Notes under the pieces: model-generated
The model's input: the letters and a program-made list of their open reading frames with translations, nothing else
Told to the model about the DNA's origin: nothing
Database searches by the model: none
DNA from: Sphingomonas alpina
GTDB taxonomy: Bacteria > Pseudomonadota > Alphaproteobacteria > Sphingomonadales > Sphingomonadaceae
Length of the DNA: 64,000 nt
NCBI RefSeq assembly: GCF_014490665.1
Contig: NZ_CP061038.1
Coordinates: 4,238,501-4,302,500 of the forward strand
Direction: 5' to 3'
Made by a program: the position numbers and the translations under genes
Shown: piece by piece, positions 1 to 64,000 of the stretch
Numbering within the stretch: the first letter of the stretch is position 1
Layout of the letters: each line of letters opens with the position of its first letter

Positions 1-784
1 CACGGCGAAATATCCGCGTCTGAAGAACACCAATAATTTGGTGCACCTCGGCACGCTCGGCACGGGCAACCACTTCATCGAAATGTGCCTCGATACCGAG
101 CAGCGGGTGTGGGTCATGCTCCATTCGGGGTCGCGCGGCGTGGGCAATGCGATCGGCAGCTACTTCATCGAACTGGCCAAGCAGGACATGCGCAAATGGC
201 ACATCAACCTGCCCGACCAGGACCTCGCTTACTTCCCGGAAGGGACCGACCATTTCGACGATTATGTCGAGGCGGTCGGCTGGGCGCAGGATTATGCGGC
301 GCTCAATCGCCGCATGATGATGACGAACGTGATCCGCGCCATTCGTGGTGAGATCACCAAGCCGTTCGACGCCGAGCTGGAAGCGGTCAACTGCCACCAC
401 AATTATGTGTCGCGGGAGAATCATTTCGGCGAGAATGTGCTGGTCACCCGCAAGGGGGCGGTGCGCGCGGCGAAGGGCGTGCTGGGGATCATCCCGGGGT
501 CGATGGGCGCGAAATCGTTCATCGTTCGGGGTCTCGGCAATGCGGAGTCATTCGACAGCTGCAGCCATGGCGCGGGGCGCGTGATGTCGCGCACCGAGGC
601 TAAGAAGCAGGTGTCGCTGGCCGAACATATCGCCGCGACCGAGGGCGTGGCGTGTCGCAAGGATGTCGGCGTGATCGACGAAAGTCCCCGCGCCTACAAG
701 CCGATCGAAGCCGTGATGGCGGCCCAGGCCGACCTAGTGGAGATCGTCCACACGCTGAAGCAGGTGGTGTGCGTGAAGGGGTGA
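1..784 (+). CDS. rtcB: RNA-splicing ligase RtcB, 3' part (5' end outside window)
   Basis: GTP- and Mn-dependent RNA ligase that joins 2',3'-cyclic phosphate or 3'-phosphate RNA ends to 5'-OH ends. The frame is open from base 2, so the N-terminal part is missing. Visible RtcB signatures are GTLGTGNHFIE near the window start, LHSGSRGVGN, NCHHNY, and CSHGAGRVMSR, whose His (bases 566-568) matches the residue that is guanylylated in E. coli RtcB. RtcA and a AAA ATPase follow on the same strand, so this is an RNA-repair locus. No sigma-54 regulator RtcR is visible, but it could lie upstream of the window. Confidence 0.97.
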   Translation, partial: TAKYPRLKNTNNLVHLGTLGTGNHFIEMCLDTEQRVWVMLHSGSRGVGNAIGSYFIELAKQDMRKWHINLPDQDLAYFPEGTDHFDDYVEAVGWAQDYAALNRRMMMTNVIRAIRGEITKPFDAELEAVNCHHNYVSRENHFGENVLVTRKGAVRAAKGVLGIIPGSMGAKSFIVRGLGNAESFDSCSHGAGRVMSRTEAKKQVSLAEHIAATEGVACRKDVGVIDESPRAYKPIEAVMAAQADLVEIVHTLKQVVCVKG

Positions 785-814
785 CGCCTTTCACGCCGCC
801 ATTGGAGGCCGCTC

Positions 815-1234
815 GTGAAGAAGATCCTGATGTGCAAAGGATGTGGTGCGCGGCTGACTACCGCGCTCGATATTCGGTCGGGCAAGGATCCGATGGTGCA
901 AGCCCCCTTGCATAAAGATCGCGCTCCACTGACCGACTCCGGCATTGCATTCAAATCCTATGCGCCGATTACACGCTCCTATGGTGACGAGCGGGAGCCG
1001 CTGGATTTCATACCGCAATACTGGATCAATCCGGACGACCTGACCGATGCCGTCGGCAACACGCGCAATTCCCGTCGCTTGTCCGGCTGTTGCGGCCTCG
1101 CAGGCAGCAATGGGCCCAATCAGGTTTGCCGATGCGGCGCGGAAATCGGCACGCTACGAACGGACTGCTGGTCACCACGAATATTCATTCCGGAGCCGGG
1201 CCAAACATGGTGGGACGGCTGGTCGGAACAGTAA
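815..1234 (+). CDS. Cys-rich putative zinc-binding protein of unknown function
   Basis: A 139-residue protein lying 30 bp after rtcB and 13 bp before rtcA, so probably co-transcribed with both. The N-terminus has a CKGC knuckle (residues 7-10). The C-terminal third has GCCGL, then CRCGAEIGT and TDCW, which could complete one or two metal sites. It has no signal peptide or membrane segment and appears cytoplasmic. The GCCGL...CxCG...TDCW pattern resembles small uncharacterised bacterial proteins, but I know of no assigned function. Its position suggests a role near RNA repair; this is inferred from location only. Confidence 0.75.
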   Translation: MKKILMCKGCGARLTTALDIRSGKDPMVQAPLHKDRAPLTDSGIAFKSYAPITRSYGDEREPLDFIPQYWINPDDLTDAVGNTRNSRRLSGCCGLAGSNGPNQVCRCGAEIGTLRTDCWSPRIFIPEPGQTWWDGWSEQ

Positions 1235-1247
1235 ATGAGCAATTGAT

Positions 1248-2261
1248 ATGATCATCATCGACGGATCGGAAGGCGAAGGCGGGGGGCAGATCGTGCGCAA
1301 TGCGTGCGCGCTGTCGCTTGTCACCGGCCAGCCGTTCCAGATCACCAATGTGCGCGGCAAGCGGTCGAAGCCGGGGCTGATGCGTCAGCATGTCACCGCG
1401 GTCGAGGCCGCGCGCACGATCGGCAGCGGCGACTGCGACGGGCTGGCGGTCGGGTCGGGCGAGCTTGCCTTCCGGCCTGGCACGGTCGTGCCCGGCGAGT
1501 ATCGCTTCGCGGTCGGCACCGCCGGCAGCACCAGCCTGGTGCTGCAGACGGTCCTGATGCCGCTGATCCTGGCCGGCGCGCCGTCGCGGCTGATCCTCGA
1601 AGGCGGCACGCACAACATGATGGCGCCGCCGTTCGACTTCATCGCCCGCACCTTCCTGCCGATCGTCAATCGCATGGGGCCGACGGTCGACGCGCGTCTG
1701 ATCAAGCACGGTTTCTACCCGCGCGGCGGTGGCCGGATCGAAGTCGACATCACGCCGGCGCCGCTGCGGCCGATCGACTGTGTCGAGCGCGGCGCGCTGC
1801 TGTCACGCTCGGCGCTGGCGATGTTCGCCGGCCTGCCATTCGAGGTCGCCGATCGCGAGATCGCGACTGCGAAGAAGCTGCTCGGCTGGCCCGAGGAGGT
1901 ATTCGCGGTGCGCCAGCTGCCCGAGGAGCAGGGGCCGGGCAACATCCTGCTGCTCGAGGCAGCCTATGAGCATGTCACCGAAATCGTCAGCGGTTTCGGC
2001 CAGCTCGGCGTGCCCGCCGAACAACTTGCCAAGCGCGCAGCGGCACGCATGTCGGGCTATGAGGCGTCGGACGCATTCGCCGGGCCCTATCTCGCCGATC
2101 AGCTGCTGCTGCCCTCCGCTCTGGCGGGCGGCGGGACGTTCACCACAGTCAAACCAAGCCAGCACAGCCTGACCGCGGCGGACATTATCGAGCGGTTTCT
2201 CGGCCGGCGATGCGTGTTCGAACAGCTCGCATCCGGTACGCACCGGGTCGAGGTCCGGTGA
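1248..2261 (+). CDS. rtcA: RNA 3'-terminal phosphate cyclase RtcA
   Basis: Converts RNA 3'-phosphate ends to 2',3'-cyclic phosphates using ATP, producing a substrate for RtcB. The 337-residue length is normal for the family. The N-terminus carries DGSEGEGGGQIVRNA and the RGKRSKPGL signature. The C-terminal PSQHSLTAADII places the adenylated His at residue 306, equivalent to E. coli His309. The ATG follows the upstream small gene by 13 bp, so rtcB, the small Cys-rich gene and rtcA form one transcription unit. Confidence 0.97.
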   Translation: MIIIDGSEGEGGGQIVRNACALSLVTGQPFQITNVRGKRSKPGLMRQHVTAVEAARTIGSGDCDGLAVGSGELAFRPGTVVPGEYRFAVGTAGSTSLVLQTVLMPLILAGAPSRLILEGGTHNMMAPPFDFIARTFLPIVNRMGPTVDARLIKHGFYPRGGGRIEVDITPAPLRPIDCVERGALLSRSALAMFAGLPFEVADREIATAKKLLGWPEEVFAVRQLPEEQGPGNILLLEAAYEHVTEIVSGFGQLGVPAEQLAKRAAARMSGYEASDAFAGPYLADQLLLPSALAGGGTFTTVKPSQHSLTAADIIERFLGRRCVFEQLASGTHRVEVR

Positions 2262-2398
2262 CCAGATTGCGCGGCGCACCTTTTTCCGCTAGGCGCGCCG
2301 CACGAATGGCCAATCCTGGCCGGACGTTGGAGACAGGCATTGCTGGATATGACCGCCTCGATGGGCGTTCTGTTCGGCGGCAACCGCTCCCTGCCATA

Positions 2399-2445
2399 AG
2401 CGCTTTTCCGTAAAGCGCTGCGGCCGGAGCGAAGCGCCGCCGCAG
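2399..2445. repeat. Two adjacent hairpins between rtcA and the AAA ATPase gene
   Basis: The first stem is AGCGCTTT / AAAGCGCT (8 bp, 5-nt loop, 2399-2419). The second is CTGCGGC / GCCGCAG (2418-2424 with 2439-2445) and shares its first two bases with the end of the first stem, so the two could be alternative or stacked folds. There is no T-tract, so a simple intrinsic terminator is not obvious. The rest of 2262-2533 shows no gene. Confidence 0.5.
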
Positions 2446-2533
2446 TATTCCCAGACGACAGACTGATTGGCCCGATCGTGTGCGGCGCCTTTGTGCGTCC
2501 GTGCGCCCTCGGGCCGGGGATACGGAAAAGATC

Positions 2534-4501
2534 ATGGACGAATATCAAATCGTCCGGGGCATGCTGCTCCGGATCGGGCGTGGCGTTGCCGCGTCCACGC
2601 CACTGGCACAGGCGGTGCTGCAATGGGCCGAGCCGCACCGGACATGGCTGATGGCAACGCCCGCCAAGGCGGACAAGCCGTTAAGGTGGAAGACGCTGCT
2701 CAAGGCGGTCGCGGCGGCGCGACCGCTGGGCGAGGTGCGCCCGCATGCGCTGGAGCTGGCCGAGCGGCTTGCCGAGCTGCTTGCATTCGGGCCGGTCGAT
2801 CGCGGCCTGCTGAGCGTGATGGTGGCATGCGACCGGCTGCCGCGCGTCGATCAGCTCGTCCGCATCGCGGCAACGCATGGCCACGACTTGCCGACCCTGC
2901 TTGGCGAACTCGCCGGCGCCGAGCCGCATGAGGCCGTGCGCCTGGTGCGGCAGAGCCCGGTGCTGCGGCTCGGGCTCGCCGGTTTCAACGCCAATCGCCA
3001 GGGGCTGGTCGAGGTCGACATTTACTGGACGCTCGAGCGCCTGCTCGATCGCGCACCAGCCCAGGGCGAAGAGATGATCGACACGTTGGTCGGCATCCGC
3101 CAGTCGTCGCGCCTGACGCTCGACGATTTCGCGCATGTCGCAGATGCCGCGTTCCTCGTGCAGCTGTTGCGCGGGGCGATGGGCGCGCAGGCGGCGGGGA
3201 TCAACATCCTGATCCACGGCCCGCCCGGTACCGGCAAGACCGAGCTGGCGCGGACACTTGCGGCAGCGGCGCAGGCTGCGCTGCACGGCGTGGGCGAAGT
3301 CGATGAAGACGGTCAGGAGCCGACCCGCTGGGACCGGGTCAATGCGCTGCAACTGGCGCAGCGGCTGCTTGCGCGACGTACCGGCGCGGTCCTGCTATTC
3401 GACGAGATGGAGGATCTGATCGGCGATGCGCGACCGAGCGGCGGCGACTGGGTCACGAAACGATCGGGCAGCAAGATCTTCGTCAACCGGCTGCTCGAGG
3501 CGAATCCGGTGCCGGTGATCTGGACGACCAATGCGATCGGCAATGTCGATGACGCGATCCTGCGGCGGATGAGCTTCATCCTGAAGCTCGACCTGCCGAC
3601 CCGTATGGCGGGACGGCGCATGCTCGACCGGATCGCGCGCGAAGAGGGCGTGGAACCGGGCGCGGCACTGGAGCATCTGCTCGACGCCGCTCCGGAGACG
3701 ACCACGGTGCTGCGTGTCGCGGCGCGGGCGGGCAAGCTCGCGGGCGAAGCCGATGGCGGCGCGCGTCCGGCCGAGGCACTGGTTCGTGCATTGCGCGGCG
3801 GCGAATTGCCGATCGGCGAGGTAGGGCCGCTCGACCTCGAACTGTACGAGGCCGATACGCCGCTCGGGCCGTTGTTCGACCGGATCGGTGCGGGCGGCGA
3901 AACCGATGTCTCGCTGCTGCTGACCGGCCCGCCCGGCACAGGAAAGACCGCTCTGGCCGACCATCTCGCGCGGATGCTCGACCGGCCACTGGTCACCAAG
4001 CGGGCGTCCGACCTGCTCTCCGCTTATGTCGGCGAGACCGAGGCGCGCATCGCCCGCGCCTTTGCCGAGGCACGGCAGCGCGGTGCGGTGCTGTTCTTCG
4101 ACGAGGCGGACTCGCTGTTGTTCGACCGCAGCACCGCGCGAACCAGCTGGGAAGTGAGCCAGGTCAACGAGCTGCTCACCTGGCTTGATCGTCACCCCCT
4201 GCCGGTGGTGGCCGCGACCAATCATGGCTGGAAACTCGACCCGGCGACGCTCCGGCGCTTCGTGTTCAAGCTTGATCTGCGCCCGCTTGGGCGCGAGCGG
4301 GCCGAGCGGGCGTTCCAGCGCTTCTTCGGCATGCCCGCACCGGCTGGCCTGAGCGAGGTGTCAGGGCTGACGCCCGGCGACTTCGCGGTAGTCGCGCGCC
4401 AGCTTCGTCATGCACCGGCCGGTGATGCGCGCGGCGTGGTGGATCGGCTTGCACGCGAGGTTGCGTGCAAGCCCGAAGCGGGCGGCAAGATCGGCTTCTG
4501 A
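2534..4501 (+). CDS. Tandem AAA-family ATPase next to the rtc genes
   Basis: 655 residues from the ATG at 2534, preceded by a GGAAAAG-like ribosome site; a GTG at 2480 in frame is possible but has no such site. An N-terminal alpha-helical region of about 200 residues is followed by two AAA modules. Module 1 has Walker A GPPGTGKT at about 229-236 and Walker B LLFDEME with D290/E291. Module 2 has Walker A at about 465-472 and FFDEADSLL with D523/E524. Both modules keep the catalytic acids, so both may hydrolyse ATP. AAA proteins of this type remodel or unfold partner proteins. The partner is unknown; a role with RtcB/RtcA is inferred from gene order. Confidence 0.85.
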   Translation: MDEYQIVRGMLLRIGRGVAASTPLAQAVLQWAEPHRTWLMATPAKADKPLRWKTLLKAVAAARPLGEVRPHALELAERLAELLAFGPVDRGLLSVMVACDRLPRVDQLVRIAATHGHDLPTLLGELAGAEPHEAVRLVRQSPVLRLGLAGFNANRQGLVEVDIYWTLERLLDRAPAQGEEMIDTLVGIRQSSRLTLDDFAHVADAAFLVQLLRGAMGAQAAGINILIHGPPGTGKTELARTLAAAAQAALHGVGEVDEDGQEPTRWDRVNALQLAQRLLARRTGAVLLFDEMEDLIGDARPSGGDWVTKRSGSKIFVNRLLEANPVPVIWTTNAIGNVDDAILRRMSFILKLDLPTRMAGRRMLDRIAREEGVEPGAALEHLLDAAPETTTVLRVAARAGKLAGEADGGARPAEALVRALRGGELPIGEVGPLDLELYEADTPLGPLFDRIGAGGETDVSLLLTGPPGTGKTALADHLARMLDRPLVTKRASDLLSAYVGETEARIARAFAEARQRGAVLFFDEADSLLFDRSTARTSWEVSQVNELLTWLDRHPLPVVAATNHGWKLDPATLRRFVFKLDLRPLGRERAERAFQRFFGMPAPAGLSEVSGLTPGDFAVVARQLRHAPAGDARGVVDRLAREVACKPEAGGKIGF

Positions 4502-4528
4502 GCTTAGAATTTGATCCAGCAGACGGTA

Positions 4529-5212
4529 TCAAACACCAGCACGGCGCCGGCAATTGGCAATGAAGCCGCCGGCCATGAAGCTGGCCATGCGGTCTTTCAC
4601 CGCCTCGAAATCGTCGGACCGGCACAGGCCGCCCGACAGCTTGTCGATACGACCGGTGCGCGCGAGGGTCAGCAGCAGCGCACCGGTCACGAAATGATAG
4701 CCCCAGAAGATATCCTCTTCCGGACAGCCGGGCAGCGCCTGTTTGAGCAGGCCGATCAGGCGCAGCACGAGCGGGTCGAAATGCTTGTCCATCAATGCCG
4801 CGCCCTCGGGCGTGTTGCTGGCCTGCGCACCGAGCGCGGCATAGTTTTTCCACCCCTCGCCGCCATTGATATAAAGGTCGAGATCGGTGTCGAGAAACGC
4901 GCGCAAAGCGCCCTCGACGGTCGGCTTTCCCGCCGCCTCCAGCTCATATTGGTCAAGCGCGGCCATGCGGCGATCGATCGTGACCGGCGCCCGCCGGGCG
5001 AAGACAGTATCGAACAGGGCCTTCTTATCTTCGAAATAATAGTTGAGCAGCGAGTGATGGACGCCGACGCGCTGCGCCACTTCCTTCAGCGTCGTGCCGT
5101 ACAGCCCATGCTTGGAGAACAGATATTCAGCCGCGTCGAGAATCTGTTCGATCATCTCCGCGCGCTGTTCGGCCTTGGGCTTGCGCCGCAATACTGGTGA
5201 TTTCGACATCAT
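4529..5212 (-). CDS. TetR/AcrR-family transcriptional regulator (first of two paralogs)
   Basis: 227 residues. The N-terminal helix-turn-helix reads ILDAAEYLFSKHG, then TTLKEVAQRVGV and LLNYYFEDKKALF (residues about 24-66), typical of TetR DNA-binding domains. The C-terminal ligand domain closely resembles that of the regulator at 5530-6216: both have TVEGALRAFLDTD, FWGYHFV and ARTGRID. It is the last gene of the run TonB receptor-MFS-esterase-TetR-lipoprotein-TetR, 12 bp after the lipoprotein gene. It probably senses a lipophilic ester or its acid product; the ligand is unknown. Confidence 0.93.
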   Translation of the reverse strand: MMSKSPVLRRKPKAEQRAEMIEQILDAAEYLFSKHGLYGTTLKEVAQRVGVHHSLLNYYFEDKKALFDTVFARRAPVTIDRRMAALDQYELEAAGKPTVEGALRAFLDTDLDLYINGGEGWKNYAALGAQASNTPEGAALMDKHFDPLVLRLIGLLKQALPGCPEEDIFWGYHFVTGALLLTLARTGRIDKLSGGLCRSDDFEAVKDRMASFMAGGFIANCRRRAGV

Positions 5213-5224
5213 GCGCTCCCCGAA

Positions 5225-5533
5225 TTACCCCTGCATCTTGTCGATCTTGCCGCGCGATGCCAGCGACTTCGCGCCGCTATTGCACCACGGTTTCCTTCGG
5301 CGTAGCCGGCTCGCCGGGATCCAGGCATTGCCGATTGGTGTTGCATTGGGCGATGGGCTCGCAACGCGGCCGGGCTGTACGACGAAGGTCGGGCGCGCGG
5401 CCGGTATCGTGTCGTTCGCCCTGACCACGGTAACATCGTTGCTCTGATCGTGGCGCTCGCCAGTCGAACAGGCGGCAACGACCAGCGTCAGCGCGAGGCC
5501 GACAGCGACCCGCCCCGTCTTCCCGAACATCAT
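5225..5533 (-). CDS. Small putative lipoprotein between two TetR genes
   Basis: 102 residues beginning MMFGKTG, with a hydrophobic signal segment and a lipobox ending VVAAC (Cys22), so probably a lipid-anchored envelope protein. The start codon overlaps the TetR stop at 5530 as ATGA, implying translational coupling. The mature part is polar, with Pro/Ser/Arg-rich stretches and no recognised domain. Alternative starts upstream in this frame would remove the signal peptide from the N-terminus, so the overlapping ATG is preferred. Function unknown. Confidence 0.65.
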   Translation of the reverse strand: MMFGKTGRVAVGLALTLVVAACSTGERHDQSNDVTVVRANDTIPAARPTFVVQPGRVASPSPNATPIGNAWIPASRLRRRKPWCNSGAKSLASRGKIDKMQG

Positions 5534-6216
5534 GCCGGGCCAGCGTCCGGCAGGCGACAGATCGCCTCGAACCCGGCGGCCATGAAGGTCGCCATATACT
5601 GTTTGATCGATTCGAAATCCTCCGACGAACACAGACCGTTCGACAGCCGGTCGATCCGCCCGGTCCGCGCCATCGCATGAGTCAACGCGCCGGAGACGAA
5701 GTGATAGCCCCAGAAGATTCGCGCCTCTTCGCACTCGGGCAGCGCCTTTTTCAACAGCCCGACCAGCACGAGCACCGTCGGGTTGAAATATTCCATCTTG
5801 TCGGCGCCCCAGCCCGGCGCGCTGTTCGCCTGCGCACCGAGGATGCCCATGTATCGGCCGGACGAGCCGCTCGCCATGTTGAGGTCGAAATCGGTGTCGA
5901 GAAAGGCGCGCAGCGCACCTTCCACGGTGGGATGATCGCCAGCCTTTGCGGCATAGGCACGCATCGCCTCGAGCCGGGCATCGACCGAGCGCGGCGCACC
6001 CCGCGCCCAGACTGCATCGAACAGGCTTTCCTTGCCGTTGAAATGATAGTGCATCAGCGTCGAGCTGACCCCGACCTTCTTCGCCACATCCTTCAGCGTC
6101 ACGCCGTAATAGCCGTGCTCGGCAAACAACGCTTCGGCCGCGTCGAGGATCAGCGCCAGCGTTTCCTCGCGCTGTTCGGCCTTGGTGCGGCGGGGTTTGG
6201 GCGCGGCATCGGTCAT
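5530..6216 (-). CDS. TetR/AcrR-family transcriptional regulator (second paralog)
   Basis: 228 residues from the ATG at 6216 (MTDAAPKPRRTKAEQ). The frame is open farther upstream but that extension resembles no TetR N-terminus. The HTH reads ILDAAEALFAEHG, VTLKDVAKKVGV, LMHYHFNGKESLF. The C-terminal domain shares ALRAFLDTDFDLN, IFWGYHFVSGAL and ARTGRIDRLSNGLC with the TetR protein at 4529-5212, so the two arose by duplication. It lies 55 bp downstream of the esterase gene and overlaps the lipoprotein start. It probably regulates the uptake/hydrolysis operon in which it sits. Confidence 0.93.
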   Translation of the reverse strand: MTDAAPKPRRTKAEQREETLALILDAAEALFAEHGYYGVTLKDVAKKVGVSSTLMHYHFNGKESLFDAVWARGAPRSVDARLEAMRAYAAKAGDHPTVEGALRAFLDTDFDLNMASGSSGRYMGILGAQANSAPGWGADKMEYFNPTVLVLVGLLKKALPECEEARIFWGYHFVSGALTHAMARTGRIDRLSNGLCSSEDFESIKQYMATFMAAGFEAICRLPDAGPA

Positions 6217-6271
6217 GAATGGGTACCAGGTTGGAGCATGTCCTGCGATTGCACGGATTGAGGCAAAGTCG

Positions 6272-7930
6272 TCAATTCGGTCGCGCCGCATCGGCCGCGC
6301 GTGCCGGCAGGGGCGGCGCGACGATACCCAGATTCTGGATCCAGGATTGAGTGCCGTCACGCCGCCGGCGGGCGACTACCTCTTCCTGCAGCGCGAAGCG
6401 GTCAGTGAACAGGCCGGACAATGCTTCAGGCCGCGCGCCGAAGCGCAGGTAACCGCCCTTGTCGGCGATGTCCGGCCAGGCCGGCTGACCGGCGGCGCTC
6501 GGCTTTCCGCTCCGGGCGAAGCTGGTCCAATAGCCGATCATTGCATCGGACAAACCGGTCTCGGCGGGGGTTGGGGGAATCTTCGGCCAATTGGGCAGCG
6601 TATTGGCTTCCACCAGCAGGCCGAACACATAGGGCACTTCGGACGCGTGGAAGGCGGGCAGCTTGAGCGCATCGGCCGCCGGATAGCTGTGATCGAAATA
6701 ATAGAGATAACCAGCCTGGCCGATCGCCGCCTGGCTGCGCGCCAGCCGGTCCGAGGTCCAGCCGTAAATCCCGTCGCGCAATGTTTCGAGCATGCTCTCC
6801 TCGATCCGACCGCTCGGATAGAGTTTGAGGAACTGATCGGCGAGATCGCCATAGCGCTCGCGGATTTCCTTCTCATAGATCGCGGCATCGGCCGGGACCG
6901 GCGGGACCAGGCCACGCAGCGTGCGCAACTCCCCGGCGTTGAACCCGGCGATGACCGGCACGCGCGCCTGTTCGCCCTTGTCGAAACTGTCGACCAGCTG
7001 GCGGGTCAATGCCCAGCCATCGACCGTCGGCAGGGGAAGGAAACCGCCGGCCGCTGCCGCCGCCGACAAGGTCTGCGCATCGACCGCACGCAGCGCCGCG
7101 ATAGTGGGCGCCTTCAGCGCTGCCCCGACAAAGCTGCCGACCTGTTCGCCCGAGGGCAGACCGTGGCTGGCTTTGGTCAGTTCGGGTAGCGAGATCATAT
7201 AGCCGCTCTCGGCGATCGCCTTGTGGAACAGGCCGCGCGACAAGGGACTGGTCATCAGGCCCATCACACTCAGCGCGCCGGCGGATTCGCCGAAGATCGT
7301 GACATTATCGGGATCGCCGCCGAACGCCGCGGCATTGGCCCTGACCCATTTCAGCGCCTCGATCTGGTCGAGCAGGCCATAATTGCCCGAGGCATGATGC
7401 GACGATTCTCGGCTCAACTCCGGATGCGCGAGATACCCGAAAATGCCGAGGCGATAGTTGATCGACACCACCACCACGCCGCGCGCGGCAATCTTCGCCC
7501 CGTCATAGATCGGGCTGCCGTTGAACCCGACCGCGAGCGACCCGCCATGGATCCACACCATCACCGGCGCCCTGCGCGCGCCCACCCGCGCCCTGACTGG
7601 CGCCCAGACATTGAGCGACAGGCAATCCTCGCTCATCGCCGGCGGATCGTCGCGATACAGGCTGGTCGCGGGATATTTCGGCTGGATGCACGCCGGGCCG
7701 GACTTGCTTGCGTCGCGCACGCCTTTCCAGGCAGCGGCAGGCACAGGCGGCGTCCAGCGGGCCTGGCCGATTGGCGCCTTGGCATAGGGAATGCCCCTGA
7801 AGGCGCTGACAGTGCCGCTGGTCGTTCCGGCCACCACCCCCTGCGTGGTTTGTACGGTCTGAGCCATCGCCGTCATCGGCAGTAATGCGCCGGCGGCAAG
7901 CGCCACGATCGAGGCACGCATCGGGATCAT
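6272..7930 (-). CDS. Type-B carboxylesterase, secreted
   Basis: About 552 residues from the ATG at 7930, which has GGAGAG just upstream; a TTG at 7942 is the alternative. The N-terminus (MRASIVALAAGALLPMTAMAQ) is a signal peptide, so the enzyme acts in the periplasm or outside. The oxyanion region reads VWIHGGS, the nucleophile elbow is GESAGA, and HASEVPYVFG holds the likely catalytic His. The family includes para-nitrobenzyl esterases and hydrolyses carboxylic esters. It is 25 bp from the MFS gene. The substrate is unknown; the neighbours suggest an ester imported through the outer-membrane receptor. Confidence 0.93.
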   Translation of the reverse strand: MIPMRASIVALAAGALLPMTAMAQTVQTTQGVVAGTTSGTVSAFRGIPYAKAPIGQARWTPPVPAAAWKGVRDASKSGPACIQPKYPATSLYRDDPPAMSEDCLSLNVWAPVRARVGARRAPVMVWIHGGSLAVGFNGSPIYDGAKIAARGVVVVSINYRLGIFGYLAHPELSRESSHHASGNYGLLDQIEALKWVRANAAAFGGDPDNVTIFGESAGALSVMGLMTSPLSRGLFHKAIAESGYMISLPELTKASHGLPSGEQVGSFVGAALKAPTIAALRAVDAQTLSAAAAAGGFLPLPTVDGWALTRQLVDSFDKGEQARVPVIAGFNAGELRTLRGLVPPVPADAAIYEKEIRERYGDLADQFLKLYPSGRIEESMLETLRDGIYGWTSDRLARSQAAIGQAGYLYYFDHSYPAADALKLPAFHASEVPYVFGLLVEANTLPNWPKIPPTPAETGLSDAMIGYWTSFARSGKPSAAGQPAWPDIADKGGYLRFGARPEALSGLFTDRFALQEEVVARRRRDGTQSWIQNLGIVAPPLPARAADAARPN

Positions 7931-7955
7931 GTCGCTCTCCAAATTATGTTGCGGC

Positions 7956-9248
7956 TCATTGCGCCGCCTGTTCGTGCCGCAGCGCCCGCGCCACCATCAG
8001 ATGGAGCAGGATCGCGACAAGGTAGAAGGGAATGAGGCTGTAGAATGCGAGCTGCAGCGGATTGCCGGGATGGCTCGTCCGGAACCAGTCGCTCATCGCG
8101 CCGAGAAAGGTCGGGCCAAGCCCAAGGCCGATCATGTTCATCACGAACAGCAGCAGCGCGCTTGCCACGGTGCGCTGCGCGGCCGTGACCGAGTTCTGCA
8201 CGACCGCGACTGCCGGCGAGAGATAGAAGAAGTTGAAGAAGGTCGGCCCGATCAGGAACAGCATCGCCACCGGCCAGTTCGGCGCATGGACGAAGCCGAT
8301 GAAGAACGGCACCGCCAGCATCAGCGCGATCGCGGGGACGATCGCATAGGCCTGGCGTGAGCGCGGCCCGAACCGGTCGATCAGCCAGCCCGAAGACCAG
8401 ATCCCGGCGCTGACGGCAATACCGAGCAGCAGTGCATACCAGATCGCTATCTGGTCGAGCGTCATGCCCTTTTCGCGCATCAGGAACAGGGTGGTGAAAT
8501 TAAGCATGGCGTATGTGACGAACTGCGTCGCACCCGACGCCAGCGCGGTCAGCCGCAACACCGGCCGGGCGAAGAACATGCGGATGATGCTGCCGAAGCT
8601 CTGCGCGGCCGCGGCGACGGTGTCGACAACCGGCGCGACCACATCCTTCGCGCCGCGTTTCGGTTCGCGCACGCTGAGCGCAAAGGCGGCAGCCGTCACC
8701 ACGCCGACCCCGCCGAGCAGGATGAAAGCGAGGCGCCAGTCATAGGCGGCAGCGATCTTCGCGCCGAACGCGACGCCAAGCGCCTGACCCAAAGGCGGCC
8801 CGAGATTGAACAACGACAAGGCCATGCCGCGCCGTTCGGCCGGGAAGTAATCCGAGATGATCGAATAGGAGGGCGGCACGCCGCCCGCTTCGCCCACGCC
8901 GACCGCCATGCGCGCCATGACCAGTTGCGGATAGGTCATGGACAAGCCGCAGGCGATCGTTGCCGCGCTCCACAAGGCACAGGCGATCGATACCACTTTC
9001 ACCCGGTTGCTGCGATCGGCGAGCCAGGCGACCGGGATCGAGATGGTGCAATAGAAGAGCGCGAAATACAGCCCGCCGAGCCGTCCGAGCTGTCCGTCGG
9101 TGACGCCGAGATCGTCCTGAATCGGTTTGGCGAGGATCGACAGCAGCTGCCGGTCGAGGAAGTTCAGCACATAGACGAAGCACAGCATGCCCAGCACGAA
9201 CCAGGTATAGCCGCGTCGTTGATCGAAGGTGGCGGCGTTGGCCGGCAT
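7956..9248 (-). CDS. MFS transporter, spinster-like
   Basis: 430 residues from MPANAATFDQRRGYTWFVLG; an in-frame upstream extension lacks a transporter-like sequence. About 12 hydrophobic segments are seen. Early motifs NFLDRQLLSILAKPIQDDLG and LADRSNRVKVV match the spinster-like MFS branch frequent in sphingomonads. The substrate cannot be read from sequence. It lies between the TonB receptor and the esterase in one minus-strand run, so inner-membrane uptake of the ester or its hydrolysis product is likely. Confidence 0.92.
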   Translation of the reverse strand: MPANAATFDQRRGYTWFVLGMLCFVYVLNFLDRQLLSILAKPIQDDLGVTDGQLGRLGGLYFALFYCTISIPVAWLADRSNRVKVVSIACALWSAATIACGLSMTYPQLVMARMAVGVGEAGGVPPSYSIISDYFPAERRGMALSLFNLGPPLGQALGVAFGAKIAAAYDWRLAFILLGGVGVVTAAAFALSVREPKRGAKDVVAPVVDTVAAAAQSFGSIIRMFFARPVLRLTALASGATQFVTYAMLNFTTLFLMREKGMTLDQIAIWYALLLGIAVSAGIWSSGWLIDRFGPRSRQAYAIVPAIALMLAVPFFIGFVHAPNWPVAMLFLIGPTFFNFFYLSPAVAVVQNSVTAAQRTVASALLLFVMNMIGLGLGPTFLGAMSDWFRTSHPGNPLQLAFYSLIPFYLVAILLHLMVARALRHEQAAQ

Positions 9249-9273
9249 GAGGCGTCCCCGGTGCTGAGAGGGC

Positions 9274-9297
9274 CGGGCGTCCGGCGCGGGACGCCCG
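9274..9297. repeat. 9-bp hairpin between TonB receptor and MFS genes
   Basis: CGGGCGTCC pairs with GGACGCCCG across a 6-nt loop in the 58-bp gap between the receptor and transporter. There is no T-run on the minus-strand side, so it is more likely an mRNA-processing or stability element than a complete terminator. It could lower expression of the transporter relative to the receptor. Confidence 0.45.
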
Positions 9298-9306
9298 ACG
9301 GCAGGT

Positions 9307-11601
9307 TTACAGATTATAGCCGAGCCGAATGCCCACGGTGCGCGGGCGCAGCGTGCCGAAGCGGCTGTCGACGAAGCCCTCGGGGTGGATATAGGTGATC
9401 GAGTGATCGTCGAGGACGTTCTCAAGATACAGCGTCGCCGACAATTTATCCCGCTTCAGCGCCAGGCTGAAATTGATGTTCTCGTAACTGTCGGTGTAGC
9501 CGAAGGTCGGCGCGATCACGCCTGGCTTGCCCGGAACATGGGGGAAATTGTTGGGGAACGACCCGACATGCTGGAACGTCGCGTTGAAATAGCCCGAGGT
9601 CGCCTCCGACAGATCGAAGCCGACCTGCGCGAACATGCTGCCCTGGAAATTTGCCGCGGAAAGCCGCCCGCCGAGCACGGCGCCGGAGATTGCCGCTTCC
9701 GACGCGCTGAGCTTGGTGATTTTGGTGCCGCCGATCGATCCATTGGCGCCGAAGCTCAGATGATTGACCGGGTTGGCGACGATCTCGAACTCCAGGCCGC
9801 GGCTGCGGGCGCCGCCGATATTGGTGGCGAACTGCACTGAATCCGAAACGCGGTTGGCCTGAACCTGGATGTCGTTCCAGTTGATATAATAAAGCGCGAA
9901 ATTGGCCATCAGCTTGCCGCCGAAGAAGCGCCCTTTCAGGCCCACTTCATAATTGATCAGCTTGTCCGAGTCGGCGCCTGCGGGGATCGTCAGGTCATTC
10001 GGGCTGATCACGCTGGGACGGCCGGCATTGGCATTGCGCACCGGCGCGCGATAGCCGGTCGAGACCGAGGCATAGGTGGTCACATTGTCGGATGCGCGAA
10101 ACGACAGGCTCCCCTTGAACGAGGGCCGGCTGCCCTTGACCTTGGGTTGAGTCGATACTGGCACCTGCACGACCGTCAGCGGGCCGGTCTGGCCAAACAG
10201 CGCCTTGGTCAGGAAGTTCGAATTGAAATTGCCCGGCAGATACTCGATCTGCGAATCGGTGCGGCCATAGCGGATCCCGCCGGTTGCCCAGAACCGGTCG
10301 CTGAAGCGGTAGGTGACTTCACCGAAGCCGGCCAGTTCATGCGATTTCTGGCGGTAAACCAGCGACTGAACCAGATCGCCGGTCGGCCCCTGCCCGCCGG
10401 TGATTCCCCGCGAGGCGAGAAATGCGGTGGTCGAACGGAAGATCTGCGTCACGTCGAGCGTGCGATCGAGATAGAAGCCGCCGATCACCCAGTCGAAGCT
10501 GCCGCCCGGATCGGATGCCAGGCGCGTTTCCTGAACGAAGGTCTTTTGCGGCCCCGTCGCCTCTATACCGTACGGAAATGCCCGACCGACTGCGCCGGAA
10601 ATGTCGACGATGAAATCCTGCTGGTAATGCGAATAGGTCGATGAACTGGTCAACCGGGCGCCGTCGAACTGATAGTCGATCGTCGCATTATAATTCTGCA
10701 GCTTGCCGGCATAGATATCGGGTCGAAACGAGCGGCGTTTGTTGCGGCCGAGCCGCGGGGTGGTCAGCGCCGAATCCGCCGGGTCGCTATTCTCATACGA
10801 CGCCAGGAAGCGCGCGGACAGGCGATCGGTCGGCTTGAACAACAGGATCGCGCGGCCGCCATAATCCTTCAGCGTGTTGGCGTTGTGCACGCCAGTATCG
10901 AGGTTATCGACCCAGCCATCCTCATGCCGATAGAATCCGACGACGCGCAGGCCGAGCACATCGTCGATCAGCGGCACATTGACCATGGCGTTATAGCGCT
11001 GGCGGACCGAATCCGAGCCGGTCAGGCCGATATCGGCCGAGCCCGATACATCGAACTTGCCGAGATTGGGGCTCTTGGTCAGGATGCGTAGCGCGCCGGA
11101 CAGCGACCCGGCCCCGAACAAAGTACCCTGCGGCCCGCGCAGAAATTCAACTCGTTCGACATCATAGAGATTGGGATCGATCACGGTCGAATTGCCCGTG
11201 GTCGAGATCGGCAGTTCGTCGAGATAGATGGCGACGGTCGACGACAGGCCGGCGCCATAGCCGTTGGTGGCGATGCCACGCGCGGTGAAATTGTTGAAAT
11301 TGGCGGTCGGCTTGTTGATCACGATGCCCGGCGTTTCGCGCGCCAGCCCTTCATAACCGACGATACCCTCGGCCGAGAGCTTGCTCTGTGAAAAAGCGGT
11401 GATGCTGAGCGGCACGTCGCGCAGCCGTTCATTGCGGCGCGTCGCGGTGACGATGATATCGCCATCATTCGCGGCCTGCGTCCCGGTGGCGAGCTGTTCG
11501 GTGGTGGCCGGCGGGGCGACCGGATCGGCGGCTTGCGCATAGGCCGGACCGGCGATGGCCATGCCCAATAGCGACGAGGACAGCAGCAGGCTGTGCTTCA
11601 T
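9307..11601 (-). CDS. TonB-dependent outer-membrane receptor (ester-uptake cluster)
   Basis: 764 residues. The signal peptide ends near GPAYAQA, followed by a TonB-box region GDIIVTATRR. The plug domain has VERVEFLRGPQGTLFGAGS. A long beta-barrel follows, ending in an aromatic-rich strand (TVGIRLGYNL). It imports a substrate across the outer membrane using TonB/ExbBD energy. It is the first gene of the six-gene minus-strand run and has a promoter and a possible operator upstream. The plug/barrel type is the general sphingomonad class with no clear siderophore signature. Confidence 0.95.
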   Translation of the reverse strand: MKHSLLLSSSLLGMAIAGPAYAQAADPVAPPATTEQLATGTQAANDGDIIVTATRRNERLRDVPLSITAFSQSKLSAEGIVGYEGLARETPGIVINKPTANFNNFTARGIATNGYGAGLSSTVAIYLDELPISTTGNSTVIDPNLYDVERVEFLRGPQGTLFGAGSLSGALRILTKSPNLGKFDVSGSADIGLTGSDSVRQRYNAMVNVPLIDDVLGLRVVGFYRHEDGWVDNLDTGVHNANTLKDYGGRAILLFKPTDRLSARFLASYENSDPADSALTTPRLGRNKRRSFRPDIYAGKLQNYNATIDYQFDGARLTSSSTYSHYQQDFIVDISGAVGRAFPYGIEATGPQKTFVQETRLASDPGGSFDWVIGGFYLDRTLDVTQIFRSTTAFLASRGITGGQGPTGDLVQSLVYRQKSHELAGFGEVTYRFSDRFWATGGIRYGRTDSQIEYLPGNFNSNFLTKALFGQTGPLTVVQVPVSTQPKVKGSRPSFKGSLSFRASDNVTTYASVSTGYRAPVRNANAGRPSVISPNDLTIPAGADSDKLINYEVGLKGRFFGGKLMANFALYYINWNDIQVQANRVSDSVQFATNIGGARSRGLEFEIVANPVNHLSFGANGSIGGTKITKLSASEAAISGAVLGGRLSAANFQGSMFAQVGFDLSEATSGYFNATFQHVGSFPNNFPHVPGKPGVIAPTFGYTDSYENINFSLALKRDKLSATLYLENVLDDHSITYIHPEGFVDSRFGTLRPRTVGIRLGYNL

Positions 11602-11657
11602 GACATCTCTCCCTTGCGGCGACGGCGCCGCAGCTTGTGCTCTTGCGGCACGCTCGC

Positions 11658-11686
11658 CCTATCGCAGCGCTTTTGGGCCCTGTCAA
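11658..11686 (-). promoter_or_regulatory. Candidate promoter for the TonB receptor operon
   Basis: On the minus strand a perfect TTGACA (-35) is followed after 17 bp by GATAGG (-10, weak). Transcription would begin about 50 nt before the receptor ATG. The -35 is convincing; the -10 is not. Confidence 0.5.
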
Positions 11687-11692
11687 TATTAA

Positions 11693-11708
11693 CTGACACG
11701 CTAGTCAG
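11693..11708. promoter_or_regulatory. Candidate TetR operator upstream of the receptor operon
   Basis: The inverted repeat CTGAC-N6-GTCAG sits 6 bp upstream of the candidate -35. Size and symmetry suit a TetR-family dimer, and two TetR genes lie in the same run. The assignment is inferred; no second copy was found at the TetR genes themselves. Confidence 0.45.
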
Positions 11709-11859
11709 CGTCTTTTGGGCACGCTTTCCGCGACGCGCAATGGCGCAATCGGGGCAAGGCGGGAGAGGTGGGCTGCATCGGAGAACAACCGCCATGGGAG
11801 CGATCCGCAGCCAGCGCAGTCGCGGACGTTACGACGATGTTTTTGGAGCGCGTAAAATA

Positions 11860-11898
11860 AAAAGGCCTGCCGGCATTGGGGACGCCGGCAGGCCTTTT
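11860..11898. terminator. Strong bidirectional intrinsic terminator
   Basis: A 15-bp perfect stem (AAAAGGCCTGCCGGC / GCCGGCAGGCCTTTT) with a 9-nt loop, flanked by A and T runs. It ends minus-strand transcription from the fasciclin gene before it reaches the TonB receptor promoter. No other gene is supported in 11602-12050. Confidence 0.9.
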
Positions 11899-12050
11899 CT
11901 ACGCCAAGGCGCCGTTTTGGAGGGGGGGACCGGCGCCCGTACACGTCTTCCGCTTGGGGGAAAGACCGAGGTACATACGCACCACACCGTAATCGGATGC
12001 ATGCCGCACGTAATTTTTCTCGATTTTTTGCAAATTTTCTTGCGAGCTTC

Positions 12051-12602
12051 TTACGGCATCAACACCGTGTCGATGACGTGGATCACGCCATTCGACTGAT
12101 TGACGTCGGCAATGGTGATTTTCGCCATGCCGCCCTTGGCATCCTTGATGGCCCATCCGTGACCGGATTTCATGAAGCTGAGCGTGCCGCCCTGCACCGT
12201 GGCATAGGTCGCAACGCCGTTATGTGCCTTGGCGTTGGCGGCAATCATTGCTGCGCTGATCTTGCCGGGCACGACATGGTAGGTCAGGATATTGGTCAGC
12301 GTCCCCTTGCTCTCGGGCTTGATCAACGTTTCGACCGTGCCCGCCGGCAGCTTCGCGAATGCGGCATTGGTCGGCGCGAAGACGGTGAAGGGTCCAGGCC
12401 CTGACAAGGTTTCCACCAGGCCGGCGGCCTTGACCGCGGCAACCAGCGTCGTGTGATCTTTCGAATTGACGGCATTCTCTACGATGTTTTTGGTCGGATA
12501 CATTGCGGCACCGCCGACCATCGGGTTCTTCGGACTGGCGAGCGCGGCACCGCCGGCGACCAGGGCCACGGCAATGATCGACGCGCGGAATATGGGGGTC
12601 AT
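12051..12602 (-). CDS. Secreted fasciclin (FAS1) domain protein
   Basis: 183 residues with a signal peptide (to about ALASPK) and a single FAS1 domain: NIVENAVNSKDHTTLVAAV, GPFTVFAPTNAAF, LTYHVVPGK, and the C-terminal NGVIHVIDTVLMP. FAS1 proteins act outside the cytoplasm, often in adhesion or surface structure. The start has a good AGGAG site. An ECF sigma/anti-sigma pair lies upstream on the same strand. In mycobacteria SigK/RskA control the FAS1 proteins MPT70 and MPT83, so the same regulatory link is likely here. Confidence 0.95.
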   Translation of the reverse strand: MTPIFRASIIAVALVAGGAALASPKNPMVGGAAMYPTKNIVENAVNSKDHTTLVAAVKAAGLVETLSGPGPFTVFAPTNAAFAKLPAGTVETLIKPESKGTLTNILTYHVVPGKISAAMIAANAKAHNGVATYATVQGGTLSFMKSGHGWAIKDAKGGMAKITIADVNQSNGVIHVIDTVLMP

Positions 12603-13158
12603 GAGCTACTCTCCTGCTGAGTCCGAATCCGGACATTGTTGGAGGTACGAGGCGCCCTAGCCTTTAGATGCAGCGGCACGTGAACGCGGAACCGTTTAAG
12701 CACTGCGCGTTTGATCCGACCCGCCCATGCCGAATGGGCATCGCCTGGGCGAAGTCATATCGAGAGATCGCAAGAACGATATTGGTGCGGAGCCCCCATT
12801 GCCTATCGGTACGACCGATGCTCCAAAAATCATTGACTGTCCCGCCTGGAGCGGGTCAAGGTCACCTGTTTTTAACTTAAGTATATGATATATAATATAT
12901 ATGAGCCATCGCTCAGGCGACGGCGAGAAAAGATATGCGACATTACTGGTGTCCCATATCTCTCACAGCTAGGGTACCGCAGGCGATTCAACCATATCAC
13001 AAGCTCAGCTAGGTCACCGCTTGTCGGACTATACCGGCGCGCTCTTTCTTGGTGTCGAAGAACGCCATCGCTGCCGGGCTATCAGCGCAAAGCCCCGCAT
13101 GACATCCGCCGCCATGCGGACGTTTGATCGTGCGTTCGATGCTTTAAATCTGCGGCCG
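12603..13158. other. Noncoding gap with an AT-rich patch
   Basis: 556 bases between the FAS1 gene and the anti-sigma gene. I see no credible coding region. A strongly AT-rich stretch (about 12868-12902, ending in TATATAATATATAT) stands out in this GC-rich DNA. The part nearest the FAS1 start should hold its promoter; a short inverted repeat GTCCG-AATC-CGGAC lies about 20-35 bp upstream of that start. Confidence 0.5.
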
Positions 13159-13902
13159 TCAAACCTGTGACAGGACGCCCTTTGCAACCACTGGTCCGGT
13201 CGGCGAGCCGCTCGGCGAGCCGCCCACCGGTTCGAGCGAGACCGCCAGTGTCGCGCCCGCCACGAGCCGCACGCGATTGTCGCCGGTGACCGTGAAGGTC
13301 GAACCGCCACTGACATGCAGTAATCCAAGCGAGTGCGGCACGCCGTCTCCCGCGATCACCCATAGCTCGGCACTGCGATTGGCGTCGGCGAGCATGGACT
13401 CGGTCAGGCGCAAGCCCCCCGAGACCGGATCATAGACCGCAGTCACCGGTTTCCCTTCGGCCGATGGATCGATCGAGGCGACCAGCATCCGCGCCGGTGC
13501 CGTGGCGACTGGCTGTTGCTTGGGCGGCACGGCGGTCGGCACTGGCGGCGCGGGCCGGATCAGCACGACCAGCAACAGGCCAGCGGCGATCAGGCTCGAT
13601 GCCACCGCGATCCCCGGCCACAACCGGCCAGTACGCTGCAGCGCCGTCAGGCGCGGTGCGGCAGGTCCATCCAGCGTCTGGTCGAGACGCGCCATCACGC
13701 CCGGCGGCGCGGTGACTTCCGGCCAGATATCGAACAATTGCCCGAGATGCTGGCGCCAGCGCTCAACCTCCTGTGCGAAGCCTGGCTCGGCCAATACGCG
13801 ACGCAGCGCGACCGCACGCTCCTCGCCCTCAAGCAGCCCCAGCGCCAGCTCGGCGGCTGCGACATCGGGGTCATCGCCGATCGGGATCGCATCCTCGCTC
13901 AC
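13159..13902 (-). CDS. Anti-sigma factor, RskA type
   Basis: 247 residues from a GTG that overlaps the sigma-factor stop as GTGA; a longer frame upstream would be internal to the sigma gene. The N-terminal cytoplasmic part (residues 1-93, with GLLEGEERAVALRRVLAEP) resembles the anti-sigma domain of RskA. One membrane segment follows (about 94-115, GIAVASSLIAAGLLLVVLI). The periplasmic C-terminal part is RskA-like (DPVSGGLRLTE, ELWVIAGDGVPHSLG, VSLEPVGGSPSGSPTGPVVA). It should hold the sigma factor inactive at the membrane until a signal triggers release, possibly proteolysis as for RskA. Confidence 0.93.
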   Translation of the reverse strand: MSEDAIPIGDDPDVAAAELALGLLEGEERAVALRRVLAEPGFAQEVERWRQHLGQLFDIWPEVTAPPGVMARLDQTLDGPAAPRLTALQRTGRLWPGIAVASSLIAAGLLLVVLIRPAPPVPTAVPPKQQPVATAPARMLVASIDPSAEGKPVTAVYDPVSGGLRLTESMLADANRSAELWVIAGDGVPHSLGLLHVSGGSTFTVTGDNRVRLVAGATLAVSLEPVGGSPSGSPTGPVVAKGVLSQV

Positions 13903-14498
13903 TGTTCCAGGCACTCCCTGAGCTTCATCAGCCCGCGCCGCACCCAGCTCTTCATCGTGCCGAGCGGCACATGCTCGCGCTCGGCCAGGTCGGCATAGGT
14001 CACGCCGTCGAAGAACGCCGTGCGGATCGCACCACGCTGCCGCTCCTCGAGCGTATCGAGGCAATGATGCAATCGATGCGCCTCCTGGTCGGCGACCACA
14101 ATCTCGCTTGCCAATGGTGCCGTATCGACAACCGGCGGTGCTTCGTCGATCGGGGTAGAATGGCGGACTGCCTGCGCGCGGCGCCAGTCGATCGCGCGGT
14201 TGCGCGCGATCGTCGACAGCCAGGTGATCGGGCTTGCACGGCTCGGCTCATAGGCGCCCGCCCGCTTCCACACCGTCAGATACACGTCGTGCAAAACATC
14301 TTCCGCCGCTTGCCGTTCGCCGCAGATACGGAGGCAGACGCCAAATAGTTTCGCCGATGTCAGCGTGTAGAGATCGCGAAACGCCGCCCGATCCTCATCG
14401 CCGGTGCGTACCAGCACCTCGATCAGTCGCGCACGTGCGGGATCCGCCGGCAAAGGTTCCGATTTTTGCTCGATCGCGGCTGAAGGCGAATCCGTCAC
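13899..14498 (-). CDS. ECF RNA polymerase sigma factor, SigK-like
   Basis: 199 residues. Region 2 reads FRDLYTLTSAKLFGVCLRI, AAEDVLHDVYLTVW and SPITWLSTIARNRAIDWRR. Region 4 reads LDTLEERQRGAIRTAFFDG, TYADLAEREHVPLGTMKSWV. This matches ECF sigma factors paired with RskA-type anti-sigmas. Translation is coupled to the anti-sigma gene by GTGA. The upstream cyclase gene ends 58 bp before the start, leaving little room for an independent promoter, so both read-through and autoregulation are possible. The likely target is the FAS1 gene. Confidence 0.95.
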   Translation of the reverse strand: MTDSPSAAIEQKSEPLPADPARARLIEVLVRTGDEDRAAFRDLYTLTSAKLFGVCLRICGERQAAEDVLHDVYLTVWKRAGAYEPSRASPITWLSTIARNRAIDWRRAQAVRHSTPIDEAPPVVDTAPLASEIVVADQEAHRLHHCLDTLEERQRGAIRTAFFDGVTYADLAEREHVPLGTMKSWVRRGLMKLRECLEQ

Positions 14499-14556
14499 AG
14501 ATCAGTTGCTTAGCGCGGCTCGGGGGTGTGGGGCAATCGCCGTCACATGCAGGCAG

Positions 14557-15450
14557 CTACACCAACGCATAGGCGCGGACCGGGAAAGTCCCCATTGCGC
14601 GAATCTTGGGCGGCACCGCCGAAAAGGTGAAGCCGCTCGCCGGCAGTCGATCGAGCCCGGTCATATGCTCGATGATCGGAATGCCGGCACCAAGCAAGAC
14701 CGTGTGCACCGGACGCGTGCCTCCGGATGTGTCGTCGATATTGAACGAATCGATCCCGACCATGGCGGCGCCGCGGTCCCGTAAATGGATCGCCGCGGTC
14801 TCGGTCAGATGGGGATGCCCCTCGAAATATTGATCGGTACGCCAATGCCGGTCCCAGCCCGTGCGGATCAGCACTGCCTTGCCCGCAATGTCATCCGCGG
14901 CAAGCGCCATCCAGTCGATCGCACGCCCGGCGGCCCCCGACACGTCGATCATCAGCCCAGGGCAGGCGGCAATGCGATCAAGCGAAAGATCGGCCAGGTC
15001 ATAACCATCGGCATAGCGATGAAACGGCGTGTCCATATAGGTGCCGGTATTGCCGACCATCTCGATCCGGCCGATCTGGAATTCGGTGCCGGCATCATAG
15101 CTGGATCGCGACGCCTCACGCGACAGATGGTCGCAGATCAGCGGTGCCGGAAGCCCCTTGTAAGTGATCATCCCCGCTTCGATGACATGGCTGAGATCGA
15201 TCCGCAGCGTGCCCGGCGGCTGGTCGATGGCAGCGGCGGCGCCGCGCTTGTGCGATTCATCGATGATCCGCTTGTTGAGGATACGGGTCTCAGCGACCAT
15301 CAGCAGCCGCAGGTCGCGAATGATATAGGCCGACAGGTCGGCGTCATCGATCTCGTCCCCGGCGATGTCGAGCCGGAACCCCTGGCCCTGAATGCCGCCG
15401 CCATTCGAGAAATCGATCTCGAAATCGAAACAGACGCGCTTTTCGGTCAC
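14557..15450 (-). CDS. Cyclase-family (kynurenine formamidase-like) hydrolase with altered metal motif
   Basis: 297 residues, longer than typical bacterial KynB (about 210). The first 60-80 residues (FDFEIDFSNGGGIQGQGF) are an extra segment I do not recognise. The rest fits the cyclase family, including RIDLSHVIEAGMITYKGLP and LIRTGWDRHW. The usual metal motif HxGTHxDxPxH reads N134-TGT-Y138-M-D140-TPF-H144, so two of the usual His residues are replaced while Asp140 and His144 remain. It may be a divergent subfamily with other metal ligands or another reaction. The substrate cannot be named. Confidence 0.8.
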   Translation of the reverse strand: MTEKRVCFDFEIDFSNGGGIQGQGFRLDIAGDEIDDADLSAYIIRDLRLLMVAETRILNKRIIDESHKRGAAAAIDQPPGTLRIDLSHVIEAGMITYKGLPAPLICDHLSREASRSSYDAGTEFQIGRIEMVGNTGTYMDTPFHRYADGYDLADLSLDRIAACPGLMIDVSGAAGRAIDWMALAADDIAGKAVLIRTGWDRHWRTDQYFEGHPHLTETAAIHLRDRGAAMVGIDSFNIDDTSGGTRPVHTVLLGAGIPIIEHMTGLDRLPASGFTFSAVPPKIRAMGTFPVRAYALV

Positions 15451-15651
15451 TGCTATCCCTTCTTCCGGATGCGCGCCCGCCGCACGCGTTAGGCCTGTAT
15501 CTTGGCGCGGTCTGCGTATCCGCTCTATCGGCGATCGTGAAGTATAAGCGATTGTTTATGGCAGGTTGGCTTTTCCGCTGTGGCGTTCCAGCGACGCTTT
15601 GCGTAAGAGCCGCCGCATCCGCTTCACCCGCTAGAGGAGCGCGCACCGTTC

Positions 15652-16104
15652 ATGCGCATTGCCATCGCTTCCGATCATGCCGCGTTCGCGCTGAAGGGCA
15701 TGCTTGCCGCCTGGCTGCGCGACGAAGGGCATGACGTGATCGACCTTGGTCCCGACAGCGATGCGCGGGTCGATTACCCTGATTTCGGCTACAAGCTCGC
15801 CGCGGCGGTCGCCAACGGCGATGCCGAGCGCGGCGTGGCGCTGTGCGGGTCGGGCATCGGCATCTCGATCGCAGTCAACCGCAATCCGGCGGTACGCTGC
15901 GCGCTGGTCGGCGAACCGCTCTCCGCCGCGCTCGCGCGCGAACATAACGACGCCAATGTCATCGCGCTCGGCGCGCGCCTGACCGGCGAGGACATGGCCA
16001 AGGCCTGCATCACCGCTTTCCTGACTACTGGCTTCGCCGGTGGCCGCCACACCGACCGGGTCGCAAAACTCGGCCATCCCCAGCCCGAGGAGCATTCCGC
16101 ATGA
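15652..16104 (+). CDS. rpiB: Ribose-5-phosphate isomerase B
   Basis: Interconverts ribose 5-phosphate and ribulose 5-phosphate in the pentose phosphate pathway. The 150-residue protein begins [16 protein letters not shown] and has [16 protein letters not shown] and the active-site Cys in [16 protein letters not shown]. An AGAGGAG-like ribosome site precedes the ATG. Its stop overlaps the glyA start as ATGA. RpiB next to glyA is a common alphaproteobacterial arrangement. Confidence 0.96.
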
Positions 16105-17416
16105 GCACCAATCCGCGCACTCTTAGCGATGTCCAGCCCGATGGCTTCTTCACCCGCGGCCTGGCCGATGCCGACCCGGCGGTGTTTGCCGGGATCGAGC
16201 ATGAGCTGACCCGCGAACAGACTCAGATCGAGCTGATCGCGTCGGAGAATATCGTCTCCAAGGCAGTGCTGCAGGCGCAGGGCTCGGTCTTCACCAACAA
16301 ATATGCCGAGGGCTATCCCGGCAAGCGCTATTATCAGGGCTGCCATCCGTCGGACGAAGTCGAGACGCTGGCGATCGAGCGCGCCAAGCAATTGTTCGGC
16401 TGCGCCTTTGCCAATGTCCAGCCGCATTCCGGCGCACAGGCCAATGGCGCGGTGATGCTCGCTTTGGTCAAGCCCGGTGAAACGATCATGGGCCTGAGCC
16501 TCGATGCCGGCGGCCATCTGACTCACGGCGCCAAGGCGGCGATGTCGGGCAAATGGTTCAACGCCGTGGCATACGGCGTCGATCCGGTCACGCATCTGAT
16601 CGATTTCGACCAGGTCCGCGCGCTCGCGCAGGAGCATAAGCCGAAGCTGATCATCGCCGGCGGGTCGGCCTATCCGCGCGAAATCGACTTTGCGACCTTC
16701 CGCGCGATCGCCGATGAAGTCGGCGCGATCTTCATGGTCGATATGGCGCATTTCGCCGGTCTGGTTGCCGGCGGCGTCCATCCCTCGCCGCTGCCGCATG
16801 CTCATGTCGTCACTACCACCACGCACAAGACGCTGCGGGGCCGCGCGGCGGCATGGTACTGACCAACGACGAAGCTATCGCCAAGAAGATCAATTCGGCG
16901 GTGTTCCCCGGCCTGCAGGGCGGCCCGCTGATGCATGTCATCGCTGCCAAGGCGGTCGCCTTTGGCGAAGCGCTGCAGCCCGACTTCAAGCTCTATGCCG
17001 CCGCGATCATCGAGAATGCCAAGATCCTCGCCGCGACGCTGAAAGAACGCGGCGCGGAGGTCGTCTCGGGCGGGACCGATACGCATCTTGCGCTGATCGA
17101 CCTGTCGCCGCTTGGCGTGACCGGCAAGGATGCCGACGAAGCGCTCGAGCGTGCCGGCATCACCTGCAACAAGAACGGTATCCCGAACGACCCGCTGCCG
17201 CCGACCAAGACCAGCGGCATCCGCGTCGGATCGCCCGCCGGCACCACGCGCGGCTTCGGCCCGGCCGAGTTTCGCGAGATCGGCCATATGGTCGCCGACG
17301 TACTCGATGGCCTGCGCAAGAATGGCGAAGCCGGCGATGCGCAAGTCGAGGCCAATGTCCGCGAGCGCGTGCTGACATTGTGTGCGCGCTTCCCGATCTA
17401 TCCCGAAGGAATGTGA
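16101..17416 (+). CDS. glyA: Serine hydroxymethyltransferase, with a one-base frameshift
   Basis: PLP enzyme that interconverts serine and glycine with tetrahydrofolate, a main source of one-carbon units. The first part is in frame from 16101 to [11 protein letters not shown], which holds the PLP Lys. There the frame breaks, and the remainder resumes one frame over from [16 protein letters not shown] to 17416. Adding one G to the GGGG run at 16837-16840 restores [18 protein letters not shown] and gives 438 residues, the normal length. A lost glyA is unlikely in a free-living cell, so a sequencing or assembly error is the simpler reading. Confidence 0.93.
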
Positions 17417-17420
17417 GTTT

Positions 17421-17750
17421 ATGAAGTGCAGGGCGTGCAACGCGACCATCGCCAGAACCGCACGCTTCTGTGCACAATGCGGCGTGACCGTCGCGGAAAG
17501 TGCGCCGTCGGCCAGACCGGACCTGCCGCATGTCTCGGACGGCGCGGCCGATGACGATATCCGTGCCGCGCGCGCCTTTGCCGCCGATGCACGGGCTCGC
17601 CATGCGCAGCCGGGCACGCTCGGCGCCAGCATGGCCAGGGGTGCGGCGATCGGTGCGGTCGTCGCCCTGCCCGTGCCGCTGATCGGCCCGCTGGCCGGGG
17701 CAATGGTCGGCGCCGGTGTCGCCGCGTTCCAGAAACTGACGAAGGACTGA
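17421..17750 (+). CDS. Zinc-ribbon protein with C-terminal glycine-rich membrane segment
   Basis: 109 residues. The N-terminus is a short zinc ribbon (CRACNATI...FCAQCG, four Cys). The C-terminus is a glycine/alanine-rich hydrophobic segment ([30 protein letters not shown]) that could span the membrane or form a glycine zipper. Between them is an acidic linker. It lies 4 bp after glyA and 4 bp before nrdR. No function is known for such proteins. Confidence 0.8.
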
Positions 17751-17754
17751 TTTT

Positions 17755-18216
17755 TTGCGTTGCCCATTCTGTGGACATGAAGACAGCCAGGTAAAGGACA
17801 GCCGTCCGACCGAAGATGGTGCGGCGATCCGTCGTCGGCGCCAGTGCGAGGGGTGCGCGGCGCGCTTCACCACCTTCGAACGCATCCAGCTGCGCGAACT
17901 CTATGTGCTGAAAAGCGAGGACAAGCGCGAACCGTTCGACCGCGAAAAGCTGCTGCGCTCGGTCTCGATCGCAGCACGCAAGCGGCCGATCGACGCACTG
18001 CGGATCGAGAAGCTCGTCTCCGGAATTCAACGGCAGCTGGAAACCCAGGGCGAGAATGAAGTCCATTCGCAGCGTATCGGCGAGATGGTGATGGAAGGGC
18101 TGAAGGGCCTGGATTCGGTCGCCTATATCCGCTTTGCCAGTGTCTATAAGGATTTCCGCGAAGCGCGCGATTTCGAGGAATTCGCCGGCAATGTGAGCGA
18201 AGTGGGCAAAGGGTGA
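17755..18216 (+). CDS. nrdR: Transcriptional repressor NrdR
   Basis: Represses ribonucleotide reductase genes in response to ATP/dATP. The 153-residue protein has the zinc ribbon CPFCGHED...CEGC and an ATP-cone domain from [20 protein letters not shown] onward. The start is TTG at 17755, which gives the conserved MRCPFCG N-terminus; GAAGGA lies about 8 bp upstream, inside the previous gene. The stop overlaps the next gene as GTGA. No NrdR boxes or nrd genes lie in this window. Confidence 0.96.
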
Positions 18217-18959
18217 GCGCCGATCCGGCCCCACCCCCCGTCATCGTCCTGGTCCGCCCGCAGCTTGGCGAGAATATCGGCAAGGCGGCACGTGCAATGC
18301 TCAATTTCGGGCTGACCGAGATGCGCCTCGTCACCCCGCGCGACGGCTGGCCCAATCCGTCGGCCGGTCCTGCCGCGAGTGGCGCCGATATCGTGCTCGA
18401 ACAGGCCCAGGTGTTCGATAGCGTCGCCGACGCGGTGGCGGATTGCGCCCAGGTCTATGCGACCACGGTGCGCAAGCGCGGCGTGACCAAGCCCGTCGTC
18501 ACGCCCGAACGCGCAGCCACCGATATCCATGCCGCACGGGGACGCTCGGCGATCCTGTTCGGGCCGGAGCGATCAGGCCTCGAAACCGACGACGTCGCGC
18601 TCGCCCGCACGATCATCACCGTGCCGATCAACGCCGAGTTCGGCTCGCTCAACCTCGCCCAGGCGGTGATCCTGGTGGCGTATGAATGGTCGAAGGGAAC
18701 CGTGCTTGCTTCGCCCCCGGAAACCGAACTGCCCGACCCCGCGCCGCACGAAGAACTGGAAGGCATGATCCTGCAGCTCGATGCGATGCTGGAAGCGGCG
18801 CATTTCTTCTACCCGCCCGACCGCACTCCCGTGACCAAGCGGACACTGCGAACACTTTTGACCAAGCCCGGCTGGTCGAGCCAGGAGGTCAGAACCTTTC
18901 GCGGCGTGCTGAGCGCTTTGGCCGGCGCAAAGAAGGCGAAGCCGCCGCCTCAATCATAA
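18213..18959 (+). CDS. trmJ: tRNA 2'-O-methyltransferase TrmJ-like (SpoU family)
   Basis: 248 residues, GTG start overlapping the nrdR stop. SPOUT/SpoU motifs are visible: [35 protein letters not shown] (SAM knot) and [17 protein letters not shown]. TrmJ methylates the ribose at position 32 of tRNA anticodon loops. The C-terminal extension ([15 protein letters not shown]...) matches the TrmJ/LasT type. Co-transcription with nrdR is usual in sphingomonads. Confidence 0.92.
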
Positions 18960-19067
18960 CGGCGAGTCCCGACGAGAACCGGCATTGTTGCAGGGGTGTA
19001 GATATGTCCTTTCGCGATCGGGCCATTGGCATTATGGCGCGGTCCGATTTCTGAAGTGGAGAGTTTG

Positions 19068-19340
19068 ATGAAACTGCTTATCGCCTCGGCGCTTGTCCTT
19101 GCTTCGCCCGCCATGGCCCAGACCGCGACGAACGGCGAACCGACCGCAGCCACCGTCGGTCAGTCGGCCAAGGCGGAAAGCGAGCGCAAGATCTGCCGCA
19201 GCGACGCCCGCACCTCGACGCGCCTTTCCAGGAAGACTTGCAAGACCGCCGCACAATGGCGCGAGTCGGATGGACAGTCCGGCAACGCCGACGACATCAT
19301 GCGCAGTCGCGACATACTCGGCGTTCGTCCCAACAACTGA
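19068..19340 (+). CDS. Small secreted protein of unknown function
   Basis: 90 residues from the ATG at 19068 with GTGGAGAG upstream. A clear signal peptide (MKLLIASALVLASPAMAQ) precedes a short polar protein with two Cys (KICRSDARTSTRLSRKTCKT) that could form one disulfide. The CRxxxxTSTRLxxxxxC pattern recurs in small sphingomonad periplasmic proteins as I remember them. No enzymatic motif. Function unknown. Confidence 0.75.
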   Translation: MKLLIASALVLASPAMAQTATNGEPTAATVGQSAKAESERKICRSDARTSTRLSRKTCKTAAQWRESDGQSGNADDIMRSRDILGVRPNN

Positions 19341-19368
19341 CGGGCGGCCAAGCGTTCGGTCGCGCGCA

Positions 19369-19674
19369 TCAGCGCCGATCGAACGCCTCCATCTCATAGG
19401 CGATCGACGTCTCAACCAGCTTGTCCCACAGCAGGGCGATCGCCGGTCCGGGAAGTCCTGCCGCCTCGGCCTGCGCCCGGGCATTGGCGATCACCTGCGC
19501 CTTGCGTGGCTCGTCGCGTACCGCACTGCGCTCGGGCTTGATCCGCGCCGCGGCATCCATATAGGCGAAGCGGCGGACGAGCAGGGCGATCAGCTCGCGA
19601 TCGACCTGATCGACGCCACGGCGCACCTCAAACATCGTCGTGCAGTCGGCACCGGCAAGGATGGTATCGTTCAT
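19369..19674 (-). CDS. Monofunctional chorismate mutase, AroQ type
   Basis: About 101 residues from the ATG at 19674 (MNDTILAGADC); an ATG at 19680 is the alternative, but AAGAG is better spaced for 19674. An all-helical AroQ domain is seen: FEVRRGVDQVDRELIALLVR, then MDAAARIKPERSAVRDEPRK, with Arg and Lys residues that bind chorismate. It converts chorismate to prephenate; isochorismate pyruvate-lyase activity (PchB-like) cannot be excluded. Its start codon is embedded in a strong hairpin. Confidence 0.88.
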   Translation of the reverse strand: MNDTILAGADCTTMFEVRRGVDQVDRELIALLVRRFAYMDAAARIKPERSAVRDEPRKAQVIANARAQAEAAGLPGPAIALLWDKLVETSIAYEMEAFDRR

Positions 19675-19700
19675 GCGCATGCTCTTGGCGAGCATGCGCA
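19674..19700 (-). promoter_or_regulatory. 11-bp perfect hairpin covering the chorismate mutase start region
   Basis: TGCGCATGCTC and GAGCATGCGCA pair across a 5-nt loop. In the mRNA the AAGAG ribosome site lies at the loop and descending strand, and the preferred ATG starts with the last base of the stem. Such a fold would hide the ribosome site and could regulate translation. Confidence 0.55.
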
Positions 19701-19727
19701 CGGCTGTCCAGCGTGAGACTCCTTAAC

Positions 19728-19756
19728 TTGACTCTCATGCGCACCCCCGCTAACCG
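19728..19756 (+). promoter_or_regulatory. Candidate rpsD promoter and long leader
   Basis: TTGACT, 17 bp, then TAACCG (weak -10). This would give rpsD a leader of about 135 nt (to 19899). The leader contains a small stem CCGATC-CAT-GATCGG at 19805-19819. S4 often represses its own operon, so a structured leader would make sense, but this fold does not match a leader I know. Confidence 0.4.
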
Positions 19757-19899
19757 CCCGCCTTCGCAAAAGGCCCCGCACCCCGGTGAAGCGGTGGCCC
19801 TGACCCGATCCATGATCGGCCAGAGCGATGACCGGGTATCGATCAGCTTAGCTTCACAGCGACGCCGGTCTTGTTGTTGGCACTTGCAAGGAATACCAC

Positions 19900-20514
19900 A
19901 TGTCGAAGCGTTCAAGCGCAAAGTACAAGCTCGATCGCCGGATGGGCGAGAATATCTGGGGCCGTCCCAAGTCGCCTGTCAACAAGCGCGAATATGGCCC
20001 CGGCCAGCACGGTCAGCGCCGCAAGGGCAAGGTGTCCGATTTCGGCATCCAGCTGCGCGCCAAGCAGAAGCTCAAGGGCTATTATGGCGATGTGACCGAG
20101 AAGCAGTTCCGCGCCTGCTATCATGAAGCGGCCCGGATGAAGGGCGATACCGGCCAGAACCTGATCGGCCTGCTTGAGCAGCGTCTCGACATGATCGTCT
20201 ATCGCGCCAAATTCGCGCCGACCGTGTTCGCCGCGCGCCAGCTCGTCTCGCACGGCCACATCCGCGTCAACGGCGTGAAGTGCAACATCGCATCGCGCCG
20301 CTGCTTCCCGGGCATGGAAATCACGCTCGGGTCGAAGGCGCAGGAAATGGCGCTGGTGATGGAAGCACAGGGCCTCGCCGAGCGCGACATTCCCGACTAC
20401 GTCGCCCCCGACGGCAATGCCAAGGTGACCTTCACCCGCGTGCCGACGCTCGACGAAGTGCCCTATCCGGTGAAGATGGAGCCGAACCTGGTCGTCGAGT
20501 TCTACTCGCGCTGA
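19900..20514 (+). CDS. rpsD: 30S ribosomal protein S4
   Basis: 204 residues, the normal length. It begins [21 protein letters not shown] and contains [15 protein letters not shown] and the S4 RNA-binding domain ([34 protein letters not shown]). It binds 16S rRNA early in small-subunit assembly. It is a single gene here with AAGGAAT upstream, ended by the terminator at 20535-20567. Confidence 0.98.
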
Positions 20515-20534
20515 GGCTTGGTCCAGACGAACTC

Positions 20535-20567
20535 AAAAAGGGCGGTCCTGCCAGGGCCGCCCTTTTT
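20535..20567. terminator. Bidirectional terminator between rpsD and the S9 peptidase gene
   Basis: AAAAAGGGCGG pairs with CCGCCCTTTTT around a short inner stem, with A and T runs on both sides. It lies between two convergent genes and can stop transcription from both. Confidence 0.93.
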
Positions 20568-20570
20568 CGT

Positions 20571-22549
20571 TTACAACCCCAGCGACTGGCGCAGGAAGGT
20601 ATCGGCCTTGTCGAGCATCGCGGTGCGTGCCGTATCGTCGTCAAGCTGATGATCCAGTCCCCGGAATTCGACCAGTTCAACCTTGCCGCCGGCATCCTTG
20701 AGTTTACCGACCATCAGTTTCGACTGGCGGATACCGACATTGGTGTCGCGATCGCCATGAAACAGCAGCACGGGCGCCTTGATGCGCGCGGCATTGCTCG
20801 CGGGCGACCCCTGGGTCACGTGCGGACCTTTGCCGATAAAGGCATCGACGAGCCTGAAATTGGTGAAATCGCGTGCCTCCGCCCGCAACGCCTCGAGATC
20901 GGTCACCGGCGCGATCGCGACGATTGCCTTGAACAATTCGGGGTCGAGTACCGCCGATTGCAGCGCGGCGTAACCACCATAGGACCAGCCGACGATCGCC
21001 AGCTTGCCTGAAGCCGCGATCCCCTGAGCGTTCAGCCAGCGCCCGGCATCGTTTACGTCCCCGATCGCGGTGCGCCACGATTGAAAGCCGTTTTTCTGGA
21101 ACCAGGCATCGCCATAGCCGGTCGAGCCCCGGAAATTGGGCTGGAGCACGGCAAACCCACGCGCCGCGAAATATTGCGCCAGCCAGTCGAAACCCCATTC
21201 GTCGCGCGCGCCGGGGCCGCCATGCGGCATGACGATCGCCGGAATATTCTTCCCGTCGCTGCCCGGCGGCAAGGTGAGGTAGCCCGGGATCGGCGTGCCA
21301 TCAGCAGCGGGGAATGTGATCGACTTGACTGATGCGAGCTTCACATTCTCCAGCTGCGGCCGGGCCAGCATCACGTCCTCGAGCGTCCGTTTATCCTTGT
21401 GGTAGATATAATAATGCCCGGCATCCGTATCTCCGCCGGCAAACAGCAACAGCGTGCGCTCATCGGCACTGGCATCGATGAACGTCACAAGCGGCTTTCC
21501 CGGCAGCGCCTTGCCGAGCGACTGGCGCAGCTTGTTCAGTTCCGCATCGAAGAACTCGCTCTCGCGGCGATCGGTGACGAAGGTCGCGCCGACCACCCGG
21601 TTCTGGCGGCCGATCCGGATCAGGCCGTCGACATCGACGTCCGGCCGCGCAAGGACAAGGCTACGCTTCAGCATGCCGTCCAGCGTGATGCTATACAGCG
21701 CACGCCGGCCATCCTTGCCATCGAAGCCGTACACGACGTTGAGATCTTGATCGACAGCGTAAGGATTGAAACCGCCGCTCGATCCCTCGTTCAGCTTGAG
21801 CGTGCTCAAAGGCTTCCAATTATTGTTGTCGGGCAGGCGGTAGACATAATCGATATGGTCGCTGACATATCCGGAATCGTTCCTGGGCTGCACGCCCATC
21901 AGCCGTACCGCGCCATGGCCATCGGTGATGAATTCGACTGCTTCCCGGTTCGGCTGGACGATGGTGCGGCGGGACCCCGACACCGGATCGACCTGATCGA
22001 CCCCAAGCCCCTCCTTGTCCTGGCTGAGCCGGGTCCCGGTGGATTCCTCCGGCACGAAGGTTCGGGTCATGAGAACCTTGCCGCTGGCGCCATCTGCAAG
22101 CCAGTCGATCACGCCGCCGCCGTCCTGGATGATATCGAGTGACCGGGAATTGGTATCCACGGTCAATTGCCGCACACCGCTGCCGTCGCTGTTGATCGAG
22201 ACCAGGCGAGTGAAATTGAGCGCCTTGGCGGACTGGCTGCCGGGGATGACGATGTGCACCCGGCAGATCAGCCTCGTGTCGCTTGCCCAATGACAATCCG
22301 TCAACCGATCGGGGTCGCCGCTCGAATTCAGGATCGCCTTGGGCATGCCGCCCTTGACCAGATCCGCGATCGACAAGATCGCCCCCGCCCCTTTGCCGGC
22401 GCAATGATCGCAACATGCGTGCCGTCCGGCGAGAGGCTCATCTGCAGCACGCCCTCACGCGCGCCGAATTTTGCCGCGGCCTCATTTGCAGCATGTGCCG
22501 AAGGCGCCAGCGCAAGCGCTGCCGCCGTGGCCATTAGATAGCGAACCAT
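20571..22549 (-). CDS. S9-family prolyl oligopeptidase-like peptidase, with a one-base frameshift
   Basis: Secreted serine peptidase. A signal peptide (MVRYLMATAAALALAPSAHA) starts at 22549. The frame breaks at a run of five C on the plus strand (22382-22386), after VAIIAPAKGRG, and continues one frame over from AILSIADLVKGGMPKAILNS. One extra base restores a full-length protein of about 658 residues. The C-terminal hydrolase domain is complete: Ser in GWSYGGYAA, Asp in HGDRDTNVGI, His in RGLDHQLDDDT. The N-terminal half is a beta-propeller-like region. The break may be a homopolymer error. Confidence 0.88.
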
Positions 22550-22611
22550 GTTGTAAAGCCCCTGCTTCCCCGCGTTATTCGCCCAGCTTAGCAGTACGCG
22601 AGGGGCGAGCA

Positions 22612-22632
22612 ATAACGATCGCGATAACGATC
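22612..22632. repeat. Direct repeat ATAACGATC in a divergent promoter region
   Basis: Two copies of ATAACGATC, 12 bp start to start, in the 163-bp gap between the divergent S9 and M28 peptidase genes. The spacing is roughly one helical turn, so a response regulator binding on one DNA face is possible. Confidence 0.4.
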
Positions 22633-22712
22633 ATGGCCAGACCCGATCGTCTTGCGTGGCACCGCCCGGACTGCCAGAACGCGCCCGACCAACCCCAGAT
22701 ATCCCGGAGAGC

Positions 22713-24392
22713 ATGACCATGCGCGTTTCCGTCTGCCTGTCGCCCCTGCTCGTTTCCTCGCTGGCCGTGTCAGCCATGCTGGTCGCCGCGCCCGCACTCG
22801 CCAAGAACGCGCCGACGCCGGCGCCGGCGATATCGGTCGAAACGCTGAAGGACGTGACGCAGACCCTGGCCTCCGACGCCTTCGAGGGCCGCGCGCCCGC
22901 GACCCCGGCCGAGGACAAGACCACTGCCTATATCGTCGAGCGCTTCAAGAAAGCGGGGCTCAAGCCCGCCAACAAGGGCAGCTGGTATCAGGACGTGCCG
23001 CTGGTCGAGATCACCGCGAGCGACGTGAGCCCATTGACCATCACCGGCGGCAAGACCCCGGTATCGGCGGCCTATCGCACCGACCTGGTGATCGGGACCT
23101 ATCGCGTGGTGCCGAAGGTCGCGATCAAGGACAGCGACATGGTGTTTGTCGGTTACGGCATCAACGCGCCCGAGCGCGGCTGGAACGACTATGCCGGTGT
23201 GGACGTGAAGGGGAAGACCGTGGTCATCCTGGTCAATGATCCAGACTGGCGGACCATGACGCTCGACGGCGATTTCGGTGGCCGGGCGATGACCTATTAT
23301 GGCCGCTGGACCTACAAGTTCGAGGAAGCCGCACGGCAGGGCGCCGCCGCGGCGATCATCGTCCATGACACCGAACCGGCCGCCTATGGCTTTGGTGTGG
23401 TGCAGTCGAGCTGGACCGGGCCGCAGCTCGAACAGGATACGCCAGGCGACCATCTCGACCAGAGCGAAGCGATCGGCTGGATCCAGAAGCCGGTCGCCGA
23501 GGCTTTGTTCACGAGCGCGGGCCAGGATCTCGCCACCTTGTCCAAGGCAGCCGCAATCAAGGGCTTCAAGGCGGTACCACTTGGCTTGAAGGCATCGGTC
23601 AGCTTCACCAATACGATCCGGCGCCAGGCATCGAAGAATGTCATCGGCATTCTGCCCGGCACTGCCAAGCCCGATGAGGTCGTGCTCTACTCCGCGCATT
23701 GGGACCATCTCGGCCGCTGCGACGCGGTCAAGGGCGACGATATCTGCAACGGCGCAGTCGACAATGCCTCCGGCACCGCCGGCCTCGTCGCGCTCGCCGA
23801 GGCCGCAGTGAAGGCCGGCCCGGCCCGGCGCAGCCAGGTGTTCCTGGCCGTGACCGGCGAGGAATCGGGGCTGCTCGGATCCAAATTCTACGCCGAGAAC
23901 CCGGTCTTCCCGCTCGCCCAGACGGTCGGCGGGGTCAATATGGACGGGCTCAACGTGATCGGTAAGGCGAAGGACTTCGTGCTGGTCGGTGCAGGCAAGT
24001 CGGAACTTGAGGATCTGGTCAAGCCGATGGTCGCCGCCGAGGGCCGGGTCATCACGCTCGAGGCCAATCCGGAACGCGGCTCTTATTATCGTTCCGACCA
24101 TTTCAGCTTCGCCAAGCTCGGCGTGCCGATGCTCTATGGAGAGAGCGGCGAGGATCTGGTGGTCGGCGGCACCGCGGCGGGCAAGGCGGCGACCGAGGAT
24201 TATATCATCAACCGCTACCACAAGCCGCAGGACGAATATGACGCCAAATGGGACTGGAACGGGGCCCTGTCCGACCTGCGAATCTATTACGGGCTCGGTC
24301 ACAGCCTGGCCGACAGCGATCGCTGGCCCAACTGGTATCCCAGCGCCGAATTCCGCAGCATTCGCGACCAGAGCCGCGCGGCGACGAAATAA
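22713..24392 (+). CDS. Secreted M28-family metallopeptidase with PA-like insert
   Basis: 559 residues from the ATG at 22713, with GGAGAG directly upstream. A signal peptide ends near APALAK. A protease-associated-like domain lies at about residues 110-260 (VFVGYGINAPERGWNDYAG, AIIVHDTEPAAYGFG). The M28 zinc site follows: SAHWDHLG, GAVDNASGTAGL, VTGEESGLLGS, and the C-terminal SDHFSFAKLGVPM. It is an aminopeptidase or carboxypeptidase acting in the periplasm. It is divergent from the S9 peptidase, so both may serve peptide scavenging. Confidence 0.94.
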   Translation: MTMRVSVCLSPLLVSSLAVSAMLVAAPALAKNAPTPAPAISVETLKDVTQTLASDAFEGRAPATPAEDKTTAYIVERFKKAGLKPANKGSWYQDVPLVEITASDVSPLTITGGKTPVSAAYRTDLVIGTYRVVPKVAIKDSDMVFVGYGINAPERGWNDYAGVDVKGKTVVILVNDPDWRTMTLDGDFGGRAMTYYGRWTYKFEEAARQGAAAAIIVHDTEPAAYGFGVVQSSWTGPQLEQDTPGDHLDQSEAIGWIQKPVAEALFTSAGQDLATLSKAAAIKGFKAVPLGLKASVSFTNTIRRQASKNVIGILPGTAKPDEVVLYSAHWDHLGRCDAVKGDDICNGAVDNASGTAGLVALAEAAVKAGPARRSQVFLAVTGEESGLLGSKFYAENPVFPLAQTVGGVNMDGLNVIGKAKDFVLVGAGKSELEDLVKPMVAAEGRVITLEANPERGSYYRSDHFSFAKLGVPMLYGESGEDLVVGGTAAGKAATEDYIINRYHKPQDEYDAKWDWNGALSDLRIYYGLGHSLADSDRWPNWYPSAEFRSIRDQSRAATK

Positions 24393-24402
24393 GGGATAGC
24401 CG

Positions 24403-25377
24403 ATGCCGAAACGCATTACCCAGCCCGCCGAATGGGCCCGTCACAAGGCAGTATGGATCGGCTTTCCAAGCCATCCCGAGCTGTGGCTCGAAGACCTGGA
24501 ACCGGCGCGCGCGGAAGTCACCGCCTTTGCCCGCGCGGTCCATGCCGAGGGCCGGGGCGAGCGCGTCATCCTGGTGGCAGCCGATGAGGAAGCGGCCGCC
24601 GCTGCCCGGAGCATGGCGAAGGACGTGGCCGAAGTGGTGGTCGAGCCGTTCGGCGACATCTGGCTGCGTGACACGGCGGCGATCGTGCTCAGCGATCACA
24701 GCGCGCGCGATTTCGGCTTCAACGGCTGGGGCGGCAAGTACGACCTGCCCGGCGATGACGATATCGGCGCCCGGCTGGCGGCACGGCGCAACATCCGTAC
24801 CGAGCGCTGCGACTGGATCCTGGAGGGCGGCGCGATCGACAGCGACGGCACCGGCATGGTCGTGACGACCGAGCAATGCCTGCTCAACCATAACCGCAAT
24901 CCCGGCCTGTCGCGAACCGAGATCGAGGCGCGCCTGCTCGAGGATCTGGGCTTTTCGGAAGTGATCTGGCTCGGCGAGGGGTTGATGCACGACCATACCG
25001 ACGGGCATGTCGACAATCTCGCGCGCTTCGTCGCGCCGGGCAAGCTCGCCATTCCGGTCGCGGCCGACAATGACCCCAACTGGCTGGTCTATCAGCATGC
25101 CGCGCGCGCCGCGGCGCGGCATGAGGTCGAAATCGTCCCGATCCCATCGCCCGGCCGGGTGCTGCGCGACGAGGAGATCGTGCCGGCCAGTTACATGAAC
25201 TTCTATATCGGCAATGCGGCAGTGGTCGTGCCGCAATATGGCGCGCCGAACGATGCGGCGGCGGTGGTGGCGGTCGGCGCGCTGTTCCCGGACCGCGAGA
25301 CGGTCGGCCTGCATGCCGACCATATCCTGACCGGCGGCGGCAGCTTCCACTGCATCAGCCAGCAGATCCCGGCCTGA
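24403..25377 (+). CDS. aguA: Agmatine deiminase
   Basis: Hydrolyses agmatine to N-carbamoylputrescine and ammonia. The 324-residue protein has the PAD-like signatures EWARHKAVWIGFPSHPELW, DIWLRDTAAIVL, ILEGGAIDSDG, MHDHTDGHVDN (catalytic His) and the C-terminal GGGSFHCISQQIP, which holds the nucleophilic Cys. It starts 10 bp after the M28 peptidase gene. The next enzyme of the pathway, AguB, is at 26205-27065 on the same strand, with two minus-strand genes between. Confidence 0.96.
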   Translation: MPKRITQPAEWARHKAVWIGFPSHPELWLEDLEPARAEVTAFARAVHAEGRGERVILVAADEEAAAAARSMAKDVAEVVVEPFGDIWLRDTAAIVLSDHSARDFGFNGWGGKYDLPGDDDIGARLAARRNIRTERCDWILEGGAIDSDGTGMVVTTEQCLLNHNRNPGLSRTEIEARLLEDLGFSEVIWLGEGLMHDHTDGHVDNLARFVAPGKLAIPVAADNDPNWLVYQHAARAAARHEVEIVPIPSPGRVLRDEEIVPASYMNFYIGNAAVVVPQYGAPNDAAAVVAVGALFPDRETVGLHADHILTGGGSFHCISQQIPA

Positions 25378-25390
25378 TCAGCCCGGCCGA

Positions 25391-25759
25391 TTAATCCGGG
25401 GGGCCGTCAATCACCCGGCGCGGCAAGGTCCGCGCGTCGATGCCGTCGATCAACCGCGCATTGACCCCGACCTTCGCCCCGACGCGGCCGGGGTAGCATT
25501 CCTCTTCCAGGCCGGGATGGATGCGCCAGCCGATCATCGCGCTGCACCGCGAGCAGAAGCGGAAGTCGAGCAGCCGGTCGCCCCATTGATAGATCGACAA
25601 TTCCGCTTCGCCCTGGGTGATCGCGAACTGGTCGGGCGGATAATAGCAGCACAGCGAGCCGAGCTTCGTACAGATCGAGCAATGGCACTCGGTCACCTCG
25701 ACCGGCGGCGCGGGCACGGTGAACCGGACGGTCCCGCAATGACAGCTCCCGCCGGTCAT
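25391..25759 (-). CDS. GFA-family (formaldehyde-activating enzyme-like) protein
   Basis: 122 residues with the Cys pattern of the GFA/CENP-V fold: GSCHCGTVRF, ECHCSICTK and FRFCSRCSAM, which form zinc sites. The type member was proposed to catalyse formation of S-hydroxymethylglutathione, but most homologues have no proven function. The start overlaps the stop of the upstream membrane-protein gene as ATGA, so the two are co-translated. Its place between aguA and aguB is probably an insertion event rather than a pathway link. Confidence 0.9.
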   Translation of the reverse strand: MTGGSCHCGTVRFTVPAPPVEVTECHCSICTKLGSLCCYYPPDQFAITQGEAELSIYQWGDRLLDFRFCSRCSAMIGWRIHPGLEEECYPGRVGAKVGVNARLIDGIDARTLPRRVIDGPPD

Positions 25760-26154
25760 AGCCGCGCCAGCATGCGTTCGATCGATTCGTGATGCGTCTC
25801 GTTATCGCCGCACTCGCGTTCGAGCATCGCCTTGATCTTCTCCAGTTCCTTTTCGGTCAGATGCTCGATGCCGATAAAGTCGGTGCGTGCCTCGGTATTG
25901 GCGCGAATCAGTTCATCGAGCTTGGCCTGGATCGCGCTGGCATCGCGATTCTGCGCATTCTGGATCAGGAACACCATCAGGAAGGTGACGATCGTGGTGC
26001 CGGTGTTGATCACCAGCTGCCAGGTGTCGGAATAGGCGAACACCGGCCCGGTGATGCCCCACACGGCAACGACCAGGAACGCCAGCATGAACGCGGGCGG
26101 GCGCCCCGCCCAGCTTGCCACTTTCTGCGCCACCGCTTCGAAAAACCGATCCAT
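25756..26154 (-). CDS. Low-affinity iron permease-like small membrane protein
   Basis: 132 residues from the ATG at 26154. Two membrane segments (PPAFMLAFLVVAVWGITGPVF and WQLVINTGTTIVTFLMVFLIQNAQNRD) match the family named after yeast Fet4. In bacteria these short forms have one unit and no proven iron transport. The C-terminal half is a charged helix (AIQAKLDELIRANTEARTDF...LEKIKAMLERE). It is divergent from aguB with a 50-bp gap. Confidence 0.88.
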   Translation of the reverse strand: MDRFFEAVAQKVASWAGRPPAFMLAFLVVAVWGITGPVFAYSDTWQLVINTGTTIVTFLMVFLIQNAQNRDASAIQAKLDELIRANTEARTDFIGIEHLTEKELEKIKAMLERECGDNETHHESIERMLARL

Positions 26155-26204
26155 ATTTCCGTCCCTCGATTTGAAACCCAACGCCGAACCGCTAAGTAGC
26201 GCGC

Positions 26205-27065
<861 letters not shown>

Positions 27066-27077
27066 GCAGACCGGTTC

Positions 27078-27261
27078 TGCTGGCTGTTCTTGCCGAAAAT
27101 GTTTTTTGCTGGCTGTTAAGTTGGATTTTTCTTCCGAATTTCCACTTTTTATCAAAGGCTTGTGACATGCTGGCTGTTATCGAATAACAGCCAGGTATCA
27201 GCCAGCATAACAGCCAGCGAACAGCCAACGACACACGCTGTTACGTGCCGTAACAGCCAGC
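27078..27261. repeat. Word array 1: TGCTGGCTGTT forward copies, then AACAGCCAGC reverse copies
   Basis: Forward TGCTGGCTGTT is found at 27078-27088, 27107-27117 and 27168-27178. Reverse-complement copies follow at 27186-27194, 27199-27207 (CAGCCAGCA), 27209-27218, 27220-27229 (one change) and 27252-27261. Two pairs form perfect hairpins: CTGGCTGTTAT-cga-ATAACAGCCAG (27170-27194) and GCTGTTACG-tgc-CGTAACAGC (27237-27257). The surrounding DNA is less GC-rich than the genes. It lies between the convergent aguB and phosphatase-like genes. No coding region is supported in 27066-27519; the rest of the gap holds a REP-like element. Confidence 0.9.
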
Positions 27262-27448
27262 TTCATGTACCAACCATGAGAAAGAGCGGGGCGGGGCGCG
27301 AGTGACGCATCGCCTGGTTCAACGCTGCCATCAGCCGCCGCCCGGTTGAATCGAGGCGGTGGCATCAATCCGGCCTGAAGCAATATCGACTTGGGTAGTA
27401 TCGCCTCCCGTTCGGCTCCGGACTGGATCCGGGGCTATCGAAGTCCAT

Positions 27449-27486
27449 GCGCTGCGCGTGCCCTTCGACAGGCTCAGGGCGAACGG
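27449..27486. repeat. Sphingomonad REP-like element
   Basis: Contains CCCTTCGACAGGCTCAGGGC followed by GAACGG, preceded by the loop-type sequence CATGCGCTGCGCGTG. The element at 34071-34125 has the same parts. It lies 3' of the phosphatase-like gene. Such elements are dispersed in sphingomonad genomes and may act as mRNA-end structures. Confidence 0.75.
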
Positions 27487-27519
27487 AAGGAGGGTGGATC
27501 AACTCAGCTGTAAATCACT

Positions 27520-27861
27520 CTAACGGCTCGTCGGCACATCCGGAAAATAGCGCGCCAGCTTCACCTCCAGCAGCCGCACCAGTTCCGGTTGCATGAATGC
27601 ATAATCGTCCGGAATATCGAGGCAGATGATGCGGGCCTGTTTCAGGGCCGGGCGAAACCGCTTCTGCAGCTTGTTGCGATGCGTCTTCTCCATGACGAAA
27701 ATCACGTCCGCCCATTCGACCAGCTCGGCCGTGAGCGGGTTGTCGGCGTCGTGATTGGTGCCGGCTGATTCGACCTCCATGTCGGGCCGCGACGCGAAAA
27801 TCTGTTCCGCGGTCGGGCTGCGCAGCCGGTTCTGGCTGCACACGAAGAGGATCTTCTTCAT
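27520..27861 (-). CDS. Low-molecular-weight protein tyrosine phosphatase-like protein
   Basis: 113 residues from the ATG at 27861, shorter than usual LMW-PTPs (about 150). The P-loop is VCSQNRLRSPTAEQIF (C-x5-R-S), at the N-terminus as in LMW-PTPs. The usual C-terminal DP acid motif is replaced by ICLDIPDDYAFMQ, which could supply the acid. It could be a small phosphatase or an arsenate reductase-like protein; the phosphatase fold is clear, the substrate is not. Its ATG overlaps the stop of the DNA glycosylase gene as ATGA. Confidence 0.87.
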   Translation of the reverse strand: MKKILFVCSQNRLRSPTAEQIFASRPDMEVESAGTNHDADNPLTAELVEWADVIFVMEKTHRNKLQKRFRPALKQARIICLDIPDDYAFMQPELVRLLEVKLARYFPDVPTSR

Positions 27862-28517
27862 GCCGGCCGCAATTCCAGCGCCCGCGCGAACACCGCCTCG
27901 AACATCTCGGCCGTCAGCCGTCCGGTATTCTGATTGTAGCGCGAGCAATGATAGCTATCGATCAGGATGCGGCCATCGGGCACGCGGTGTTCGGCGAGAT
28001 GCGCGAAGCGGCATTTGGGCAGCTTGCCGCCGAGAATCTTCACCGCCGACTGATGCGCGATCTGGCCGAGCGCAATGTACACGCGCGCTTTGGGCAATGC
28101 CGCGGCCTGGCCGGCGAGAAACGGGCGGCAGGCGCGGATTTCCTCCGGCGTCGGCTTGTTCTGCGGCGGCAGGCATTTGACCGCATTGATGATGATCGCG
28201 CCGTCGAGCCGCAGTGAATCGTCGGGCCTGGCCTCGTACGTGCCGCTGGCCAGCCCGAACTTCGCCAGCGTGTTGTACAGCAACGGCCCCGATTGATCGC
28301 CGGTAAAGGGCCGCCCGGTACGGTTGGCGCCATGCTTGCCGGGTGCGAGCCCGACGATCGCCAGCCAGGCATCGGGATCGCCGAACGCATTGACCGGTCC
28401 ATTCCACCAGTCGGGATGCTCGATGCGGAGATCGTCGCGAAAGGCGACGAGGCGCGGGCAGCGCGGGCAATCATGCGGCGCTTCGGTATGCGGAATCGGA
28501 CTGGGTGCGAAGTTCAT
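27858..28517 (-). CDS. Uracil-DNA glycosylase, family 5 (UdgB-like)
   Basis: 219 residues from the ATG at 28517. Removes uracil and other deaminated bases from DNA. Motif A is GLAPGKHGANRTGRPFTGDQ, lacking the Asp/Asn base-activating residue of other families, as in family 5. The C-terminal motif is DSYHCSRYNQNTGRLT. Cys residues in CPRCPRLVAF and AVKCLPPQNK may help bind the iron-sulfur cluster known in this family. It is upstream of and coupled to the phosphatase-like gene, and divergent from folK. Confidence 0.9.
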   Translation of the reverse strand: MNFAPSPIPHTEAPHDCPRCPRLVAFRDDLRIEHPDWWNGPVNAFGDPDAWLAIVGLAPGKHGANRTGRPFTGDQSGPLLYNTLAKFGLASGTYEARPDDSLRLDGAIIINAVKCLPPQNKPTPEEIRACRPFLAGQAAALPKARVYIALGQIAHQSAVKILGGKLPKCRFAHLAEHRVPDGRILIDSYHCSRYNQNTGRLTAEMFEAVFARALELRPA

Positions 28518-28540
28518 CGAAACGCGATACGCAGGTTGCC

Positions 28541-29026
28541 GTGCCGATCTCAACTTATGCCATTTCCATCGGGTCGAACCGCCCGGGCCGTCACGGACGT
28601 CCCGAAGCGGAAGTGAGTGCCGCGATCGGCGCGCTGACAGGCGTGGTGGCCGTGGCGCCGATCATCGCCAGCGCACCGATCGGCCCGTCGATTCGGCGCT
28701 TCGCCAACACCGCCATACTGGTCGAGACGAAAGACGATCCGCCCGCCCTGCTCGCGCGGCTGAAAGCGATCGAGCGCGATTTCGGGCGGCGGCGCGGGCG
28801 GCGCTGGGGCGCGCGGGTGATCGACCTCGACATCATCCTGTGGTCGGGCGGCAGCTGGGGCGAGGCCGGCCTGACCGTCCCGCATATCGGCTTTCGCGCG
28901 CGCGGCTTCGTGCTCGATCCACTCGCCCGCATCGCCGCCGATTGGCGTGATCCGGTCACCGGGCTGAGCGTCCGGCAGCTCGCTTACCGTTTGCGCGCGG
29001 TTGACCAGCGCGCGTCGCGCCCCTAA
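28541..29026 (+). CDS. folK: HPPK (2-amino-4-hydroxy-6-hydroxymethyldihydropteridine pyrophosphokinase)
   Basis: Transfers pyrophosphate from ATP to 6-hydroxymethyl-dihydropterin in folate synthesis. About 161 residues from GTG 28541; a GTG at 28505 is in frame but would overlap the divergent UdgB start. Motifs: ISIGSNRPGRHG, FANTAILVET, and RRWGARVIDLDIILWSGG, which holds the metal-binding DxD. The product is somewhat divergent: residues around the GSN motif differ from E. coli. Confidence 0.92.
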   Translation: MPISTYAISIGSNRPGRHGRPEAEVSAAIGALTGVVAVAPIIASAPIGPSIRRFANTAILVETKDDPPALLARLKAIERDFGRRRGRRWGARVIDLDIILWSGGSWGEAGLTVPHIGFRARGFVLDPLARIAADWRDPVTGLSVRQLAYRLRAVDQRASRP

Positions 29027-29053
29027 CGCGCGTCACTTGCCCGGCATGTGTGG

Positions 29054-29129
<76 letters not shown>

Positions 29130-29272
29130 TCGCCGCTTAGCATTCGCTGGATCGTATCCATCCTCATCGACGCATTGTCACCAGCGTCTTTGCTTCTCCA
29201 ACCTCGAAGATCTGGCAACCCGCGATCGCGCCGTATATGTTTTTGCGGGTATCCGTTCCCGGAGGCTGCCCG

Positions 29273-30016
29273 TTGACGCAAGAAACGCGGTTTTGGACTA
29301 TTCTGGCCCTGATCGTGGCGATTGCCGCAACATGGTTCACCTACGAGCAACTGGTTATCGCACGTCAGAACGTGGTGCCGGCTTTGTCGACAGGGTCGAA
29401 CAAGATGCCGAATTCCGCTGACATGCCGACTCAGCAGAAGATTCCCGGCAACGATGGCGAGAATTCTCCAGAACCAAAGGCAGCGACGCCGACCACAACG
29501 AAAGGATCGGCGCCGGCACTTTCCTCTGCAGTGTCCGACGCGAGCTATTTTACCGAGGTGAGCACACGGTGCATTTCCAGCACGCTAAGCGGCGCCCCCG
29601 GGTTTTTGTGCGAAAAGTCGAGAGGAACGGGAGCCTATCGGCGGACTGATCCTGTTTCCTATGGATGTTCACTGGATTTATCGCTGAAATACGGCTTCAT
29701 CTGCCTTCAGCCGGGTGGTCGCAGAGTTAACCTGGGAGAGGAGCCTGTCACACTCTTTGCCAGGGCGAATCGCGCACGCGCCTGCATCTTGGATAATCGT
29801 ATCGATGACAGCCATCTGCGATGTGAGGAGGCGTCCGGATCAGGCCATTATGTCGCCCTCGACAAGAAGGAGTTTGGATGCATAGCGACCAGCGCTGGCG
29901 AAACCTGTCGCGGCGTGGGTGGGAAGCGTATTCATGTCCCGACGCAAGGAAAAGCTCTTCTGGAAGCGCCGGAAAAATATTCCGATGAGCAGCGTTATCT
30001 CGTTTTCATTTCCTGA
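29273..30016 (+). CDS. Membrane-anchored protein with two four-Cys repeats, unknown
   Basis: 247 residues from TTG 29273, chosen because a perfect GGAGG lies 7 bp upstream; ATG 29237 has no such site. An N-terminal membrane anchor (FWTILALIVAIAATWFTYEQL) is followed by a Thr/Pro/Ser-rich linker (about 40-85). Then come two homologous units with Cys at 100, 113, 132, 144 and at 171, 184, 203, 212. The first three spacings match exactly (x12, x18), suggesting paired disulfides in an extracytoplasmic domain duplicated in tandem. Base composition is less GC-rich than neighbouring genes, and it sits beside a tRNA, so horizontal origin is possible. I do not recognise the family. Confidence 0.7.
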   Translation: MTQETRFWTILALIVAIAATWFTYEQLVIARQNVVPALSTGSNKMPNSADMPTQQKIPGNDGENSPEPKAATPTTTKGSAPALSSAVSDASYFTEVSTRCISSTLSGAPGFLCEKSRGTGAYRRTDPVSYGCSLDLSLKYGFICLQPGGRRVNLGEEPVTLFARANRARACILDNRIDDSHLRCEEASGSGHYVALDKKEFGCIATSAGETCRGVGGKRIHVPTQGKALLEAPEKYSDEQRYLVFIS

Positions 30017-30163
30017 ATCGGCGCGTGGGATTTGGCCTGTTGCATTTGAACCGAATCGATTTGAAAAGAATTATTCCGCTCATACCCGCACGATCCCAAA
30101 TTGTTCGGGCGATGCCGCATCATGGTCGCCGGGCCTCCCTCGACCATCGCCGCAAGACCAGCC

Positions 30164-30925
30164 ATGATCCCCTCCATGATCGCTGAAGACCCACTCCATG
30201 CCGAGGGCGCGGATGCCGCGGGCGAGATCCCCGGTGGCGTACGGCATCCGCCCTGGCTGCTCGCGGCAGGCGGCGCGGTCGCGCTGGCGGCGCTGATCGT
30301 CACGCTGATCGGCCTGTTCGTCGATCGCGGCCATCGCTTCGCCTTCGATTCGGCGATCCTGCTCGCTGCGCGGCACGGCGAAGCGCATGGCGTGCCGGTC
30401 GGCCCCTATTGGATGAAGCAGGCAGCGATCGATGTCACCGCACTGGGCGGCGAGACCGTGCTGGTGCTGGTCGTATTGATCACCGCCGGGTTCCTTGCGG
30501 TCCGGCGGCTCTGGCTGACCCTCGCGCTGGTGCTGGGCGGCACGATCAGCGGGTCGATCGCAGTCGCGATCGTCAAATCGCTGGTCGGCCGCCCGCGCCC
30601 CGACCTGACCGACCATCTCGTCCAGGTATCGTCAGAGAGTTTCCCGAGCGGCCATGCCGCCAACAGCGCAATCATCTATCTGACCATCGCCACGCTGATC
30701 ATGCAGATCGCGCCGGGGGGCGGATCGCGCCGCTATATCCTGATCGTCGCGGCGCTGCTGGTCACCGCGATCGGCATGAGCCGGGTCTATCTCGGCGTGC
30801 ACTGGCCAAGCGACGTGCTTGGCGGCTGGGCGTTCGGAACATTATGGGCGATCGGCTGGTGGGCGATCGGCGCCTGGGCCAGGCTCAGGCGCGCCGGCGT
30901 GTCGGTATTACACCCCGGCGAGTAG
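30164..30925 (+). CDS. PAP2-superfamily membrane phosphatase
   Basis: About 253 residues from ATG 30164; ATG 30122 and 30176 are alternatives. Five or six membrane segments and the three acid-phosphatase motifs are seen: KSLVGRPRPDL, FPSGHAANSA and SRVYLGVHWPSDVLGG. The family dephosphorylates lipid phosphates such as phosphatidic acid, undecaprenyl pyrophosphate or lipid A groups; the substrate is not readable. The 3' end overlaps the convergent lyase gene by 18 bp. Confidence 0.93.
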   Translation: MIPSMIAEDPLHAEGADAAGEIPGGVRHPPWLLAAGGAVALAALIVTLIGLFVDRGHRFAFDSAILLAARHGEAHGVPVGPYWMKQAAIDVTALGGETVLVLVVLITAGFLAVRRLWLTLALVLGGTISGSIAVAIVKSLVGRPRPDLTDHLVQVSSESFPSGHAANSAIIYLTIATLIMQIAPGGGSRRYILIVAALLVTAIGMSRVYLGVHWPSDVLGGWAFGTLWAIGWWAIGAWARLRRAGVSVLHPGE

Positions 30926-31738
30926 CCGCTGCGCCGATTTGAGGTGCGGTGCATCGACCATCTTGCCGTCGAGCGCCAGCGCCCCCGCGCCGGGATTCGC
31001 TTCGAACAGGGCAACGACGCTGCGGGCGTGATCAATCTCCGCCTCGCTTGGCGTGAAGGCGGCATTGATCACCGGCACCTGTGACGGATGAATCGCCATC
31101 ATGCCGGTGAAACCGTCGCGCCGCGCCCGCGCGGCGTAGGCAGCCAGCCCGTCGAGATCGCGGAAATCGGGATAGACCGTCTCAATCGCCGGCACGCCCG
31201 CCGCATGCGCGCCGAACAAGGTGAGCGAGCGGGCGAGCTGATATGGCGCAGTATAGCTGCCATCGGCCTCACGCGAGGTCGCAGCACCAATCGCGGCGGG
31301 CAGATCCTCCGCCCCCCAGGTCAGGCCGGCGAGGCGCGATGTGACGCCGCCATAGCTGCCCAGTGAAAAAATCGCCGCCGGCGTCTCGGTTGCAATCGGC
31401 AGGATCGCGATCTCGCCCGACAGCCGCGCATCGAGCGCGGCAAGCGACGCCGCGCCTTCGGCCTTGGGCAGCAACAGCCCATCGGGACCGGCAGTCAGCA
31501 CCGCCGCCAGGTCATCGTCGATCAGCCCGGAGTCGAGCGGATTGACCCGGACATAGAGCGTCGCCGTGCGTGGCCGGCGCAGGAATTCGGCCACCGCCGT
31601 GCGCGCGCCGGGCTTGGCCGCCAGGCTGACCGAATCCTCCAGGTCGAGGATCAGCACATCGGCACCGAGCCCCAGTGCCTTTTCCATCCGGTCGGGACGG
31701 TCGCCGGGAACGAACAGCAACGAGCGCAGGCGGGGCAT
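30908..31738 (-). CDS. HpcH/HpaI (CitE-like) CoA-ester lyase
   Basis: 276 residues from ATG 31738 with AGGAGA upstream. TIM-barrel aldolase/lyase of the CitE branch: LRSLLFVPGDRPDRMEKAL, ADVLILDLEDSV (substrate/metal Asp-Glu), LYVRVNPLDSGL, DGLLLPKAEG, and GFTGMMAIHPSQV. Family members cleave or hydrolyse acyl-CoA thioesters such as citramalyl- or malyl-CoA. No citrate lyase partner subunits are present, so it probably works alone on a dicarboxylic CoA ester. Confidence 0.92.
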   Translation of the reverse strand: MPRLRSLLFVPGDRPDRMEKALGLGADVLILDLEDSVSLAAKPGARTAVAEFLRRPRTATLYVRVNPLDSGLIDDDLAAVLTAGPDGLLLPKAEGAASLAALDARLSGEIAILPIATETPAAIFSLGSYGGVTSRLAGLTWGAEDLPAAIGAATSREADGSYTAPYQLARSLTLFGAHAAGVPAIETVYPDFRDLDGLAAYAARARRDGFTGMMAIHPSQVPVINAAFTPSEAEIDHARSVVALFEANPGAGALALDGKMVDAPHLKSAQRLLAGV

Positions 31739-31811
31739 CGGATTCTCCTGAAACGGCGATCCGCCCCCTATCATAGCCAGAGCGTGCCAAGGCAACGACG
31801 AAGCGTCTTGT

Positions 31812-31831
31812 GACTTTATACCATTACATTT
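31812..31831. promoter_or_regulatory. Candidate Zur box before the ZnuD-like receptor
   Basis: Read on the minus strand as AAATGTAATGGTATAAAGTC, it keeps most positions of the enterobacterial Zur consensus AAATGTTATAATATAACATT, starting with AAATGT and sharing TATAA. It is 30 bp upstream of the receptor ATG, in a position to overlap the promoter. This is a by-eye match to a degenerate palindrome. Confidence 0.45.
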
Positions 31832-31861
31832 AAGGCGCCGCTCAAATAAGAAAGGGCCTTC

Positions 31862-34030
31862 ATGATTCGTCGTCTTTTGCTCGCCAGCACCGCTTCCGTC
31901 CCCGCGCTCGTTTTTGCCTTCGCTCAACCGGCGCTTGCCCAGGACACGCCCGCCGACACCGCCGCCGCACCCGCAAAAGCGACGAATGACGACAGCCGCG
32001 ACATCATCATCACCGCGCCGTTCGAACAGAGCGAAGGCGATGTCCTATCGGGCACATCGGTCCTGTCCGGCGACGCACTGACGCGCAGCCTGAAGCCGAC
32101 GATCGGCGAAACGCTGGCCAAGCTGCCCGGTGTCTCGGCGACCTCGTTCGGTCCGAGCGCGTCGCGCCCGATCCTGCGCGGTTTCCAGGGCGAGCGCATC
32201 CGCGTGCTGACCGACGGGATCGGATCGATCGACGTGTCCAATACCTCGGTCGACCATGCCGTGATCATCGATCCGCTGCTGGCCGAACGCATCGAAGTGC
32301 TGCGCGGCCCCTCGGCGCTGCTGTTCGGTTCCTCGGCGGTCGGCGGCGTGGTCAACGTCATCGACACGCGCATTCCACGCAGCGTGCCGGAAAAAGGCTA
32401 TCGGTTCAGCGGCACCGCCACCTATGGCTCGGCCGCCGATGAGCGCACGATCGGCGGCGCGGGCGATGTCGCGGTCGGCCAGCACCTCGTACTTCATGCC
32501 GACGGCTCCTATTCGAAGAGCGGCGACCTGCGCATCGGCGGATATGCCCTGACCCCCGAGCGGCGCCGCGAAGCGCTGGCGACCAGCCTGTTGCCGGTCG
32601 ACCCGGCCGATCCCGAGCCGATCGATTATGCCGCCAATGCCGCGATCAAGGGCAAGCTGCCCAATTCGTCGAGCGAGACCTGGACCGCCGGCGCCGGCGC
32701 GACGATCATCACCGACACCGGCAATCTCGGCATTTCCTACAGCCATTATGACAGCCTGTACGGTGTGCCGATCCGCTATGCGACGCTACCCGGCGAGGGG
32801 CAGGAAGCGCCGCGCCTGTCGGTGGTGCAGAACCGCGTCGACCTGCGCGGCGAAGTCGAGACCGGCGGCGGTTTCCTCGACAAGATCAAGATCCGCGCCG
32901 GCCAGGCAAGCTATCGCCATTTCGAACTGGAAGAGGATGGCTCGGTCGGCACTGCCTTTTACAACAAGGGCCTGGAAGGCCGGCTTGAAGTGATCCAGGC
33001 CGATCATGGCGGCTGGAAGGGCGCATCGGGCGTGCAATTCTTCAACCGCATTTTCGACGTGAAGGGCGAAGAAGCCTTTCTGCCCAAGAACGAAACCAAC
33101 CAGACCGGCTTCTTCACGCTGCAGCAGCTCGATCTCGGCGCGTTCAAGGCCGAGGGTGGCCTCCGCTATGAGCTGACCGATGTCGCGTCACGCACGCCGG
33201 TGGACGATCTGCGCTTCTTTCGCGGCAGCCGCCATTTCGAAGCGCTGTCGGGCTCGATCGGCGCGTCTTATGGCCTGACCGACGGGATCCGCTTCGGGCT
33301 CAACCTGTCGCACACCGAACGCGCGCCCTCAGCGGAGGAATTGTTCGCCAATGGCGGGCATGCCGGGACCCAGGCCTATGAACTGGGCAACGCCGATTTC
33401 CGGCTCGAGAAGAGCTGGGGCCTGGAAGCCACGCTGCACGCGCATGGCGAGGGCTACAGCTTCGACGCGTCGGCCTATTACAATAAATTCACCAACTATA
33501 TCTCGGAGAACCAGGTCGATCAGGCGGTGTGCGAAGCCGCCGCTGCGCCGAGCGGGCGCGAGGTCGAATTCCCCTGCTTCCAGTTCAGCCAGGCCAATGC
33601 GCGCTATTATGGCTTCGAGGCGCAGGGGTCGGTGCTGCTGACGCGGATCGGCGACTATAAGATCAACGTCGATGCGCTGGGCGATTATGTCCATGCCAAT
33701 ATCGTCGACCAGGGTCCGATTCCGCGCATCCCGGCACCGCGCGTGCTGGGCGGGATCGAGGCGCAATCGGACCGCATCACTGGCCGGCTCGAGGCCGAGC
33801 ATGTGTTCGACCAGAACCGCGTGACCGCATTCGAGACGCCGACCAAGGGCTATACGATGGTCAACGCGGCCCTGTCGTTCAAGCCATTCGGCGCCGACAA
33901 CAAGACCACGCTCGACATCAGCGCCAACAACATCTTCGATGTCGATGCGCGCCGCCATGCGAGCTTCCTGAAGGATTTCGCCCCGCTCGCCGGGCGCGAT
34001 ATCCGGGCGACGTTGCGCTTCAGCCTGTAG
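31862..34030 (+). CDS. TonB-dependent receptor, ZnuD-like (probable zinc uptake)
   Basis: 722 residues with a signal peptide (to about FAQPALAQ). The plug has GETLAKLPGVSATSFGPSAS, RPILRGFQGERIRVLTDGIG, DVSNTSVDHAVIIDPLLAER and GSSAVGGVVNVIDTRIPR, which closely follow the order seen in ZnuD zinc receptors. A 22-strand-type barrel follows, ending in an aromatic-poor FSL. The AT-rich upstream region carries a candidate Zur box. Zinc (or possibly another metal/heme) uptake is inferred from family resemblance. Confidence 0.88.
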   Translation: MIRRLLLASTASVPALVFAFAQPALAQDTPADTAAAPAKATNDDSRDIIITAPFEQSEGDVLSGTSVLSGDALTRSLKPTIGETLAKLPGVSATSFGPSASRPILRGFQGERIRVLTDGIGSIDVSNTSVDHAVIIDPLLAERIEVLRGPSALLFGSSAVGGVVNVIDTRIPRSVPEKGYRFSGTATYGSAADERTIGGAGDVAVGQHLVLHADGSYSKSGDLRIGGYALTPERRREALATSLLPVDPADPEPIDYAANAAIKGKLPNSSSETWTAGAGATIITDTGNLGISYSHYDSLYGVPIRYATLPGEGQEAPRLSVVQNRVDLRGEVETGGGFLDKIKIRAGQASYRHFELEEDGSVGTAFYNKGLEGRLEVIQADHGGWKGASGVQFFNRIFDVKGEEAFLPKNETNQTGFFTLQQLDLGAFKAEGGLRYELTDVASRTPVDDLRFFRGSRHFEALSGSIGASYGLTDGIRFGLNLSHTERAPSAEELFANGGHAGTQAYELGNADFRLEKSWGLEATLHAHGEGYSFDASAYYNKFTNYISENQVDQAVCEAAAAPSGREVEFPCFQFSQANARYYGFEAQGSVLLTRIGDYKINVDALGDYVHANIVDQGPIPRIPAPRVLGGIEAQSDRITGRLEAEHVFDQNRVTAFETPTKGYTMVNAALSFKPFGADNKTTLDISANNIFDVDARRHASFLKDFAPLAGRDIRATLRFSL

Positions 34031-34070
34031 GAGATTTCGCGCTCAGGGCGAACCTCATCCGTTCGCCCTG

Positions 34071-34125
34071 AGTCTGTCGAACGGCATGCGCAGCGCATAG
34101 GGTTCGACAGGTTCAGCCCGAGCGG
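34071..34125. repeat. REP-like hairpin after the ZnuD-like gene
   Basis: GTTCGCCCTGAGTCTGTCGAAC pairs imperfectly with GTTCGACAGGTTCAGCCCGAGCGG around a loop containing ATGCGCAGCGCAT. It is the same family as 27449-27486. It lies between convergent genes, so it may stabilise or end both mRNAs. Confidence 0.75.
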
Positions 34126-34148
34126 GTTTGGCCTTATCCCAAGAGAAC

Positions 34149-35150
34149 CTAAAGCGCGGCGATCGCTTCGGCGAGCGGGCGGATGGCGTCGGGCTGGTGA
34201 TCCCAGGAGGTCACCAGCCGCGCTTCGCCCGGGCCCCAGTCGTAGAAATCAAACCCCTTGGCGCGGAGCTTTTCCGCCTCCGCGGCGGTGACGCGCAGGA
34301 ACACTTCGTTCGCCTCGACCGGATAGACCAGCCGCTCGCCCGCCGCCTTGGCCAGCATCGTCGCCCCGGCATTCGATGCACGGGCATTGTCGAGCCACAG
34401 ATCATGGTCCAGCAATGCGTGGATCTGCGCGGCGAGGTAGCGGCCCTTGGACAACAACAGCCCGGCACGCTTGCGGCGATAGAGCGTCGCGGCGGCCAGT
34501 TCGGGCTTGAAGAAGACCAGTGCCTCGGCGCTCATCCCGCCATTCTTGACGAAGCCGAAGCTCAGCGCATCGACCCCGGCGCGCCAGGTCAGGTCGGCCG
34601 GAGTGCAGCCGAGATGCGCCACGGCATTGGCGAAGCGCGCGCCGTCCATATGCAACCCGAGCCGGCGTTCGCGCGCCAGATGGCCGATCGCCGCCACTTC
34701 ATTCGGGGTATAGACGCAGCCATATTCGGTCGCGTTGGTGATCGAGATCGCATGCGCCTGGAGCTGATGGACGTCGTTGCGGATCGGATCGAGCACCGCG
34801 GCGATGCTGGCCGGCGTCAGCTTCGCGCCTTCGCCCTCGCCAAGCAGCAGCTTCGCGCCATGGGTGTAGAAGCCAGGGGCGCCGCCTTCGTCATTCTGGA
34901 TATGCGCATCATGATGGCACACCACAGCGCCGTGGGGCGGGCACAGCGCGGCGAGCGCGAGGCAATTGGCGGAGGTGCCGGTCGGTACCCATAAGGCGCG
35001 CACGTCGGCTTCGAACAGGTCGGAGAAGCGCGCGTCGAGCTGGCGGCTCCAGCCATCGCCGTCATAGGCGGTGTCGAGCGTATTGGCCTGTTCGAGCGCC
35101 GCGAAGACGGCGGGATGAACCGGGGCGGCATTGTCGGAGAAGAAGCGCAT
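34149..35150 (-). CDS. Low-specificity L-threonine aldolase
   Basis: 333 residues from ATG 35150 (MRFFSDNAAPVHPAV). PLP enzyme that cleaves L-threonine (and allo-threonine) to glycine and acetaldehyde. Motifs: WVPTGTSANCLALAAL, HDAHIQNDEGGAPGF, GLHMDGARFANAV, and SFGFVKNGGMSAEALVFF, which contains the PLP Lys. Ends MRLVTSWDH-type motif: ARLVTSWDHQPD. It may supply glycine alongside GlyA. Confidence 0.93.
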   Translation of the reverse strand: MRFFSDNAAPVHPAVFAALEQANTLDTAYDGDGWSRQLDARFSDLFEADVRALWVPTGTSANCLALAALCPPHGAVVCHHDAHIQNDEGGAPGFYTHGAKLLLGEGEGAKLTPASIAAVLDPIRNDVHQLQAHAISITNATEYGCVYTPNEVAAIGHLARERRLGLHMDGARFANAVAHLGCTPADLTWRAGVDALSFGFVKNGGMSAEALVFFKPELAAATLYRRKRAGLLLSKGRYLAAQIHALLDHDLWLDNARASNAGATMLAKAAGERLVYPVEANEVFLRVTAAEAEKLRAKGFDFYDWGPGEARLVTSWDHQPDAIRPLAEAIAAL

Positions 35151-35214
35151 GGGCAGAGCCTTGCTGCGCCGCCCGGGTCTCGTCAACCGTGTCGATTGAG
35201 CGGTTATCATCCTT

Positions 35215-35291
35215 CCGTTCGTTTGGAGCGAAGTCGGGAAACCATGCGCAGCGATTGTGGCTAGTTTCTCGACTTCGCTCGAAACGAACGG
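35215..35291. repeat. Second REP-like hairpin family
   Basis: CCGTTCGTTTGGAGCGAAGTCG pairs with the CGACTTCGCTC...AACGAACGG arm over about 27 bp; the loop again contains ATGCGCAGCG. It lies in the 174-bp gap between the aldolase start and the PBP1A stop. Confidence 0.75.
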
Positions 35292-35324
35292 GGATGGAGG
35301 GTCGGTTCAACCCGAGTAACTATC

Positions 35325-37472
35325 CTAGCGCGGATCGAGCGGCGGTTCGTCGGGTGGCGGATCGTCGCCACGCGGCGCGCGGTCCTCGCGGCGCGGGCGA
35401 TCGCCGCGATCGCGGTTCGAGCGGTTGATCTCGATGCTGCCGTCGGGACCGACGCGCAGGTTGAGACCAAGCCCTTCGATCTCGCCTTCCAGCGGGACAT
35501 CGATCCCTTCCAGGCCGATCGAATTCTCCGCATCGGGGTCGAGCTCATTGTCCGCCGCTTCCGTCACCGGCGCAACGGCCGGACCGACGCCGATTGCGCG
35601 CATCATGAAGTCGCGCCAGATCCGTGCCGGGATGCCACCGCCCGACAGGCCGGCATTGGGCTTGTTGTCGTCGTTTCCGACCCACACACCGACCACCAGG
35701 TCGCCGGCGAACCCGACGAACAGCGCGTCGCGATTGTCCTGCGTCGTGCCGGTCTTGCCATAGGTCTTGACCGACAGCGCCGCCTGCCGCCCGGTACCCG
35801 TTTCGGCCGAGGCGGAAAGCAGATCGAGCATCTGTTCGCGCAGGTCGCCGGTCAGCGGATGACCGCCCTGAGTCAGGCTCTCCAGCCAGCTGCGATCGCC
35901 ATTCGGTTCGAGCCCGCTGGCGCGAACCGGATAATTCTGCGCCGCGACCGCGGCATAGGCCGAGGTCAGTTCGAGCAGCGACACGGTCGAGGTGCCAAGC
36001 GCGATCGTCGCCTCATTGGCGATCGGGGTCGAGATGCCCAGGTCGCGCGCGGCGCGAATGACATTCTTCACGCCGACCTGCTGGATCAGCCGGGCAGCGG
36101 CGACGTTGCTCGATTTCGCAAAGGCGCGGCGCAGCGTGATCTCGCCCTCGTACCGGCCATCGCTGTTCTTGGGCGACCAGTCGGCGATCGTCACCGGCTC
36201 ATCCTCGATCTTCGAATCCGGGGTCAGGCCGCTGCGCAACGCGGCGAGATAGACGAACAATTTGAACGCGGACCCGGGTTGACGCCGCGCCTGCACCGCG
36301 CGGTTGAACGGGCTGTCGGCATAGGATTTGCCGCCGACCATCGCGACCACCCGGCCATCGGGCCGCATCGCGACCAGCGCGACCTGCGCCTGCTTCAGGC
36401 CGGCGCTGCGCACCGCGCGTTCGGCCGCCTTTTGCAGCCGCCGGTCGAGCGTCGTCTTGACCGTGGTTTCGGTGGCGATCTCGCCGGCGCGGTCGCGTGC
36501 CTCGGGCAGCACCCAGTCGGCGAAATAGGTGCCGTCGGGCAGCTGCTTGGTCGTGCTCATCGACAGTCGTGCCGGCGACACATCGGCGGCAATCGCCTTG
36601 TCGAGAAAACCGCCATCGACCATCGCCCCGACGACCAGCTTCTGCCGGTCGCGCGCGCCCTTGAGATTGACTGTCGGAGCGAGGCGCGACGGCGCCTTGA
36701 CCAGCCCGGCAAGCATTGCCGCCTGGCCGATCGACAGATCCTCCGGCGCGCGGCTGAAATAATGTTTCGCGGCAGCGCGCAGGCCGTACACATTGTCGCC
36801 GAAATAGACGTTCGACAGATAGCGCGAGAGGATCTCGTTCTTCGACAGCCACGCCTCGAGCCAGAAGGCGATCATCACTTCGCGGATCTTGCGCGCCGCG
36901 GTGCGGTCCGAATCGAGAAACGCGTTCTTGGCGAGCTGCTGCGTGATGGTGCTGCCGCCCTGGCTGCGGCCGTCGCTCGTCATGTTGTGCCAGAAGGCGC
37001 GCGCAATGCCGCGCGGATCGACGCCCCAATGCGATTTGAAGCGCCGGTCCTCGATCGCCAGGAACGCGTTGGTGACATTGGCAGGCAGTTTCGACGCATC
37101 GACCGGCGTGCCGATGATTGCCCCGCGCCGCGCGATCGGCGTGCCGTCCTCCGCCAGCAGCGTGATGCTCGGCGGAGTCAGCGGCTCAAGCGATTTGGAC
37201 AAGGGCGCGGTGATGGCGAGCCAGATCACCGCCAGCACGAACAGGATGATCCCGCCGCCCAGGATGCGCACCGGCCAGCGCCAGCGCGAGCGCCGATACG
37301 GTACCGGCAGGTTCGAACTATAGCCCTCGCCACCCGGATCCTGGCCACCATAGCCGTCCGGCGGCGGCAGGCCGTCGGACAGTTCGAGCGGCGACCGGTT
37401 CCCGCGCACGGGCGTGCCGGCGGTGCGATTGCCGGACGGCGCGGTGGCCGGATCGAAGGGATAGGGGCGCAT
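35325..37472 (-). CDS. Penicillin-binding protein 1A-type (glycosyltransferase 51 + transpeptidase)
   Basis: 715 residues from ATG 37472 (MRPYPFDPA). Polymerises and crosslinks peptidoglycan. One membrane segment (WPVRILGGGIILFVLAVIWLAI) is followed by GT51 motifs LAIEDRRFKSHWGVDPRGIARA and GGSTITQQLAKNAFL. The transpeptidase has SxxK in QPGSAFKLF, SxN in AKSSNVAAA and KTG in YGKTGTTQDNRDALF. The C-terminal tail is rich in Arg, Asp and Pro. The in-frame upstream extension (to 37547) is less likely. Confidence 0.95.
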   Translation of the reverse strand: MRPYPFDPATAPSGNRTAGTPVRGNRSPLELSDGLPPPDGYGGQDPGGEGYSSNLPVPYRRSRWRWPVRILGGGIILFVLAVIWLAITAPLSKSLEPLTPPSITLLAEDGTPIARRGAIIGTPVDASKLPANVTNAFLAIEDRRFKSHWGVDPRGIARAFWHNMTSDGRSQGGSTITQQLAKNAFLDSDRTAARKIREVMIAFWLEAWLSKNEILSRYLSNVYFGDNVYGLRAAAKHYFSRAPEDLSIGQAAMLAGLVKAPSRLAPTVNLKGARDRQKLVVGAMVDGGFLDKAIAADVSPARLSMSTTKQLPDGTYFADWVLPEARDRAGEIATETTVKTTLDRRLQKAAERAVRSAGLKQAQVALVAMRPDGRVVAMVGGKSYADSPFNRAVQARRQPGSAFKLFVYLAALRSGLTPDSKIEDEPVTIADWSPKNSDGRYEGEITLRRAFAKSSNVAAARLIQQVGVKNVIRAARDLGISTPIANEATIALGTSTVSLLELTSAYAAVAAQNYPVRASGLEPNGDRSWLESLTQGGHPLTGDLREQMLDLLSASAETGTGRQAALSVKTYGKTGTTQDNRDALFVGFAGDLVVGVWVGNDDNKPNAGLSGGGIPARIWRDFMMRAIGVGPAVAPVTEAADNELDPDAENSIGLEGIDVPLEGEIEGLGLNLRVGPDGSIEINRSNRDRGDRPRREDRAPRGDDPPPDEPPLDPR

Positions 37473-37515
37473 CTGGTTCGATCGTTTCCGAGTCAGTCCG
37501 CCACCATGGCGGAGA

Positions 37516-37539
37516 ACTGTATTACATCGATAAAACAGT
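37516..37539. promoter_or_regulatory. Imperfect inverted repeat in the PBP1A/LacI divergent region
   Basis: ACTGTxTTA and TAAxACAGT half-sites face each other across 6 bp (24 bp in total). Size and symmetry suit a LacI- or GntR-type dimer. It lies 123 bp before the LacI start, so autoregulation is possible. Confidence 0.4.
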
Positions 37540-37563
37540 GGCCGCAAGCGATTGGCCCCGGAG

Positions 37564-37604
37564 GATACGCACGGAGATACGCACGGAGATACGCACGGGG
37601 ATAG
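37564..37604 (+). repeat. 12-bp tandem repeat upstream of the LacI gene
   Basis: GATACGCACGGA is repeated at 37564, 37576 and 37588 (last base changed), then decays (GATAGACGC). Just over one helical turn per unit. The copy number could vary between strains and alter spacing in the promoter region. Confidence 0.85.
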
Positions 37605-37661
37605 ACGCCGACAGCCCGGTCGGGCACACCCGATGGCGAAGCGAAACCGCGGAGCGACAAA

Positions 37662-38666
37662 GTGCGTGCGACCATCAAGGACGTATCCCGCGAAGCGGGG
37701 GTCTCGATCAAGACGGTATCGCGCGTCCTCAATAATGAGCGCTATGTCGGCGCGGCGACGCGCGCGCGCGTACAGGAAGCGGTCACGCTGCTCAATTTCC
37801 GCCCCAGCACCGCCGCGCGCTCGCTCGCCGGGCGCCGCAGCTTCCAGATCGCGCTGATCTGCGACAATCCCAGCCCCTATTATGTCTATGAAATGCAGTC
37901 GGGAATCCGTGACCGCTGCGAGGCGGACGGCGTGCGGATGATCGCCCAGCCCTATGACCGCAACTCCGTTACCTTGCTCGACGATGTCGAGAGCCTGGTC
38001 GATGCAACCAATGTGGATGGATTGATCCTGACGCCGCCGGTGACCGACTATCCGGCGGTGCTCGACCTGCTTGCGCGGCGCGGGGTGCGTTTCGTGCGCA
38101 TTTCACCCGGCGGCGATGTCGACCTGACCTCGTCGACCTTTATCGACAATGAGGGTGCGGCACGGATGATGACCGAGCATCTGATCGGGCTCGGCCATCG
38201 CCGCATCGGTTTCATCGCCGGCCATCCTAGCTATGCGACCAGCGCGCAGCGGCGGAACGGTTATCTTGAGGCCCTGCAGACCGCAGGTATCGCAGCCGAC
38301 CCGGCGCTGACGGTCGAGGGCAGCTACGACTTCGCCTCCGGCGCTGCTGCCGCCGAGATGCTGCTGTCGCTGGATGTGCCGCCAAGCGCGATCTTCGCGT
38401 CGAGCGACGATATGGCGGCCGGCGCGCTGACCGTCGCACACCGCCGTGGAATCAGCGTCCCCGGCCAGCTGTCGGTCGCCGGGTTCGACGATACCGCGCT
38501 GGCGGGTTTCGTCTGGCCGCCTTTGACCACGATCCGCCAGCCGACCCGGCAAATGGCCTATCAGGCGGCGGACCTGCTGCTTGCGGGCGAGGATGCGCCG
38601 GTCGAACGGCGCGAGATCGGGTTCGAGCTGGTGGTGCGCGATTCGACCGGGCCGGCCGAGAAATAG
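37662..38666 (+). CDS. LacI-family transcriptional regulator
   Basis: 334 residues from GTG 37662, with GGAG 7 bp upstream. The HTH reads TIKDVSREAGVSIKTVSRVLNN, with the hinge helix RPSTAARSLAGRRSF. A periplasmic-binding-like sugar domain follows (LICDNPSPYYVYEMQSGIRD ... GHRRIGFIAGHPSYATSAQRRNGY ... FASSDDMAAGALTVAHRRG). The ligand is probably a sugar or sugar derivative. It lies next to the minus-strand gene block 39018-45947, so it may control that locus; this is inferred from position. Confidence 0.93.
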   Translation: MRATIKDVSREAGVSIKTVSRVLNNERYVGAATRARVQEAVTLLNFRPSTAARSLAGRRSFQIALICDNPSPYYVYEMQSGIRDRCEADGVRMIAQPYDRNSVTLLDDVESLVDATNVDGLILTPPVTDYPAVLDLLARRGVRFVRISPGGDVDLTSSTFIDNEGAARMMTEHLIGLGHRRIGFIAGHPSYATSAQRRNGYLEALQTAGIAADPALTVEGSYDFASGAAAAEMLLSLDVPPSAIFASSDDMAAGALTVAHRRGISVPGQLSVAGFDDTALAGFVWPPLTTIRQPTRQMAYQAADLLLAGEDAPVERREIGFELVVRDSTGPAEK

Positions 38667-38698
38667 GCCCTTTCACGCCCGCTGATTGCCCGGGGTTC

Positions 38699-38868
38699 GC
38701 CCCTGTTATCCCCTGTTATCGGCATTGTATTTTCGCGCCCCTGTTATTGTTGGATCTATATCTGGATTACGCGTTTGTTTTCAGGAGCATGGCTGACCCT
38801 GCCCCTGGTATGGAAACAGGGGTGGAACAGGGGCAATAACAGGGGCCGTTTCGATCGAAACAGGGGCG
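38699..38868. repeat. Word array 2: CCCCTGTTAT forward copies, then AACAGGGGC reverse copies
   Basis: Forward CCCCTGTTAT is found at 38700, 38710 and 38738, with a one-mismatch copy at 38802. Reverse copies (AACAGGGG) are at 38815, 38826, 38838 and 38859. A perfect 14-bp palindrome GTTTCGATCGAAAC overlaps the last copy. It lies between the convergent LacI and YeiH-type genes; no gene is supported in 38667-39017. The layout matches array 1 but with a different word. Confidence 0.9.
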
Positions 38869-39017
38869 ATGATCGCGCGACGCTTCGTGGCCATTTGAAA
38901 GAGCAGGAAGAGAACGCCTCACCGGCGTCTCGTCCGACTCTCACCATGCGGCATCCCGCCACGTCATTGAATCGCCATCCGCCACCGGATCCGCTCAGTC
39001 CTCAATTCTCAAGCCTG

Positions 39018-40064
39018 TCACCCGACGAACATCAGCGCTGCACCCAGCGCAAGCAGGAATGCCACCAAAGTCGCCGCGAGGATCACGAACAACGGCTTCG
39101 GCCCAGCCTCAAGCAATTGCGACAGAGGCGAGCGGATCGCGGTCGCCGTCACCGCCGCGGCAAGCAGGCCGGCGGCGATCTGTTCCGCGCCTTTCGCCGT
39201 CACCGCCGGGATCACCCCGAATGAATTGATCCCGGCCAGCACGAAAAAGCCGACAACGAACCAGGGTATTCCCGGCCCCTTCGCCCGCGACGCATCGCCG
39301 CGCAGGAACAGGGCAACGATCGCCAGCACCGGCGCGAGCAGCGCGACGCGAGTCAGCTTCACGATCGCGGCGATATCGCCCGCATCCTTGGAATAGGAAT
39401 AGCCCGCACCCAGCGCCTGGGCGACGTCATGGATCGCCGCACCAAGCATGAAGCCGGCCTTGAGGTCGCTCATCGCCAGCGCGTGCGCGGCGATCGGGTA
39501 GAGCACCATCGCCAGCGCGCTGAGCGCCGAGATGCCGACCAGCACCATGGTCAGCTGCGCCTGGCTGGTGCGCTTCTCGCCCAGCGTGGTGGCCAAAGCC
39601 ATCGCCGCCGATGCACCGCAAATCGCCACCGCACCCCCGGCAAGCGTACCGAAAGCGGTGTCGAAGCCGAAGCGCCGCGCCGCGAGGATGCCGGCACCGA
39701 TGGTCAGCGCGACGATCGCCAGCACGCACAGCAGGGCGACCGGCCCGAGCGCGACGATCTGCCCGAAGGTGATGCGCACGCCGACCAGCACGATGCCCCA
39801 GCGCAGCAGCGAGCGCGAGGCGAAGGCGAGCCCGGGGGTGAGGCGCGTATCGGCGCTGAGGAAATTGAGCGCGAGCCCGATGAGCAGCGCCATCAGGGTC
39901 AGCGGCGCGCCATAATGATCCGACAGGAAGGCTGCCGCGAGCGTTCCCGCCGCAACGATCGCCAGGCCGGGCAGATAGCCCTGCCAACTCGACTTGGGCG
40001 ACGGCTCGATATCGCCATAGAGATCCGCCGCCATCGGCAGGGGTCTTGGTTGTCTCGTCGCCAT
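39018..40064 (-). CDS. YeiH-type putative sulfate exporter family transporter
   Basis: 348 residues from ATG 40064, with about ten membrane segments. Signatures: GLALNFLSADTRLTPGLAFASRSLLRWGIVLVGVRI, GGAVAICGASAAMA, and LGAAIHDVAQALGAGYSYS, as in the YeiH/UPF0324 family. YeiH relatives have been linked to sulfite tolerance, though the transported ion is not firmly established. Placed at the end of the gene block that should release sulfite, it may export sulfite or sulfate. It is 109 bp after the MFS gene. Confidence 0.9.
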   Translation of the reverse strand: MATRQPRPLPMAADLYGDIEPSPKSSWQGYLPGLAIVAAGTLAAAFLSDHYGAPLTLMALLIGLALNFLSADTRLTPGLAFASRSLLRWGIVLVGVRITFGQIVALGPVALLCVLAIVALTIGAGILAARRFGFDTAFGTLAGGAVAICGASAAMALATTLGEKRTSQAQLTMVLVGISALSALAMVLYPIAAHALAMSDLKAGFMLGAAIHDVAQALGAGYSYSKDAGDIAAIVKLTRVALLAPVLAIVALFLRGDASRAKGPGIPWFVVGFFVLAGINSFGVIPAVTAKGAEQIAAGLLAAAVTATAIRSPLSQLLEAGPKPLFVILAATLVAFLLALGAALMFVG

Positions 40065-40142
40065 GGTCGCCCCAATTTCGATCGGGCTGTTCCGCCCGCT
40101 TGTGATGAGGCTAGGCCAGAGCCGCCCCGAAATACAGCCGTC

Positions 40143-40174
40143 CCCGGAATATACCCATCCCGGAATATACCCTT
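40143..40174. repeat. 16-bp tandem repeat before the YeiH-type gene
   Basis: Two copies of CCCGGAATATACCCWT (16 bp each), one base different, directly after the MFS stop. Each copy contains GGAATATACC, a near-palindrome, so this may be a pair of operator sites for the downstream exporter gene. Confidence 0.5.
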
Positions 40175-41427
40175 CAGTGCGGCGCGACCGGCATTGCCGT
40201 CCCCATCCCATCGAGCGGCAGCCGTGGCAACAGGATCTGGATCGCGATCACCGCCAGCAGATAGGATCCGCCGGCGAACAGGAACAGCGGCAGATAACCC
40301 AGCCCGGCGGCGAGCGTCAGCCCGGCGACCTTGGCAATCACCATGCCGCCGATATTGCCGCTGAATGCGCCGAAGCTGGTTACCCGCCCGATCTTTTCCG
40401 GCCGCGAAACATCGGCGATCAGCGCGAACAGATTGACCGAAAAGGCCTGGTGCGCAGCCATCACCAGGCCGATCAGCGCGACCGCCAGAGCATAGCTGTG
40501 CACCGTGTCGGCGAACGGTAAAGGCAAGGCGAGCAAGGCGGCGGCGAGCAGCGAACCCTTGCGAACTTTCTCCACGCTATAGCCCTGACGGATGAGCCGC
40601 GACGCGACCGTCCCGGCGATCAATGATCCGATCGCGCTGCAGGTATAGGCGATCGCCAGCGGCGTGCCGAGCGCGATGCCGGTCAGGCCGAAGCTGCGAT
40701 GGAAGAAATCCGGCATCCAGAACAGCATCAGCCACCAGGTCGCATCCGACAGGAATTTGGCGATCGCGATCGCCCAGGTGCGCCGTTCGACAAAGATGCT
40801 TCGTCCGATCGTGCCGGCCGCGCTCGCTTCGCTGCGGGTCGATGCGCCGTCACCGGCGAAATGCACGCCCTTCACCGCGAGCAGCCAGGCGCCGGCCCAG
40901 ACCAGGCCGAGGCCGCCGCCGATCAGGAACGCCGCACGCCAGCCCCACAAAAGGGCGACTGTCGGAATGAGCAATGGCGTGGCGATTGCGCCCAGGCTGC
41001 CGACGGTATTGACCAACCCGTAACCGAACGAGCGCATCGTCGGCGGGAAGATCACGGCAATGGTCTTGATCGCGGCGGGCGTGCCCATCGCCTCGGTCGC
41101 GCCAAGCGCGATGCGGCAGAAGACGAAGCTGTTGAAGCCGCGCGCAAAGGCATGCGCCATCGCCGCGAGGCTCCACAGCGCGACGCCGATCGGATTGGCC
41201 CATTTCACCCCGAGCTTGTCGACCGCAAAGCCGGTGAACAGGAACGCCACCGCCGCCGATCCCTGGAACCAGGCGGCAAGCGTGCCGTAATCATTGTCGC
41301 TCCACCCCATATCCGCCGCGATATCGGGCTTGAGCACGGCGATGATCTGCCGGTCGACAAGGTTGAGCAGCGTCGCGGTGATCGCCAGCGCGAAGATGAG
41401 ATTCCGCCGCGCCAGGGACAGGGTCAT
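40174..41427 (-). CDS. MFS transporter, ExuT/ACS-like
   Basis: 417 residues with 12 hydrophobic segments. The opening LNLVDRQIIAVLKPDIAADM and the MGTPAAIKTIAVIFPPTMR region resemble anion:cation symporters such as ExuT, which carry hexuronates and other sugar acids. A sulfonated sugar would be a plausible anionic substrate. It follows the dioxygenase gene with a 240-bp gap that contains a REP doublet. Confidence 0.9.
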   Translation of the reverse strand: MTLSLARRNLIFALAITATLLNLVDRQIIAVLKPDIAADMGWSDNDYGTLAAWFQGSAAVAFLFTGFAVDKLGVKWANPIGVALWSLAAMAHAFARGFNSFVFCRIALGATEAMGTPAAIKTIAVIFPPTMRSFGYGLVNTVGSLGAIATPLLIPTVALLWGWRAAFLIGGGLGLVWAGAWLLAVKGVHFAGDGASTRSEASAAGTIGRSIFVERRTWAIAIAKFLSDATWWLMLFWMPDFFHRSFGLTGIALGTPLAIAYTCSAIGSLIAGTVASRLIRQGYSVEKVRKGSLLAAALLALPLPFADTVHSYALAVALIGLVMAAHQAFSVNLFALIADVSRPEKIGRVTSFGAFSGNIGGMVIAKVAGLTLAAGLGYLPLFLFAGGSYLLAVIAIQILLPRLPLDGMGTAMPVAPH

Positions 41428-41581
41428 CGCGGTTGGACCAGGAGATCGGAAGCGTTTGCAGCAAGGCGGTGCCAGCGCGTTTCGATCATCGGGCGCGGGA
41501 TGCCGGCGGCATCCTGCGGATCATGCCAATCTCTCTCGGCCGGATGATCGACATAAAACAAAAGCACGCGCCCCTTTCTTG

Positions 41582-41632
41582 TGCTCCCGCGAAGGCGGGA
41601 GCCCAGACTGGGTCCCCGCCTTCGCGGGGGCA
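41582..41632. repeat. REP doublet (CTCCCGCGAAGGCGGGAG type)
   Basis: Two GC-rich hairpins: CTCCCGC-gaag-GCGGGAG and CCCCGCC-TTCG-type CCCCGCCTTCGCGGGGG, about 15 bp apart. This is the well-known sphingomonad intergenic repeat. It may protect or end the upstream mRNA between the dioxygenase and MFS genes. 41428-41667 holds no gene. Confidence 0.8.
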
Positions 41633-41667
41633 AAAGTTTTTTGCCATAAGAGGACAGGTACCTCTTA

Positions 41668-42420
41668 CTAAGCAAAGGTCACCTGCTCACCATCCTGCAG
41701 CAGCGCGATGGCGTTGCGGCGCAATTGCTTCGTGCCGGGATTGAGCATCGCCTCGGGCGTATATTGCGCCAGGAACACGCGTCGTGCGCGATCGGTGCGA
41801 TTGGCGCCGGTCGCATGCAGCAACAGGCTGGAGAAAGCGACGATGTCGCCCGCTTTGGCCTCGACGATGAGCCCCTCCGTTTCGGCCGGTGCGCCGACCA
41901 GATCATTGCTGCCGGTCTGGCGCTCATGCGGAACGATACCGTTCCGGTGACTCCCCGGCATCAGCCGCACCGTGCCGTTCTCGATCGTGGCATCGTCGAG
42001 CGGGCACCAGCAGGTGACATAGGGGGCATGATCGGCCGGGCCGCCATTACCGACGACATAACCCGAATCCTGATGCCAGGAAAATGGCAGGCCGCCCTCC
42101 GGCCCCTTCACGACGAACTGGTCGAAGAAGAAATAGGCCGTGTCCCCGATCGTCGCGCGGCAGACTTCCGCCATCGTGTCGCTGAACAGCATGTGCCTGA
42201 TCTGCGGCGCGACGCGCTGGCATTCATTGGCGAAATAGCGCTTGCCGCGATGGCTGATGCCGATCGTGTCGACGCCTGCTGCGTCCATCCGCGCATCCTC
42301 GCGCGCGACGAATGCATCGCATTCGCCGCGCAACAGAGTCAGCGCGTCACCGGCCAGCGCGCCTTCGAACACGGCATAGCCCTGTTCGACGAACTGCCGC
42401 GCCTGCTGCTGATATTTCAT
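41668..42420 (-). CDS. PhyH-family Fe(II)/2-oxoglutarate dioxygenase
   Basis: 250 residues from ATG 42420 with GGAGG upstream. Iron ligands: H116 and D118 in FSWHQDSGY, and H202 in LLLHATGANRTD; Arg213 in RARRVFL may bind 2-oxoglutarate. The family hydroxylates varied small molecules. Placed 13 bp after the TonB receptor gene, it may process the imported compound. A 2-oxoglutarate oxygenase (of the TauD family, not PhyH) is known to break the C-S bond of sulfoquinovose in another pathway, so an auxiliary C-S cleavage role here is a guess. Confidence 0.92.
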   Translation of the reverse strand: MKYQQQARQFVEQGYAVFEGALAGDALTLLRGECDAFVAREDARMDAAGVDTIGISHRGKRYFANECQRVAPQIRHMLFSDTMAEVCRATIGDTAYFFFDQFVVKGPEGGLPFSWHQDSGYVVGNGGPADHAPYVTCWCPLDDATIENGTVRLMPGSHRNGIVPHERQTGSNDLVGAPAETEGLIVEAKAGDIVAFSSLLLHATGANRTDRARRVFLAQYTPEAMLNPGTKQLRRNAIALLQDGEQVTFA

Positions 42421-42433
42421 TCCAGGCCTCCGA

Positions 42434-44758
42434 TCAGTAATTGAACCGCACCGCGACCCCGAAATAGCGATCGACATCGCGCGGCAGGAGATAGCGATAG
42501 CTGCCGCCGGGACCGCCAGTGGTGATCAGCGACGCATAGCTCTTGTCGGTCAGGTTGCGGCCGATGAAGTTGACCCGCCACACGCCGTTCGGATCGACCA
42601 GCGCGATATTGGCGTCGACCAGGGCATAGCCGTCGATGGTGATCGCGCGGCGCACCGCAAGATCGCCCGGAGTTACGCCCGCCTGCAGCGACGACACCTG
42701 GTCGCTGGTCAGCGAGATGTTGCTGCCGATTTCGACATTGGCGAAACCGCCGGTCTCGATCTTCCAGGTCGCGCCGATATTGCCCTTCCAGGTCGGCGCG
42801 AGCGGCAGCTGTTCGCCACGCCGGTCGGTCGCGGTCGCAGGTGAGCCGGCCGGGATGTTGAACTTGTCGATCTGCGCGTCGGTATAGGCGATGCCGGCGT
42901 TGATGGTGAAGTTGCGTACCGGCCGGATCACCGATTCGATCTCCACACCCTTGGTCGACACCGAGCCCGCGTCGGTCAACTGAGTGACGACCGATCCGTT
43001 CAGATTGACGAAGCTGTTGGCCTGGAAATGGTCGTATTTGGCGTAGAAGACCGCGGTGTTGAGTGTGAAGCTGCCATCGGCTGTCTTGAACTTGGTGCCG
43101 AATTCATAAGCGTTCGATGTCTCCGCCGCGATCGGCGCGAGCTGGTTGTCGTTCTGGTTGAAGAAGACGTTGAACGCCGGGCCCTTATAACCCTGGCTGA
43201 ATGTCGCATACGCCATCAGCCCGTCGGTCACATCGGCCTGAACGCCGAGCTTGCCAGAGAAATCGCTCTGACTGGTCTTCAGATGATAATTTGCCGCCGC
43301 CCCGACCAAGCCGGGACCGGCGCCGGTCGCAGCCGCGCGGACATTGAAGGCACTGATATTGTCATGGGTGAAGCGCCCGCCCGCGATCAGCCGCAACCAG
43401 TCGGTCGCGCGGAAGGTGATATTGCCATACGCCGCGACATTCTCGATCGTCGACCCGAAATTGCCGACCGCGCTCGGAAAGGTCAGCGTCGAGGAGCCGA
43501 CCGCGCAAGGAAAGAGTCCTGAAACCGGCGGCAGGGTGGTCGCCGAGCAGACGATATCGTCACGCTCGAAGGTCCGCTCCTGCTTCGCTTTGTAGTAGAA
43601 TCCGCCCAGAACATATTCGACGGTCTGATTGCCGGGCGACGCGAGGCGGACTTCCTGAGTGAAGGTGGTCGATGGTTGCGGCCCGAAATCGTCGAGCTGG
43701 TTGCCGCCGGTGGCCGTGTAGACCCGATCGATAAAGTCGCCGTCTCGAATACCGAAATTCTTGTAATCGCGGTACGCGGTGATTGAGGTCAGCGTGCCAG
43801 CCGATCCCACATCGAGATCGGCCTGGAGCGAACCACCCCAGCTTGTCTCGCGCGTCTTAGTCAACGTGTTCTGACGGATTTCGCGCGTTTCGTCGCCGGC
43901 CAACTTGATGCCACTCAGCGATCCGGCCAGGCCGTTATTGACCGGCACCGTACCGATGACCTCGGCGCAGCAATCGGCATTGGTCCGGCGCCAGTCCCCG
44001 ATCAGCGTGAAGGTCAATGCGTCGGTCGCCTCGGCAACGATCATGCCGCGCACGCCGTAGCGCTCATAACCATTGACGGTGCGGTTCAGCGTGACGTTGC
44101 GCACCGTGCCGTCGAAATTGGCATAGGTTCCGGTGAACCGGCTGCTGATCCCGTTCCCGAGCGGAATGTCGATCGCCGCCTTGAGTTTGTATTCGCTGTC
44201 CGTGGTCGCCTGACCCTCGACATAGCCACCGAATTTATCGCCCGGCTTGCGCGTGACGATGTTGACCACGCCGGCCGATGAATTCTTGCCGAACAATGTG
44301 CCCTGCGGCCCGCGCAGCACTTCGATCCGCTCTACATCGTACAAATCGCCGAACGCTTCGCCGGAGCGCGCATAGGTGACGCCATCGACGACGAAGCCGA
44401 CACTCGGTTCGGCCGCGATCGAGAAGTTGATCGTGCCGACGCCGCGCAGGAACAGCGACGAATCGATCGTCGTCGCGCTTTCCTTGAAATTGAGGCTGGG
44501 GACGAGCTGTTGCAGCGACTGGACGTTGACGCCGCCGCGTGCCTCGAACTGCTCGCCACTGACCACGCTGATCGCGGCGGGGACCTTTTGCAGATTCTCC
44601 GAACGCTTCTGCGCGGTGACGATGATATCGCCCGGATCGGCGATGTCGGTCGCCACAGCCTCTTCCGGGGTGGCGGGTGCGGCATCCTGCGCGAACGCGG
44701 GCGTCGCGGCGATCAGCGCGAACAACGCCGCGCCGGACAGATGGAAAGCTCGTTTCAT
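42434..44758 (-). CDS. TonB-dependent receptor of the sulfonate locus
   Basis: 774 residues. The signal peptide ends AATPAFAQDA; the TonB-box region is DIIVTAQKRSENLQKVP. The plug has YDVERIEVLRGPQGTLFGKNS and VNIVTRKPGDKFGGY. The barrel ends in YFGVAVRFNY. It belongs to the large sphingomonad receptor class for organic substrates. As the second gene of the left arm, it would bring the sulfonated substrate or a glycoside across the outer membrane. Confidence 0.95.
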   Translation of the reverse strand: MKRAFHLSGAALFALIAATPAFAQDAAPATPEEAVATDIADPGDIIVTAQKRSENLQKVPAAISVVSGEQFEARGGVNVQSLQQLVPSLNFKESATTIDSSLFLRGVGTINFSIAAEPSVGFVVDGVTYARSGEAFGDLYDVERIEVLRGPQGTLFGKNSSAGVVNIVTRKPGDKFGGYVEGQATTDSEYKLKAAIDIPLGNGISSRFTGTYANFDGTVRNVTLNRTVNGYERYGVRGMIVAEATDALTFTLIGDWRRTNADCCAEVIGTVPVNNGLAGSLSGIKLAGDETREIRQNTLTKTRETSWGGSLQADLDVGSAGTLTSITAYRDYKNFGIRDGDFIDRVYTATGGNQLDDFGPQPSTTFTQEVRLASPGNQTVEYVLGGFYYKAKQERTFERDDIVCSATTLPPVSGLFPCAVGSSTLTFPSAVGNFGSTIENVAAYGNITFRATDWLRLIAGGRFTHDNISAFNVRAAATGAGPGLVGAAANYHLKTSQSDFSGKLGVQADVTDGLMAYATFSQGYKGPAFNVFFNQNDNQLAPIAAETSNAYEFGTKFKTADGSFTLNTAVFYAKYDHFQANSFVNLNGSVVTQLTDAGSVSTKGVEIESVIRPVRNFTINAGIAYTDAQIDKFNIPAGSPATATDRRGEQLPLAPTWKGNIGATWKIETGGFANVEIGSNISLTSDQVSSLQAGVTPGDLAVRRAITIDGYALVDANIALVDPNGVWRVNFIGRNLTDKSYASLITTGGPGGSYRYLLPRDVDRYFGVAVRFNY

Positions 44759-44793
44759 AAATCCTCCCTCAAATTCCCATTCAATTGATGGAT

Positions 44794-44821
44794 ATTATAT
44801 TTATTGGCCCCGATCTGACAG
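44794..44821 (-). promoter_or_regulatory. Promoter for the TonB receptor gene
   Basis: On the minus strand: CTGTCA, 16 bp, then a perfect TATAAT. It lies about 35 bp before the receptor ATG and after the Gfo/Idh/MocA stop, so the receptor may be transcribed separately. A near-palindrome around CAATTG (44777-44791) sits between promoter and start and could be an operator. Confidence 0.55.
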
Positions 44822-44858
44822 CGTAATCAGACTAGGCGGTCGTAAAGTTCGGCTTTGG

Positions 44859-45947
44859 TCAGACTCCCAATTCGGCCATTTCCACCACGCGGTGCTCGCG
44901 CGCGCTGATTTCCGCCGCCGCGCCGATCGCGACCGCCATCATCCCGTCATGCGCGGTGACTTCGACCGGGCCGGCGCCGCGCACCGCGGCGTTGAATTTC
45001 TGATGTTCGTAAAAGGTCGATCCGTGATGACTGCCGGCGTTCAACGCGGCCGCGTCGACATCGACCAGACGACGTTCGACCGCCTTGGGATTCATGAAAC
45101 CGACGCGCGGCGAATAGACGATCGCGCCTTCGGGAATCAGCACCTCGAGCCGCGCCTGGTCGCCAACCGCCGCGATCTCCTCCTGATTTTCCGCGCCATC
45201 GGCGAACATCGACAAATCGAGCATCGCACGCACGCCATTGTCGAAATCGACCGTCGTGTAACTGTTGTCGATGATGTCGGGACGCTCCCCGGCATAATCC
45301 TCATCGAGATGGTTCACGTCCATCGCACCCGAGCAATAGACGCGCACCGCTTCTGCGCCGGTGATCAACCGCATCAGATCGAAGAAATGGCAGCATTTCT
45401 CGACCATCGTGCCGCCAGTGTTGCGGCTGAAACGGTTCCAGTCGCCAACCTTGGGCAGGAAGGGAAAGCGATGCTCGCGGATCGACAGCATCTGCAAGCG
45501 GCCGATGCGCCCGGCCTTCACCTCGGCGATGAACTCTGCGGCCGGCGGCATGAAGCGATATTCCATCGCCGTCCAGAACACCTTGTCGCTCTGTGCCGCG
45601 CGATCGACGATCCAGCGCGCATCCTCGATTCGAGTCGCGACGGGCTTTTCGCAGAGGATATGCAGGCCGGCATCGAACAGCGGGACCAGCACATCGCGGT
45701 GCGTATGATTGGGGCTGGCGACGATCACCGCGTCGCACAGGCCGCTCGCCGCAAGCCCCGCCGCGTCATCGAATACCGCGACGTCATCGGCGCGCTCCTT
45801 GAGCGCGGTCTTCGCCCAGCCGAGCGAGCTTCCAGTCGGATCGGCCAGCGCCGTCACGACCGCGCCGGGCGTGATCGCGAGGTTGTTGATGTGCTCGACG
45901 CCCATCATACCCGCGCCCACCAGACCATAACGCACTTGCTCTACCAC
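44859..45947 (-). CDS. Gfo/Idh/MocA-family NAD(P)-dependent protein
   Basis: 362 residues from GTG 45947. The Rossmann start is VRYGLVGAGMMGVEHINNL. ILCEKPVATRIEDARW carries the CEKP motif. DWNRFSRNTGGTMVEKCCHFFDLMRLI holds the region where these enzymes bind substrate. Most members are sugar dehydrogenases; some act as NAD-dependent glycosidases, including sulfoquinovosidases. With no GH31 sulfoquinovosidase visible, this is the best candidate to release the sulfosugar from its glycoside. That is inferred from neighbours. It starts 15 bp from the divergent aldo-keto reductase gene. Confidence 0.92.
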   Translation of the reverse strand: MVEQVRYGLVGAGMMGVEHINNLAITPGAVVTALADPTGSSLGWAKTALKERADDVAVFDDAAGLAASGLCDAVIVASPNHTHRDVLVPLFDAGLHILCEKPVATRIEDARWIVDRAAQSDKVFWTAMEYRFMPPAAEFIAEVKAGRIGRLQMLSIREHRFPFLPKVGDWNRFSRNTGGTMVEKCCHFFDLMRLITGAEAVRVYCSGAMDVNHLDEDYAGERPDIIDNSYTTVDFDNGVRAMLDLSMFADGAENQEEIAAVGDQARLEVLIPEGAIVYSPRVGFMNPKAVERRLVDVDAAALNAGSHHGSTFYEHQKFNAAVRGAGPVEVTAHDGMMAVAIGAAAEISAREHRVVEMAELGV

Positions 45948-45962
45948 GAGGATCGATCCTAT

Positions 45963-46880
45963 ATGACAACGATGTCTGAAATCATGCTTACACCCGATTC
46001 CCGCCCGCTCGGCAAGAGCGGATTGATGGTCAGCCCGATTGCCTGGGGGATGTGGCGCTTCGGCCACTCCACCGCACAGGAGGGGCGCGCGCTGATCGAC
46101 GCGGCATTTTCGGCCGGGGTCACGCTGTTCGACACCGCCGATATCTATGGCTTCAACGGTGCCGGCGGATTCGGAGATGCCGAATCGCTGCTGGGACAGA
46201 TCTTCGCTGACTCGCCCGGCTTGCGCGAGCGCATGGTGCTGGCGACCAAGGGCGGCATCACCCCGCCGGTGCCGTATAATTCGAGCGCCGCCTACCTCGC
46301 CGAGGCGCTCGACGCGTCGCTGAAGCGGCTGCGGGTCGAACAGGTCGATCTTTACCAGATCCACCGCCCCGATACTCTCGCGCACCCGCAGGAAGTGGCG
46401 CGCGCGCTGGAGGACATGGTCACTTCGGGCAAGGTCCGCGCGGTCGGCGTGTCCAATTATACCGTCGCGCAGACCACGGCACTGGCGAGCTTGCTGACCA
46501 TCCCGCTGGCCAGCCATCAGCCGGAATTTTCACCGCTCGAACTGGAGCCGATCACCGGCGGCCTGCTCGATCTGGCGATGGAGCGCGACATGGCGATCCT
46601 CGCCTGGTCGCCGCTTGGCGGCGGCCGGATCGGCGATCCGCAGGACGAGCGCAGTCGCGCAGTCGCCGCCGCGCTCGATATCGTCGCGGCCGAGGCGGGG
46701 GTCGACCGTGCGGCCGCTGCCTATAGCTGGGTGATGACGCATCCGGCGCGCGCGATCCCGATCGTCGGCACGCAGAATGCCGATCGTATCGCGATGATCG
46801 GGGACGCTTTCAAGCCGCGCTGGACGCGCAAGGCCTGGTACGACGTGCTGATCGCGTCACGGGGAGAAAGACTGCCATGA
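45963..46880 (+). CDS. Aldo-keto reductase (SmoB-like candidate)
   Basis: 305 residues from ATG 45963 (ATG 45972 possible). The catalytic tetrad is visible: D57 and Y62 in LFDTADIYGF, K96 in LATKGG, H134 in QIHRPD. The C-terminal IPIVGTQNADRI binds NADPH. It belongs to the group that includes YdhF. In the sulfo-SMO pathway, SmoB reduces the 6-oxo-glucose made by the monooxygenase to glucose with NADPH. Its direct coupling (ATGA) to the monooxygenase supports that role here. Confidence 0.93.
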   Translation: MTTMSEIMLTPDSRPLGKSGLMVSPIAWGMWRFGHSTAQEGRALIDAAFSAGVTLFDTADIYGFNGAGGFGDAESLLGQIFADSPGLRERMVLATKGGITPPVPYNSSAAYLAEALDASLKRLRVEQVDLYQIHRPDTLAHPQEVARALEDMVTSGKVRAVGVSNYTVAQTTALASLLTIPLASHQPEFSPLELEPITGGLLDLAMERDMAILAWSPLGGGRIGDPQDERSRAVAAALDIVAAEAGVDRAAAAYSWVMTHPARAIPIVGTQNADRIAMIGDAFKPRWTRKAWYDVLIASRGERLP

Positions 46881-47953
46881 CGACCGATACGACGCGCAGG
46901 GGCGCGTGCGAGATCAGCTGGTTCTCGGCCCTGTGCGACGATGATTATGAATTTCTCGGCGTGCCCGATGCGAAGCTCAGATCGAGCTGGGAACATTGTC
47001 GTGACATCGTGGCGCAGGCCGAGACCGGCGGGTTCGACAATATCCTGCTGCCATCGGGCTATGCGCTCGGCATCGACACCACGGCCTTCGCCGCCGCGAT
47101 CGCCACCGCGACCAGTCGGATCAATTTGCTGATGGCGGTGCGTATCGGCGAGACCTGGCCGCCGCAGCTGGCGCGCCAGATCGCCACGATCGACCGCATG
47201 TCGGGCGGCAGGTTGAAGGTGAATATCATCTCCTCCGACATGCCCGGCGAGACAATGCCCTCGGCACCGCGCTATGCCCGCACGGTCGAGGCGATGCAGA
47301 TCCTGAAGACCCTGCTCAATGGCGACCCGCTCGACCATGACGGCGAATTCTGGAAACTGAAGCTCGCGCCGCCGAGCATCGGCACCGTATCGGGCAAGGC
47401 GCCCCTGCTCTATTTCGGCGGCCTGTCCGAGGATGCGCGCGAAGCAGCGGCGAAGGGCTGCGATGTATTCCTGATGTGGCCCGACAAGCAGGAAAATGTC
47501 GCCGCGATCATCGCCGACATGAAGGCGCGCGCGGCGAAACATGGCCGCACCCTGCGCTTCGGCTACCGCGCGCATGTCATCGTGCGCGAAACCGAGGCCG
47601 AGGCGCGCATTGCCGCCGAGCGGCTGTTGTCGAAACTCGATGCGGCGGAAGGGGCGGCGATCCGCGCCAAGTCGCTCGATTCGACTTCGACCGGTGTCGC
47701 CGCTCAGGCCGCTTTGCGCGAGAATGCCGCGGATGACGGCTATGCCGAGCCCAATTTGTGGACCGGCGTCGGCCGCGCCCGCTCCGGCTGCGGCGCCGCG
47801 ATCGTCGGCGATCCCGACCAGGTGCTGGCCAAGCTCAACGCCTATCGCGACATGGGCATTGAGGCATTCATCCTGTCGGGCTATCCCCATGCTGCCGAGG
47901 CGGACCTGTTCGCCCGGCATGTCCTGCCGCGGATCGATCACGCCCCTCTGTAG
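46877..47953 (+). CDS. SsuD-like LLM flavin-dependent sulfonate monooxygenase (SmoC-like candidate)
   Basis: 358 residues. Uses FMNH2 and O2 to oxidise the C-S carbon of a sulfonate, giving an aldehyde and sulfite. It aligns by eye with E. coli SsuD throughout: WPPQLARQIATIDRMSGGR, FGGLSEDAREAAAKGCDVFL, FGYRAHVIVRETE (R231, H233, matching SsuD R226 and H228), NLWTGVGRARSGCG (near SsuD R297) and SGYPHAAE (Y336, matching Y331). No SsuABC genes are present, and the neighbours point to a sugar sulfonate such as sulfoquinovose. Confidence 0.93.
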   Translation: MTTDTTRRGACEISWFSALCDDDYEFLGVPDAKLRSSWEHCRDIVAQAETGGFDNILLPSGYALGIDTTAFAAAIATATSRINLLMAVRIGETWPPQLARQIATIDRMSGGRLKVNIISSDMPGETMPSAPRYARTVEAMQILKTLLNGDPLDHDGEFWKLKLAPPSIGTVSGKAPLLYFGGLSEDAREAAAKGCDVFLMWPDKQENVAAIIADMKARAAKHGRTLRFGYRAHVIVRETEAEARIAAERLLSKLDAAEGAAIRAKSLDSTSTGVAAQAALRENAADDGYAEPNLWTGVGRARSGCGAAIVGDPDQVLAKLNAYRDMGIEAFILSGYPHAAEADLFARHVLPRIDHAPL

Positions 47954-47964
47954 AAGGTTTACCC

Positions 47965-48588
47965 ATGGCCGATGCCGCCGCCATTGACGTTCGGGCCGAT
48001 GCTCCTCTCGTCGTCGGAATCGGCGGGACGATCGGCGGTGTCTCCTCGACCGAACGCGCGCTGCGCATCGCGCTCGATGCGGCCGGACGCGAGGGAGGAT
48101 TCCGCACCCGCATGTTCGGCGGCGCCGACATGGCGCGGCTGCCGCTTTACGACCCGCGCGCCACGACCCGGACCCCGGACGAGATCGAGTTCGTCGAGAC
48201 GATCCGCCAGGCATCGGCATTGATCATCGCCAGCCCGGGCTATCACGGCAGCATTTCGGGCGTGGTCAAGAACGCGCTCGACTTGCTCGAGGAGACCGCG
48301 CGCGACGTGGACCGACCCTATCTCGCCGACATGCCGGTCGGGCTGATCGCCACCGCCTATGGCTGGCAAGCGACCGGCAGCACGATCGCGGCGCTGCGCT
48401 CGATCGTCCATGCGCTGCGCGGCTGGCCGACACCCTTTGCCGCCGCGATCAACAGCCAGCTGACCAAGTTCGACGAGGAAGGCGGCGCGAGCGAGCCCGC
48501 CGTGGTCGAGCAATTGTGCATGGTCGGCCGGCAGGTCGCTCGCTTCGCACCCCTGGCGAAGCAGATGTCGCTGCGGACCAATGGCTGA
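47965..48588 (+). CDS. NAD(P)H-dependent FMN reductase (SmoA/SsuE-like)
   Basis: 207 residues, flavodoxin-like fold: VVGIGGTIGGVSSTERALR (FMN phosphate loop) and IIASPGYHGSISGVVKNALDLL, the family signature. It supplies FMNH2 to the monooxygenase encoded 11 bp upstream. Two-component flavin systems of this kind are typical of sulfonate desulfonation. The 3' end overlaps the sulfite dehydrogenase gene by 8 bp. Confidence 0.93.
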   Translation: MADAAAIDVRADAPLVVGIGGTIGGVSSTERALRIALDAAGREGGFRTRMFGGADMARLPLYDPRATTRTPDEIEFVETIRQASALIIASPGYHGSISGVVKNALDLLEETARDVDRPYLADMPVGLIATAYGWQATGSTIAALRSIVHALRGWPTPFAAAINSQLTKFDEEGGASEPAVVEQLCMVGRQVARFAPLAKQMSLRTNG

Positions 48589-49807
48589 CCCCCTTGAAAG
48601 AATTTGGGATCGCCGCCGCGCGCTCGGATTGATCGGGCTCGGCGGCGCCGGCCTGGCGACCGCGCCGGTCTGGGCGCAAGCGCTCGCCGATCTCGGCATG
48701 CCCGGCGGCAATGGCGGCCGCCTGCTGACCACTGCCTTTCCCGGCAAGGGGAACATGATCCTGCAGCGCAGCCGCGCGCCCTTGCTCGAAACGCCGATGG
48801 ATGCGTTCGACGGCAATGTCTTCACACCCAATGACCGGTTCTTCGTGCGCTGGCATTATGACGATATTCCGACCTCGGTCGATGTCACGCGCTTTCGCCT
48901 GAAGATTGGCGGGGCAGTGCGCCAACCCATCGCCCTGTCGCTCACCGACCTGCTCAGCATGCCCCGGGTCGAGCTTGCCGCGATCAACCAATGTTCGGGC
49001 AATTCACGTGGCCATTTCATGCCCCGCGTGCCCGGTGCGCAGTGGAGCAATGGCGCGATCGGCAATGCCAGATGGACCGGTGTGCGATTGAAGGACGTGC
49101 TTGACCGCGCGGGTGTCGCACCGGGTGCGGTTGCAGTGCGGCTTGGCGGGCTCGACAGGCCGCCGCCCGGCGCGCCGGCCTTCGAGAAGTCGCTGGGGCT
49201 CGACCATGCACGCGATGGCGAGGTGATGATCGCCTTTCTGATGAACGGCGAACAATTGCCGATGCTCAATGGCTTCCCGCTGCGCCTCGTCGTACCCGGC
49301 TGGTATTCGACCTATTGGATCAAGGCGCTCGACCGGATCGAGGTGCTGGCCACGCCCGACACCGGGTATTGGATGGACAAGGCCTACCGCATTCCGACTG
49401 CACCGCGCGCCAATGTCGCGCCCGGCGCGAAGGATTTTCCGACCGTGCCGATCAACCGCATGGTCCCGCGCGCCTTCGTCACCAACATGGCGGATGGGGC
49501 GAGCGTGATGGCGCATTCGCCCTTCTTCGTACGCGGCCTGGCGATGGGCGGCGCCTCCGGTGTCGCACGAGTCGATCTGTCGATGGACGGCGGGGCGAGC
49601 TGGCATGCGGCGCCACTCGGCACCGACGAAGGCAAGTACAGTTTCCGGCTGTGGAACGCGACGATCCCGGCGCTGAAGCCCGGCGGCTATCGGCTGGCGG
49701 TGCGCTGCACCAACAGCAAGGGCGAGACGCAGGTCGCCGATCCGATCTGGAACCCGAGCGGCTTCATGCGCAGCGCGATCGAATCGATTGCGGTCAGGGT
49801 CGCCTGA
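48581..49807 (+). CDS. sorA: Sulfite dehydrogenase, molybdenum subunit (SorA-like)
   Basis: 408 residues. Twin-arginine-like signal (DRRRALGLIGLGGAGLATAP, ending near WAQA) suggests Tat export. The molybdopterin-binding domain has NQCSGNSRGHF with Cys138 as the Mo ligand, then GAQWSNGAIGNARWTGVRL. A C-terminal dimerisation domain (VARVDLSMDGGASWHAAPL) follows. It oxidises sulfite to sulfate in the periplasm. Its position after the monooxygenase fits removal of toxic sulfite. Confidence 0.92.
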   Translation: MADPLERIWDRRRALGLIGLGGAGLATAPVWAQALADLGMPGGNGGRLLTTAFPGKGNMILQRSRAPLLETPMDAFDGNVFTPNDRFFVRWHYDDIPTSVDVTRFRLKIGGAVRQPIALSLTDLLSMPRVELAAINQCSGNSRGHFMPRVPGAQWSNGAIGNARWTGVRLKDVLDRAGVAPGAVAVRLGGLDRPPPGAPAFEKSLGLDHARDGEVMIAFLMNGEQLPMLNGFPLRLVVPGWYSTYWIKALDRIEVLATPDTGYWMDKAYRIPTAPRANVAPGAKDFPTVPINRMVPRAFVTNMADGASVMAHSPFFVRGLAMGGASGVARVDLSMDGGASWHAAPLGTDEGKYSFRLWNATIPALKPGGYRLAVRCTNSKGETQVADPIWNPSGFMRSAIESIAVRVA

Positions 49808-50223
49808 TGCGATCGGTCGGCTTCAAGGTCGCAATGGCTTCACTGTTCGCCTTCGCAGTGCTCGCCGTGGCATGGAATTTCCTGATCGCCCGGGTCGATC
49901 CGACTGCTGCGCCGGCAGCGGTGGCCAAAGGGCCGTCGGTCTCGGCCGGCGGCGTCGCGCTCACCTCGGCGGCGATCGCCCTCCCCGATGCGACGGCAAC
50001 CCTGCCTGACGGTCCGGCGGGCGAACTGGTCACGCAGCATTGCACCGCGTGCCATTCGGTCGAGATGATCACCACCCAGCCGCATCTGGCGCCGGAGAAA
50101 TGGCAAGCGACGGTCGAGAAGATGCGCGCGGTCTACAAGGCGCCGATCGCGCCCGGCGACGATCCGGCACTGGTCGCGGCCCTGGTCTCCTTCCAGCAGC
50201 CCGCCAGAGTCGCCGACAAATGA
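49807..50223 (+). CDS. sorB: Cytochrome c subunit (SorB-like)
   Basis: 138 residues. One N-terminal membrane/signal segment (FKVAMASLFAFAVLAVAWNFL) and a single c-type heme site CTACH at residues 79-83. The start ATG shares one base with the sorA stop (TGATG), so they are tightly coupled. It should take electrons from SorA to the respiratory chain. No clear distal Met was identified by eye. Confidence 0.9.
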   Translation: MRSVGFKVAMASLFAFAVLAVAWNFLIARVDPTAAPAAVAKGPSVSAGGVALTSAAIALPDATATLPDGPAGELVTQHCTACHSVEMITTQPHLAPEKWQATVEKMRAVYKAPIAPGDDPALVAALVSFQQPARVADK

Positions 50224-50672
50224 CGATTCGCTGGCCGGACGGTTTCGCACCGGCCGACAGCCCGGTCCATATCGTCAACCGCATCGAGACCCCGACTGAC
50301 CCGCAGATCGTCTGGCGGCGCCTGATCCGCGCCGCCGACTGGCCGCTCATCTATGCCAATGCCAGCAAGGTGAAGATCGAGGGCGGCGGCGCCGACCTGT
50401 TCGCGGGCGCGCATTTTACCTGGAACACGTTCGGCGTCGCGCTCAAGACGCGGGTGACCGAGTTCGAACCCGAGACACGCATCGCCTGGATCGCCGAATC
50501 GACCGGCGTCCGCGCCTATCATGCCTGGCTGATCACCCCGTCCGACGGCGGCGGCTGCACCGTCCTGACCGAGGAAACCCAGCACGGCCTCATCGCCCGC
50601 GCCGGCCGCCTGCTCTTCCCCCGCCGAATGGAACATTGGCACCAGAAATGGCTCGAAGCGCTCAGCGCTTGA
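50220..50672 (+). CDS. SRPBCC-family protein of unknown role
   Basis: 150 residues, START/SRPBCC fold: VHIVNRIETPTDPQIVWRRL, WPLIYANASKVKIEGGGADL, and TVLTEETQHGLIARAGRLLF. The family binds hydrophobic ligands. The start overlaps the cytochrome stop as ATGA, so it belongs to the right arm. Its task is unknown; handling of a lipophilic glycolipid or its product is only a guess. The 3' end overlaps the convergent YbjN-like gene by 11 bp. Confidence 0.88.
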   Translation: MTIRWPDGFAPADSPVHIVNRIETPTDPQIVWRRLIRAADWPLIYANASKVKIEGGGADLFAGAHFTWNTFGVALKTRVTEFEPETRIAWIAESTGVRAYHAWLITPSDGGGCTVLTEETQHGLIARAGRLLFPRRMEHWHQKWLEALSA

Positions 50673-51159
50673 GCGGCGGTTTTACGGTCGTGGTGAGTCT
50701 ATCGGTCTTCGCCTGCCAGGCGAGATGGCGGCTCGATTGCTCGACCAGGTCGATCCAGTTGCGCAGCGTGGCCCTGGATGCGCCAGTCATGACGCCTCCG
50801 GCCGAATAGGTCAGCAACCCCATGTCGTTGACCCAGACCTTGATCAGATCATGATCGACATTCATCCGGGCCACCCAGTCGGCCGGCGGCTTCTCCACAT
50901 CGTCGAACGCCCCGACCAGCACGACATACGAACACCTCGATCCCGCGGTGCATCCGCCGAGGATGATGCTGAGCGTGTCGCCACGATCGAGCTGAATCCT
51001 GGTCGTCGCGGTTTCGCCGTTGATCTCGAACTTGCCGGGCGCATAGCCCATGTCACGCAATTGCTGTTCGAATATCCCGGAGTCGCTTGCATCGATCGGT
51101 GCCTCGGACGGTGCGGGCGCGCCAAGCAAGGCGAGCGCGAGAATCATGGGATGAGCCAC
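50662..51159 (-). CDS. YbjN-domain secreted protein
   Basis: 165 residues from GTG 51159 with AAGGAAT upstream; ATG 51147 is possible. The N-terminus is hydrophobic (PMILALALLGAPAPS), probably a signal peptide. FEQQLRDMGYAPGKFEINGE and the following sheet/helix pattern resemble YbjN-type proteins (a type III chaperone-like fold). No catalytic motif. It may be a periplasmic sensor-like protein; not obviously part of the sulfonate genes. Confidence 0.75.
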   Translation of the reverse strand: MAHPMILALALLGAPAPSEAPIDASDSGIFEQQLRDMGYAPGKFEINGETATTRIQLDRGDTLSIILGGCTAGSRCSYVVLVGAFDDVEKPPADWVARMNVDHDLIKVWVNDMGLLTYSAGGVMTGASRATLRNWIDLVEQSSRHLAWQAKTDRLTTTVKPPLKR

Positions 51160-51188
51160 CGGCTATTCCTTTCCGACCGGGTGAAGTC

Positions 51189-52058
51189 TCAGCGCGTCGG
51201 CACGGGCTCGTCGCCGGAATAGTCGTAGAAACCGCGCCCGGTCTTGCGGCCATACCAGCCGGCTTCGACATATTTGACCAGCACCGGGGCGGGGCGGAAC
51301 TTGGGATCGCCGGTGCCTTCGAACAGCACGCGGGTGATTTCCAGGCAGGTGTCGAGGCCAATGAAATCGGCCAAAGTCAGCGGGCCCATCGGATGGTTGA
51401 GGCCAAGCTGGCAGGCGAGGTCGATATCGCGGATCGTCGCGACGCCCTCGCCGAGCGCGAAGCACGCTTCGTTGAGCATCGGCATCAGTACGCGGTTGAC
51501 GATGAAGCCCGGCGCGTCATTGGCGCGCACCACCTGCTTGCCCAGCGCCTTGGCATAGGTCTCGATCAGCTTGACCGTGTCATCCGACGTGGCGAGCCCG
51601 CGAATGATTTCGATCAGGCCCATCACCGGCACCGGGTTGAAAAAATGCACGCCGATGAAGCGCTTCGGGTCAGGCGAGGATTGCGCGAGGCGGGTGATCG
51701 GGATCGACGAGGTGTTCGACGCGAGCACCGCCTGATGCCCCAGTACCTTGCCGACTTCGGCGAAGATCGTGCGCTTGATCTCTTCGCGCTCGGTCGCGGC
51801 TTCGATCACCAAGCCGCAGGATGACATGCCCTGTACGCCCTCTACGGCCTCGATCCGCGCCAGCGCCTGGTCACGCGCGGCGCCGTCGATCTTCTCCTTC
51901 GACACCAGCCGCTCAAGTGCCTTGGCTATGCCGAGCTTGCCCGCCTCGGCGCGGTCCTTCGACACATCGGTCAACAGCACATGATAGCCCGCCTGTGCCG
52001 ATACCTGCGCAATGCCTGCGCCCATCTGCCCCGCCCCGATCACGCCTACCGCTTGCAT
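51189..52058 (-). CDS. 3-hydroxybutyryl-CoA dehydrogenase
   Basis: 289 residues from ATG 52058. NAD-binding [18 protein letters not shown]; catalytic region [15 protein letters not shown] and [12 protein letters not shown]-terminal [19 protein letters not shown] and [11 protein letters not shown]. It oxidises or reduces (S)-3-hydroxybutyryl-CoA in fatty-acid or polyhydroxybutyrate metabolism. It lies 29 bp from the YbjN-like gene and is divergent from the first DUF1176 gene. Confidence 0.96.
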
Positions 52059-52129
52059 CGCTTCGCTCCGTCCTGCCTCATGTCGCATCGCTCCTATCGA
52101 CTTGGGCGGCGTTGAGCTAGGATGCGGGC

Positions 52130-53149
52130 ATGATCCTTTCGCTGCTTTTGTTTGCCGCGGGGGCCGACCCCGCCGCACCCAGGCCCGGTCCGATCAAGAC
52201 CTTTGGCGACTGGGCGGTCGCGTGCGACAATGTTCATGCCTGCGAGATGACCTCGCTCATCCCGACTCAGGAAATGGTCGATGGCACCGATAGCGGCGGC
52301 TATTTCTCGATCGCGCGCGCGGCGGGCCCGGACAGCGGGTTCGTGGTCGAGATTTCGAGCAACGGCCATCACGACGAAGAGACGGCGATCCGCATCGACG
52401 GCAAGGCCATCGCCAGTGGGACGATCACCAAGGATTCATTGAGCCTGACCGGCGCCAGGGCGACGGCGATCGTCGCGGCGCTGGCCAATGGCAAAAGGCT
52501 CAGCCTGACCAATGCCGCCGGCACCGAGTTCGCGCATGCGTCGCTCGCCGGATCCTCCGCTGCCTTGCGCTTCATCGACGCCGATCAGGGCCGCGCCGGC
52601 GGCGTCACCGCGGCGGTGGCCAAGGGCGGCAAGCCGGCCAACGCGGTCCCGGCCGCCCTGCCCTTGCCGCGGGTCCGCTCGCTCCCGGCCTCGGGAAAAG
52701 CGGCGGCAATCACGCCGACCTTGCTCAAGCAGATGGTCGATCTGTCGGGCTGCGACACGGAGGACAGCCAGGTCAGCGACCCGATCAAGGGCGATGCACT
52801 GGCGGAGGGCAAGACGCTGGTGCTGATGCCATGCGGCAGCGGCGCGTATAATTTCTCGACCGTCGCGGTGATCGTCTCGGGCGGCAAGCCGGGGCTTGCC
52901 CGATTCGACTTCCAACCCGGCGGGGTCGAGGCGATGGGCACATCGACCCTGATCAACGCCGCATGGGACGCAAAGACCGCCCGGCTGCAAAGCTATGCCA
53001 AGCAGCGCGGCATCGGCGATTGCGGGGCGAGCGAGGATTATGCCTGGGACGGCAGCATGTTCCGCCTCGTCGAGGCGCGGCGGATGGATGAATGCCAGGG
53101 GTCGAGCAACTGGCTCGCGGTGTGGCGGGCGACGCCGGTCAGGCCCTGA
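52130..53149 (+). CDS. DUF1176 secreted protein, copy 1
   Basis: 339 residues. A signal peptide ([12 protein letters not shown]) precedes [19 protein letters not shown], the opening of the DUF1176 family. A second conserved block is [30 protein letters not shown]. Six or so Cys probably form disulfides. Exported; function not established. A paralog follows at 53286-54290. Confidence 0.9.
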
Positions 53150-53285
53150 AGATCCTCTGAGTACCGCCTGCAGTACCCCACCGCACGGAACACCCGTCAT
53201 GTCGCCTTTTTGCCGGGCCGGTCGTTTTGGCATTGTTCAATTTCTCCGGCCTATCCCATAGCCGCCATATGATGGGAGAGGTTCA

Positions 53286-54290
53286 ATGCTGAGTTTCGCC
53301 GTGCTCGCGCTGGCCACTGCCCCGCTCCCGGCCCCGCCCCGCCCGGGCGAACTCAAGAGTTTCAGGGATTGGGCGGCCGCCTGCGACAATGGCAATAGCT
53401 GCACCATCGCGTCGCTCACACCGGTCGGCGGCACGACGCCCGATGCGACGCTGAACCTGATCCGCGATGCCGGACCGGAGGGCGGGCTGCGCATCGTCCT
53501 CACCGCGATCAATGATGGCGCGGCGCCGGCGGGCCTGTTGATCGACGGCAATCCGGTCGGTGGCGCGTTCCGGCCGGCGACTCGCGGCGCGACGCTTGAT
53601 GGGACGGGGGCAACGGCGGTCGCGGCGCTGCTCGGCAACAGCAAGACGCTGGTGGTGATCGACGCGGGCGGCAAGCGCATCGCGACGCTGTCGCCAAACG
53701 GCCTTGCCGCCGCGCTACGCCATATCGACACTGTGCAGGGCCGCGACGGCGGCGTCACCGCGCTCTTTGCCAGGGGTGCGAAGCCGGCAAGCGCAGTGCC
53801 CGCCGCGCCGATCCTGCCAATGATCATCGCCATGCGCACCACCGGTCAGGCGGCGCGCCCGACCGCACCGCAGATCACCGCGCTCGCCCGCTCGGCCAGA
53901 TGCAATGTCGATCCGACCATACCGGGCAAGGCCGATGCCTTCGCGCTCGGCGCGGGAACGGCGCTGGTGCTGGTTCAGTGCGTCGCAGCTGTCTATAATG
54001 TCTCCTCGGCGGTATTCGTCATCGACAATGGCAAGCCCCGCCCCGCGCGCTTCGACGCACCGTCGGGTTCCGGCGAGGCGTCGATCGTGCCGCTGGTGAT
54101 CAATGCCAAGTACAAGGCAGGGACGCTGACCAGCTATGCCAAGGCGCGCGGCCTGGCCGATTGCGGAAAAGCGCAAACTTTTGTGTGGGACGGCACGAAA
54201 TTTCGCCTGAGCGCGCAATCCGAAATGGAAGAATGCCGCGGCAACCCGAATTTCATTACCACCTGGCGGGCGCGAGTGACGCGTCCCTGA
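53286..54290 (+). CDS. DUF1176 secreted protein, copy 2
   Basis: 334 residues, same order of blocks as the neighbour: FRDWAAACDNGNSCTIASL, DTVQGRDGGVTALFARGAKP, and LADCGKAQTFVWDGTKFRLSAQSEMEECRG. The pair arose by tandem duplication and has since diverged. The start has GGGAGAGG directly upstream. The 136-bp gap could hold its own promoter. Confidence 0.9.
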   Translation: MLSFAVLALATAPLPAPPRPGELKSFRDWAAACDNGNSCTIASLTPVGGTTPDATLNLIRDAGPEGGLRIVLTAINDGAAPAGLLIDGNPVGGAFRPATRGATLDGTGATAVAALLGNSKTLVVIDAGGKRIATLSPNGLAAALRHIDTVQGRDGGVTALFARGAKPASAVPAAPILPMIIAMRTTGQAARPTAPQITALARSARCNVDPTIPGKADAFALGAGTALVLVQCVAAVYNVSSAVFVIDNGKPRPARFDAPSGSGEASIVPLVINAKYKAGTLTSYAKARGLADCGKAQTFVWDGTKFRLSAQSEMEECRGNPNFITTWRARVTRP

Positions 54291-54301
54291 GTCCGATTGG
54301 T

Positions 54302-55279
54302 TTACGGCGCGAGCCGCATCGGCTGTGCCTCGGCCAGGATCACCGCGAACAGCCCGGCAGGATCGGTCCATTCGGCGATCGGCGTCCAGCCGCCGCTGCG
54401 CAGCAGGATGCGTGCATCGCGCGGGCCGTATTTATGGCTGTTCTCGGTGTGGATCGTCTCGCCCGCGCGAATCGCGAAAGGCCGCCCTTCGACCGTGAAG
54501 TCGAGATCATCCTGTGCCTCGAGGTGCATTTCGATCCGCGCGCGATCGTCGTTCCACAGCGCACGATGCCGGAAACGGTCGATCGGGATCGTCGCGCCAA
54601 GCTCGCGATTGATACGCTCGAGCAGGTTCAGATTGAATCCCGCCGTCACGCCGGCCGCGTCGTCATAGGCCGCGACCAGCGTGTCCTCATCCTTCACCCG
54701 GTCCATGCCGATCAACAGCATCGCCCCCTCGCCAAGCGACTGCTTCATCGCGCGCAACAGATCGACCGAGGCATGCGGGATCATGTTGCCGATGGTCGAA
54801 CCGGGAAAGAAACCAAGCTTGGGCAAGCCGGCAACCTGCGCCGGAAGTGCAATCGGATGCAGGAAATCCGCTTCGACCGGCAGCACCGGCAGGCCGGGAA
54901 AGGCGGAAGCGAGTCCGGCGGAGGATTCGCGCAGGAAATCGCCCGAGATATCGATCGGCACATAGGCGGCAGGCGCCACTGCGCTGAGCAGGATCGGCGT
55001 CTTGGTTGACGAGCCCGAGCCGAATTCCACCACCGCGCGGCCTTCCCCGGCCAGTGCGGCAACCTGCGGCGTTACCTCGCGCAGGATCGCGGTTTCGGTC
55101 CGGGTCGGATAATATTCCGGCAGGTCGGTGATTGCCTCGAACAATTCCGACCCGCGCCGGTCATAGAACCAGCGCGCCGGGATCGCACGCGGCCGCGTTG
55201 CCAAGCCGCGCAGCACATCGGCGCGGAACGCCGGATCCGCCAGGGTGACGTCGCCGTCCTCGATCTCACGCTTGAGCAT
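54302..55279 (-). CDS. egtD: L-histidine N-alpha-methyltransferase
   Basis: 325 residues from ATG 55279. Transfers three methyl groups from SAM to histidine to give hercynine. Motifs: FEAITDLPEYYPTRTE, VVEFGSGSSTKTPILL (SAM loop), VPIDISGDFLRES, GFFPGSTIGN, and C-terminal ENSHKYGPRDARILL. It lies 1 bp downstream of the egtB stop, so they form an operon. Confidence 0.96.
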   Translation of the reverse strand: MLKREIEDGDVTLADPAFRADVLRGLATRPRAIPARWFYDRRGSELFEAITDLPEYYPTRTETAILREVTPQVAALAGEGRAVVEFGSGSSTKTPILLSAVAPAAYVPIDISGDFLRESSAGLASAFPGLPVLPVEADFLHPIALPAQVAGLPKLGFFPGSTIGNMIPHASVDLLRAMKQSLGEGAMLLIGMDRVKDEDTLVAAYDDAAGVTAGFNLNLLERINRELGATIPIDRFRHRALWNDDRARIEMHLEAQDDLDFTVEGRPFAIRAGETIHTENSHKYGPRDARILLRSGGWTPIAEWTDPAGLFAVILAEAQPMRLAP

Positions 55280-55280
55280 G

Positions 55281-56540
55281 TCAGATATCCTTGGCCAGGC
55301 GGACGCCGGTGAATTGCCAACGCTGGTGCGGGTAGAAGAAGTTGCGATAGCTCGCACGCGCATGACCGCGCGGCGTGGCGCAGGATCCGCCGCGCAGCAC
55401 GCACTGCCCGGACATGAACTTGCCATTATACTCGCCGACCGCACCCTTGGCGGGCACAAAGCCGGGATAGGGGCGATAGGCGCTGCCGGTCCATTGCCAG
55501 ACATCACCGAAGAATGCCGCACCGCCAGAAGATGGACGCGGCTCGACCGGGCCAGGCCCGTCAAGCTGATTGCCGCCGGCCGGATCATGCGTGCTCGCCG
55601 CCGCTTCCCATTCGGTCTCGGTCGGCAGACGGGCGCCGGCCCAGCTCGCATAAGCGTCTGCCTCGTAGAAGCTGATATGCGTGACCGGTGCCGCCGGATC
55701 GATCGCCCGCCTTCCGTCGAGTCCGAAGCGCGTCCAGCCGCCCTCGCCCTGTTCCCAATAGAGCGGCGCGACGATCGCTTCCGCCTTTACCCAAGCCCAA
55801 CCGTCGGACAGCCAGTGACGCGGATCGGCATAACCGCCATCGGCGATGAACGCAGCCCATTCGCCATTGGTGACGGTACGATCCGCGATCGCATGCGGGG
55901 ACAGCAGAGCCTGGTGACGCGGCGCCTCGCAGTCGAACGCAAAGTCTTCGCCATCATGACCAATCTCGACGATGCCGGCCTGGCCCTCGATCCAGCCAAT
56001 CGGGCCGGGCATCGCTACCGGCACCTTGCGCATCGCCGGCCAGATTGCCGGTTCGAGCGGGTTTTCCGACATCAGGTGCAACATGTCGGTGACGAGCAGT
56101 TCCTGATGCTGTTCCTCATGATGGCAGCCCAGGATCACAAGTTCGATCGCAACCGCCGGCAGATCGGCCAGCACCGCCAGCAGTGCGGCATCGACATAAT
56201 GGCGATAGGCCAATACCTCATCGAGCGTCGGCCGCGTCACCATACCACGCCGCGCGCGCGCATGACGGCGCCCTTCGGCTTCGTAATAGCTGTTGAACAG
56301 AAACGGGAAGCGCTCGTCGTGCAGCGCGTAGCCGGCAACGAAATCGCGCAGGATGAAGGTTTCGAGGAACCAGGTCGTGTGCGCGAGATGCCATTTGGCG
56401 GGCGACGCATCCGCCATCGACTGAACCGTTGCATCGGCATCGGAGAGCGGTGCGACCAGCGCCTCGGTCAGCGCACGGACTCGCGCAAACCGTTCGGCCA
56501 GCGCCGACAGCGAAGGAGCAAGAAGAGTTTTCGTTCGCAT
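55281..56540 (-). CDS. egtB: Hercynine oxygenase (ergothioneine sulfoxide synthase) EgtB
   Basis: 419 residues from ATG 56540, with GGAGA just upstream. Iron enzyme that joins hercynine to a thiol donor with O2. The N-terminal DinB-like domain has the His triad around [12 protein letters not shown] and [10 protein letters not shown]. The C-terminal formylglycine-generating-enzyme-like domain has [23 protein letters not shown] and [19 protein letters not shown]. No EgtC amidohydrolase or EgtE lyase gene is nearby. Ergothioneine is an antioxidant. Confidence 0.96.
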
Positions 56541-56593
56541 TCTGTTCTCCATATCCAGAATGCATTTGCGAATCAATTGATCTGGAGCAGGGT

Positions 56594-57163
56594 TTACCGA
56601 GAAGCGCCGGGAACCCACAGAACGTCGCCACCGGCATTTTGGTTCACAAAGCGCGCGGCAACGAACAGATAATCCGACAAACGGTTGAGATATGAGAGCG
56701 TTAAGGGGTTGAGCGGCACCGCTTGCGCGGCGGCAACCGCCGTCCGCTCGGCCCGGCGCACGGTGGCGCGCGCGACATGGATCGCAGCGGCCGCCGCAGT
56801 TCCGCCCGGCAAGATGAAGCTGGTCAGCGACGGCATGCCGCTGTTCATTGCGTCGATTTCATTCTCGAGTCGGGCAACCTGGGTCGCGACGATGCGCAGA
56901 GTCATGTCGGACGGCGCGAAATCCTCGCCCGGCGTGGCGAGATCGGCGCCGAGATCGAACAGGTCGTTCTGAATCCGGGTCAGCGCGGCGGCAGTATCGC
57001 CAGTCCCAAGTGCGGCGATCGCTACCCCGATCGCACTGTTCGCCTCATCGACATCGCCGATCGCGGACATGCGCGGATCGGTCTTGGCGACGCGCGACCC
57101 GTCGACCAGACCGGTCGTCCCGTTGTCGCCAGTGCGCGTATAGATTTTGTTGAGCTTGACCAC
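56594..57163 (-). CDS. Cob(I)alamin adenosyltransferase, PduO type
   Basis: 189 residues. Forms adenosylcobalamin from cobalamin and ATP. N-terminal [20 protein letters not shown] (ATP-binding), [12 protein letters not shown], and C-terminal [16 protein letters not shown] with the conserved Arg and Asp. Its presence implies use of coenzyme B12 (for example in methylmalonyl-CoA mutase), encoded outside the window. It is 18 bp after the twin-TM protein gene. Confidence 0.95.
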
Positions 57164-57181
57164 CGGCGCGGGTCCGGCAGC

Positions 57182-57415
57182 TCAGCCGCGCCCCGCGAGC
57201 ATCAGGATCAGCACGACGATGACAATCGCCACCGCCTGGAAGAAGATGCGGTACTGCATCATCTTGTTCGACTTCAGCGCTGCCGCGCTCGGCCCGCTCG
57301 TGCCGCCCTTCGCCTCTGCACTGGCGTTCATCATGAAGATGACCAGGCCGCGGATAAAGACGACCACCACCGCGATCATCGCGGCGATGAGGAGGATTGC
57401 GAGGAAAGTGCTCAT
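57182..57415 (-). CDS. HIG1-like twin-transmembrane protein
   Basis: 77 residues with two membrane segments: FLAILLIAAMIAVVVVFIRGLVIFMM and IFFQAVAIVIVVLILMLAG. Between them, SNKMMQYRIFFQ matches the HIG1 family pattern. In mitochondria HIG1 proteins associate with respiratory complexes; alphaproteobacterial homologues are little studied. Co-directional with the adenosyltransferase. Confidence 0.87.
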   Translation of the reverse strand: MSTFLAILLIAAMIAVVVVFIRGLVIFMMNASAEAKGGTSGPSAAALKSNKMMQYRIFFQAVAIVIVVLILMLAGRG

Positions 57416-57459
57416 GAATCCTATTTAGGCCTTTGACAGCGCAAAGCCAATGGCACGCA

Positions 57460-58431
57460 TCACCGCGGCGTGTCTGCGGCTTCGGCTGTGACGGCTTCGG
57501 TCGTGACTTCTGTTTCGCTGCAATTGCCGACCGGGCAATCGGGTGTCGCCGGTGCCGCTTTTTCAATCGCCACGCTATAGCTGATCCGATCGGGCAACAC
57601 TTGCTTGATGGTGATGACAAGGTCCCGAATATGGGCCGTTTTCTGCCTGAGATCGGCGGTTTCGACTTGCCCCGAACCGGGATGGACCAGATCGTCGATC
57701 GAATAGCCACGCACGTCGAACCGGATCTCGCCGTTCCTGATACCGCCAAAGGCGATATCGTAGATTCTGCCGACTTCGATCGATGGATAATCGGCCGGGT
57801 CGGGAATCACAGCGCCCTTGGAATAATCGCGCGGCGGCACCAGTGGCTGGCCGAGCTTCACGGTCTGGACTTGGCCGAAGGTCGACGGATCCGCTGCGGT
57901 GGAACGGATCACCGTCACAGCAGGATCAGCCGCCATCCGGTCGTGCAGCTCCCGTGGCGACTGGCTTTGGTCGGCCTGGCCCAGCAGTGCGTCGGTGAAG
58001 CTCGAATCATCGATGGCGAGCGGGAAAAAGCCGCTCGCCTCACGGTCTTTTGCGCCCATGCAGACAAAGCCCAGCTCGACATTTTCCAACGTGTCCGCCG
58101 GCACATCCTCCAGCTTTGCCCTGCGCGTCGAGGCGTCGATCACTGCCTCGTCACGGCCATAGCGCTGCAGGCCGGACCAACCGAGCTTCCGCGCGGCGCA
58201 ATCGGCCTGCATGAAATTGAGCGTCATCGCCACCGGGTCGCCCGGTTGGCGGATCAGGGTCTTCGCCCAATAGGTGACATTCTTCCCATCCCGCTGGATC
58301 GAGCGGGCATCGACGAACACGACGCGATCGGTGCCATGCCCGACATACCACCATGGCGCGGCGGTCGCCGGCGCGGCGATCGCGGCGAAGATCGGCAACA
58401 CGATCAGGCAGGCAGGTCGGCAACGGCGCAT
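57460..58431 (-). CDS. Secreted protein with surface-adhesin E-like N-terminal domain
   Basis: 323 residues with a signal peptide (to about PATAAP). The first domain, WWYVGHGTDRVVFVDARSIQRDGKNVTYWAKTL, resembles the adhesin E-like fold often seen in uncharacterised periplasmic proteins. The later region (IPDPADYPSIEVGRIYDIAF) is unassigned. Two Cys near the C-terminus (TPDCPVGNCSE) may pair. Function unknown. Confidence 0.8.
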   Translation of the reverse strand: MRRCRPACLIVLPIFAAIAAPATAAPWWYVGHGTDRVVFVDARSIQRDGKNVTYWAKTLIRQPGDPVAMTLNFMQADCAARKLGWSGLQRYGRDEAVIDASTRRAKLEDVPADTLENVELGFVCMGAKDREASGFFPLAIDDSSFTDALLGQADQSQSPRELHDRMAADPAVTVIRSTAADPSTFGQVQTVKLGQPLVPPRDYSKGAVIPDPADYPSIEVGRIYDIAFGGIRNGEIRFDVRGYSIDDLVHPGSGQVETADLRQKTAHIRDLVITIKQVLPDRISYSVAIEKAAPATPDCPVGNCSETEVTTEAVTAEAADTPR

Positions 58432-58538
58432 CGGCTTCGATCCCTTGGTTTTTTTCGCCCCGATGTCACATCTCCGGCTTCAAGATCGTCATGTACCCGA
58501 GAGTGCTGAATCCCGGTTCTTGAAAATGGAGATACGAC

Positions 58539-58850
58539 ATGAACAGATACGCACTCTTCCTTCAGCACCGCACCAAACCCGGCATGCGCGCGGAAGTTCA
58601 GAAGATCTGGCAGAAACATATGCAGCCGGCGATCGACGCGAACGCGGCCCATGAAATCTATGTCTATTCGTTCGGCGGCGATCCCGACCGGATCTGCGCC
58701 TTCCAGGTTTATAGCAATGCCGAGGAAGCGAGCGCCTTCCTGATGACCCGGGCTTATCTCGATTATGAACGGGAAGCAGCCCCCCTGCTCGAAGGGCCGC
58801 CGCAAGTGGAAGTGCTGCAGCCACAGTGGATCAAGGGCGACCGGAGCTAA
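58539..58850 (+). CDS. Antibiotic biosynthesis monooxygenase (ABM)-fold protein
   Basis: 103 residues, dimeric alpha+beta barrel type: YALFLQHRTKPGMRAEVQKIW, DRICAFQVYSNAEEASAFL, YLDYEREAAPLLEGPPQVEVL. Such small proteins act on quinone-like or aromatic substrates or have no known activity. It ends with a 4-bp overlap with the convergent gluQ gene. Confidence 0.87.
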   Translation: MNRYALFLQHRTKPGMRAEVQKIWQKHMQPAIDANAAHEIYVYSFGGDPDRICAFQVYSNAEEASAFLMTRAYLDYEREAAPLLEGPPQVEVLQPQWIKGDRS

Positions 58851-59719
58851 GCCGGCGGCAGCGCAAAGCCGGGCGGTGCCTGCCCGCGGCGCAGCATGGC
58901 GGCGAGCACGGAGCCGTCCTGTCCGGCCGCATACAGACTCGCCAGGGACGGTGCGCCATGGCGCTTGGCGAGCCGGTTGCCCGCCGCATCGGTCAGCAGC
59001 GCATGATGGCGATAGACTGGCACCGGCAGGTCGAGCAGCGCCTGCAGCACGCGATGCACATGCGTCGCCTCGAACAGATCCACGCCGCGCACGATATGCG
59101 TCACGCCCTGCGCCGCATCGTCAACCGTCACCGCGAGGTGATAGCTTGCCGGCGCATCCTTGCGCCCAAGCACGACATCGCCATGCGCCAGCGGGTCGGC
59201 CGGCACGACCCCGGCCAGTTCGTCGCGCCACACCAGTCCTTCGACTCCTCCGATCGCCGCGACCGCCCTCACCATGTCGATCCGCCAGGCGTGCGGCTCG
59301 GTCGCCAGCCTTGCCTGTCGTATCGCCGGGTCGAGCAACCGGCACGTGCCGGGATAGACCGTACCGGCAGGGCCGTGCGGCGCGGTGCTGCTGGCCGCGA
59401 TGTCGGCGCGGGTGCAGAAACAGGGATAGAGCAGGCCCCTTTCACGCAGCTGCGACAAAGCCAGCTCATAGGCAGCAAGCCGCGCCGACTGAAATATGAC
59501 CGGGCCATCCCAGGTCAGGCCAAGCCTGGCGAGATCGTCGAAAATACCCTGCACATGCTCGGGCCGCGAGCGGGTGCCGTCGATATCCTCGATCCTGAGC
59601 AAAAAGGTGCCGCCCTCCCGCCGCGCACGGTCATGCGCCTGGATCGCGGAGAAAGCGTGACCCAGATGCAACGCTCCGGTCGGGCTCGGCGCGAAACGCG
59701 TGACCATCACCACTGGCAT
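58847..59719 (-). CDS. gluQ: Glutamyl-Q tRNA(Asp) synthetase
   Basis: 290 residues from ATG 59719 (ATG 59707 possible). Attaches glutamate to queuosine in tRNA-Asp. It is a truncated GluRS: RFAPSPTGALHLGHAFSA (HIGH region), a zinc-binding set in YPCFCTRADI...YPGTC, and RLAKRHGA in place of KMSKS. It lacks the anticodon-binding domain, as expected. An extra in-frame upstream start is less likely. Confidence 0.95.
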   Translation of the reverse strand: MPVVMVTRFAPSPTGALHLGHAFSAIQAHDRARREGGTFLLRIEDIDGTRSRPEHVQGIFDDLARLGLTWDGPVIFQSARLAAYELALSQLRERGLLYPCFCTRADIAASSTAPHGPAGTVYPGTCRLLDPAIRQARLATEPHAWRIDMVRAVAAIGGVEGLVWRDELAGVVPADPLAHGDVVLGRKDAPASYHLAVTVDDAAQGVTHIVRGVDLFEATHVHRVLQALLDLPVPVYRHHALLTDAAGNRLAKRHGAPSLASLYAAGQDGSVLAAMLRRGQAPPGFALPPA

Positions 59720-59825
59720 CAAACCGGCTCTTGACCACGAGTCGTGCCCCGTGCTGCATTGCAAAGTGTCATCATGGCGTCATCCTGATCGGCGATTGCG
59801 CCCTCAGGAAGCAAGGGGGTTGCGT

Positions 59826-60392
59826 ATGTATCATCCCGATCTGATCCGGCACCCCGACAGTTGCCCGGCGCTGGTGCTGAACGCCGATTACACTCCACTC
59901 AGCTATTACCCGCTTTCGGTCTGGCCATGGCAGACGGCGATCAAGGCGGTGTTTCTCGACCGGGTCGATATCGTTGCGCAATATGAGCGCGAGGTGCGCA
60001 GCCCGACGGCGCGGCTCAAGCTGCCCTCGGTCATCGCGCTCAAATCCTATGTCCGGCCAAGCGCCTTTCCCGCCTTCACGCGGTTCAACGTGTTCCTGCG
60101 CGACAAATTCGCCTGTCAATATTGCGGCAGCGGCCATGACCTGACCTTCGACCATATCATTCCCCGCGCACAGGGCGGGCGGACGACCTGGGAGAATGTC
60201 GCGACCGCCTGCGCACCGTGCAATCTGAAGAAGGGCGGGCGCACGCCCAAACAGGCCAATATGCCACTGCATATCGCCGCGATCCGCCCGACCAGCTGGC
60301 AGATGCAGGAACATGGCCGGCGTTTCCCGCCCAATTATCTCCACGATACCTGGCATGACTGGCTCTATTGGGATGTCGAGCTGGAGGCATGA
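59826..60392 (+). CDS. HNH endonuclease-family protein
   Basis: 188 residues from ATG 59826. The HNH motif is FACQYCGSGHDLTFDHIIPRAQGG...TWENVATACAPCNLKKGG, with two CxxC pairs binding zinc. The N-terminal part (LVLNADYTPLSYYPLSVWPWQTAIKAVFL) is conserved in chromosomal homologues, which are widespread and not tied to restriction systems. Target unknown. The stop overlaps a tiny ORF. Confidence 0.93.
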   Translation: MYHPDLIRHPDSCPALVLNADYTPLSYYPLSVWPWQTAIKAVFLDRVDIVAQYEREVRSPTARLKLPSVIALKSYVRPSAFPAFTRFNVFLRDKFACQYCGSGHDLTFDHIIPRAQGGRTTWENVATACAPCNLKKGGRTPKQANMPLHIAAIRPTSWQMQEHGRRFPPNYLHDTWHDWLYWDVELEA

Positions 60393-60457
60393 GCGACGAG
60401 GCGACCCTGACCGACCCGTTCGGCAACATGTTGCGCTTCGACGGTAGCCGGAACTGA
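60389..60457 (+). pseudogene. Remnant of a glyoxalase/VOC-family gene
   Basis: A 22-codon frame overlapping the HNH stop as ATGA. It contains TLTDPFGNMLRFDGS, which looks like the C-terminal strand of VOC-family proteins (usually TDPxGNxLRF). The rest of such a gene is absent. Most likely the tail of a deleted gene; it could also be a tiny expressed peptide. Confidence 0.45.
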
Positions 60458-60500
60458 TTGACCGGCTCCGCCGTTTCGCGGGCCTCAGGAGCTTGTCCCT

Positions 60501-60863
60501 ATGCGCCATATGATCGTCCTTTCCGCACTGGTGCCGATGCTGCTGGGCGCCTGTTCCAGGGATGACGACACGAACGCCGCAGGATTCAAACCACCGATCA
60601 ATATATTGCGCACAGATCTGATCGCCGGATTCGACAGACGATTCGACCGGCTCGACCGCAACAGGAACGGCACGGTCGAACTGAGCGAGGTCACCCCGGA
60701 ACGGCTTGCCCGGACGAGGCGGCTCGATACCGATAATGACGGGAAGATCACGCGCGACGAGTATAAGTCTGCCCAGCTTGCCCATTTCGATCGGACCGAC
60801 GCCAATCACGACGGAACGCTGACCACGCCCGAGCGCGACGCAGCAAAATTGCTCAACCGCTGA
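60501..60863 (+). CDS. EF-hand lipoprotein
   Basis: 120 residues. Signal peptide with lipobox LLGAC (Cys18), so membrane-anchored outside the cytoplasm. Three EF-hand loops: DRNRNGTVELSE, DTDNDGKITRDE and DANHDGTLTTPE. Calcium binding is probable. Common small envelope protein in sphingomonads; role unknown. AGGAG lies 9 bp before the ATG. Confidence 0.92.
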   Translation: MRHMIVLSALVPMLLGACSRDDDTNAAGFKPPINILRTDLIAGFDRRFDRLDRNRNGTVELSEVTPERLARTRRLDTDNDGKITRDEYKSAQLAHFDRTDANHDGTLTTPERDAAKLLNR

Positions 60864-60926
60864 AATCTGCGTTATTTTGGTGCCGAAACGGTTGACCTGA
60901 GCCTTGCCGCAGCGCAGCAATAACTC

Positions 60927-63602
60927 ATGACCGAACTGCCCCCGATCACCAACAATCCCGATATCCGCTTCCTCGGCAAACTGCTTGGCGATGTGATCCG
61001 CGCCTATGGCGGCGAGAAGCTGTTCCTGCGCACCGAATATATCCGTGCCGCTTCGGTCGACCGGCATCGCGGGGTCGAGGGCGCCGGGGAAACCGATCTC
61101 GGGCTCGACCGGCTCAGCCTGGACGAGACGCTCGATTTCGTGCGTGGTTTCATGCTCTTCTCGATGCTCGCCAATCTCGCCGAGGATCGCCAGGGAGTCG
61201 CCGCCGAAGCGGGCGCCGATCTGGAATCCGCGCTCAAGCGGCTCGCCGATGAGGGAATCGATCATCAAGCGGTGATGGCACTGCTCGATCGCGCGCTGGT
61301 CGTCCCGGTGCTCACTGCGCATCCGACCGAGGTGCGGCGCAAGAGCATGATCGATCATCGCAACCGCATTGCCGAACTGATGGCGCTGAAGGATCGCGGC
61401 CTCGACGCGACGATCGAGGGCGATCAGGTCGATGAGGCGATCCTGCGCCAGATCGCGCTGCTGTGGCAGACCCGCGTGCTGCGCCGCGAGCGGCTTTACG
61501 TCACCGATGAGGTGGAGACCGCACTGAGCTATCTGCGCGATGTATTCCTGCCGACCCTGCCCGCGCTCTACCAGAAATGGGACCGGGCGCTGGGTGAGCG
61601 TACGCCCAGCTTCCTGCGCCCCGGCAGCTGGATCGGCGGGGACCGCGACGGTAATCCCTTCGTCACCGCCGACAGCCTGCGCGCCGCTTTGGCCAAGGCG
61701 AGCGAAGCGGTGCTTGGCCATTATCTCGAGGCGGTGAACGCGCTCGGTGCCGAATTATCGATCTCGACCGATATCGCCGATACCGATGCCGAGGTGCGCC
61801 GCCTGGCCGATGCGAGCGGCGACAGCGCGCAGAGTCGCGCCGACGAGCCGTATCGCCGTGCGCTGTCGGGCATTTACGCGCGCCTGACCGCAACGCATCA
61901 GGCATTGACCGGCAAACCCGCACCGCGTCCGTCGCCGCTCAAGGGTGAGGCCTATCCCGATCCAAAGGCGTTCCGCGCCGATCTCGTCGCGATCGCGCAT
62001 GGCCTGGCGGCGGACGGCGGTGGCGCGCTCTCGTCGGGTGGTGCGCTCGGCCGTCTGATCCGCGCAGTCGAGACCTTCGGCTTCCACCTCGCCACGCTCG
62101 ACCTGCGCCAGAACAGCGCGGTGCATGAGCGCGTGGTTGCCGAACTGCTCAAGGTTGCGGGGGTCGAGGCGGACTATCTCGCGCTCGACGAAGCGGCGCG
62201 GGTCTCGTTGCTGCGCGCCGAATTGTCCAATGCGCGGCCGCTGACCAGCAGCTTCGCTGATTATTCGGAGGAAACGACCGGCGAGCTTGCCATCGTCCGC
62301 GCCGCCGCCGAGGCGCATGCGAGATACGGCGCGGGCTGTATCACCAACTATATCGTCTCGATGGCGCAGTCGGTGTCCGACCTGCTCGAGATCAACCTGA
62401 TGCTGAAGGAATTCGGCCTCTACCGCCCCGGCCCGTCACCGACCGCCGCTATCATGGCGGTGCCGCTGTTCGAGACGATCGGCGATCTGGAGGCGGCGCC
62501 CAGGATCATGACCGACTGGCTCGGCCTGCCCGAGATTGCCGCGATCGCGCGCGCGCGCGGACATCAGGAAGTGATGATCGGCTATTCGGATTCGAACAAG
62601 GATGGCGGCTATCTCACCTCAACCTGGAGCCTGAGCAAGGCGTCGACCGCATTGAAGCCGGTGTTCGAACAGGCGGGCGTGGCGATGCAGTTGTTCCATG
62701 GCCGCGGCGGCGCGGTCGGGCGTGGCGGCGGTTCGTCCTTCGCCGCGATCCGCGCGCAACCGCCGGGCACGGTGCAGGGCCGTATCCGCATCACCGAACA
62801 GGGCGAAGTGATCGCCGGCAAATACGGCACGCGCGAAAGCGCGGCGACCAATCTCGAGGCGATGGCGTCGGCGACCCTGCTCGCCAGCCTCGAACCGGAC
62901 CAGCTTTCGTCCGCCGATACGGCGCGCTTCGGCGCAGCGATGGACACCATCTCCGGCACCGCGTTCAAGGCGTATCGCGACCTGGTCTATGGCACCGAGG
63001 GCTTCCGCACCTTCTTCCGCCAGATGACGCCGATCGTCGAGATCTCCGGCCTGAAGATCGGCAGCCGCCCGGCAAGCCGCAAACAGTCCGATGCGATCGA
63101 GGATCTGCGCGCGATTCCCTGGGTGTTCAGCTGGGCGCAGGCGCGCGTCATGCTGCCCGGTTGGTACGGTGTCGGCCATGCCATCGCCGCCTTTCCCGAC
63201 AAGGCGCTGCTGGCCGACATGGCCGAGGGCTGGCCGTTCTTCGCCGCAAGCCTTGCCAATATGGAAATGGTGCTGGCCAAGTCCGATATGCGCATCGCCG
63301 AACGCTATGCCACACTGGTCGAGGATGAGGCGTTGCGCGATGGCGTGTTCGGCGCGATCCGATCGGGATGGGACAAGGCGCATGACGGGCTGCTGGAGAT
63401 CACCGGCCAGTCGCGGCTGCTCGCCAAGCATCCCGCGCTGGACGAATCGATCCGACTGCGCCTGCCCTATATCGAACCGCTCAACCTGTTGCAGATCGAA
63501 CTGATCAAGCGCCGCCGCGCGGGCGAGACCGACGAACGGATCGGCGAAGGCATCTTGCTGTCGATCAATGCGATCGCGACGGCGCTGAGGAACTCGGGCT
63601 GA
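60927..63602 (+). CDS. ppc: Phosphoenolpyruvate carboxylase
   Basis: 891 residues, normal length. Carboxylates PEP to oxaloacetate to refill the TCA cycle. Signatures: VLTAHPTEVRRKSM (catalytic His), IGGDRDGNPFVT, MIGYSDSNKDGGYLTS (Lys), LFHGRGGAVGRGGGSS, and C-terminal QIELIKRRRAGE. It ends in a hairpin terminator shared with the convergent thioesterase gene. Confidence 0.97.
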   Translation: MTELPPITNNPDIRFLGKLLGDVIRAYGGEKLFLRTEYIRAASVDRHRGVEGAGETDLGLDRLSLDETLDFVRGFMLFSMLANLAEDRQGVAAEAGADLESALKRLADEGIDHQAVMALLDRALVVPVLTAHPTEVRRKSMIDHRNRIAELMALKDRGLDATIEGDQVDEAILRQIALLWQTRVLRRERLYVTDEVETALSYLRDVFLPTLPALYQKWDRALGERTPSFLRPGSWIGGDRDGNPFVTADSLRAALAKASEAVLGHYLEAVNALGAELSISTDIADTDAEVRRLADASGDSAQSRADEPYRRALSGIYARLTATHQALTGKPAPRPSPLKGEAYPDPKAFRADLVAIAHGLAADGGGALSSGGALGRLIRAVETFGFHLATLDLRQNSAVHERVVAELLKVAGVEADYLALDEAARVSLLRAELSNARPLTSSFADYSEETTGELAIVRAAAEAHARYGAGCITNYIVSMAQSVSDLLEINLMLKEFGLYRPGPSPTAAIMAVPLFETIGDLEAAPRIMTDWLGLPEIAAIARARGHQEVMIGYSDSNKDGGYLTSTWSLSKASTALKPVFEQAGVAMQLFHGRGGAVGRGGGSSFAAIRAQPPGTVQGRIRITEQGEVIAGKYGTRESAATNLEAMASATLLASLEPDQLSSADTARFGAAMDTISGTAFKAYRDLVYGTEGFRTFFRQMTPIVEISGLKIGSRPASRKQSDAIEDLRAIPWVFSWAQARVMLPGWYGVGHAIAAFPDKALLADMAEGWPFFAASLANMEMVLAKSDMRIAERYATLVEDEALRDGVFGAIRSGWDKAHDGLLEITGQSRLLAKHPALDESIRLRLPYIEPLNLLQIELIKRRRAGETDERIGEGILLSINAIATALRNSG

Positions 63603-63634
63603 CTTGATCCTCCCCGGAACGGGGAGGATCAAGT
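63602..63634. terminator. Terminator-like hairpin after ppc
   Basis: 14-bp perfect stem ACTTGATCCTCCCC / GGGGAGGATCAAGT with loop GGAAC. It overlaps the last base of the ppc stop and the stop of the convergent thioesterase gene. No long T-tract, but the stem is very stable. Confidence 0.8.
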
Positions 63635-64000
63635 GAGGAACGGCGCGGCCAGCTCCGGGCGGACGCGCTGCAGCCGCCCCGTCGCGCGGTCGAGCAGCGC
63701 CCAGGTCGACACCGCCTCGACCTTCACCTTGCCGTCAGGCCCGGTGAAGCGAACATGGCGGTCGAAACGCGCGCCACGTGGCGGCTCCGGCACCCAGGTT
63801 TCGCCGGTCACCGTTTCCCCGGCGCCGACATTGCCGCGATAGTCGATCTCATGCCGGGTCACGACCCAGATATAGGCCGCCTGCTGTTCGGCCGAAGCAA
63901 TCGTCGTCCAGTGCGTGACGGCGATGTCCTGGATCCACTTCACCCACACCGCATTGTTGACGTGACCGAGTTCATCGATGTCGTCGGGGGACGCGGTGAT
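63629..64000 (-). CDS. Acyl-CoA thioesterase, 4HBT hotdog type (5' end outside window)
   Basis: At least 123 residues; the N-terminus is beyond the window. DELGHVNNAVWVKWIQD is the hotdog active-site helix of YbgC-like thioesterases, and the Asp in it is the likely base. The following sheet (RHEIDYRGNVGAGETVTGETW) matches the fold. It hydrolyses short or medium acyl-CoAs. The 3' end overlaps the ppc hairpin. Confidence 0.93.
   Translation of the reverse strand: MTASPDDIDELGHVNNAVWVKWIQDIAVTHWTTIASAEQQAAYIWVVTRHEIDYRGNVGAGETVTGETWVPEPPRGARFDRHVRFTGPDGKVKVEAVSTWALLDRATGRLQRVRPELAAPFLT

Follow-up and report, generated by a model that had tools for sequence, protein, structure and literature searches.

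A probable sulfoquinovose monooxygenase locus in Sphingomonas alpina with a predicted GH188 sulfoquinovosidase and a recurring PhyH-family protein

Which compound is degraded by a group of genes in Sphingomonas alpina that unites an SsuD-like monooxygenase with sulfite-handling and sugar-related proteins, and by which route? The locus lies in a 64,000-nucleotide stretch of DNA (the window) and comprises 12 genes, from a LacI-family regulator (37662) to a SRPBCC protein (50672). A sequence-only reading had recognised in it the enzyme set of the sulfo-SMO route for sulfoquinovose (SQ), the sulfonated sugar of plant sulfolipids, and we regard it as very likely that this is indeed a sulfo-SMO (sulfo-ASMO) locus for SQ glycosides, in a GH188 form. 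All genes named in that reading are present and open, in the order given. On the right arm an aldo-keto reductase (AKR), the monooxygenase and an FMN reductase are tightly coupled and are followed by SorA and SorB, the spacings from the AKR to SorB being -4, +11, -8 and -1 bases; a small SRPBCC/polyketide-cyclase-like protein (50220..50672, plus strand; PF10604, 1.3e-7) closes the locus. The left arm likewise holds the TonB receptor, MFS, Gfo/Idh/MocA, PhyH and YeiH genes that had been described, all on the minus strand.

The Gfo/Idh/MocA protein (44859..45947, minus strand, with a GTG start at 45947 or 45935) has as its nearest solved relatives the GH188 sulfoquinovosidases FlSqgA and ArSqgA (8qc2, 366 bits, and 8qc3, 357 bits), with 8zn9 as a third (312 bits), and we predict it to be an NAD-dependent sulfoquinovosidase of the SqgA type. 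It is identical to ArSqgA at 184 of 350 aligned residues (53%) and keeps 8/8 of the residues checked, which were taken from PMC10755693 (ArSqgA numbering): the sulfonate-binding R166, L170 and K172, found in 42/42 records where aligned, and K107, Y136, E189, H193 and H321, found in 42/42 or 43/43 aligned records with no alternative residue (43 records in all, among them that of the window and two, L043 and L096, from a single genome). FlSqgA and ArSqgA come from Flavobacterium and Arthrobacter, whereas the present gene lies in a sphingomonad sulfo-SMO locus. The sequence-only reading had seen neither a canonical GH31 sulfoquinovosidase nor an ABC transporter, and neither is found among the 12 locus products; as a statement that the locus lacks a sulfoquinovosidase it fails, since the GH188 enzyme is the Gfo/Idh/MocA protein itself. 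Genome-wide, no close GH31 sulfoquinovosidase was detected, a YihQ-type query giving only a partial 29% match. In the order, each of 55 further SmoC loci has one sulfoquinovosidase type near SmoC, GH188 in 17 and GH31 in 38 (the latter anchored on YihQ structures, 844 bits), and none has both. The two types are thus mutually exclusive in the 55 SmoC loci examined, and the sulfo-SMO pathway can therefore be spotted readily in genome sequences.

The monooxygenase (LLM; 46877..47953, plus strand) matches 7oh2 (392 bits) and 7olf (386 bits), which we take to be SmoC structures, far better than SsuD (1m41, 207 bits), and in a tree built by a quick method, with long branches among the genome's own paralogues, it forms with both a clade (support 99) that excludes SsuD, 7jv3 and L001, an SsuD-like paralogue from the same genome. 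Clustering with SsuD, named beforehand as the outcome that would speak against a sulfosugar role, was thus not observed, and the enzyme is best described as SmoC-type, a predicted FMNH2-dependent SQ monooxygenase. Its best NCBIfam model is nevertheless the alkanesulfonate monooxygenase, though below cut-off (258 against 518), as might suit a locus for ordinary alkanesulfonates in which SsuD-type sulfur scavenging genes stand beside unrelated sugar genes. We find this scarcely credible and reject it on the monooxygenase tree; the GH188 and SmoB partners are moreover conserved, and the genome carries the separate SsuD-like paralogue. The AKR (45963..46880, plus strand) is closest, at moderate similarity, to 7bbz/7bby (169 bits, the runner-up having 130), presumably SmoB structures, so that the reductase too falls where the sulfo-SMO assignment places it; by analogy it would be of the SmoB type, converting 6-dehydroglucose to glucose. 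Might the substrate be not SQ from the sulfolipid but another 6-sulfohexose, or else an SQ-glycoside of an unusual kind? The TonB receptor and the MFS protein share only 34-51% and 32-59% identity with their near-SmoC counterparts in other loci of the order, except in L043, the sole locus with the same PhyH arrangement (75% and 73%). Receptors and MFS proteins generally diverge fast, however, and every SQ-contacting GH188 residue that was checked is kept; we consider a different substrate quite unlikely.

A tblastn search for the gene set in other sphingomonads found SmoB adjoining SmoC in every one of 55 further genomes of the order that carry SmoC; the two matches lie about 1 kb from each other on the same strand, SmoB being upstream in 53 and downstream in L092 and L093. 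With matches for both in every genome, the pairing is more than chance. Near SmoC, tblastn matches were also obtained for the TonB receptor (51/55), LacI (43/55), YeiH (31/55), the FMN reductase (20/55), SorA (6/55) and SorB (5/55), the counts for the large TonB, MFS and LacI families being softer than those for the enzymes. The rarity of SorA near SmoC counts against our best explanation. The locus had been called a receptor-fed variant of the pathway; given how frequent TonB-receptor matches are near SmoC, we reject this as a peculiarity of the present genome, and uptake through a receptor appears to be the usual case in this order.

The pathway that we propose takes its reactions, transport direction and substrate from characterised relatives. 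The TonB-dependent receptor (42434..44758, minus strand; Plug and barrel domains) would carry SQ-glycosides, for instance sulfoquinovosyl glycerol, through the outer membrane, and the MFS transporter (40174..41427, minus strand; MFS_1, best NCBIfam model a D-galactonate transporter at 124 bits, below the cut-off of 395) would act as inner-membrane importer of the sulfoquinovoside. The GH188 enzyme with bound NAD+ would then release free SQ, and the NAD(P)H:FMN reductase (47965..48588, plus strand; PF03358 and MsuE/SsuE-like NCBIfam models), in an SmoA-type role, would together with SmoC oxidise C6 to give sulfite and 6-dehydroglucose, the latter being reduced to glucose by SmoB. Sulfite could leave through the putative YeiH-type sulfite/sulfate exporter (39018..40064, minus strand; PF03601, TIGR00698 at 121 bits against a cut-off of 232.6), be oxidised to sulfate by SorAB, or both. 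The SorA-type molybdenum subunit of sulfite dehydrogenase (48581..49807, plus strand) has SorA as its best NCBIfam family (504 bits, cut-off 600) and, by eye, a twin-arginine-like leader; the SorB-like c-type cytochrome next to it (49807..50223, plus strand) has a CTACH haem motif (CxxCH) in its translation and no Pfam match. The matches of the FMN reductase, YeiH and SorA all lie below NCBIfam cut-offs. The LacI-family protein (37662..38666, plus strand; Pfam LacI and Peripla_BP_3) would control the gene set; a search for a LacI operator at the divergent start region found nothing. PhyH is probably an accessory enzyme in the same substrate pathway.

This PhyH-family Fe(II)/2-oxoglutarate dioxygenase (41668..42420, minus strand; PF05721, 1e-27) is the less known part of the locus, and it recurs in SQ loci. 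Its AlphaFold model has a pLDDT of 94.6, and the best 50 of 1609 rows of a fold search are general PhyH-type relatives of 16-23% identity. H116, D118, H202 and R213/R214, which we take to be the HxD...H iron site and the 2-oxoglutarate arginine, do not vary in an alignment of 32 sequences, a selection from the window protein and 46 locus sequences. Of the 36 loci that hold close relatives, 29 have SQ genes alongside, on both SMO and Entner-Doudoroff-like routes, and 25 have an MFS gene directly after PhyH on the same strand; when all neighbours were clustered, overlapping high-GC open reading frames blurred the result. Of the 55 further genomes with SmoC in the order sample, 52 have no PhyH match at 1e-60. 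A gammaproteobacterial sample had GH188 in 5/274 genomes, three times beside SmoC and SmoB (L179-L181), once beside a TauD gene (L178) and once in another setting (L182); the fetched stretches of these five loci hold no PhyH of this kind, L181 having a weak, distant PhyH-family match. These absences weaken the idea that PhyH is a needed part of the pathway. An exclusive tie to SmoC is weakened as well: in a class-wide sample PhyH occurs in 3/385 genomes (the present one, G478 at 70% and G549 at 47%) and SmoC in 21/385, and SmoC was not found at 1e-80 in G478 or G549. The G478 gene lies about 11 kb from a GH31 sulfoquinovosidase that is adjoined by MFS, CoA-ligase and TonB-receptor genes; the G549 gene adjoins apparent ABC-transporter genes, as read from open reading frames, on a 7.3-kb contig without SQ-gene matches by tblastn. 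More distant homologues (L131-L136, 41-47%) had no SQ-gene tblastn matches either, L135 showing a general 30% Gfo/Idh/MocA match. Searches of the open-access literature joining phytanoyl or TonB-dependent with sulfoquinovose gave nothing relevant among the results listed.

Fe/2-oxoglutarate enzymes that cleave SQ have been reported (SqoD; in a passage of PMC12890257), and the linkage of PhyH to SQ loci might suggest that PhyH is a sulfo-SDO dioxygenase, cleaving the C-S bond of SQ as a second enzyme alongside SmoC. Three loci (L111, L117 and L128) indeed combine PhyH with a GH31 sulfoquinovosidase in genomes without a close SmoC, two having no match and L111 a 40% match on the SsuD side. The L117 contig, however, carries an Entner-Doudoroff/sulfolactate-type set (SDR, IlvD- and dehydrogenase-type genes), and L128 is similar to it by open reading frames and tblastn matches, so that C-S cleavage by PhyH would be unnecessary there; the sole SDO-like locus found (L178, GH188-AKR-dioxygenase) uses an enzyme of the TauD family, and BLASTP shows no meaningful similarity between it and PhyH. 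This weakens C-S cleavage by PhyH, which we hold to be highly improbable. Could PhyH rather dispose of 6-dehydroglucose, for example by oxidising the C6 aldehyde, and so replace SmoB? Of 25 loci with both PhyH and SmoC, 7 have no SmoB next to SmoC, against 0 of 53 loci whose fetched stretch has no PhyH (Fisher p 0.0002), and five of these seven genomes lack an SmoB match at 1e-30 in a search that recovered SmoB, at 59-65%, in all three control genomes with SmoB in the locus. The other two have a 39-40% AKR on a different contig, which resembles the query about as much as the solved SmoB does, and may therefore have SmoB; counting them as positive gives p = 0.0025, and both values overstate the association because the loci are not independent (their names point to two or three lineages) and the sets were sampled differently. 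Since SmoB is retained in the window and in 18 of the 25 loci, PhyH is found too in Entner-Doudoroff-like loci, which should produce no 6-dehydroglucose, and a glucuronate isomerase (UxaC) gene is near in one locus only, this role appears improbable. A role in processing the aglycone or the whole glycoside (the glycerol/lipid side), upstream of either SQ route, is possible, though we lean against it. It agrees with the presence of PhyH on both routes, with GlpD- or GlpK-like neighbours in L102, L111, L117, L164 and L170/L172, with a fatty-acid-CoA ligase in L064, L164 and L172, and with a carboxylesterase between SmoB and SmoC in L130, all of this being gene association; yet 23 of the 53 SmoC loci whose fetched stretch has no PhyH also show GlpD/GlpK-like matches, the window has none, and several kinase and dehydrogenase matches lie below NCBIfam cut-offs. 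Our own tentative proposal, to which we give slightly less than even weight, is that PhyH and its partner MFS, in many lineages with their own LysR regulator, form an undescribed conserved SQ-glycoside step that plugs onto SMO and Entner-Doudoroff-like routes and acts on the aglycone or intact glycoside, or on 6-dehydroglucose where SmoB has been lost.

The sulfo-SMO systems of Agrobacterium tumefaciens (SmoA/B/C) and Novosphingobium aromaticivorans (SquD/SsuE/SquF) share with the window an SmoC-type monooxygenase, an SmoB-type AKR and a flavin reductase in one operon; the window differs in having GH188 instead of a GH31 sulfoquinovosidase, and adds SorAB and PhyH. The sequence-only reading names an ABC transporter as the canonical SQ importer, in contrast to the TonB receptor and MFS protein found here. 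The N. aromaticivorans cluster was found via YihQ, according to a passage of PMC9594981, and the legend of Fig. 5c in PMC10755693 lists a GH188 cluster of Sphingomonas sp. Leaf17, which like the window places a Sphingomonas GH188 gene in an SQ cluster and, as far as that legend goes, is probably a locus of the same kind. With sulfo-SDO (SqoD) the window has in common an Fe/2-oxoglutarate dioxygenase in an SQ locus, but its predicted C-S enzyme is SmoC, and PhyH and the TauD enzyme of L178 belong to different Pfam families. As in known SorAB sulfite dehydrogenases, a putative molybdenum subunit precedes a SorB-like c-type cytochrome, the pair here being embedded in an SQ operon.

The pathway itself is already known, and Novosphingobium sulfo-SMO and one Sphingomonas GH188 cluster are already published; what we establish is the gene content, the family placement, the kept GH188 active-site residues and the conserved gene association. 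SQ production is given as 10 billion tons per year in the abstract of PMC10755693, and Novosphingobium is named among the main freshwater SQ degraders in passages of PMC13372026. The locus suggests a way in which the SQ pathway of these bacteria could be fed, by an outer-membrane receptor, and the association with PhyH points to a concrete candidate enzyme for a step so far unrecognised in a large sulfur flux.

The locus comprises 12 genes, from a LacI gene (starting at 37662) through an SRPBCC protein gene (ending at 50672), arranged in two divergent arms that part between the Gfo/Idh/MocA gene (44859-45947, minus strand) and the aldo-keto reductase (AKR) gene (45963-46880, plus strand). The tight coupling proposed for the right arm is borne out, the plus-strand genes forming one series up to SorB with spacings of -4, +11, -8 and -1 bases. 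The likely divergent start codons (45935-45963) lie ~15-30 bases apart, leaving scant promoter space, and a perfect 14-base palindrome, GTTTCGATCGAAAC, occupies 38848-38861, in the gap where the LacI and YeiH genes converge. The surrounding genome is a single contig of 5.2 Mb. Identical content and order of all 12 genes are found in Sphingomonas sp. ERG5, the closest named locus carrying the PhyH gene (98% identity; 41668-42420, minus strand, in the window).

The LLM monooxygenase (46877-47953, plus strand) was compared with SmoC enzymes and with alkanesulfonate monooxygenase (SsuD). In a search of solved structures it scored 392 bits with 7oh2 and 386 bits with 7olf but 207 bits with SsuD (1m41). 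The PDB names of the former two are alkanesulfonate monooxygenase and methanesulfonate sulfonatase; we take both to be SmoC enzymes. In a tree of 33 rows (the window, four solved chains, 21 chosen loci and seven of nine paralogues from the same genome), built by a quick method and with several long branches among these paralogues, the window's enzyme fell into a 21-row clade with 7oh2 and 7olf (SH-aLRT 99), leaving SsuD, 7jv3 and an SsuD-like paralogue of the same genome outside. The placement called for by the sequence-only reading thus separates it from SsuD. The closest solved relatives of the AKR are 7bbz/7bby (169 bits; next best 130), named aryl-alcohol dehydrogenase in the PDB and presumably SmoB.

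Among solved structures the Gfo/Idh/MocA protein matches 8qc2 (366 bits), 8qc3 (357) and, in third place, 8zn9 (312), the next match reaching 82. The first two are FlSqgA and ArSqgA, GH188 sulfoquinovosidases (SQases), for which PMC10755693 gives K107, Y136, R166, L170, K172, E189, H193 and H321 as residues of sulfoquinovose (SQ) binding or catalysis. All eight are conserved in the window's protein and in 42-43 alignable records of 43, a set that includes the window itself and counts one genome twice. E163 of the same text is a valine in ArSqgA by the numbering used here; the glutamate is residue 164 and is conserved. In the window's genome we found no close GH31 SQase, the sole match being partial (29%). 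A GH188-AKR-TauD trio in a gammaproteobacterial genome (L178:9553-12707) looks like a sulfo-SDO locus.

Of the 296 genomes sampled in the order, 56 gave a SmoC match (1e-80), and for the 55 other than the window's own the SmoC surroundings (12.6-19.9 kb each) were searched by tblastn. SmoB was found near SmoC in all 55, followed by the TonB receptor (51), LacI (43), MFS (41), YeiH (31), FMN reductase (20), GH188 (17), SorA (6), SorB (5) and PhyH (2). The 38 loci lacking GH188 hold a YihQ-type GH31 enzyme (GH31 reference 844 bits to YihQ; the match in L047, cut by the end of the fetched locus, is complete on longer sequence), so that the two types are mutually exclusive, with no locus having both or neither. 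Since every SmoC locus holds one SQase type, SQ glycosides are strongly supported as the predicted substrate. The TonB receptor and MFS are close to the window's (75 and 73%) only in L043, the other locus of the order set sharing its PhyH arrangement; the rest reach at most 51 and 59%. A sulfatase-family gene recurs near SmoC in L105-L108, L110, L122 and L048 (PF00884/SGSH_C in L108, tblastn matches in the others), lying in L105-L108 and L110 between MFS and TonB receptor. In L130 a type-B carboxylesterase gene (17541-19190) between SmoB and SmoC possibly deacylates sulfolipid.

Judging from characterised relatives, SQ glycoside would enter through the TonB receptor and the MFS and be cleaved by GH188; SmoC with FMN reductase would desulfonate the sugar and SmoB reduce the product to glucose, while sulfite would be exported by YeiH and oxidised by SorAB (SorA is the best-scoring family, yet under its cut-off). 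The proposed sulfosugar catabolism of SQ type is upheld by the SmoC clade, the SmoB relative, the GH188 residues and the SmoC-SmoB linkage, and we consider the core pathway confirmed at the genomic level with high confidence.

Both its motif and its structural model mark PhyH as an intact Fe/2-oxoglutarate dioxygenase. Scanning named genomes for PhyH turned up 46 loci, 36 of them close (at least 59% identity), and in 29 of these 36 the sequence retrieved around PhyH also encodes SmoC, GH188 or a GH31 SQase. Six of the seven others (L095, L102, L112, L113, L119 and L127) come from genomes encoding a close SmoC (72-87%) elsewhere, and that of L118 has a 34% match only. In the order, PhyH occurs in four of 296 genomes, all SmoC-positive; excluding the window's own genome, SmoC is present in 3/3 PhyH genomes vs 55/295 overall (p 0.006). 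These gene neighbourhoods support an association of the predicted dioxygenase with SQ loci. The SQ pathway does not require PhyH, since 52 of the 55 other SmoC genomes of the order lack it. The class sample gave one close PhyH besides the window's, in G478; this genome lacks SmoC, and ~11 kb separates its PhyH gene from a GH31 SQase. In that locus (L170/L172) a GbcA-like Rieske gene flanks PhyH on one side, and GlpD-like, GlcD-like and glycerol-kinase-like genes lie between PhyH and the SQase.

An MFS gene directly follows PhyH in 25 of the 36 close loci. Of 39 distinct close loci (the 36 plus those of G179, G268 and G478), 11 have a LysR gene of one family in the vicinity of PhyH, adjacent in nine and within ~3.3 kb in two; it was found in none of 53 SmoC loci without PhyH on the fetched stretch. 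This suggests that PhyH is under separate regulation outside LacI-type loci. The loci concerned are L064, L111, L112, L115, L118-L120, L125, L126, L164/L165 and L170. SmoB is absent from seven of 25 PhyH+SmoC loci (L105, L106, L108, L121, L122, L125 and L126) and from none of the 53 (of which L047 does carry PhyH ~18 kb from SmoC), the two sets being sampled differently and the seven representing two or three lineages by name. All seven, among them Sphingomonas kyeonggiensis DSM 101806 (L105), retain GH188 and SmoC. Five of their genomes gave no SmoB-like match at 1e-30, and the search detected SmoB in 3/3 control genomes whose loci hold it; the other two encode an AKR on a separate contig and may have SmoB, because its 39-40% identity is comparable to that of solved SmoB.

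PhyH is also present in L117 and L128, from genomes that gave no SmoC match, where the genes it is paired with include a GH31 SQase, SDR and SMP30. Family searches on the L117 contig (L156) assigned one gene to the IlvD-type dehydratases and one to GD_AH and showed others resembling sulfolactate dehydrogenase and SerA, and there is a 41% YeiH match; the L128 contig (L154) is alike going by ORFs. Genes of the L156 set are reminiscent of SuyB/ComC/SlcC, and from gene content we read the contigs as a putative sulfo-Entner-Doudoroff/sulfolactate-like set, in L156 possibly allowing full SQ mineralisation within a single locus. Against this reading, the dehydratase clears the L-arabinonate dehydratase cut-off (900 vs 882) and the sulfolactate model stays under its own (187 vs 500); no aldolase was identified in the set. 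If the Entner-Doudoroff-like reading is true, PhyH would be independent of the C-S route.

In published work, the pathway is called sulfo-ASMO in Agrobacterium and Novosphingobium aromaticivorans (PMC12890257), having been discovered in the latter via YihQ (PMC9594981); GH188 is reported in sulfo-SMO and sulfo-SDO clusters by PMC10755693, whose Fig. 5c legend names a gene from Sphingomonas sp. Leaf17, and labelled Sphingomonadaceae are reported and sulfo-SMO predicted in Novosphingobium (PMC13372026). Neither TonB-fed uptake nor PhyH was found tied to sulfoquinovose in the open-access papers searched. As sulfo-SMO and GH188 clusters are already published, the core of the locus is a further member of a known pathway, and its novelty rests on PhyH.
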